27,977 bases of DNA from a virus, in IMG/VR virus record IMGVR_UViG_3300035703_000358, positions 1 to 27,977 of that record; one strand, given 5' to 3'. The notes under the pieces were generated by a model. That model was not told the origin of the DNA and made no database searches. It worked only from the letters and a program-made list of their open reading frames with translations. A program made the position numbers and the translations under genes. Below, piece after piece: positions 1-27,977 of this stretch. Position 1 is the stretch's first letter. Every line of letters starts with the position of its first letter.

Positions 1-213
1 ATGAGATGCTTAAGTTGTGATAAAAACCTTACAGACTTTGAGGCTACTAGGAAGTCTGCCTTTACAGATGAGTTTATAGACCTCTGTAACCATTGCTTTG
101 CTAGTGTTAGCGATGACTTACAGACTATTGAGAGGGCTGATCTAGCACATGAGGATGACTACTCAGATGAGATTGATTCTCAATTGGACTTCGATATTGA
201 CAGGGACTATTAA
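1..213 (+). CDS. Small Cys4 (zinc-finger-like) phage protein
   Basis: A 70-residue acidic protein with two CxxC pairs, C3/C6 and C29/C32, which look like one zinc-binding knuckle; the second half is rich in Asp and Glu. An ATG sits exactly at the window edge, so the true start could lie further left and completeness cannot be judged. It precedes the replication operon on the same strand. A TTGACA promoter element begins within its last codons. Function is not recognised; small Cys4 proteins in this position of T7-like phages are usually hypothetical. That it is a real gene is supported by the compact context and the clean stop just before the promoter. Confidence 0.6.
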   Translation: MRCLSCDKNLTDFEATRKSAFTDEFIDLCNHCFASVSDDLQTIERADLAHEDDYSDEIDSQLDFDIDRDY

Positions 214-225
214 GTATGATACAAT
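197..225 (+). promoter_or_regulatory. Sigma70-type promoter with extended -10
   Basis: The sequence shows a perfect TTGACA at 197-202, a 17-nt spacer, and TACAAT at 220-225 preceded by TG at 217-218 (extended -10, TGnTACAAT). The start of transcription should be near 232. It would feed the small gene at 339 and the primase-helicase through a leader of about 100 nt that is very AT-rich. The element overlaps the 3' end of the first gene. Activity is inferred from consensus only. Confidence 0.75.
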
Positions 226-338
226 CTCTATATAGACTTATAAAGAATCTTTCAAGTATCTATTACTTATTACTTAAAAGATAATTATTAATAATCATAT
301 CTTTAATACTCTTAATAACTATTAAGGAACTCTTTAGT
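226..338 (+). other. AT-rich intergenic leader with inverted repeats
   Basis: No gene is seen here. The stretch is strongly AT-rich. It contains a perfect 12-nt palindrome, ATTATTAATAAT, at 284-295, flanked by inverted arms AAAGAT (277-282) and ATCTTT (299-304), plus a small AAAGA-A-TCTTT inverted repeat at 242-252. It directly follows a strong promoter and precedes the replication genes. It could be an untranslated leader with secondary structure or an AT-rich unwinding region for replication initiation as at the T7 primary origin; the sequence does not decide between these. Confidence 0.45.
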
Positions 339-509
339 ATGAATGACGATGAACAACGATTTATTGCTGAGATGCAAGAGGAAGCACACTACTGGTTCAC
401 TGTCTCTGCTGTGGCTCGGCTGTCCTTGGATCAAGGGCTTGCCAAGGTGCTAGCAGATGTGATACAATATATGCACAAGGAAAAACAGAAAGGAGTAACC
501 TGTGGCTGA
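339..509 (+). CDS. Hypothetical 56-aa protein upstream of primase-helicase
   Basis: Reads from ATG at 339 to TGA at 507-509, giving 56 residues (begins MNDDEQRFIAEMQ, ends KEKQKGVTCG). It is mostly helical, acidic at the N-terminus and without a signal peptide or membrane segment. Its 3' end overlaps the GTG start of the primase-helicase by 8 nt, which suggests translational coupling. A promoter (439-468) is embedded in it. The preceding bases contain AAGGA (323-327) as a possible ribosome site. Function is not recognised. It is accepted as a gene because it fills the gap in a compact operon. Confidence 0.55.
   Translation: MNDDEQRFIAEMQEEAHYWFTVSAVARLSLDQGLAKVLADVIQYMHKEKQKGVTCG
439..468 (+). 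promoter_or_regulatory. Sigma70-type promoter before primase-helicase
   Basis: TTGCCA at 439-444 (5 of 6 to consensus), an 18-nt spacer, and TACAAT at 463-468 preceded by TG (460-461). The -10 ends 34 nt before the GTG start of the primase-helicase, matching the spacing seen for other promoters in this window. It lies inside the small upstream ORF. Confidence 0.55.
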
Positions 510-2088
510 CCAATTGAAGGCTCACCAGCCCTGTCCCGATTGTGGGAGCAGTGATGCCCTGACCTACTACTCATGGGGTAGTCGGTGCTTTAGTTGTGGG
601 AAAGCAAGGCGTAACGCCAGTGCAGAGGAACCAGTACAGAAACTAACCAAGGTGAACACTAAAGTGACTAATGTGCATGATCTGTCCTATGAGGAGGTGA
701 TTGACCGTAACCTGACTAGGGCTACCTGTCAGACCTACGGTATCGGTAACAAGAATGGCTACTACTATTTCCCGTACTACAACGAGGAAGAGACGCTGGT
801 GGCTTTCAAGCGCAGGAACATGGAAGACAAGCGATTCAGCATCGAAGGTGACTGGAACAAGGGTGGCCTGTTCGGGCAGCAGTTGTTTAACAAGGGAGAT
901 AAGTATGTCACGATTACTGAGGGTGAGTTCGATGCTGCGGCAGCGTATCAGATGCTGGGTTCTAAGTACCCTGTGGTTTCTGTTAGAAATGGCGCGGGCA
1001 ATGCAGTCCAGGATGTTAAGGCGAATTACGAATGGCTCGACTCCTTCGAGAACATCGTCATTTGTTTTGATAACGATGATGCGGGCAGAGGAGCTGCTAA
1101 TGCGGTGGCTGAAGTACTTGGAACTAAAGCCAAGATATTTAAAGGACGCACAGGTATTAAAGATGCCTGTGAGTACGTCCAAGAGAACAAGGAAAAAGAG
1201 TTCATAGACCTGTGGTGGAGGTCTGAGCGGTACACACCTGATGGAATCATCGATGGTGCTGGATTGTGGGATTTAGTGAACCAACCAGTGGAAAAGTCTG
1301 ATGTAAACTACCCTTTCAGTGGGTTAAATGACCTAACCTACGGTATCAGGTCTGGAGAGATGGTCACTATCACGGCTGGATCAGGGCTTGGTAAGTCTCA
1401 GTTCTTACGCGAGATTGTGTATCACATCATCAATAACACTCAGGACAACATTGGCCTGCTGTTCTTGGAAGAGTCTGTCAAGCGGACAGCCAAGAGCCTG
1501 ATGAGTCTACACGCTAACAAGCCATTGCATCTACCTGACATCGAGGTTACGAATGAAGAACTACGAGACTCTTTTGACGCTACACTGGGTACTGGTCGTG
1601 TGTATCTTTTTGATCACTTTGGCTCTACTGCCATTGACAACATTATCACACGAGTACGTTTCATGGCTAAGGCTCTTGATTGCAAGTATATTTTTCTTGA
1701 TCACGTTAGTATCGTGGTATCTGCACAAGACAATGGTGACGAGCGAAAAGCCTTAGACGAGATTATGACCAAGCTGCGGATGGTGGTTCAAGAGACTGGC
1801 ATTGCTCTGTTCTGTGTCTCACATCTCAAACGGCCTGACGGTAAAGGACACGAAGAAGGTGCAAGTACCTCTCTGTCTGCTCTACGAGGCTCAGGATCGA
1901 TTGGTCAGTTGTCTGACATGGTGCTTGGTCTGGAACGTAACGGACAGGCTGAGGATCTCAAGGAGAGGCATACAACCAGGGTTCGGGTATTGAAGAACCG
2001 ATTCAGTGGACTGACTGGCCCTGCCTGTGGTCTTTACTATGATCGGGTTACTGGGCGCATGAGCGAGACTGTGATGGAGGAACTATGA
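502..2088 (+). CDS. T7-like DNA primase/helicase
   Basis: A 528-residue bifunctional replication protein of the T7 gp4 type (T7: 566 aa). It unwinds the fork as a hexamer and synthesises primers. Visible parts: N-terminal zinc-binding domain with C11, C14, C29 and C32; TOPRIM primase core with ITEGEFDAA (E140, D144) and FDNDDAG (D190, D192); linker; RecA-like helicase with Walker A GSGLGKSQ (293-300), a Walker B-type IFLDH (D400), the CVSHLKRP motif (H441) and a late Arg (RVLKNRFSG, about R500) typical of the arginine finger region. The start is GTG at 502, supported by AGGAG at 491-495. The stop overlaps the next gene by ATGA. All motifs needed for both activities look intact. Confidence 0.95.
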   Translation: MADQLKAHQPCPDCGSSDALTYYSWGSRCFSCGKARRNASAEEPVQKLTKVNTKVTNVHDLSYEEVIDRNLTRATCQTYGIGNKNGYYYFPYYNEEETLVAFKRRNMEDKRFSIEGDWNKGGLFGQQLFNKGDKYVTITEGEFDAAAAYQMLGSKYPVVSVRNGAGNAVQDVKANYEWLDSFENIVICFDNDDAGRGAANAVAEVLGTKAKIFKGRTGIKDACEYVQENKEKEFIDLWWRSERYTPDGIIDGAGLWDLVNQPVEKSDVNYPFSGLNDLTYGIRSGEMVTITAGSGLGKSQFLREIVYHIINNTQDNIGLLFLEESVKRTAKSLMSLHANKPLHLPDIEVTNEELRDSFDATLGTGRVYLFDHFGSTAIDNIITRVRFMAKALDCKYIFLDHVSIVVSAQDNGDERKALDEIMTKLRMVVQETGIALFCVSHLKRPDGKGHEEGASTSLSALRGSGSIGQLSDMVLGLERNGQAEDLKERHTTRVRVLKNRFSGLTGPACGLYYDRVTGRMSETVMEEL

Positions 2089-2534
2089 CTGACCTACGCA
2101 AAGCAGCGGAGCAGGCGTTGGAGGCTTTGGAAACGCTATGGGACATCTTGGATGACATTGACACCGCATCTGACATGGCTAAGGAAAACAATGCTTGGTA
2201 CAGGAAGCGTGTCGAAGCATTACAAAAGAAGCGATGGGACACAACGATTACAACAGACGGTTACAAGTTAAAAGGCGGCCCAGTAGAAGCACTACGCCAA
2301 GCACTAGCGCAGGAAGAAAAGCCGCCAGTTAAGTCTTACTGCGGTGGTAAACCTAACTATTGCACACCTGTCGATGCCGTAAACATATCGCAAGAACGTG
2401 TTGATGAAACGGCAAAACGTAAGCGTGAATGGGTTGGGCTGACTGAAGTTGACATTTACGAAGCTATGGATTTCGATGATGAGTTTGACTTTGCCAAAGC
2501 CATCGAAGCCAAACTAAAGGAGAAGAACACATGA
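2085..2534 (+). CDS. Hypothetical phage protein, 149 aa
   Basis: The N-terminal third (MTDLRKAAEQALEALETLWD) is an amphipathic helix of a kind common in phage early proteins. The middle has an ALRQAL repeat-like helix, and the C-terminus is charged (AKAIEAKLKEKN). No catalytic motif or membrane segment is visible. It is coupled by ATGA overlaps both to the primase-helicase upstream and to the FkbM-type gene downstream, so it belongs to the replication operon. Function is not recognised; the two helical ends suggest a small accessory or protein-protein interaction role, but that is a guess. Confidence 0.75.
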   Translation: MTDLRKAAEQALEALETLWDILDDIDTASDMAKENNAWYRKRVEALQKKRWDTTITTDGYKLKGGPVEALRQALAQEEKPPVKSYCGGKPNYCTPVDAVNISQERVDETAKRKREWVGLTEVDIYEAMDFDDEFDFAKAIEAKLKEKNT

Positions 2535-3160
2535 GTCATCCTGATCAGGCATTCGGAGATAAGACTTATTCACAGTTTGGGGAAGACTTAATCTTACTAA
2601 ATGTGTTTCAGAAGTTAGGTATCGAGAACGGTAAATACTTCGATGTTGGGGCGCACCATCCTTACAACATCAGCAACACTGCCCTGCTCTATGAGCGTGG
2701 CTGGAGAGGAGTCTGTGTCGAGGCTAACCCTAACCATATCAAGGCTTTTGAGTATCACAGACCGATAGACACGATCCTGAATGTAGGGGTTGGTGTTGTG
2801 GCTGGAGAGTTAGAGTTCTTTATGATCGATGACTTCTCTGGTAGGAACAGTTTTGATTACGATACTATCTTGGAGTTTATCAAGAACCATCCTGAGTTTA
2901 AGATAAACACTGTAAAACAGGTAAAGGTTTTAACTCTTGATAGTCTCTTTGATATGTATGGTGTCCCTGATTTATTGTGTATCGACATAGAAGGGCTGGA
3001 CTACCCAGTGCTGCAGACGATGTTAGGTAGACCGAAGGTCATCTGTGTTGAGAACCACGGTAAGGTAGAGTACTTCGACAACTTGCTAAAGCTGCTAAAG
3101 TATGATAAAATATTTAACACAATAGGAAACGGAATCTACCTACATGAGAGTTGCAATTGA
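2531..3160 (+). CDS. FkbM-family SAM-dependent methyltransferase
   Basis: A 209-residue protein with hallmarks of the FkbM family: N-terminal QFGEDLIL, SAM-binding motif I YFDVGAHHP (36-44), the acidic residue ending strand 2 in VEANP (E64), a late LTLDSL segment, and the family signature IDIEGLDYPVL (151-161) followed by VENHG. Known relatives O-methylate sugars, polyketides or other small acceptors. The gene sits between primase and polymerase, overlapping the polymerase start by 17 nt, although it is not a replication gene. It is probably an auxiliary gene acquired from bacteria that modifies a host or virion glycan; the acceptor cannot be read from the sequence. The family call is firm and the substrate unknown. 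Confidence 0.88.
   Translation: MSHPDQAFGDKTYSQFGEDLILLNVFQKLGIENGKYFDVGAHHPYNISNTALLYERGWRGVCVEANPNHIKAFEYHRPIDTILNVGVGVVAGELEFFMIDDFSGRNSFDYDTILEFIKNHPEFKINTVKQVKVLTLDSLFDMYGVPDLLCIDIEGLDYPVLQTMLGRPKVICVENHGKVEYFDNLLKLLKYDKIFNTIGNGIYLHESCN
3083..3111 (+). promoter_or_regulatory. Candidate sigma70-type promoter before DNA polymerase
   Basis: TTGCTA at 3083-3088 (4 of 6), a 17-nt spacer, and TAAAAT at 3106-3111 preceded by TG at 3103-3104. The -10 ends 33 nt before the polymerase ATG. It lies in the 3' end of the FkbM-type gene. The hexamers are weaker than in the other sites, but the extended -10 and the shared spacing support it. Confidence 0.45.
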
Positions 3161-4784
3161 CATCGAGACTAACCTAAAGCATAACACTATCTGGTGTTGC
3201 TCTACCTATAATTTAGATACTAAAGAAGTAAAGACATGGACAAACGCACAAGACTTCAGCAAGTTTATTCAGCAAGCCAAACTGATAATCGCCCACAACG
3301 GAATATCATTCGACTACCCCGTCCTAAACAGACTATGGAAGACTTCGATCAGACTGAGCCAAGTACGGGACACACTGGTTATGTCAAGACTCTCAAGCCC
3401 GTCAAGAGAGGGTGGACACAGTCTAGCCAATCTCGCAAAGCTAGTAAACCGAACCAAGAAGGAATACGAAGATTTCGAGGGCGGCCTGACAGATAAGATG
3501 ATTGAGTACTGTCAAGAAGACGTGACAATCTGTGGTGAGTTGTACCTGTATCTGACGCAAGAGCTGCGTGGATTCTCTGAGCAGTCCATCGAGTTAGAGC
3601 ATAAGGTGCAGGCTATCGTTGCTAAGCAGGAAAAGCATGGCTTTAAACTTGATACTGTGAAAGCCCAGTGCCTGCTTGGTAAATGGAAGCGTAGGCTGTC
3701 TGACATTGAAGAGGAGTTGCAAACCATTTTCCCACCCATTGTCACTCAAAGGTTTAGTGAGAAGACAGGCAAGCAGTTGAAGGATGATGTTGAAGTATTT
3801 AATCCTGGTTCACGCCAGCAGATAGCAAAGCGATTGATTGAGAAGGGCTGGAAACCTACTAAGCACACTGAGAAAGGAGCTGTAATTGTTGACGAATCAG
3901 TTCTTGACGGAGTTGATATTCCAGAGGCAAAGAGAATCGCAGAGTACTTACTCATTCAGAAACGGGTGGCTCAGGTTGAATCATGGCTTGAGTTTGTATC
4001 TGACGAGCGCAGGGTTCACGGTAAGGTCATCACCAACGGGGCAGTCACAGGACGTATGACACACCACAGCCCTAACATGGCTCAGGTTCCTAGCAGCAGT
4101 AGTCCTTGGGGTCATGAGTGTAGAGATTGCTGGACAGTGGATGATGGTAATGTCTTAGTAGGTGCAGACGCTAGTTCTCTTGAGTTACGGATGTTGGCAC
4201 ACTATATGAAGGATGAAAGCTATGCAAAAGAAATCGTTGAAGGCGATGTACACACGAAAAACCAACTCGCTGCTGGTTTGGAAACAAGGGCACAAGCCAA
4301 AACATTTATTTATGCCCTACTATATGGTGCAGGGCCTGCCAAAATCGGGAAGATTGTTGGTGGTTCGGCAAAGGATGGTCAGGAACTCATCAGTAATTTT
4401 CTTCGCAACACTCCTGCTCTCAAGAGTCTTAGAGAAAAGGTTGAACGCCTATCAGAACAAGGGACGCTACCAGGTCTGGACGGTAGGAAACTACAAGTGC
4501 GTTCCGCACACGCAGCACTTAACACACTCCTGCAGAGTGCTGGTGCAATAGTGATGAAGCAAGGTTTGGTTATACTAAACAGTAAGATTCAGCAGCAGAA
4601 ACTTAATGCCCACTTCGTAGCTAATGTTCATGACGAGTGGCAGATCGAATGCAGTCAGGAAGATGCAGATGCAGTAGGTAAGTTAGCAGTAAGCAGTATC
4701 AAGGAAGCAGGAGAAGTCTTAGGTCTTCGCTGCCCACTAGACGGTGAATACAAGAAAGGAACAACATGGGCACAAACCCACTAG
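3144..4784 (+). CDS. T7-like family A DNA polymerase with 3'-5' exonuclease
   Basis: A 546-residue replicative polymerase. Exonuclease motifs: ExoI DIET (D6, E8), ExoII HNGISFDYPVL (D57), ExoIII YCQEDVTIC (Y122, D126). Polymerase motifs: TGRMTHHSPNMAQVP, motif A DASSLELR (D342), motif B KTFIYALLYGAG (K386, Y390), motif C VHDE (H497, D498). The Tyr at the T7 Y526 position is retained. T7 polymerase is about 704 aa; the shortfall falls partly in the thumb region, so the thioredoxin-binding insertion is probably missing. It overlaps the methyltransferase upstream and a small ORF downstream. All catalytic residues are present, so it should be an active proofreading enzyme. Confidence 0.95.
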   Translation: MRVAIDIETNLKHNTIWCCSTYNLDTKEVKTWTNAQDFSKFIQQAKLIIAHNGISFDYPVLNRLWKTSIRLSQVRDTLVMSRLSSPSREGGHSLANLAKLVNRTKKEYEDFEGGLTDKMIEYCQEDVTICGELYLYLTQELRGFSEQSIELEHKVQAIVAKQEKHGFKLDTVKAQCLLGKWKRRLSDIEEELQTIFPPIVTQRFSEKTGKQLKDDVEVFNPGSRQQIAKRLIEKGWKPTKHTEKGAVIVDESVLDGVDIPEAKRIAEYLLIQKRVAQVESWLEFVSDERRVHGKVITNGAVTGRMTHHSPNMAQVPSSSSPWGHECRDCWTVDDGNVLVGADASSLELRMLAHYMKDESYAKEIVEGDVHTKNQLAAGLETRAQAKTFIYALLYGAGPAKIGKIVGGSAKDGQELISNFLRNTPALKSLREKVERLSEQGTLPGLDGRKLQVRSAHAALNTLLQSAGAIVMKQGLVILNSKIQQQKLNAHFVANVHDEWQIECSQEDADAVGKLAVSSIKEAGEVLGLRCPLDGEYKKGTTWAQTH

Positions 4785-4975
4785 ACTTTGAAGATGGTTT
4801 TTGGAAAGACATGGAAGATGTAGTCTTTATCAACATAAAGAAGGACAAGACTATCAATATGCAGACATCGGTTCAGAATATGGAGGAGCTAAAGAGTATC
4901 TTCAGCACTGCCTATATGATGGCGATGTTTCAGGATATGAAATCTGATCCAAAGGATGTTGACAATTTCCACTGA
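4766..4975 (+). CDS. Hypothetical 69-aa protein
   Basis: A small acidic protein beginning MGTNPLDFEDGFWKDMEDVV, with a methionine-rich helix near the end. It overlaps the polymerase stop by 19 nt and has AAAGGA six bases before the ATG, a good ribosome site. Its last codons contain the -35 hexamer of the next promoter. No motif is recognised. The start and context support translation; the function is unknown. Confidence 0.6.
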   Translation: MGTNPLDFEDGFWKDMEDVVFINIKKDKTINMQTSVQNMEELKSIFSTAYMMAMFQDMKSDPKDVDNFH

Positions 4976-4986
4976 TGTGCTATAAT
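4959..4986 (+). promoter_or_regulatory. Consensus sigma70 promoter before SSB
   Basis: Perfect TTGACA (4959-4964), a 16-nt spacer and perfect TATAAT (4981-4986), with TG at 4978-4979 giving an extended -10. The -10 ends 31 nt before the SSB start codon and is followed by AAGGAG at 5005-5010. This is one of the two strongest promoters in the window and would give the SSB and downstream genes high expression from host polymerase. Confidence 0.85.
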
Positions 4987-5016
4987 ATTACTTGTAACTT
5001 AGAAAAGGAGATGTAA

Positions 5017-5427
5017 ATGGAATTGAAACCACTTAAAGTACAGGCAGAGATTATGTGGGCTTTCTTGGATACGCCTAACCAGCTATCAGGTAAGTACCAG
5101 GTAGACCTCTGTAACCTTACCAAAAGTGCTGTAGGTGCTTTATCGAGCATGGGTGTGAATGTTCTTACCAAAGAAGGCCAGCCTGAGAAGGGACAGTACA
5201 TTACAGCTAAGTCTGTAAACTATCCTATCAAGACTGAGGACAGCAACGGTAATGCTATCACAGCTAAGGTTGGTAACGGGTCTAAAGGGATTGCACTGCT
5301 CAAGCCTTATGAGTATTCGTACAAAGGTAAGAAGGGTGTAGGAATTGGGATTAACAAGCTAATCGTCACAGATCTAGTAGTCTACGAAGGATCTGATGCC
5401 GTTGAAACAGCCGATGATGTTCTCTAA
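5017..5427 (+). CDS. Probable single-stranded DNA-binding protein (gp2.5-like)
   Basis: A 136-residue protein. The segment MWAFLDTPNQLSGKYQVDLCNL and the later NGSKGIALLKPYEYSYKGKKGVG resemble the beta-barrel SSB-like proteins found beside the polymerase in T7-like marine and freshwater phages. The C-terminus is acidic and ends in hydrophobic residues (SDAVETADDVL), the hallmark tail that SSBs use to contact partner proteins. It is preceded by a consensus promoter and AAGGAG, consistent with an abundant protein. It lies between polymerase and exonuclease, as SSB genes often do. The assignment rests on remembered family resemblance, context and tail rather than on a catalytic motif. Confidence 0.7.
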   Translation: MELKPLKVQAEIMWAFLDTPNQLSGKYQVDLCNLTKSAVGALSSMGVNVLTKEGQPEKGQYITAKSVNYPIKTEDSNGNAITAKVGNGSKGIALLKPYEYSYKGKKGVGIGINKLIVTDLVVYEGSDAVETADDVL

Positions 5428-5440
5428 GAAAGGAAAGAAG

Positions 5441-5674
5441 ATGACAGCAAAGAAAGCAGTATCACCTACACCTAAGTTTAATTTTAAGGTGTCACCAGTA
5501 GAGTCTGTGTTTGAGGTAGAAGTTGATGGTGTTCCTAGTTCACTATGGGGGGCAGATTGTTTTAAGTTCTCTGTGTCCTCTGATGGTTCTGTCACTATCA
5601 ATGACAACGAGTTCTCCAGTAAGAAGCAGGCAGCACAGGCACTCGAAGCTATGGCTACGTTTCTGAAGAAGTAA
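5441..5674 (+). CDS. Hypothetical 77-aa protein
   Basis: The chosen ATG at 5441 follows AAGGAAAG at a suitable distance. An upstream in-frame ATG at 5396 would overlap the SSB by 32 nt and lacks a better ribosome site. The N-terminus is basic (MTAKKAVSPTPKFNFKV), the middle looks like beta strands (VFEVEVDG, FKFSVSSDGSVTIND), and the end is helical (SKKQAAQALEAMATFLKK). The stop overlaps the exonuclease start (TAATG). No known domain is recognised. Its position between SSB and exonuclease suggests a small replication accessory factor, but nothing in the residues proves it. Confidence 0.65.
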   Translation: MTAKKAVSPTPKFNFKVSPVESVFEVEVDGVPSSLWGADCFKFSVSSDGSVTINDNEFSSKKQAAQALEAMATFLKK

Positions 5675-6378
5675 TGTTAGCACTCATCGATGCCGACATT
5701 GTTTGCTACCGAATTGGATTCGCTTCCGAGGAAGTTAGCGACAAGATTTGCTTGGCACGATGTGCTGAGTTCATGGAAGAGCTGGTGATGAAACCCTATG
5801 TAGGAGACTACCAAGGGTATCTCACTGGCAAGCAGAACTATAGGACTGAGATAGCAGTAACCGCACCTTACAAGGGAAACCGTACCGCAGCTAAACCCAA
5901 ACACTATGAGCTGATTCGGGAGTACCTTGAGAAGGCGTGGGGTTGTATCGTAGTAGAAGGACAAGAGGCTGATGACGCTATCGGTATCAAGGCTTATGAG
6001 ATTGGAGACATTGAGGAATATATCGTCATGTCTATCGATAAGGATCTTGATATGATTCGTGGTTGGCACTATAACTTTATTAAGGATAAGAAGTATCTAA
6101 TCGATGACCAACAAGCTATCAGACATTTCTATACGCAGCTACTGACTGGCGATAGGGTTGATAACATTGTTGGGATTCGAGGTGTAGGTCCAAAGAAAGC
6201 TGAGAAGATTCTTCAGGACTGTCTCACTGAGGCCGATATGTACAAAGCAGTATTGGAAGCATACGACAACGATGATAAACGAGTACTGGAGAATGGACAA
6301 TTGTTATGGATACGAAGAAACGAAAACCAGATTTGGTCACCTGCCCTTTGCAGTACATCCAATGGGTTGACGCAGTAG
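5674..6378 (+). CDS. 5'-3' exonuclease (FEN/T7 gp6-like)
   Basis: A 234-residue nuclease of the flap-endonuclease superfamily that removes RNA primers and degrades host DNA in T7-like phages. Metal-binding and catalytic residues are all visible: LIDADIV (D6, D8), APYKGNR (K68, R70), EGQEADDA (E98, D100, D101), SIDKDLDM (D122, D124) and TGDRVDNI (D160, D163), followed by the helix-hairpin-helix-like GIRGVGPKKAEKIL. Its last 73 nt are shared with the next ORF in another frame, so the last roughly 24 residues are probably dispensable. The start overlaps the upstream stop. Function is clear from motif order. Confidence 0.92.
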   Translation: MLALIDADIVCYRIGFASEEVSDKICLARCAEFMEELVMKPYVGDYQGYLTGKQNYRTEIAVTAPYKGNRTAAKPKHYELIREYLEKAWGCIVVEGQEADDAIGIKAYEIGDIEEYIVMSIDKDLDMIRGWHYNFIKDKKYLIDDQQAIRHFYTQLLTGDRVDNIVGIRGVGPKKAEKILQDCLTEADMYKAVLEAYDNDDKRVLENGQLLWIRRNENQIWSPALCSTSNGLTQ

Positions 6379-6662
6379 CAGATGTGGAATGGCAAGAAGA
6401 TGTTAAAGCGGAAGTTCACCTCTGTCACAGCATTGGTTGGATTATTGACGAAACGGATGACGCATTATGCATTGCTAATACAGTCTCTATGGACAACAGC
6501 AATGCCCGTATGCATCTACCTAAGCAGTGGATTAAAGTAAGAAAGGACATAACACTTGAAACCAAGCAGCGCCAAGTCCAAAGGAAGACACCTGCAAAAG
6601 TGGGTAAGAGATCTAATACTAGCCAAGTTCAATCTGGAGGCAGACGATGTTCGCTCAGTTAG
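6306..6662 (+). CDS. Conserved hypothetical phage protein, 118 aa
   Basis: The central part (WVDAVADVEW, VKAEVHLCHSIGWIIDETDDALCIANTVSM, ARMHLPKQWIKVRK) resembles a small hypothetical family that recurs in podoviruses, where it usually ends soon after the IPxxxIKKI-like segment. Here the frame continues for about 35 more residues of low-complexity, basic sequence that overlaps the following nuclease by 107 nt. The 5' end overlaps the exonuclease by 73 nt and has no strong ribosome site close to the ATG. The tail may be an extension after loss of an original stop. Function is unknown; being a real gene is fairly likely because the core resembles a family. Confidence 0.65.
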   Translation: MDTKKRKPDLVTCPLQYIQWVDAVADVEWQEDVKAEVHLCHSIGWIIDETDDALCIANTVSMDNSNARMHLPKQWIKVRKDITLETKQRQVQRKTPAKVGKRSNTSQVQSGGRRCSLS

Positions 6663-6897
6663 TATGGGCGTCTCCGGGGAGGATCTGTTACTCAGTCCAG
6701 CAGCCAGACGGGTCTTGCCAATTAGTTTGGAATGCAAGTCCAGAGCAGCTATCTCAGTATACGGTTATTACGAACAAGCCAGAGGAAACGCAGGAGGCTA
6801 CGAACCTGTTTGCATCATCAAACAAAACAGAGATAAGCCCCTGGCTGTGGTAGACGCAGAGTACTTTTTTGAACTATTAAGGAGCAAGCATGAGTAA
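6556..6897 (+). CDS. PD-(D/E)XK-type nuclease / resolvase-like
   Basis: A 113-residue protein starting with TTG at 6556, supported by AGAAAGGA eight bases upstream and by the family-like N-terminus KPSSAKSKGRHLQKWVRD. Basic residues are followed by GVSGEDLLLSP (E66, D67 as metal ligands) and PISLECKSR (E-x-K, the PD-(D/E)XK signature), then YGYYEQARGNAGGYEPV and a C-terminal strand IIKQNRDKPLAVVD. In T7-like phages an endonuclease at this position resolves branched DNA or helps degrade host DNA. It shares 107 nt with the upstream ORF and 8 nt with the downstream one. The fold assignment is moderately firm; branch specificity is inferred. Confidence 0.78.
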   Translation: MKPSSAKSKGRHLQKWVRDLILAKFNLEADDVRSVSMGVSGEDLLLSPAARRVLPISLECKSRAAISVYGYYEQARGNAGGYEPVCIIKQNRDKPLAVVDAEYFFELLRSKHE

Positions 6898-7195
6898 AGT
6901 TTATCGATTCATTTATGATTCTGAGTTTGACACTGAAGAGCCTACGACATACCCAGAGGCTACGACTGTTAAGGCACGTCACTACTTTGCAGACTTCACT
7001 GCATGGCCTACGATTCTCCACGAGTTCTGTAAGTTCTTGGAGGCTACTGGTTACAACGGTGTGATGGAGCGTGTTGTTCTAAAAGATCCTTATGAGATGG
7101 AGAGGGATGGTTTATTTGAGACTATTGGACCTAATCAGTACATTGCAACTGTACATGAAGAGCCTTTAGACAACGAAGACAAGGACGCTAACTGA
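6890..7195 (+). CDS. Hypothetical 101-aa protein
   Basis: An acidic, mixed alpha/beta small protein (begins MSKVYRFIYDSEFDTEEP) with no recognisable motif, signal peptide or membrane helix. The ATG is preceded by AAGGAG at 6879-6884 and overlaps the nuclease stop by 8 nt. Its own stop overlaps the metallophosphoesterase start (TGATG type). Context and ribosome site make it a real gene; the function is unknown. Confidence 0.7.
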   Translation: MSKVYRFIYDSEFDTEEPTTYPEATTVKARHYFADFTAWPTILHEFCKFLEATGYNGVMERVVLKDPYEMERDGLFETIGPNQYIATVHEEPLDNEDKDAN

Positions 7196-7962
7196 TGACT
7201 GTTCATGCCATAATCCCCGACTGCCAAGTCAAGGACGGTGTTGATCTTAGTTATCTGACATGGGTAGGCAAGTATCTTGTAGAGAAGAAACCTGATGTGA
7301 TTGTACAGATTGGGGACTTTGCAGATATGCCTAGCCTGTCTAGCTACGATGTTGGTAAGAAGTCCTTTGAAGGCAGACGGTACAAGACTGATATCGAAGT
7401 TACTAACAAAGCTATGGAGATGTTGTTAGCACCCATTAAGGAACATAATGAACGAGCAAAGAGAAACAAGGAACGACAGTACAAACCAAGAATGGTCCTC
7501 ACTCTTGGAAATCATGAAGAAAGAATTTCCAGAGCTGTCGAAGGAGACCCTAAACTGGATGGAACTATTAGTCTCAGCGACCTTAACTACGAACATCATG
7601 GTTGGGAAGTTGTACCGTTCCTTGAACCTGTTGTTATTGATGGGGTTGTGTACGCTCATTATTTTACTTCTGGCGTTATGGGGCGTGCTGTAGCCTCTGC
7701 TGCGGCTCTCTTAGCTAAGAAGCATATGTCCTCAGTGATGGGCCATGTGCAGAACAGACAGATAGCCTACTCTAATCGTGCTGATGGTACGCAGATCACT
7801 GGCCTCTTTAGTGGCTGCTGCTACCTGCATGACGAGGACTATCTAGGTAGTCAGGGTAACAAGTACTGGCGTGGTATATGGCTGTTGCATGAGGTTACTA
7901 ACGGCAGCTTCGATGAGATGCCTGTGTCTCTTAACTATTTAAGGAAGAAGTATGAGCATTGA
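7195..7962 (+). CDS. Calcineurin-like metallophosphoesterase
   Basis: A 255-residue protein with ordered metallophosphoesterase motifs: IPDCQVK (D9, with Q11 where most families have His), VQIGDFAD (D41), LTLGNHEER (N106, H107, E108), AHYF (H155) and a late GHVQ (H184). The fold binds two metals and cleaves phosphomono- or diesters, including nucleic acid ends, cyclic nucleotides and phosphorylated proteins. The Asp-x-Gln variant of motif I is odd but recurs in phage members. It is coupled to neighbours by short overlaps. Being within a replication operon suggests action on nucleic acids or nucleotides, but the substrate cannot be read. It is a cytoplasmic protein with no signal peptide. Confidence 0.85.
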   Translation: MTVHAIIPDCQVKDGVDLSYLTWVGKYLVEKKPDVIVQIGDFADMPSLSSYDVGKKSFEGRRYKTDIEVTNKAMEMLLAPIKEHNERAKRNKERQYKPRMVLTLGNHEERISRAVEGDPKLDGTISLSDLNYEHHGWEVVPFLEPVVIDGVVYAHYFTSGVMGRAVASAAALLAKKHMSSVMGHVQNRQIAYSNRADGTQITGLFSGCCYLHDEDYLGSQGNKYWRGIWLLHEVTNGSFDEMPVSLNYLRKKYEH

Positions 7963-8281
7963 TAACGCAACACCTAATGACTGGTATGTGGCCTACCATC
8001 GTAATTCTAAATTTGATGATAAAACACTAGGTGACTACATCAAGTCTAAGCAGATTGGAGGCGATCATTACAAGTCTGACATCGAGCCTTGGGATGTGTT
8101 CCTAGACTGGAGGTTAGACCCTTGGGCCTGCAATGTGATTAAGTATGTGCAGCGTCATCGCAAGAAAGCAGGTAAGCAGGATCTTGAGAAGGCGAAGCAT
8201 TACCTAGAGTTTATGATCGACAACTACGATAAGATTGGTGAGAAGTATTATGATTGGAACAGTAAAGATAAACTGGAGTGA
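7952..8281 (+). CDS. DUF3310 protein (T7 gp1.7-like C-terminal domain)
   Basis: A 109-residue protein. The stretch IGGDHYKSDIEPWDVF, CNVIKYVQRHRKKAGKQDLEKAKHYLEFMI matches the DUF3310 pattern (a HY near the N-terminus, then NxxKYxxRxxxK and DLxKAxxYL). In T7 the same domain makes up the C-terminal part of gp1.7, a nucleotide kinase, so a role in dNTP supply is plausible; no separate kinase P-loop is visible here. It overlaps the metallophosphoesterase by 11 nt and the next gene by about 32 nt. The ATG at 7952 follows AAGGAAG. Confidence 0.8.
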   Translation: MSIDNATPNDWYVAYHRNSKFDDKTLGDYIKSKQIGGDHYKSDIEPWDVFLDWRLDPWACNVIKYVQRHRKKAGKQDLEKAKHYLEFMIDNYDKIGEKYYDWNSKDKLE

Positions 8282-9239
8282 CGCTGACAGGGACTACAAG
8301 AAAGGGCAGAACCTAATCCGTAAAGGCGATTGGGCCAACGGGTTTAAACTGCACGAGCTTCGGTCCCTGCCTGATGCTTTCTGGAATCCTAATGCTAAGT
8401 TCCCAGGAGTTAGGAATAACTTCGATAGGGCTGCTGTCTGGATGCCGGGACAGAACATCAAGGGACGCAGTGTAATCATCTGGTCAGAGGCTGGCTGGGG
8501 AGATATGCTTCAGTTCTCTCGATTCATCCCCATGATCAAGGAGCTTACCAACGATGTCTTCTGTGTCTACCCTGACGAGATAGCACCACTGCTTCGCAGG
8601 ATGGATACTAGGCTGGAGTTTAGCAAGGCTCCCCGTGACTGCCCTCCTTCGTCCTTCAGGATCAAGATGATGTCTATGCCTTACCTCCTGATGGAGCATG
8701 GCCTGTTACCTTCAGAGCCTGCTGATCGGTGGTTTGGTGCAGAGGGTCTGTACCGTAACCCTGCTATAGTGGCTCCTAAGCGTAGCAAGCCATTGGTAGG
8801 TATCTTTTATAGCACCGACAACAAGTCATGGAATATGGCAGCAAAGCAGATCCCTAAAGATGTAGTAGATGAGTTTGTCACTAGACATCCTGAGTATGAC
8901 TTTGTGTCTCTGCAGGTAGGAGAAGGGTTCCTAGACAGCTTTAAGTGGATTGAGACAGCAGATAAAATCCAGACACTCGATGCCGTTATATCGGTGGATT
9001 CTGCTATCGCCCACTGTGCTGCCAGTGTTGGTGTGAGGACTCTGAACCTAGTAGGTGACGAGAACATAGCCTGCTGGAGGTGGTTCCCTGTCGGTGAGAA
9101 GACCTACTGGTACGACAGTATGACCACTATCTGGTGGGATCATTATGCTGATTGGGATACAGGGTTGGAGAAGGCTATCGAGCACCTGCCAAAAGTAGTT
9201 AGTAAAAAGCGTAGCAAACCTAAGAAAAGTGTGGTATAA
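8250..9239 (+). CDS. GT9-like glycosyltransferase (heptosyltransferase/TPR-associated type)
   Basis: A protein of 329 residues from the ATG at 8250; TTG/GTG codons at 8235/8238 are alternatives. Key segments: GRSVIIWSEAGWGDMLQFSRF (about 72-92) and TLDAVISVDSAIAHCAASVG (about 242-261), then CWRWFPVGEKTYWYDSM. These resemble the GT-B-fold transferases related to ADP-heptose:LPS heptosyltransferases and the TPR-protein sugar transferases, where the aligned DxSxAH segment binds the nucleotide sugar. N-terminal TPR repeats are not seen. A basic tail (KKRSKPKKS) ends the protein. It is an auxiliary gene in an otherwise replication-focused operon and may modify a glycan. The donor and acceptor are unknown. 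Confidence 0.75.
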   Translation: MIGTVKINWSDADRDYKKGQNLIRKGDWANGFKLHELRSLPDAFWNPNAKFPGVRNNFDRAAVWMPGQNIKGRSVIIWSEAGWGDMLQFSRFIPMIKELTNDVFCVYPDEIAPLLRRMDTRLEFSKAPRDCPPSSFRIKMMSMPYLLMEHGLLPSEPADRWFGAEGLYRNPAIVAPKRSKPLVGIFYSTDNKSWNMAAKQIPKDVVDEFVTRHPEYDFVSLQVGEGFLDSFKWIETADKIQTLDAVISVDSAIAHCAASVGVRTLNLVGDENIACWRWFPVGEKTYWYDSMTTIWWDHYADWDTGLEKAIEHLPKVVSKKRSKPKKSVV

Positions 9240-9240
9240 T
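9212..9240 (+). promoter_or_regulatory. Extended -10 promoter before RNR unit
   Basis: Perfect TATAAT at 9235-9240 with TG at 9232-9233 (TGGTATAAT). The -35 region at the 17-nt position is weak (TAGCAA, 3 of 6), which extended -10 promoters tolerate. It lies at the end of the glycosyltransferase gene. The predicted transcription start (about 9247) falls downstream of the ATG at 9243 but 29 nt before the in-frame ATG at 9276, which affects start choice for the next gene. Confidence 0.55.
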
Positions 9241-9242
9241 AT

Positions 9243-9410
9243 ATGGCCTTAACATTAGAAGAGATAAAGGAGCGCATGAAGAGGTGGGATGAGTTAACAC
9301 TCATAGAGGAGTTGTCAATCCGTTCAGAAGATATAGTTGAAAGGTTTGATGATATTATTGAAGACAATGCAGACAGATTAGAGTCGCTAGTTAATTGGGA
9401 AAATATATAA
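9243..9410 (+). CDS. Small conserved phage protein upstream of RNR
   Basis: 55 residues from the ATG at 9243 (MALTLEEIKERMKRWDEL), or 44 from the ATG at 9276, which has AAAGGAG at 9266-9272 just three bases before it. A strong -10 element ends at 9240, so a transcript from that promoter would lack the first ATG; an upstream transcript would allow it. The protein is acidic and helical (LTLIEELSIRSEDIVERFDD) and resembles small proteins found beside polymerase or RNR genes in marine podoviruses. The stop overlaps the RNR start (TAATG). Function is unknown. Confidence 0.65.
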   Translation: MALTLEEIKERMKRWDELTLIEELSIRSEDIVERFDDIIEDNADRLESLVNWENI

Positions 9411-11299
9411 TGGATTACTATCAACAGTTTATTGCTAAGAGCCGTTACAGTCGGTTCCTACCTGAGAAGAATCGCCGTGAACACTGGGAAGAATCAGTAG
9501 ACCGATACTTCACCTTCATGTTTAATCATTTACAAGAGAAGTACAAGTTTTCTCCTAACGAGGAGCTACGAGCAGAGCTTACCAGTGCTGTCAAGAACCT
9601 GGATGTTATGCCATCCATGAGGGCTATCATGACCGCTGGCAAGGCGCTAGACCGTGACAACACTGCTGGCTATAACTGCAGCTACCTACCTATCGATGAC
9701 CCTAAAGCCTTTGACGAGGCTATGTACATCCTACTCTGTGGTACTGGTGTAGGCTTTTCTGTGGAGCATAAATATGTCGATCAATTGCCTGAAGTCCCGG
9801 ATCAGTTGTTTGATTCTCAGACTACTATTTCGGTTGCGGATTCAAAAGAAGGGTGGGCCAAAGCACTACGCCAGCTCATCGCTTTACTATACTCTGGGGA
9901 AGTTGCAAAATACGATCTTAATAGAATTCGACCTGCAGGAGCCAGACTCAAAACTTTTGGAGGACGTGCCTCTGGTCCAGGACCTTTGGATGAGCTTTTT
10001 AAGTTCACTATCGCCAAGTTCAGGGGAGCAGTGGGTAGAAAACTTACATCAATCGAGTGTCATGATCTTCTCTGTAAAATCGGGGAAGTTGTTGTTGTCG
10101 GTGGAGTACGAAGATCTGCAATGATTTCTTTGTCGGACCTCGAGGATGACCGTATGCGGTCTTGTAAATCAGGAAATTGGTGGGAACAAAATGGACACAG
10201 AGCACTCGCTAACAACTCAGCAGCTTACACTTCTAAACCAGATATTGGTCAGTTTCTCGCAGAATGGACAAGTCTTTACAACAGTCATTCTGGAGAGCGA
10301 GGGATCTTCTCACGAGAGGCAAGTAAGAGTCAAGCTGCAAAGAACGGTAGGCGTGATCAGAATTATGACTTCGGAACTAATCCCTGTTCAGAAATCATAC
10401 TTCGACCCTACCAGTTCTGTAACCTCACAGAAGTCGTTGTACGGGCCGAGGATACCGTTGCAGACTTGGCTAAGAAAGTACGCATCGCCACAATCTTAGG
10501 CACGTTCCAGAGCACTATGACGCACTTCCCTTACCTGCGTAAGGTGTGGCAGAAGAACACTGAGGATGAGCGTCTCTTGGGTGTGTCGTTAACTGGTATC
10601 TTAGATAATCCTTGGATGGGGAGGGTATGTGAAAGCACTACGCAATCTCTTGAATACTTACGGGATGTCTCCGTTAATACCAATAATGAGTTTGCAGCAC
10701 AGTTGGGAATTCCTGTGTCTGCTGCGATCACTTGTGTTAAACCTTCTGGCACTGTGTCTCAACTTGTTAATAGCGCCTCTGGTATTCATACTCGACATAG
10801 TCAGTATTATATTCGCCGTGTTCGTGGTGATAAGAAAGACCCGCTAACTCAGTTCTTAACAGACTCAGGTGTGCCTACAGAGGACTGTGTGATGAGACCA
10901 GACAACACAGCAGTCTTCTCATTCCCAGTCAAAGCACCAGAGTCTTCTCGTACTCGTGATGATCTGACAGCTATGCAGCACCTAGACCTGTGGTTGATGT
11001 ATCAGCGTCACTGGTGTGAGCATAAGCCTTCTGTGACTATCTCTGTCAAGGAAGACGAGTGGATGGACGTAGGAGCTTGGGTGTGGAGGAACTTCGATGA
11101 GCTTAGTGGTATCTCATTCCTGCCTTGGGATGGAGGCTCTTATCGTCAAGCACCATACGAGGAGTGTACTAAAGAGCAGTACGAGGAGCTTCTATCTAAG
11201 ATGCCTACGGCTATTGTGTGGGAGAATCTGAAGGAAGAAGATGACAACGTAGAGGGAGCGCAGACCCTAGCCTGCGTAGCGGGGCATTGTGAAATATGA
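9410..11299 (+). CDS. nrdJ: Class II (cobalamin-dependent) ribonucleoside-triphosphate reductase
   Basis: A protein of 629 residues from the ATG at 9410; a TTG at 9395 in frame is less likely. It reduces ribonucleotides to deoxyribonucleotides using adenosylcobalamin. Matches to the monomeric Lactobacillus-type enzyme: YNCSYLP (C90), the radical site NPCSE (N324, C326, E328), FCN with C337 exactly 11 residues after C326 as in C408/C419, GGVRRSA, KPSGTVSQL, GIHTRHSQYYIRRVRG, and a C-terminal Cys pair (C622, C627) spaced like C731/C736. It is shorter than the 739-residue bacterial enzyme, as usual in phages. No separate NrdB gene is needed. It implies the host supplies or imports B12. Confidence 0.93.
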   Translation: MDYYQQFIAKSRYSRFLPEKNRREHWEESVDRYFTFMFNHLQEKYKFSPNEELRAELTSAVKNLDVMPSMRAIMTAGKALDRDNTAGYNCSYLPIDDPKAFDEAMYILLCGTGVGFSVEHKYVDQLPEVPDQLFDSQTTISVADSKEGWAKALRQLIALLYSGEVAKYDLNRIRPAGARLKTFGGRASGPGPLDELFKFTIAKFRGAVGRKLTSIECHDLLCKIGEVVVVGGVRRSAMISLSDLEDDRMRSCKSGNWWEQNGHRALANNSAAYTSKPDIGQFLAEWTSLYNSHSGERGIFSREASKSQAAKNGRRDQNYDFGTNPCSEIILRPYQFCNLTEVVVRAEDTVADLAKKVRIATILGTFQSTMTHFPYLRKVWQKNTEDERLLGVSLTGILDNPWMGRVCESTTQSLEYLRDVSVNTNNEFAAQLGIPVSAAITCVKPSGTVSQLVNSASGIHTRHSQYYIRRVRGDKKDPLTQFLTDSGVPTEDCVMRPDNTAVFSFPVKAPESSRTRDDLTAMQHLDLWLMYQRHWCEHKPSVTISVKEDEWMDVGAWVWRNFDELSGISFLPWDGGSYRQAPYEECTKEQYEELLSKMPTAIVWENLKEEDDNVEGAQTLACVAGHCEI

Positions 11300-11424
11300 T
11301 GATCGAACTAAACTTTATCTGTGGTATTATGTGTGGAGCAGAGTATGTACAAGACCCAGAGGAGGGAACAAACTACCTAGTAGTTGATGTCTTATTCCTC
11401 AGAATCCTCTTCAGTTGGGATTAA
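11296..11424 (+). CDS. Small conserved phage protein, 42 aa
   Basis: The reading frame from the ATG at 11296 (overlapping the RNR stop, ATGA) to TAA at 11422-11424 gives MMIELNFICGIMCGAEYV, then DPEEGTNYLVVDVLFLRILF and a short SWD end. The hydrophobic VVDVLFLRILF end and the FICGI start recall tiny proteins common at the end of early operons in marine podoviruses; the function is unknown. Its last 33 nt overlap the 3' end of the lysozyme gene on the other strand, an antisense overlap where the two gene modules meet. It was recovered by direct reading because it is too short for usual ORF cutoffs. Confidence 0.6.
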   Translation: MMIELNFICGIMCGAEYVQDPEEGTNYLVVDVLFLRILFSWD

Positions 11425-11892
11425 GTACATCTCTCGCTCATGCTTCCTGCGCTTAACTAGGCCAGGAAGTTCTTTACCGCCTGCCTTGGTCCACGCAAGG
11501 AAAGCATCAGCAGCAGCTTCATACTCGCCTCTGTTGTGCTTCATCCTTATCGTGGATCTTTGCAGGTTTCCCAGCCCCACATTGAAGCTAAAGCTAACCA
11601 AGGCATCGAACCTACCTTGGGTAAGTCCTTGAGGGCATAGTCTAAGAACACCTCGCTCGAATGTAGCCAAGTCTTCTGCGAGGATTCTATCCACTTCAGC
11701 CATTGACAAAACTCTATCCCACCCATCAGGGATACTAAGTCCTTTGCGTTCATTGAATGGTGTCCTTATGTGGTTAGGATCTATGACGTGCCCAACACCC
11801 ACGGTCCACAGCAGGGCTGGACAGCGGTAAGGTTTTGTCCTTACTCCTTCATCCTTCTTAATACCTTCTATGCAAGCCTTGCTTACCTTCAC
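11392..11892 (-). CDS. Endolysin, GH24 lysozyme
   Basis: Cleaves peptidoglycan glycan chains at lysis. From GTG at 11892 (GTGA overlap with the holin stop) the protein has 166 residues; a GTG at 11904 would add four residues but lacks a better ribosome site. Catalytic region: KKDEGVRTKPYRCPALLWTVGVGH, with E15, C24 and T30 spaced exactly as E11, D20 and T26 of T4 lysozyme. The Asp is replaced by Cys, a variant known from some phage GH24 enzymes and from the active T4 D20C mutant. There is no N-terminal signal or SAR anchor, so export depends on the adjacent holin. A conserved helical domain (FNVGLGNLQRST) follows. Confidence 0.92.
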   Translation of the reverse strand: MKVSKACIEGIKKDEGVRTKPYRCPALLWTVGVGHVIDPNHIRTPFNERKGLSIPDGWDRVLSMAEVDRILAEDLATFERGVLRLCPQGLTQGRFDALVSFSFNVGLGNLQRSTIRMKHNRGEYEAAADAFLAWTKAGGKELPGLVKRRKHEREMYLIPTEEDSEE

Positions 11893-12392
11893 TTCTTGCC
11901 CCACTGACGAGAACCAAACCAGAAGGCAATGATTCCAGACAGCAAGGCCATCTCATCCTCAGAGAAGATGACATCAGTGGCTGCGATAAACTGCTCTACA
12001 TCCATGCTACCTAGACCACCACGCAGCAGGAAGTAGGTCAGTGCTATGTTAATCATCACTAACTCTAGGACAAAGATAAAGGTAACTGTTGGGCGTACTA
12101 TCCCATTCAGGTTAACCACCCAGTTAGAGGCACGAGCCATGATAGCCTTGTCGTGGTCTAAAGCGGCGCTCTGGCGGTCTGCATCAGTCTGGAGGGCAAT
12201 CTGGTCAGTCCTGATCTCCTCGACCTTCTGCTGGGCTAAGAAGCCCCTCTCTGCCAGGGCTAGTTCACGCTCAGTCTGCATCTGGGCAAGCTTTAACTCC
12301 TGAGCCTTGTCAGCCCTGTCTTGGAAGAAGCTAAGTACCTGGGGTAGGCCAGAGGCTAGGAAACCAACTGCAGAGGAAATAAGGGATAACAT
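11889..12392 (-). CDS. Holin, 3-TM (GTA_holin_3TM-like)
   Basis: A 167-residue membrane protein directly upstream of the lysozyme with a GTGA overlap. Hydrophobic segments: about 1-23 (MLSLISSAVGFLASGLPQVL), about 97-120 (RPTVTFIFVLELVMINIALTYF) and about 150-160 (LLSGIIAFWFG), separated by a long charged coiled-coil-like helix (about 27-85). The pattern of three membrane segments and an end like FWFGSRQWGKK fits the holin family first named for gene transfer agents. It forms the membrane lesion that releases the endolysin. AAGGAG sits six bases before the ATG. The order holin then lysozyme fits a lysis cassette. Confidence 0.8.
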   Translation of the reverse strand: MLSLISSAVGFLASGLPQVLSFFQDRADKAQELKLAQMQTERELALAERGFLAQQKVEEIRTDQIALQTDADRQSAALDHDKAIMARASNWVVNLNGIVRPTVTFIFVLELVMINIALTYFLLRGGLGSMDVEQFIAATDVIFSEDEMALLSGIIAFWFGSRQWGKK

Positions 12393-12401
12393 AAGAACTC
12401 C

Positions 12402-12842
12402 TTAAGGCTTATAGCCCATGACGTAGGCAAAACTAACTAGGATGAAAGCAGCCATGAAACAGTACCACTTGAGCAGTGCAAGCTTCTTTATATCTCTACC
12501 GAACTCATCAGTTAAATCCTTGTTGTCCTTAAGGATTCTCTGCTGGATAACCTCTACCTCAGCCCAAGCAGCCTGACCATGCTTCTCGATGATGTCCTGC
12601 TTTAGTTCGTCTTGTAGTTTCTTGATTTCGTATACTCCTCGCCACTCCTCGACAGCAGAAAAGACAGAAGTATCAGATGGTCTCTGTTTCTGCTTACGGC
12701 GGTAGGCATCTCTGGCTCGGATCTCAGACTTACCAAGGTCTTGAATGTCCTTAGTAACAGCCTCTATCTCCTTACCAACAGCTAAAGCTTCTCTAATGCC
12801 AGAGACAGCAGCCTTGGCAGCTTGTGTTACTGGTTCACTCAT
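12402..12842 (-). CDS. Coiled-coil protein with C-terminal membrane helix
   Basis: 146 residues: a soluble N-terminal part rich in charged helices (about 1-120, with likely coiled coil at 74-118) and one hydrophobic helix near the end (LLKWYCFMAAFILVSFAYVM, about 123-142). It is tail-anchored rather than signal-anchored, unlike a typical Rz inner-membrane spanin. It sits between the injection-type virion protein and the holin. It may be a lysis accessory protein or a virion/ejection component. It resembles hypotheticals next to the holin in related podoviruses. Function is not established. Confidence 0.7.
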   Translation of the reverse strand: MSEPVTQAAKAAVSGIREALAVGKEIEAVTKDIQDLGKSEIRARDAYRRKQKQRPSDTSVFSAVEEWRGVYEIKKLQDELKQDIIEKHGQAAWAEVEVIQQRILKDNKDLTDEFGRDIKKLALLKWYCFMAAFILVSFAYVMGYKP

Positions 12843-12853
12843 GGACTATTCCT

Positions 12854-14608
12854 TTAAGGAGCTATCTGACCAGCTTTCATCTCGTCTCTAGCTATGATTG
12901 CCCCAGCAGCCTGTGGTCCTAGCCTTTGAATTGCCTGCTCTACTGCAACACGAGTAGCAGAAGGATTCTTCATTAGTTGCTTTGCAGCACCGTAGGATAT
13001 CCCAGAAGCAGTAAGTAACGACAAAGCCACTGCTGGGTTAAATAAGGCTAAAGCGCCTCCTGTAGCAATCTTACCAGCGATAACTGCTTGCCTGTAACCA
13101 GCGCCTAACACATCAGGAGGACCACCAAGTACATTCACGCCTTTACGGGCAAACTCTCCTAATGGACCAGCACCAGCCCCTGCTTGTAGGTCAGTAGCCT
13201 GTCTTATAGAAGCCTGAGCCAGTTCCTCAGCACTAAAGCTTCCCTTAAACTGTTGTACTGCCTTGGCAGAGGAGGCTGCATCAGCAAATCGATACAGTTT
13301 AGCCCAAGCATCATCAGCCTTTGCAATTAAGCCATCTGTATCAACCCTAGTAGTATATGATCTAAAAGCATTTAAAGCATCTTCAAATCCAGCAGCAAGA
13401 GCCTCATTATCTGCTCCTGTCTTCTTACCGTATTCTGCTGCTTTCTCCTTTAAAAAGTTATTAATATTCTTTAGATCAATTCCTTTAGCAGACGGTAGCT
13501 GTTTCATCCCCATTGGAGCAATAGCGCCTTTAGGAACAGGACCAAGACCAAATCTATCAATTACTTCTTTCTGAATAGAAGACTCAAATATCTTCTTAGC
13601 CCGTGGTGTCATACTTGATACATTATCTGCTACTACGGTACGCAAATCAGCAGCAAACTGCTTATCAGGAACAATACGACCAAGCTTCTCTAACGCAGTA
13701 TCATAGTAGTTTTGAATAGTTTTCTGGATGTAACCAGACATTTGCATACCGTCTTTAATGGTTTCGGGCACTGCCTCGTCAATACTTTTCAATACTTCAT
13801 TACCAGCAGACCGTGTAAAGGAGTTACGAACAGTTTTCTCAAAAGGTCCAAACCCAACAGACTCCATCTGACGAAACACCCACCCAGGAACACCAGCGTA
13901 TGCTTGCCCTGGAGATACTTTGACACCAAGTGCTAATTGCTCTGCTACACCCTCTTTAAGCTCAGGGGTCAGAGATGCTCCAATTTTAGATATAGCACCA
14001 CCCACAACAGCAGAGAAGCCAACATCACGCAGCTTCTGTAGTGCAAAAGTACTTGGGTCTTCAGCCTCTTCAGGAGTCTGTGTTACTGGAAGTAGTGCAG
14101 CACCGCCAGCACCTGCGGCAGTACCTGTTAAGACCTTACCTGCTCCAGCAGCCCTGGCAGCAGCCCCAGCAGCACCGCCGGGAAGAATAGAAGAAGCCAC
14201 GTTACCAACAAGCCTAGACCACTCAAGACCATCTGCTCCTTCACGCTTTCTGCGCTCTTGGTAGGCTTTCTCGTATTCTGCTAGTTGCTGACGAGTACCT
14301 GCTCCACCAACCATCTGAGCAATACCTGTTATAGGATCTACGACAGCACCTTTGATCACACCACGCACAGCCTGACCAACAGGACTAAACTGCATTGGTT
14401 CTGTGGGAACAGGAATATCAATACCAGCAGCCATAGACTCAACCGAAGTGTCATACGGCTCAGCCGTTGGTGCTGCCTTTGCACTCGTAGTCACCTGTTG
14501 AGCATACAGCTTCTGTGCCTGAGATAATATCTCTTCTTGTGAAGCTCCTGCAGGGCCTTCTAAAGTTATAATTTTTCCATCAGGCGCTTGAACAGTATAT
14601 TGAGCCAT
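12854..14608 (-). CDS. Internal virion / DNA ejection protein candidate, 584 aa
   Basis: Begins MAQYTVQAPDGKIITLEGPAGASQEEILSQ; the GAxxEEILxxAQ motif near the N-terminus is a recurring module in phage injection proteins. A long Ala/Gly-rich segment follows (about 135-200), with hydrophobic patches that could span or disturb membranes, then helical and mixed regions, and an end rich in Ala (AVEQAIQRLGPQAAGAI). No enzymatic motif such as a transglycosylase is obvious. It is one of three consecutive large, Gln/Ala-rich proteins between the collar fiber and the lysis genes, the slot of T7 internal core genes 14-16. A role in genome ejection is inferred from position and composition. Confidence 0.65.
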   Translation of the reverse strand: MAQYTVQAPDGKIITLEGPAGASQEEILSQAQKLYAQQVTTSAKAAPTAEPYDTSVESMAAGIDIPVPTEPMQFSPVGQAVRGVIKGAVVDPITGIAQMVGGAGTRQQLAEYEKAYQERRKREGADGLEWSRLVGNVASSILPGGAAGAAARAAGAGKVLTGTAAGAGGAALLPVTQTPEEAEDPSTFALQKLRDVGFSAVVGGAISKIGASLTPELKEGVAEQLALGVKVSPGQAYAGVPGWVFRQMESVGFGPFEKTVRNSFTRSAGNEVLKSIDEAVPETIKDGMQMSGYIQKTIQNYYDTALEKLGRIVPDKQFAADLRTVVADNVSSMTPRAKKIFESSIQKEVIDRFGLGPVPKGAIAPMGMKQLPSAKGIDLKNINNFLKEKAAEYGKKTGADNEALAAGFEDALNAFRSYTTRVDTDGLIAKADDAWAKLYRFADAASSAKAVQQFKGSFSAEELAQASIRQATDLQAGAGAGPLGEFARKGVNVLGGPPDVLGAGYRQAVIAGKIATGGALALFNPAVALSLLTASGISYGAAKQLMKNPSATRVAVEQAIQRLGPQAAGAIIARDEMKAGQIAP

Positions 14609-14616
14609 GTTAGTCC

Positions 14617-15750
14617 TTATTTTACGCCAATAATTTTAAACCCGGAAGTAGAAGCTGGAGCCGTGGTAGGAGCAGTTGGAACAGCCCCTTGACCGCCGCC
14701 AGTCTGATACTTAGCAGGTAACTTACCTTCTAAAGCAGTTTTCCAGTTACTGTAGTGTTCTTCAATCTTATTTAAAGCTGCAGTAATGTCTGCAGGGCTT
14801 TCTAATTGATCAAGAGATGCAACAGTAGACTGTAAGAAGTTAATCTCTTGTACAGCCACTTGACCAAGAGCACCACCAGTTGGGGAAGCATCACGCATCT
14901 GCTGTAGACGGTCAAAACCAAGGTTAGCCTTAATGGTGCTAATCTTATTTTGTAACTTACGAGCACTAGAGGCAGGAAACACCGCTAACGCTCCTCCGTA
15001 CCCAGCAGTAAACGGACCAACTAATCCCTTCGCTTCAGTAACAGTTTGGATAACCCGTCCTGCGTTATCAAACGCCCCTTTAGCAGCAGCTTCTTGTTTC
15101 TCTGTCTTCTCAGCTATTTTGGTGTTTTGTAACTCTCGCTTAAAATCCAATCCTTGACGCTGAATATCTAAACGCTGTTGAGCAATATCACGTTGCTGTT
15201 CACGTTGTGCCTCACGAGACTGTTTAGCAGACAGAGCAGCCATGATCTTGTCAGGAGAGCCATATTTAGTAACAACTGCAAGTACTTGATCTTCTGATGC
15301 AGTAGGACCAAGAGCAGCAAGTTCTTGACGTAGTTGTAACTCTTGTGCTTGAGATAGTTCTTCTTTTTTAAGAGCTGCTTCAACTTTCTTTTCTTCAAGT
15401 GCTATTTTACGATATTTACTTGCTTCTTGAGCAGCCATTGGTGCTAAGTCACCGTAGCCAGCATCTTGTAATGATTTAGTAATAGTTTCATAGTAAGCAG
15501 TAGGATTTGCAGGATCAAACTGAGTACTGCTCATAATCCTCTGTACATCCGCAACTCTACGAAGTCCTGCGTCATTAACATCAAAGAACCCTCTACCGCC
15601 TGCTAAGTTACTGACACCGCGACCAAGCAAAGCTCCGATAGCACCAGCAGCCCCGCCAGTGGGATTTAACCTCTGCATCTCCTGCTGGGCAAGCTGACGC
15701 TGTAGGTACTCTGGATCACTCTGTAATAACTGTTGTGCTGAAATTCCCAT
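14617..15750 (-). CDS. Internal virion protein candidate, 377 aa
   Basis: A protein with three parts: an N-terminal QLLQSDPEYLQRQLAQQEM helix, a long central charged coiled coil (about 130-225, many Q/E/K/R), and a C-terminal helical domain with the segment IKANLGFDRLQQMRDASPTG and a later LNKIEEHYSNW, a pattern recurring in phage virion-associated proteins. It ends in a Pro/Thr/Ala linker. There is no membrane segment or signal peptide. It lies between two other large virion-like genes with gaps of 8-10 nt, so it is co-transcribed. Function inferred: structural or ejection protein. Confidence 0.65.
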   Translation of the reverse strand: MGISAQQLLQSDPEYLQRQLAQQEMQRLNPTGGAAGAIGALLGRGVSNLAGGRGFFDVNDAGLRRVADVQRIMSSTQFDPANPTAYYETITKSLQDAGYGDLAPMAAQEASKYRKIALEEKKVEAALKKEELSQAQELQLRQELAALGPTASEDQVLAVVTKYGSPDKIMAALSAKQSREAQREQQRDIAQQRLDIQRQGLDFKRELQNTKIAEKTEKQEAAAKGAFDNAGRVIQTVTEAKGLVGPFTAGYGGALAVFPASSARKLQNKISTIKANLGFDRLQQMRDASPTGGALGQVAVQEINFLQSTVASLDQLESPADITAALNKIEEHYSNWKTALEGKLPAKYQTGGGQGAVPTAPTTAPASTSGFKIIGVK

Positions 15751-15760
15751 AGCCTATTCC

Positions 15761-16798
15761 TTATCTATTAAACATTCCATATGTAGAACCTAAAGGATTA
15801 CCTGTAGCCTGATATGGTGTAGAATATCCAAAGGTTGGTAAACTTCCACCGCCTCCTCCAAAACCACCACCAAAGCCTCCACCAGCAGCGCCCATAGCAG
15901 CGCCAAGCATCTGATTCATAAAGCCAGTGAGTTGGGCAGAGGCAGCGTTGCCAGCAGCCTGTTGAGTTGCGGCAGCACTAGACAAACCAGACTGAAGCAT
16001 CTGAGCACCAGCTTGTGCGCCAGGTTGAGCAGCGCCGCCAACAGAAAGACCAAGTTTAAACGGCTGTTGTCCCATCTCTTCAATAGTCCCAACAGTACCA
16101 AGGTAGGACTGTAAAGGCCCAAGAGCCTGTGTTGGGATAGCGTACTGTTGACCAAGCTGTTGAGCGCCCATTCCAAATAGACCAGTACCAAACTGAATCT
16201 GTTGTTGTGCAGCCTGTTCAGCAGCTAATGCATCTGCGGCTCTTTGCTGCTCTCTAGCACGACCAAGAGCAAACAGTTCAGGTTGCCCCATAGATCCTAC
16301 ATTTAGGCCAGCACGACCACGACCAAAGACAGAGGATGCTAATCTCTCTTCTTCACGCATTTGCTCAGGTCTACGGACATCCTGCATTTGCTGGAATACA
16401 CGCTGTCTAGCCATCTCAGGAGACTCAGAGATATACTGACCACCAAGATTGAATAGGCGCTGAGCAGCCATGCCTAGAGGCTGTGCAGCCATCTGAGCCT
16501 CTTGAGCAGTCGTTACAGCGCCTCCTGTCAAGCCCATTAATTGGTTCTGAATGGCCTGTAGCTCAGGAGATACTGTGTAGCTGGCTCCAGTGACACGAGG
16601 GACACCACCAACATCTGTGATATCAAACGCACCGCTACCAAAGCGAGAGGTCATCCCGACTGGTCTGAATGCTGATATCTGAGCAGCCTGTTGAGCAGCA
16701 GCACGCTGAGCAGCAGCAGCTTGTTCACCGCGCTCTCGTGTACCTTTGATATCTGTTAAGCCTACCGCATCAGTTATACCGCCAATCAACTTACCCAT
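15761..16798 (-). CDS. Internal virion / structural protein candidate, 345 aa
   Basis: Begins MGKLIGGITDAVGLTDI, an N-terminus typical of virion proteins in aquatic podoviruses. It is very rich in Gln, Ala and Gly: EQAAAAQRAAAQQAAQ near residue 30, and a run of Gly-Gly-Phe near the end (GGGFGGGFGGGGGSLP, about 305-320). It contains no Cys and no enzymatic motif. Such low-complexity Gln/Ala proteins in the slot of T7 gp14 are often ejected with the DNA. The ATG overlaps the stop of the preceding gene by one base. Confidence 0.65.
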   Translation of the reverse strand: MGKLIGGITDAVGLTDIKGTRERGEQAAAAQRAAAQQAAQISAFRPVGMTSRFGSGAFDITDVGGVPRVTGASYTVSPELQAIQNQLMGLTGGAVTTAQEAQMAAQPLGMAAQRLFNLGGQYISESPEMARQRVFQQMQDVRRPEQMREEERLASSVFGRGRAGLNVGSMGQPELFALGRAREQQRAADALAAEQAAQQQIQFGTGLFGMGAQQLGQQYAIPTQALGPLQSYLGTVGTIEEMGQQPFKLGLSVGGAAQPGAQAGAQMLQSGLSSAAATQQAAGNAASAQLTGFMNQMLGAAMGAAGGGFGGGFGGGGGSLPTFGYSTPYQATGNPLGSTYGMFNR

Positions 16799-17082
16799 TA
16801 TACACTCCTAATATCAATCTGATAAACATTTCCATCGTTTCCTATCAAATTTTTTAAGTATTTAAATCCTATCGTTTTACTAAACTTACTAAGCTTATCA
16901 TTGTCTATCATTGCGTATAGAGGAGCATTGAGTAGTGATTGAAGCTGGTTTAAATCTTTAATATAATGTTTCTTTGTTTCTGCTGACCACTTAAACACAT
17001 CAGTATGAAGCCAGTATAAGTTACTAAACAACTCCAAGTACATTATATATTCTTGTCTATTTACTACTGGAAACTTATACAT
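16798..17082 (-). CDS. Unknown 94-aa protein after collar fiber
   Basis: The chosen ATG at 17082 overlaps the fiber stop (TAATG); an in-frame TTG at 17103 gives 101 residues but has no ribosome site. The protein is rich in Tyr, Leu, Lys and Asn (MYKFPVVNRQEYIMYLELFS, later YLKNLIGNDGNVYQIDI), and its DNA is clearly more AT-rich than the neighbouring structural genes, suggesting a later acquisition. No motif is recognised. Directly following a fiber gene, it might be a fiber assembly factor or a host-directed accessory protein; neither is shown by the sequence. Confidence 0.6.
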   Translation of the reverse strand: MYKFPVVNRQEYIMYLELFSNLYWLHTDVFKWSAETKKHYIKDLNQLQSLLNAPLYAMIDNDKLSKFSKTIGFKYLKNLIGNDGNVYQIDIRSV

Positions 17083-17774
17083 TAAGTCTTCATAATGTAG
17101 CAAAGAGCATAGTACGGTGGCAGGTTAGCGTTGTTACCTGAGACACCCGCTGTGCTAACCGAGGTGGAAGCAGATATCCCTGTGGTCGAAGTACTCATGT
17201 TACCTATGAACCCAAGGCCATTATTCGGACCAACAAACCATCCTCCACCGTTGTTACCGGGACCAGTTACAGAGTGAACACCTGCGAGGTGAGTGTGTCC
17301 AGGATCTGTAAGCGAGGTGGTAGCAGTGTGGGTGTGGCTTACTACTACAGCATCTTTAGAACCACCAGTAGCAGCTACAGCATAAGAATTACCAGCACCA
17401 ATAATAAACTTATCCCGTAGGTCTGGGGTGCTGTTAGAGCCGTTACAGAGTACCCACCCAGAAGGCACAGAACCCACTGAGCCAGACCAGATCATAATCA
17501 TACCAGCGGGTACTAGGGCAGCCGTAGCAGCGGCAATAGCAGTGGTTACAAAGGCTGTGGTGGCTATCTGGGTAGTACTGGTTCCTGCAGAGGCTGTAGC
17601 AGCCGCTGGAGTCCCTGTAAAGGTAGGGCTATTTAGGTCAGCCTTGGACGAGATAGCAGAGGCGATAGCGTTATACTCGGTATCAATCTCTGTACCCTTG
17701 ATGATCTTGGCTGGGTTGCCAGTGGATAGGCCGTCCTTGACAGCAAAGTTAGTAGCTTTGACGTAGTTGCTAAT
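17082..17774 (-). CDS. Tail fiber with collar domain; non-canonical ATT start proposed
   Basis: The frame is open from the end of the HNH gene to TAA at 17082-17084. The first ATG is at 17501, but the 91 codons before it encode sequence that belongs to the protein: NYVKATNFAVKDGLSTGNPA, IIKGTEIDTEYNAIASAI, SPTFTGTP and TTQIATTAFV, all typical of phage tail fibers. No ATG, GTG or TTG exists there. An ATT at 17774-17772 lies seven bases after AAGGAG (17787-17782) and is the best start, giving 230 residues. The C-terminal half is a collar domain: SVPSGWVLCNGS, TPDLRDKFIIGAG, HTHTATT and a YYALCYIMKT end. It probably binds the host surface. The start is inferred; the fiber identity is firm. Confidence 0.7.
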   Translation of the reverse strand: MSNYVKATNFAVKDGLSTGNPAKIIKGTEIDTEYNAIASAISSKADLNSPTFTGTPAAATASAGTSTTQIATTAFVTTAIAAATAALVPAGMIMIWSGSVGSVPSGWVLCNGSNSTPDLRDKFIIGAGNSYAVAATGGSKDAVVVSHTHTATTSLTDPGHTHLAGVHSVTGPGNNGGGWFVGPNNGLGFIGNMSTSTTGISASTSVSTAGVSGNNANLPPYYALCYIMKT

Positions 17775-17776
17775 TT

Positions 17777-18310
17777 TTATTCTCCTTGTTTCAAATAGGC
17801 TAATAAGACTTCTAATTCTTCTACAGACGCATAACCTTTAATACGGTTTGCTTTCCAAGAAATAATCTGAACATTGTCTTTTGTATAGCCTTTGGTTGAG
17901 TCAATACGATCTATACTTGGGCTAGTCTCTCTAAAACCAGCCCCATTCCATTCTAATTTAAGACCAAAGATAGGACAGCATCCATCCTTTGGAAATAAGT
18001 TAAATAAGTCTTGCTTGGTAAGTGTATGCTCTCTATTCTTTTCTTTAGCTCGTGCTCTTGAGGCATTTAATAAACCCTGAAGCCTAAAGTCCATATCGTC
18101 AGTATGTTTAATTCTGTATTGTTTTCCATACTCTTGTATTTCTTGTCTCTTCTCGACCCTTCTTTTCTGCTGCCTTAAGTTGTCACAACTTCTGCAAACA
18201 AACTGTAGACCATCCTTAGCTGCTAAGTTTTTAGTAAAGGAAAACAGAGGTAAAAAAGATTCACACTTTTTACAGTATTTAGTCTTTTCCACAACTGCTA
18301 AGTTACTCAT
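17777..18310 (-). CDS. HNH endonuclease, likely free-standing homing type
   Basis: 177 residues: an N-terminal zinc ribbon (C13, C16, C39, C42), a basic helical linker (RQQKRRVEKRQEI), then an HNH nuclease core with CCPIFGLKLEW, SPSIDRIDSTKGYTKDNVQI and SWKANRIK. The D-R-I-D...N...N-R-I-K order is typical of this phage homing family. It is inserted between two tail genes: its ATG overlaps the upstream stop (ATGA) and its end carries the AAGGAG used by the downstream fiber. Its end (YLKQGE) and the upstream protein's end (YIKQGKQA) share the DNA stretch AAACAAGGA, a short direct repeat. It is AT-richer than its neighbours. Confidence 0.88.
   Translation of the reverse strand: MSNLAVVEKTKYCKKCESFLPLFSFTKNLAAKDGLQFVCRSCDNLRQQKRRVEKRQEIQEYGKQYRIKHTDDMDFRLQGLLNASRARAKEKNREHTLTKQDLFNLFPKDGCCPIFGLKLEWNGAGFRETSPSIDRIDSTKGYTKDNVQIISWKANRIKGYASVEELEVLLAYLKQGE
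17782..17787 (-). promoter_or_regulatory. AAGGAG ribosome-binding site for the fiber gene
   Basis: On the minus strand AAGGAG lies within the last codons of the HNH gene (CAA GGA GAA TAA). Seven bases follow before ATT at 17774, a near-ideal spacing. The alternative ATA at 17780 is only one base away and AAA is not a start, so this site singles out ATT. Confidence 0.55.
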
Positions 18311-20160
18311 GCTTGTTTTCCTTGTTTAATATATATGTCAATCCGCTGGATAGAGATAGGGTTCCCATTGATCTCAGCCTCTAGTCCAATCTGCATAACA
18401 GACCCTGTACCACCAGCCTGTATCTTGAACTTGTCTAGAACAATACCGTCTGAGAACTCAGCAATATTATATTCCCCTATATTATACTCGTAAACTACTG
18501 AAGTGTCAAGCTTTTTCGTAAAAGCAAAGTAATTTTCATTATAATCGAAGCCCCACTTGACAGCTACGTTCTGATTAGAACCACCAATAACCACAAAACC
18601 AATCTGTTTCATGATCTTCTCTATGGTGGGCTGCTCAAAGTCAAAGTAGTTGGTATAGTAGCTAAACCTATAGTCAGTCCCATTATCAGAGTGACCAAAG
18701 TACTTACCGATATACCCAGGCTTGCCAAGGTATAGCTCCTTAGAGTTAGTCACAATGAAGGATTTAGGCTCTATGGCGGTCCAAGTAGTAGCCCTAGCTG
18801 CTCCGTCCTGCAGAGGAGTCCTCATGTCAAAACAGTAGACTACCTTAGTCACAGGCAGGCTAAGGAGGTAGAAAGCATCCCTGTCATAGTAGACAGACTT
18901 GATATTAGCTGCTGTCTCAGAGGCCACGCTTGTCATCAGGTCATCCCGTACATTCTTGGAGATATCCCGCATAGGCAAGGACTTCTCCTGAATAACCCGC
19001 TGAAGGCTTCTAACCCCAGAATCAGACAAGAAGATAATATCCGTACCAGTGCTCTGAACAGAGTCCCTAGCGATACAGCCCACATTAGGGATATAGTCAG
19101 CTAAGGTCAGTGTTGTTACATCGATAGGGTTAGCATAGACAGCAATGTTATTACGACCAAAGATAATAAGGAATCCGTTGTGCGCTGCAATAGCCACTAT
19201 CTTGTCTGTGTTAGGGAAGACAGTGTTCAAGGACAGAGAGCCTGAGTCTCCACCTTGGAAGTCTGATCCGTCCAGTAACCTAGTAAAGTAGACCGTCTGT
19301 GGGTCTCCTGCTATGTCTGCTGCCCAGATACGTCCATAAGCCGCTAAAGCGCAGTTAGGGGCGAAGTCACCAACAGAATACCCCAAAGGCATTGACCCGA
19401 TGTCACCGAGCCTCTGGAAGCCGTATGAGCCTGTGTGAGAGTGTGGATTAGTAGTGGTTGTTACTGTGCTAGTCAGGGAATTAGATACTGAGTAACCAGC
19501 ACCACCAGTAGTAATCGTTACAGTAGCTACACCTGTACCAGACAAGGTAGCCACAGTCACGGTAGCAGCAGTGGTTCCACCAGACAGGGTTAGGATGTCT
19601 CCTACATTGTAGCCTGACCCAGCAGCGGTTACTGTCAGGCCAGTGATAGCACCGCTGGAGACAGTCGAGACTGTAAAGGTAGCACCAGTGCCTGGAGTAG
19701 GCATACGATGGTAGGTCAACATAGGGTGACCAGACTGCACTAGGTAGGCATGAGGTTCTGCATCAGAGCCATCACCGTAGGGCAGAGCAGCCCCTTGCCA
19801 GTTGTTACCAGTAATCGTGTATGCTAGGTCTGCACTGTTAGCCTGATTACGCACAGTCTTGGTGGTCATAGTCGTAGTACCAGTAAACAGTCTATTGTTA
19901 CCAGCACTAAGGAACTGACTAGATCCATTGTCAGTTAACTCAAACATAAACCCTACTGGGTTAGCAGCGCCTAAGTCTGTGTTGACTGCTGAGTTTACAG
20001 GTGTCCAGCCTCTACGAGCACCCATACGACCATAGCGGTCAATGACGCAGTTGTTAGCCTCTAGCGCAAAGCCAGAAGACAACGATACTGCAGACTCTTG
20101 GATGTTTAGTCCAAAGAATCCTGGTGCGGCAATACTAGCGGTCTGTGATGGAGATGCCAT
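18307..20160 (-). CDS. Tail tubular protein B-like (T7 gp12 type), 617 aa
   Basis: A large tail protein. The N-terminus GFFGLNIQESAVSLSSGFAL, then EANNCVIDRYGRMGARRGW resembles the tail-tube/nozzle proteins of podoviruses, which close the short tail and contact the fibers. Later segments IVAIAAHNGFLIIFGRNNIAVY, IARDSVQSTGTDIIFLSDSGVRSL and FVVIGGSNQNVAVKWGFDYN fit the beta-propeller-like part. Residues about 156-236 form an apparent insertion rich in Thr, Ser, Gly and Val with two GxGY units (AGSGYNVGDILTLSGG and GGAGYSVSN). It follows the gp11-like gene directly, the order seen in T7. Its 3' half contains a consensus promoter. The assignment rests on resemblance and gene order. Confidence 0.75.
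   Translation of the reverse strand: MASPSQTASIAAPGFFGLNIQESAVSLSSGFALEANNCVIDRYGRMGARRGWTPVNSAVNTDLGAANPVGFMFELTDNGSSQFLSAGNNRLFTGTTTMTTKTVRNQANSADLAYTITGNNWQGAALPYGDGSDAEPHAYLVQSGHPMLTYHRMPTPGTGATFTVSTVSSGAITGLTVTAAGSGYNVGDILTLSGGTTAATVTVATLSGTGVATVTITTGGAGYSVSNSLTSTVTTTTNPHSHTGSYGFQRLGDIGSMPLGYSVGDFAPNCALAAYGRIWAADIAGDPQTVYFTRLLDGSDFQGGDSGSLSLNTVFPNTDKIVAIAAHNGFLIIFGRNNIAVYANPIDVTTLTLADYIPNVGCIARDSVQSTGTDIIFLSDSGVRSLQRVIQEKSLPMRDISKNVRDDLMTSVASETAANIKSVYYDRDAFYLLSLPVTKVVYCFDMRTPLQDGAARATTWTAIEPKSFIVTNSKELYLGKPGYIGKYFGHSDNGTDYRFSYYTNYFDFEQPTIEKIMKQIGFVVIGGSNQNVAVKWGFDYNENYFAFTKKLDTSVVYEYNIGEYNIAEFSDGIVLDKFKIQAGGTGSVMQIGLEAEINGNPISIQRIDIYIKQGKQA
18481..18509 (-). promoter_or_regulatory. Perfect sigma70 promoter inside tail gene
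   Basis: Minus strand: TTGACA at 18509-18504, a spacer of exactly 17 bases, and TATAAT at 18486-18481. Both hexamers match consensus. It lies inside the tail tubular protein B-like gene (codons for LDTSVVYEYN) in the sense direction, about 170 bases upstream of the HNH gene start. Transcription would start near 18474 and could serve the HNH, fiber and internal virion genes separately from the capsid promoter. No extended -10 is present. Confidence 0.65.
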
Positions 20161-20816
20161 TAAGTAGGTGTCCAGGTAAATTCATCAGGATACTTGTTGC
20201 CCTCAACCGACACATGGTCTGCCAAGGATGTCTGATACAGGCCATAAGCTTCAGAGCTACTAAGTCCACCATCTTCTCCTCGCTCTGCCAGTGCCTTAGC
20301 ATAGGCCAAGAAGATTACAGGCTCATCAGGAACCTTGATCTGGTCAGAGTTAAGAGACAGAGGAGCTTGTGGCTTAATTACGTTAAAGTTAATAATGAAG
20401 TTAGCATCAGGGATAGGATACAAGTCTACCTGTGTGTCACCGTTAGCATCTACACCGTTGAAGTTATAGTAGCGTGGTGAACCATACTCAGGGGTGTTGA
20501 CAAGAAACCAAGCATCCATCTCTTGCGTTGCAGCATTGTTTAGGAACCAGTTGCTAGAGTCATTCAGAACATCAAAGACCCTAAATCTAATACCAGCCCC
20601 AGTGAGGACATAGTTAAAGAGATTAGCAGTAGTAGACACAGTAATAGTTTCAGACAGAGCATTCCAATTGTATGCATCCTCTACCTGCCTTTTAGCGTCA
20701 TTGACGAACTTGCTAATTAGTTTTGAGTAAGAAGTATCATTGACGGAAGTAACCTCGTTCTCACGAAGTCTAACCAACACATCATTGACAAGTTCTAGAT
20801 AAGTTTTGTTAGCCAT
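20160..20816 (-). CDS. Tail tubular protein A-like / adaptor (T7 gp11 type)
   Basis: 218 residues. The N-terminal helix MANKTYLELVNDVLVRLREN, then FVNDAKRQVEDAYNWNAL and a later PEYGSPRYYNFNGVDANGD, DLYPIPDANFIINF, YAKALAERGEDG are the pattern of the gp11/P22 gp4-type adaptors that sit between portal and tail. It overlaps the gp12-like gene by one base and is followed by it, exactly as gp11 and gp12 in T7. No enzymatic motif is visible. It is a structural protein of the head-tail joint. Confidence is good because residue pattern and gene pair agree. Confidence 0.75.
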   Translation of the reverse strand: MANKTYLELVNDVLVRLRENEVTSVNDTSYSKLISKFVNDAKRQVEDAYNWNALSETITVSTTANLFNYVLTGAGIRFRVFDVLNDSSNWFLNNAATQEMDAWFLVNTPEYGSPRYYNFNGVDANGDTQVDLYPIPDANFIINFNVIKPQAPLSLNSDQIKVPDEPVIFLAYAKALAERGEDGGLSSSEAYGLYQTSLADHVSVEGNKYPDEFTWTPT

Positions 20817-21062
20817 TTAACAGTCCCATTTCCTTAGTGCTAATGCTTTACGGGTGGGTCTACCCTTCTCATCCTTCATAGGTCCTGGTACACCGCTCAT
20901 TCTAGCACAGAAAGACTTCCTCCTAGCAGCCTTCTTAGGAGACTTAGCAGCCTCTTTAGAGGACACTGGAGGCTTCAGGTTAGCACCTTCCTTGTTCTTG
21001 AAGTATGCTCTACCTTTGGCGTTTAAACCACCTTCTGGATTCTGATATACCTTCTTTACCAT
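20817..21062 (-). CDS. Small basic phage protein, 81 aa
   Basis: A Lys/Arg/Ala-rich protein with the recognisable segments YQNPEGGLNAKGRAYFKNKEGANLKPP, split here as NPEGGLNAKGRAYF, KPPVSS, then RRKSFCARMSGVPGPM and GRPTRKALALRKWDC. This pattern recurs in T7-like and pelagic phages, near the adaptor/capsid genes. It is probably a nucleic-acid-binding or virion-associated protein; the role is not known. The start overlaps the upstream stop (TAATG). Confidence 0.75.
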   Translation of the reverse strand: MVKKVYQNPEGGLNAKGRAYFKNKEGANLKPPVSSKEAAKSPKKAARRKSFCARMSGVPGPMKDEKGRPTRKALALRKWDC

Positions 21063-21211
21063 TATTTCTTCGCAGTCTTCTTCGATTGTTTAAATGCCTT
21101 AGCTGTGGGAGCGCCTTTAGAGCCGACCTTACGCATCTTCTCACCAGATCCTGCAGCTATCCGCTTACGCTTTGCATTGATGTTGGCATACAATCCTGGT
21201 TTAGTAGTCAC
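21062..21211 (-). CDS. Small basic phage protein, 49 aa, GTG start
   Basis: Recovered by reading the minus strand: GTG at 21211 to TAA at 21062-21064. Residues include TTKPGLYANINAKRKRIAAG, SGEKMRKVGSKGAP and TAKAFKQSKKTAKK, a familiar tiny basic protein of aquatic podoviruses. It overlaps the preceding gene by 11 nt and the following gene by 1 nt, forming a run of three small basic genes. About one third of residues are Lys or Arg, suggesting binding of DNA or an acidic partner. Function is unknown. Confidence 0.75.
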   Translation of the reverse strand: MTTKPGLYANINAKRKRIAAGSGEKMRKVGSKGAPTAKAFKQSKKTAKK

Positions 21212-21386
21212 GATAAGTACCCATTTTCTTAGCTTTCTTCTTCTTCACACCAGCCATCGATAAGCCAACAGCTACTGCCTGCTTCTGAGGCATACCTTCT
21301 TTACGAAGCTTACTGATCTTAGCCGATGCTGCCGCTTGTTTGCCCTTCTTAGTGTAAGGGTATTTCTTTCCGTCTACCGTTGGCAT
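21201..21386 (-). CDS. Small basic phage protein, 61 aa
   Basis: Begins MPTVDGKKYPYTKKGKQAAA and continues SAKISKLRKEGMPQKQAVAVGLSMAG, then a Lys run KKKKAKK. The GMPQKQAVAVGLSMAG part recalls a small conserved motif seen in phage and bacterial basic proteins, where it resembles a helix-turn-helix-like fold, but no function is assigned. It has AAAGGAG upstream of its ATG. It is the first of three consecutive Lys-rich small genes. Confidence 0.72.
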   Translation of the reverse strand: MPTVDGKKYPYTKKGKQAAASAKISKLRKEGMPQKQAVAVGLSMAGVKKKKAKKMGTYRDY

Positions 21387-21397
21387 ACTATTCTCCT

Positions 21398-21745
21398 TTA
21401 GAATTGGAATTGAACTGTCATCTCAGGCATGAACTCTACAGTAGCTATGTAAGTTACTGTATTAGTGCTAGAGTTTTGTACTCGAATCTCATCACCAGCT
21501 TGTAAGACTACCTCGGCCTGTCCATCTAATCTAACAAACTCACCAGCACCTAAGTTCTTACCACCAACAATAAAGTACTCAGTGTTTGTAGAAGAGTCGT
21601 ACCAGTAAACCTTTGGAGTATCGTTACCAGTAAGACTAATGATATACATTAACTGCCAAAGACCAGTATTCTTGGTAGGAACCGTAAGGATAGTTTCCTT
21701 GGTAGTGGTGGTCTTGGTTGTAACAGCGGATACTTTTCTGCTCAT
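21398..21745 (-). CDS. Hypothetical 115-aa beta-rich protein, possibly virion
   Basis: Thr-rich N-terminus (SAVTTKTTTTKETILTVPTK), then alternating strands (LWQLMYIISLTGNDTPKVYWYD, FIVGGKNLGAGEFVRLDGQA, LQAGDEIRVQNSSTNTVTYI, ATVEFMPEMTVQFQF). The pattern resembles a small jelly-roll-like decoration or baseplate protein of the kind that lists a measured value with LQAGDxIxV turns. No Cys or enzymatic motif is present. It is surrounded by structural genes. Function is not recognised. Confidence 0.65.
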   Translation of the reverse strand: MSRKVSAVTTKTTTTKETILTVPTKNTGLWQLMYIISLTGNDTPKVYWYDSSTNTEYFIVGGKNLGAGEFVRLDGQAEVVLQAGDEIRVQNSSTNTVTYIATVEFMPEMTVQFQF

Positions 21746-21746
21746 A

Positions 21747-21914
21747 TTAACCTACTTTAAGAACTAAGCTGAGTAACAGAATTACAATGAAACCAGTAGT
21801 GCCAAGCAGGATCTGTTCTAGCCTCTTTAGCCTAGCATTGATGCCTGCATAGCGTTCAGCGCACACTGCTTCATGGGTGTCAAGTTGTCCTTTAACTTGG
21901 TCTACTGTTGACAT
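21747..21914 (-). CDS. Small coiled-coil/TM protein, XhlA-like
   Basis: Read directly on the minus strand: ATG at 21914 to TAA at 21747-21749, 55 residues. It has a soluble helical N-terminus (MSTVDQVKGQLDTHEAVCAE, then RYAGINARLKRLEQ, a likely coiled coil) followed by one membrane helix (LLGTTGFIVILLLSLVLKVG, about 36-55). This layout matches small hemolysin XhlA-type or holin-accessory proteins of phages. It lies among tail genes rather than in the lysis cassette. Gaps of 1-2 nt to both neighbours support it as a gene. Function is inferred from layout only. Confidence 0.65.
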   Translation of the reverse strand: MSTVDQVKGQLDTHEAVCAERYAGINARLKRLEQILLGTTGFIVILLLSLVLKVG

Positions 21915-21916
21915 AA

Positions 21917-22114
21917 TTAAGCCTTTATCATGTCCATGATTTCGTCAAAGCTCTCGGATACCTCCCAAGAGTTGCCGTTCATACCGTAGCAGACACGAAC
22001 CTCTGTGCCGTCTTCTTGGGTGTGCTGGAAGATTGACGCAATCAGGTCTGTGTTGATAATCAGACCCTCACCGATGCGCCCTTTGGCGGCGTTAGTTAGT
22101 TTGATTAACTTCAC
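21917..22114 (-). CDS. Small conserved hypothetical, 65 aa, GTG start
   Basis: GTG start at 22114 overlaps the upstream TGA (GTGA). Residues MKLIKLTNAAKGRIGEGLIINTDLIASIFQ and a later WEVSESFDEIMDMI resemble small beta-barrel-like proteins of the FlbD type (MIxLTxLNG... INxxLIxxIE... VxESxxEI), but phage versions have no assigned role. It follows the second small adhesin-associated gene. It is a cytoplasmic protein without a membrane segment. Confidence 0.65.
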   Translation of the reverse strand: MKLIKLTNAAKGRIGEGLIINTDLIASIFQHTQEDGTEVRVCYGMNGNSWEVSESFDEIMDMIKA

Positions 22115-22491
22115 GCAGTCACCTCAACCCAAGAGGTTGTGGCCTCATCCCATGAATAACGCTTGGGGTTTTCTTCTGTGCCGACATCCGTTGGGTACGG
22201 TACTGGCGAATCCCAAAGGCAAGTTGTTTCGTTTAACAACCAAGACGCATAGGGTTTTGGAGGAATGAACGCATCCCGCCCCGCATCGTAGGTGTAGCCT
22301 AGTCCCGCATAATTCTTGCGGAATGGGGTTCCACCTAGTGCGTGTACCCCACCGTGGGTGTTATACGAAGTCTGCTTATAGACATCGCCTGTGCGTGCAG
22401 AGAGTTCTGCCTCTTTGCCGTTGTCCTCGTCACGACCAACCGTGACAAAGATTACGACATTGTTTTCATCTAACTTGGCAAAGTGAGCCAA
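22111..22491 (-). CDS. AHFAK-type fiber-associated protein, copy 2
   Basis: 126 residues with a TTG start at 22491 supported by AAGGA six bases upstream. Segments: AHFAKLDENNVVIFVTVGRD, TSYNTHGGVHALGG, RKNYAGLGYTYDAGRDAFI, PPKPYASWLLNETTCLWDSP. It is clearly related to the protein at 23933-24274, sharing the KNYAGxGYTYDxxRDAFIPP and WLLNExTCLWD motifs. Such proteins recur downstream of fiber genes in cyanophages and other aquatic phages; a role as fiber tip, chaperone or adhesin subunit is inferred from position. It sits right after a glycine-rich protein, just as its relative does. Confidence 0.75.
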   Translation of the reverse strand: MAHFAKLDENNVVIFVTVGRDEDNGKEAELSARTGDVYKQTSYNTHGGVHALGGTPFRKNYAGLGYTYDAGRDAFIPPKPYASWLLNETTCLWDSPVPYPTDVGTEENPKRYSWDEATTSWVEVTA

Positions 22492-22501
22492 TTGTTTTTC
22501 C

Positions 22502-23356
22502 TTAATTAAAAGTTACTGTTTCTGATGTAGTTGATGTAGCAGTCACGGTGTACACAGTAAAGCCACCAGCAGTTGATGAGGTTTGGGTAACACCGCCTGA
22601 GAAGGTAGCCGTATATGCGTCAGGAGTTTTAATGATAACCACTCCTGAACCGCCAGCGCCTGAGTTACCAGTAAATAATCCACCGCCGCCGCCGCCCCCA
22701 GTATTTACGGTTCCAGCAGTAGGAGATGCCCCACCATCACGGCCTCCATTTCCACCTCCACCTGTGCCTCCACTTCCAAGAGTTCCAGCCCGTGAAAAAC
22801 CACCGCCACCTCCAGCACGGGTGACCGATGAGCCTGTGATTGATGAGGCCGTTCCAGCGCCACCAGTTCCACCATCTACCGTGCCATTTACACCTACTGC
22901 GCTAGCACCTCCCCCGCCACCACCAGAACCATCATTTACAGATGTTGTTCCTACTCCAGTTCCACCGTTGCTTCCTTGCCCTGATGTTCCTGTGCCTCCA
23001 GAAGTTAATCCAACTCCAGCAGAACCACCACCACCAGAGCCTCCATTTGCTCCATTACCGGCACCCGCACCAGTTCCACCTCCACCTCCCCCTCCAGTAG
23101 ATGTTGTAGATGAAAATACAGAGTTAGAACCTGCATTTCCAACTCCGGCAGATTGTGCCGCACCACCAGCACCAACGGTTACTGTGTAAGCCGTGCCTTT
23201 GTCCAAGACTTGAGCAGTAAGTTCACGGTATCCACCAGCGCCCCCGCCACCACCAGCTTGAGCGCCTCCACTTCCACCACCTGCAATTACAAGGTAGTCA
23301 ACAAGGAGAGGAGGTACACCCTTCCCAGCAAGAAGAATCTGGAATATGCCCGTCAT
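22502..23356 (-). CDS. Glycine-rich adhesin/tail protein, copy 2
   Basis: 284 residues; after a short N-terminus (MTGIFQILLAGKGVPPLLVD) comes YLVIAGGGSGG and a long Gly/Ser/Ala/Thr-rich region up to about residue 245, ending SGVVIIKTPDAYTATFSGGVTQT and a Thr/Ser-rich beta end. The domain YLVxAGGGxGG...AYTVTVGAGG matches the glycine-rich phage adhesin fold (polyglycine type II lattice) of T2/S16-like tip adhesins. It is a paralog of the protein at 24271-25146. It probably contributes to receptor binding. A Pro-rich ORF on the other strand is only its complement. Confidence 0.75.
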   Translation of the reverse strand: MTGIFQILLAGKGVPPLLVDYLVIAGGGSGGAQAGGGGGAGGYRELTAQVLDKGTAYTVTVGAGGAAQSAGVGNAGSNSVFSSTTSTGGGGGGGTGAGAGNGANGGSGGGGSAGVGLTSGGTGTSGQGSNGGTGVGTTSVNDGSGGGGGGASAVGVNGTVDGGTGGAGTASSITGSSVTRAGGGGGFSRAGTLGSGGTGGGGNGGRDGGASPTAGTVNTGGGGGGGLFTGNSGAGGSGVVIIKTPDAYTATFSGGVTQTSSTAGGFTVYTVTATSTTSETVTFN

Positions 23357-23929
23357 TTATGACACGTTCCCAGAAATAACGCAAACAGTGCTAGAGATAA
23401 ACAAAATAGTACAAATGCCCCTAGTGGCTAGGGTTACAGAAGCCTTATCCGAATCTGTACCAGCAATGTAAGCAGTCGTAATCGTACAGGTAATAGTAAT
23501 GCCGCCAGAAGTATTGTTGAAAATTGATATGGCATCACCTTCAGCAAACGTAGCATTAGGGATTGTGATTGATCCACCAGAACCGACTTGGACGTACTCA
23601 CCAACATCGGTTGTCGCAAGTGTGTAGGAGCCTGTCTTAGTTCCTACCGGGGGAATATTCCTAAACCCGAGAGTTGAAGTTATATCCGGTAGGGTAATGG
23701 TTGTAGTGCCTGCAACAGCGGCAGCATTAAGCGTAGACGTTCCGCTGCTGGAACCATTGAGTTTAAGGTTGCCAGAGTTAAAGTTCTGAGCTGCTGTGAA
23801 GGTCTGTGCAGCGTCTGATCCAGCTACTGTAAAGGTAGCATCAGGCACTGTAACAGTACGGTTAGCCGATGGTGAAGCCGATATTGTGGATATAAAGTTA
23901 GTTGATCCACCATTAAGTGCAATAGCCAT
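23357..23929 (-). CDS. Tail fiber-like beta-structured protein, 190 aa
   Basis: Begins MAIALNGGSTNFISTISASP, then NRTVTVPDATFTVAGSDAAQ, a TFTAAQNFNSGNLKLNG region typical of fiber shafts, and TKTGSYTLATTDVGEYVQVG with PNATFAEGDAISIFNNTSGG, the kind of beta-strand repeats found in phage fiber and pilin-like proteins. No enzymatic motif. It sits between the two glycine-rich/AHFAK pairs. It probably forms part of the adhesion apparatus. One-base gaps to the neighbours indicate co-transcription. Confidence 0.68.
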   Translation of the reverse strand: MAIALNGGSTNFISTISASPSANRTVTVPDATFTVAGSDAAQTFTAAQNFNSGNLKLNGSSSGTSTLNAAAVAGTTTITLPDITSTLGFRNIPPVGTKTGSYTLATTDVGEYVQVGSGGSITIPNATFAEGDAISIFNNTSGGITITCTITTAYIAGTDSDKASVTLATRGICTILFISSTVCVISGNVS

Positions 23930-23932
23930 AGT

Positions 23933-24274
23933 TTATACCTCTATCCAATTCTGTTGATCTTCATTCCAGTTATACATCTTACCATCTGTTGGGTAGGCAA
24001 CTGGTGCATCCCACAAACAAGTATCTTCGTTAAGCAACCATGAGGCATAAGGCTTTGGTGGTATGAACGCATCTCGTACAGAGTCGTAGGTGTAACCGAT
24101 GCCAGCATAGTTCTTACGCAAGGGACGGCCTTCTGGGTGCTGACCGCCAGAAGTGTTATAAGATGTCTGAATCCACTCACCCGGAGAGGAATCAACAAAT
24201 GTATTAAAGAAGTCAGGCTCCGCAACAATCACTTGCGTCACGATGCCATCACAAACTTTTGCAAAGTGGCTCAT
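23933..24274 (-). CDS. AHFAK-type fiber-associated protein, copy 1
   Basis: 113 residues (MSHFAKVCDGIVTQVIVAEP, then TSYNTSGGQHPEG, RKNYAGIGYTYDSVRDAFI, PPKPYASWLLNEDTCLWDAP). It shares most of its core with the protein at 22111-22491. The ATG overlaps the stop of the glycine-rich gene (ATGA), so it is coupled to it. The family is common in aquatic phages and its role is unproven; partner of a glycine-rich adhesin is the best inference from the repeated pairing here. Confidence 0.75.
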   Translation of the reverse strand: MSHFAKVCDGIVTQVIVAEPDFFNTFVDSSPGEWIQTSYNTSGGQHPEGRPLRKNYAGIGYTYDSVRDAFIPPKPYASWLLNEDTCLWDAPVAYPTDGKMYNWNEDQQNWIEV

Positions 24275-25146
24275 CCTGTGTATGTCCCTGAAGTTGTAAA
24301 CGTATGATAGGTGTAACCACCGCTAGAAGTTACTGTGCCCCCTGATCCACGTTGAGATCCAGAGTATCGAATAATTACAATTCCAGACCCTCCCGCACCA
24401 CCACCAGCAGCTCTTGCCCCGCCGCCGCCGCCGCCTCTGTTTGCGGTTCCGGCACCTCCTGCTCCACCGCTTAGGATGGTTCCATTACCGCCACCACCTG
24501 TTCCACCAGTACCAGCAGGGCCTGTTGAGCCACCACCGCCGCCTCCTCCACCGCCATAAGAAGTTCCAAGCGATTGCCAATCTATTCCAGCGCCACCATT
24601 CCCACCAATATCAACAGACGGGTTGTTTTGACCTACGGCAGTAGCACCACCACCTCCAGCAGCAGCCCAAGTTGATCCACCAGATCCAGTACCACCTGCA
24701 AAGCCTTGTCCTGTCGTAGCTGCCCCACCAGCCCCTGAGCCCGCTGTTGTATTACCACCTCCTCCACCAGACCCACCAGAATTTCCGTCTTTATTGCCAG
24801 TTGATGGCATATCTTGCCCACCACCAAATCCACCACCAATTGCTGTTACTCCAAAAGCAGAAGAGTTTGCCCCGTTAGTACCAACGGCAGATTGATAAAC
24901 CCCTCCAGAACCACCAGCACCAACAGTTATTGTGTAACTTGTTGATGGAACAATGTTAGTTGTAGAAGATAAATAACCACCAGCACCTCCTCCACCGCCG
25001 TGCCCAGCACCACCACCACCGCCACCAGCTAAAACAAGATACTCAACGGTATATGCTTGAACAGGCCATTCATTGCCTCGTAGTGCGTTACGGATTTCGT
25101 TGAGTTTCCAAATACCGTCCGCAGAAGATTGGCTTGGATGAGGCAT
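24271..25146 (-). CDS. Glycine-rich adhesin/tail protein, copy 1
   Basis: 291 residues. The N-terminus contains SADGIWKLNEIRNALRGNEW, a short module seen at the start of phage adhesins, then VEYLVLAGGGGGGAGHGG, a long glycine-rich body, and IVIIRYSGSQRG, near the end GGTVTSSGGYTYHTFTTSGT. Gly makes up a very large part of residues 40-250, matching polyglycine sandwich adhesins. The paralog lies at 22502-23356. It overlaps its upstream neighbour by one base and its downstream partner by ATGA. Receptor binding is inferred from family resemblance. Confidence 0.75.
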   Translation of the reverse strand: MPHPSQSSADGIWKLNEIRNALRGNEWPVQAYTVEYLVLAGGGGGGAGHGGGGGAGGYLSSTTNIVPSTSYTITVGAGGSGGVYQSAVGTNGANSSAFGVTAIGGGFGGGQDMPSTGNKDGNSGGSGGGGGNTTAGSGAGGAATTGQGFAGGTGSGGSTWAAAGGGGATAVGQNNPSVDIGGNGGAGIDWQSLGTSYGGGGGGGGGSTGPAGTGGTGGGGNGTILSGGAGGAGTANRGGGGGGARAAGGGAGGSGIVIIRYSGSQRGSGGTVTSSGGYTYHTFTTSGTYTG

Positions 25147-25505
25147 TACGAGATCTCCTCGTATGACACAACAATTTCTAAGTCACTATTAGCAGAAGCC
25201 AATGCTGTAATCTTGTCGCCTTCTTCTAGGTAAATGGCTTTGCTCAACACATCAAGTGTTGCATCGGCTGGTACTGTAATGGTGTGTGCAATCTTGTATG
25301 TTGTCGTGTTGTCGGCATTGTAAAACCCAACAGTCACATCGGCATTATTTACGCCATCCACATTGGATACAAGTATTGCATTTACCTTAAAAACTTTACC
25401 GCTTGCGGCAGAGTTAGTTACAATGTCAGCGCTGCTAGTCGTTAGCGCTGCTCCGACTGTTCTACCAGTAATGGTTGTTACGTTTACGATATTAGGTGCT
25501 GCCAT
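25146..25505 (-). CDS. Hypothetical virion protein, 119 aa
   Basis: The chosen ATG at 25505 follows GGAGG at a good distance; an upstream in-frame start at 25523 overlaps the preceding gene and adds only six residues. Residues: MAAPNIVNVTTITGRTVGAA, then ADIVTNSAASGKVFKVNAIL, VTVGFYNADNTTTYKIAHTI and DVLSKAIYLEEGDKITALAS. The VFKVNAIxVSNVDG...YLEEGDKI pattern is common in small beta-sandwich proteins of aquatic phage tails. No enzymatic motif. It stands between the collagen-like fiber and the glycine-rich adhesin. Structural role inferred. Confidence 0.7.
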   Translation of the reverse strand: MAAPNIVNVTTITGRTVGAALTTSSADIVTNSAASGKVFKVNAILVSNVDGVNNADVTVGFYNADNTTTYKIAHTITVPADATLDVLSKAIYLEEGDKITALASANSDLEIVVSYEEIS

Positions 25506-25506
25506 A

Positions 25507-26874
25507 TTAGCCTCCGAATACAATAGCCATAGCTATCGCTTTACCTGTTGTTAAGTTACCACCTAAAGGACTGACTAACCAGTTAGCCCCAGAATCTGTT
25601 GTAATTGTTGTTCCAGATGCAACAGTTATTGGACCAATACTCATACCATTAAAACCAGTAGGAATTGTATAACTAGAGTCGATAGTCTGTGAATGTACAA
25701 ATATACCATTCTGTGCTACTGGAACCTCAGACTTAAACTCGCCTGTTGAAGGCTTGTAAAGTAGCTTGGCATTGCCTGTATAGATCGTTGATGCAGTGCC
25801 TGTGGTTGCGCTTAAGAATGTAGGATATAAGTCAGATGCTGTGCTGGTATCATTAGAAATATTTACTGATGTACCAGTTGAAAGAGTTACCCAAGAAGTA
25901 TCATAGTTAGTAGAACTATTCTTTTGTAATACTTGATTGATTGTACCACCAGTAGGTACTCCCTGACCAGCAGGAATAGTAAAGTCAAACACTGCTGCAG
26001 AGCTAGTCCCAGAGTTTGTTACAGTTGCACTAGAGCCTGGGGAGCCAGTAGTTGTAGTACCTACTGCAATCGTTGCAGCGGCTCCAGCAGCGCCAGTTGC
26101 CCCAGTTGCTCCTGTAGCACCAGTCTGTCCTTCTGGGATACTGAAGTCAAATACAGCAGCAGAGCTAGTACCTGAATTAGTAATCGTTGCTGAGGAACCT
26201 GGAGCACCTGTTGAGACTGTTCCTACAGCAATTGTAGCAGCAGCCCCTGCAGAACCTGTTGCACCTGTAGCGCCTGTCGCACCTGTAGCCCCAGTATCAC
26301 CACGAGGGATAGTTAGGTTCAGTGTCTGGCTAGGAGAAGTACCAGTGATTGTAGCATTGGCACTAGAGCCTGCAGCGCCAGTAGTAACAGTACCAATAGA
26401 GAGCGTGTTAGCTGGTCCTGCTGCGCCTGTAGCACCAGTTGCGCCAGTAGCTCCTGTGGCTCCTGTGGCCCCTGTATCGCCTCTTGGAAGTCCTAGAGAC
26501 AGTTCATAGGTAGTGTTATTGAATGCAGCAGTGGCTGAAGAGCCGGGACTTAATGTAGTTGCAGATACATTAAAACCATTTGCTAAGTTAATAGAAGCTG
26601 TAGAGGCAGCTTGTGCAACAGCCTCAGCGGTTTCTGCATTAGTCTCTGCAGTCTCTGCTGCAATCTTAGCAGCTAGTGCAGCAGCGGCAGAAGCACTTGC
26701 AGACGCAGCAGCGGCAATAGCACCAGTAGAGTCATTCTCAGCGGCATCAGCACTATCAGCAGCGTCAGCAGCCCTGTTAGCAGCCAGAGTAGCATACTGT
26801 AGTGCTAGTGCAGCGGCGTTGGCTGCATCTGCTGTTGCATCGCCTGGACCACCAGGACCACGATAAATAGCCAA
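25507..26874 (-). CDS. Collagen-like tail fiber protein, 455 aa
   Basis: TTG start at 26874 with GGAG upstream; begins [20 protein letters not shown]. Residues about 15-100 are an Ala-rich helix or coiled coil, suited to trimer formation. Residues about 131-301 hold collagen-like GATGAT runs alternating with short beta segments (SPGSSAT...FDFTIP) in three or four similar units. The C-terminus ([20 protein letters not shown], then NWLVSPLGG) resembles conserved fiber ends. Collagen-like Gly-x-Thr runs in phage fibers form stable triple helices that extend receptor-binding tips. It is the first gene after the capsid terminator. Fiber identity is firm; receptor unknown. Confidence 0.85.
25972..26484 (-). 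repeat. Collagen-like protein repeats (GAT runs plus beta units)
   Basis: Inside the collagen-like fiber gene, about 54-60-codon units repeat three times: (RGD/EGQ)TGATGATGAT, then [11 protein letters not shown], then [21 protein letters not shown]. The third and second units are nearly identical in protein (residues 191-247 and 248-301); the first (131-190) is diverged. A fourth, degenerate half unit precedes them (residues 109-130). Such repeats can expand or contract by recombination. Confidence 0.75.
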
Positions 26875-26916
26875 GGTTTATTCTCCGTTAGTTTGCTTAA
26901 ACAGACAGTATCTGCT

Positions 26917-26951
26917 TAAGAAAACTCCCCAGCCCTTGTGAGGCTGAGGAG
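26917..26951 (-). terminator. Rho-independent terminator after capsid gene
   Basis: On the minus strand CTCC-T-CAGCC pairs with GGCTG-G-GGAG around a 7-base loop, followed by TTTTCTT. The stem has one mismatch. It lies 20 bases past the capsid stop and before the fiber gene, so it would limit readthrough from the abundant capsid transcript into the fiber block. No other terminator of this quality was found. Confidence 0.75.
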
Positions 26952-26970
26952 AGCCACTAGCTAAAAGCTA

Positions 26971-27888
26971 TTAGGCAGGAACAACAAAGCCAACTGCAGC
27001 ATCGGTACGGATAGTCTTAACACCGTACAGAGTATCAGCAGTTAACAGATCAGCAAGCCACTCTTGCTTGTACTGAGTCTGTGAGCGAACACCAAGTTGC
27101 TCAACCAACGTGAATGCATCACGATGGAACAGACCAGCCAAACGAGCAGCACCAGACTCCAGAGAAGGAGCATTGGAACTGATATAGACTTCGATACCGT
27201 AGAGGTTACCAACGCGACCATTACGGATCGTGTTAGCTGCACCAGTCTCACCCGTGAAGGCTTGCTCGGTGTAACGTGCAGTACCCATCAAATCGTTACG
27301 CAGAACAGGCGGGATGACAAAGGAACGACCATCCATCGGTACATCAGCATCGTCAAGGATCTGAATTCCCTTACGGAAGCCAGCGTCATTGAATGCAGAA
27401 CCAACAGAGCCGTTGTATGCAACAGCCGTGGTGGAGCTAAACTCATAGACACCAGAGTTCTGGTAGGAAGAACCGTTACCGTTACCGATAGACTTGAAGA
27501 GTGTCCAGATGTCTGAATCGGTCTGTACGCCAAGAGCGTAGCCAGCGTCATCCGTGTAGAAACGGCGTAACGAGGCAAGGGCCTGTACAGAGACGATATC
27601 TTCGATCAAACGGCTGTACTCGAAGTGCTTATCGATGTTGATTACTACCTCGTCTTCAGTCGCAGCAATCAGGGTAACCTGAGAAGAAGCAACTTTAGCA
27701 GAAGCAGTACCACGGGTGGGTTTCGGGACGTGAACAGTGTCACCCTTCTTACCACGGAAGTTCATCTTGTTGATGACGTTAGCGAGAACCAGGTTCTTCT
27801 TGTATGCAGCAACGATCTCGTCACTCCAAATCTCAGGAATAAACTTGGCGGCTGTTGTTACGGTTACGTTATTAGTACCCAAAGGCAT
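26971..27888 (-). CDS. Major capsid protein
   Basis: 305 residues, preceded by AGGAG and followed by a terminator, as expected for the most abundant virion protein. N-terminus MPLGTNNVTVTTAAKFIPEI, then SDEIVAAYKKNLVLANVINK and GDTVHVPKPTRG, VVINIDKHFEYSRLIEDIVS, later IPPVLRNDLMGTARYTEQAF and NLYGIEVYISSNAPSL. These resemble the HK97-fold coat proteins of aquatic podoviruses. T7 gp10 is about 345 residues, so the length fits. It assembles the icosahedral shell; a scaffold gene probably precedes it beyond the window edge. No insertion domain is visible. Confidence 0.85.
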   Translation of the reverse strand: MPLGTNNVTVTTAAKFIPEIWSDEIVAAYKKNLVLANVINKMNFRGKKGDTVHVPKPTRGTASAKVASSQVTLIAATEDEVVINIDKHFEYSRLIEDIVSVQALASLRRFYTDDAGYALGVQTDSDIWTLFKSIGNGNGSSYQNSGVYEFSSTTAVAYNGSVGSAFNDAGFRKGIQILDDADVPMDGRSFVIPPVLRNDLMGTARYTEQAFTGETGAANTIRNGRVGNLYGIEVYISSNAPSLESGAARLAGLFHRDAFTLVEQLGVRSQTQYKQEWLADLLTADTLYGVKTIRTDAAVGFVVPA

Positions 27889-27911
27889 TTTGAATCTCCT
27901 AAATGATTAAG

Positions 27912-27977
27912 TTATTTAACTCGACCCTCAGAGTATGCAGCTATAATCTCATCTTGTAGTTGCATATATCGGTCTGG
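27912..27977 (-). CDS. 3' end of gene upstream of capsid (partial)
   Basis: Minus-strand frame entering at the right edge: residues PDRYMQLQDEIIAAYSEGRV, K, then TAA at 27914-27912. Only the last 21 residues are seen. An acidic, helical C-terminus directly before the capsid gene suggests the scaffolding or capsid assembly protein, but this is inferred from position only. A gap of 23 bases holding AGGAG separates it from the capsid. Confidence 0.55.
   Translation of the reverse strand, partial: PDRYMQLQDEIIAAYSEGRVK

Follow-up and report, generated by a model that had tools for sequence, protein, structure and literature searches.

Putative host sigma-70 promoters in the replication module of a convergent freshwater podovirus

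Convergent gene organisation of the record and its relatives

The window analysed here is an entire virus record (G000) of 27,977 bases and 46% G+C, itself a fragment of the genome of a freshwater phage. Its genes are organised convergently, with + strand genes at 1–11,299 forming the replication half and - strand genes running from 11,392 up to a capsid gene at 27,888. The replication half encodes a primase/helicase (502–2088, +; Toprim and DnaB_C domains in Pfam, 53% identical to the primase of HTVC115P), an FkbM methyltransferase, a family A DNA polymerase (3144–4784, +; PF00476, 2.7e-49), a ssDNA-binding protein (5017–5427, +; its family profile matches the annotated HTVC115P ssDNA-binding protein at 2.2e-18), an exonuclease and a ribonucleotide reductase of the adenosylcobalamin (class II) type (9410–11299, +; PF21995, the RNR-II insertion domain, and PF02867). 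The methyltransferase (2531–3160) and a weak match to glycosyltransferase family 9 (8235–9239) lie amid these replication genes. The major capsid protein (26971–27888, -; phrog_267, 7e-45) adjoins the cut end of the record, beyond which the stretch with terminase and portal is lacking; a close relative of 37.7 kb whose polymerase is 97% identical (G002) has the terminase, the portal and a weak scaffold match.

As relatives we used 80 loci drawn with the polymerase; the near-complete relatives are 37–40 kb long and have G+C contents of 41–45%. In many relatives the slot ahead of the polymerase is occupied by other sequence. When genome contigs were searched for a possible host, the polymerase met distant matches alone (33–56%, in unrelated bins), and a search of the window against Rfam gave no match above the gathering score.

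Extended -10 sites of the replication half

A preliminary description of this DNA had listed the extended -10 motif TGnTAnAAT at 217, 460, 3103, 4978 and 9232, and all five matches are present on the + strand. The accompanying -35 boxes are TTGACA at N17 (217), TTGACA at N16 (4978), TTGCCA at N18 (460), TTGCTA at N17 (3103; 4/6 matches) and TAGCAA at N17 (9232; 3/6); three sites have at least 5/6 matches, 217 and 4978 both reading TTGACA. That the sites sit inside the end of the preceding gene is a fair description of 460 and 3103; 9232 overlaps the stop codon, and at 217 and 4978 the -35 lies inside the gene and the -10 just past the stop.

Such matches could arise by chance or as by-products of coding in AT-rich gene ends. 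The loose motif alone occurs nine times in the whole window against 4.1 expected, and a loose consensus scan of 1–12000 stayed near shuffle level (22 versus 18) with no overall enrichment, so the strong sites are what counts. Within 1–11400, the motif occurs five times on the + strand against 1.09 expected (2 of 300 shuffles reach five) and not at all on the - strand. Once the -35 is included the excess becomes large, with four + strand sites against 0.15 expected at a threshold of at least 4/6 and three against 0.02 at a threshold of at least 5/6, each count reached in 0 of 300 shuffles. In a control, the reversed TGnTATAAT motif was unrelated to downstream starts. The five sites are real and above chance. 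We also scanned the window independently with a weight matrix for E. coli promoters, assuming E. coli-like sigma preferences for the host; 4978, 217, 460 and 3103 are among its five top sites.

To score conservation, we counted sites scoring at least 14 ahead of each gene in non-redundant relatives and compared the counts with random stretches. Such a site precedes the ssDNA-binding protein gene in 31 of 46 relatives (67%; random 3.5%), the polymerase in 12 of 39 (random 2.2%), the 55-aa ORF at 9243 in 4 of 22 (random 4.0%), the primase in 1 of 39 (random 3.2%) and the exonuclease gene in 0 of 34 (random 1.8%). By these counts, 4978 is a feature of the family, 3103 is partly so and 460 is local.

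The predicted promoter ahead of the ssDNA-binding protein, TTGACA-N16-(TGC)TATAAT (4959–4986, +), is the best site of the window (score 18.4) and is retained in relatives despite differing flanks. Together with an early promoter kept across the group (described below), this argues further against chance or coding by-products, a reading that we consider very unlikely. A site that would fit it is the one before the DNA polymerase, TTGCTA-N17-(TGA)TAAAAT (3083–3111, +; weight-matrix score 14.7), which lies in the methyltransferase gene and there encodes a conserved peptide, Y-D-K-I. It is retained only in relatives where the same methyltransferase gene adjoins upstream, and because it sits in the coding sequence of this co-travelling gene, its retention does not count as independent evidence. 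The site before the primase/helicase, TTGCCA-N18-(TGA)TACAAT (439–468, +; 15.1), lies in an ORF at 339–509 and is retained only in the close relatives L003, L004, L006 and L007; judged by these comparisons, it is lineage-specific.

At 9232–9240 (+) a conserved TGGTATAAT with a weak -35 ends 2 nt before ATG 9243, the conserved start of a conserved 55-aa ORF (9243–9410, +). TGnTATAAT is retained at this position in L004, L007, L008, L011, L013, L015, L019, L020 and L021, in some of them with other upstream sequence. We rejected the start at 9276 named in the preliminary description, as it is unconserved (TTA stands there in G003 and G009, CTT in G007). Leaderless expression of the 55-aa ORF was likewise rejected, ATG 9243 being only 2 nt past the -10 and thus ahead of the expected transcription start.

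The near-constant distance from -10 to start codon proposed earlier holds for the starts at 502, 3144 and 5017, with 33, 32 and 30 nt between, and fails for 9276, where the start is unconserved. Across relatives, the best site ahead of the ssDNA-binding protein lies about 29–66 nt from the start; with the spacing of one and the same gene running so widely, a near-constant distance is not a design rule, and we rejected a regular 31–36 nt design. Leader lengths vary, the 460 site is no more frequent in relatives than background, one start out of four is unconserved, and at 217 the first start follows only at 339.

The remaining member of the top five is a - strand site absent from the preliminary description, TTGACA-N17-TATAAT without TGn (18481–18509, -10 at 18486; score 18.2), inside a structural gene (18307–20160). 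It is also found in G002, G003, G007 and G009 and may be retained by coding constraint. Elsewhere in the relatives, sigma-70 consensus promoters recur ahead of the ssDNA-binding protein gene as well as at the left, early position. The late promoters of L008, L012, L075, L083, L086 and L088 have a common spacer sequence beyond the sigma-70 boxes (TTGACAAATCTTAAAAAGTATGCTATAAT). A further promoter follows the portal gene in G002 (L082 3398–3450; matching places in G007 and G009) and is itself followed by a hairpin-like repeat, CTGTTGTAgaaaTACAACACAG, and AGGAG.

The early promoter, its AT-rich leader and polymerase starts in relatives

The leftmost site, TTGACA-N17-(TGA)TACAAT (197–225, +), is a predicted early promoter with a perfect -35 and a weight-matrix score of 17.9, against a mean of 14.5 for the top score of shuffles. 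We aligned 16 sequences of the window's group, hand-picked from pattern scans upstream of like genes; all have TTGAC-N17-TGnTAnnnT, then CTA..TAG-type letters, then an AT-rich stretch. Since the sequences were chosen by pattern, their common boxes are partly a matter of choice, which is not true of their common place or of the letters after the -10. In the window these letters form a palindrome, CTATATAG (228–235), near the predicted transcription start, and CTA..TAG-type letters stand at that place in most relatives; we regard the palindrome as a candidate operator.

Downstream lies an AT-rich leader (226–338, +; 81% A+T), a candidate replication origin or unwinding element, and no 100 bp of the window are richer in A+T than 209–308 (83%). 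The AT-richest block likewise comes after the early promoter in G002, G003, G009 and G012, and the second AT-richest does so in G007. Gene direction flips near this place. An RNA fold of the early leader was no better than shuffles (z -0.51). Promoter, palindrome and AT-richest leader together suggest an origin-like arrangement. The primary origin of T7 likewise consists of promoters followed by an AT-rich stretch, a parallel that serves as a lead and not as a test.

In relatives, a different geometry precedes the polymerase. In seven different upstream contexts (L007, L015–L020, L041, L045, L048, L049, L053–L056, L058, L060 and L069), a -10-like hexamer ends 6–7 nt short of the polymerase ATG. 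Among 33 non-redundant polymerase upstream regions, five have the hexamer at 6 nt and two at 7 nt, versus 23 scattered across the remaining 68 distances, and the upstream regions of the ssDNA-binding protein have none at 6–7 nt. This geometry suggests a leaderless mRNA, whose transcript would start at or beside the polymerase ATG. Translational coupling is a rival explanation, consistent with L015–L019, where the primase stop overlaps the -10-like box. The arrangement is absent from the window. The joint proposal that the promoter at 197–225, the palindrome and the 81% A+T leader form an origin fired by host RNA polymerase (not by a phage enzyme, as in T7), and that several sister lineages make their DNA polymerase from leaderless mRNA, is one that we put forward as an unlikely possibility.

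Which RNA polymerase reads the sites, and comparison with known phages

A search for a single-subunit RNA polymerase gene with PF00940 found none in 22 records, namely the window and 21 relatives, eight of which are 37–40 kb long; as the window is a fragment, the absence rests on the relatives. The screen was run in two parts, and in the second a positive control, HTVC119P, a phage with an RNA polymerase gene, matched PF00940 at 1.9e-112. The hallmark of Autographiviridae, a phage-encoded RNA polymerase, was thus not found in these 22 records. Sigma-70 region 4 (Sigma70_r4) was found in 0 of 10 records and matched in 14 of 14 control genomes. These two null results and the recurrence of sigma-70 consensus promoters in relatives support the earlier suggestion that the phage relies on host RNA polymerase. 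Its characterisation as T7-like is apt for the DNA polymerase type and for the primase/helicase; the convergent layout matches cobaviruses, HTVC115P and LUZ24/tf rather than T7.

It is therefore very probable, as far as the sequences can tell, that the sites represent sigma-70 promoters of the host type, most of them with an extended -10, from which the rightward replication module is transcribed in a convergent podovirus lacking its own RNA polymerase. Under this model, the promoter at 217 would start the early replication transcript and the one at 4978 would re-initiate transcription ahead of the ssDNA-binding protein, while 460 and 3103 would provide additional, lineage-specific starts within the module, ahead of primase and polymerase. 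The opposite module may be served in relatives by comparable promoters close to the record end and upstream of the capsid genes. We infer that the promoters fire during infection, and the same applies to the holoenzyme used. That a polymerase encoded or modified by the phage (a divergent RNA polymerase, a sigma factor or an appropriator) reads the sites instead is in our view highly improbable: the common spacer of the relatives' late promoters, the CTA..TAG palindrome near the early promoter's predicted start and the small early proteins (most of those tested match no family), among which a regulator could hide, would fit it, but neither PF00940 nor Sigma70_r4 was found and the boxes are plain sigma-70 consensus at the usual 16–18 nt spacing.

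Host sigma-70 promoters in convergent podoviruses have precedents. The cobavirus Celeribacter phage P12053L (Zobellviridae, Cobavirinae, which also include roseophage SIO1) is convergent and has TTGACA-N17-TACAAT in the corresponding place, directly after its DNA polymerase gene, between polymerase and next gene; the product of that next gene, gp24, scores E=0.011 against the ssDNA-binding protein profile, which does not establish it as such a protein. The window's primase and polymerase are 47% and 38% identical to those of P12053L, and its reductase is 27% identical to the cobalamin-type ribonucleotide reductase of that phage. Cobaviruses have a cobalamin-dependent reductase and no RNA polymerase of their own (PMC6918029). 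In contrast, the structural proteins of the window that were tested, its capsid included, and the terminase, portal and capsid of G002 had no tblastn match in P12053L at E<=1e-3, so we did not file the window as a cobavirus.

HTVC115P, an HTVC103P-type pelagiphage, is the closest isolate match for the primase (53%), is convergent, has no PF00940 match and shares homologues of the ssDNA-binding protein, the capsid and, in the case of G002, the portal. HTVC103P-types are marked by related replication genes and HMO-2011-type structural genes; here the replication genes are 46–53% identical to those of HTVC115P and capsid and portal about 23–24%, and the G002 terminase is unmatched. Unlike the window's group, HTVC115P has a genome of 54.8 kb with about 33% G+C, an alpha/beta ribonucleotide reductase and a ssDNA-binding protein gene that precedes the primase. 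HTVC103P-type metagenomic relatives reach a G+C content of 44% ('group IV'; PMC8528129).

By their descriptions, LUZ24-like phages (LUZ24, PaP3 and tf) are also alike, their convergent units carrying multiple host sigma-70 promoters; tf has seven putative host promoters in its left half and three in its right half, which match promoters mapped in LUZ24 (PMC3517423). In Skadi-1 (Polarivirus skadi), an HTVC010P-type pelagiphage that lacks an RNA polymerase, sigma-70 promoters lie close to genes for replication and DNA manipulation (PMC10504331), although the family of this phage is said to have no core genes in common with HTVC103P-types.

The best reading of the window is a cobavirus- or HTVC103P-like podovirus that depends for transcription on the sigma-70 RNA polymerase of its host, as do P12053L, LUZ24/tf and Skadi-1. 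This transcription strategy is already known, and the window is a new member, adding a freshwater group to the podoviruses that combine a T7-like replication set with host RNA polymerase. The analysis also provides a conserved promoter map that is open to testing. If the AT-rich leader is an origin, it would show how replication begins in such phages when the phage RNA polymerase on which T7 depends is absent.
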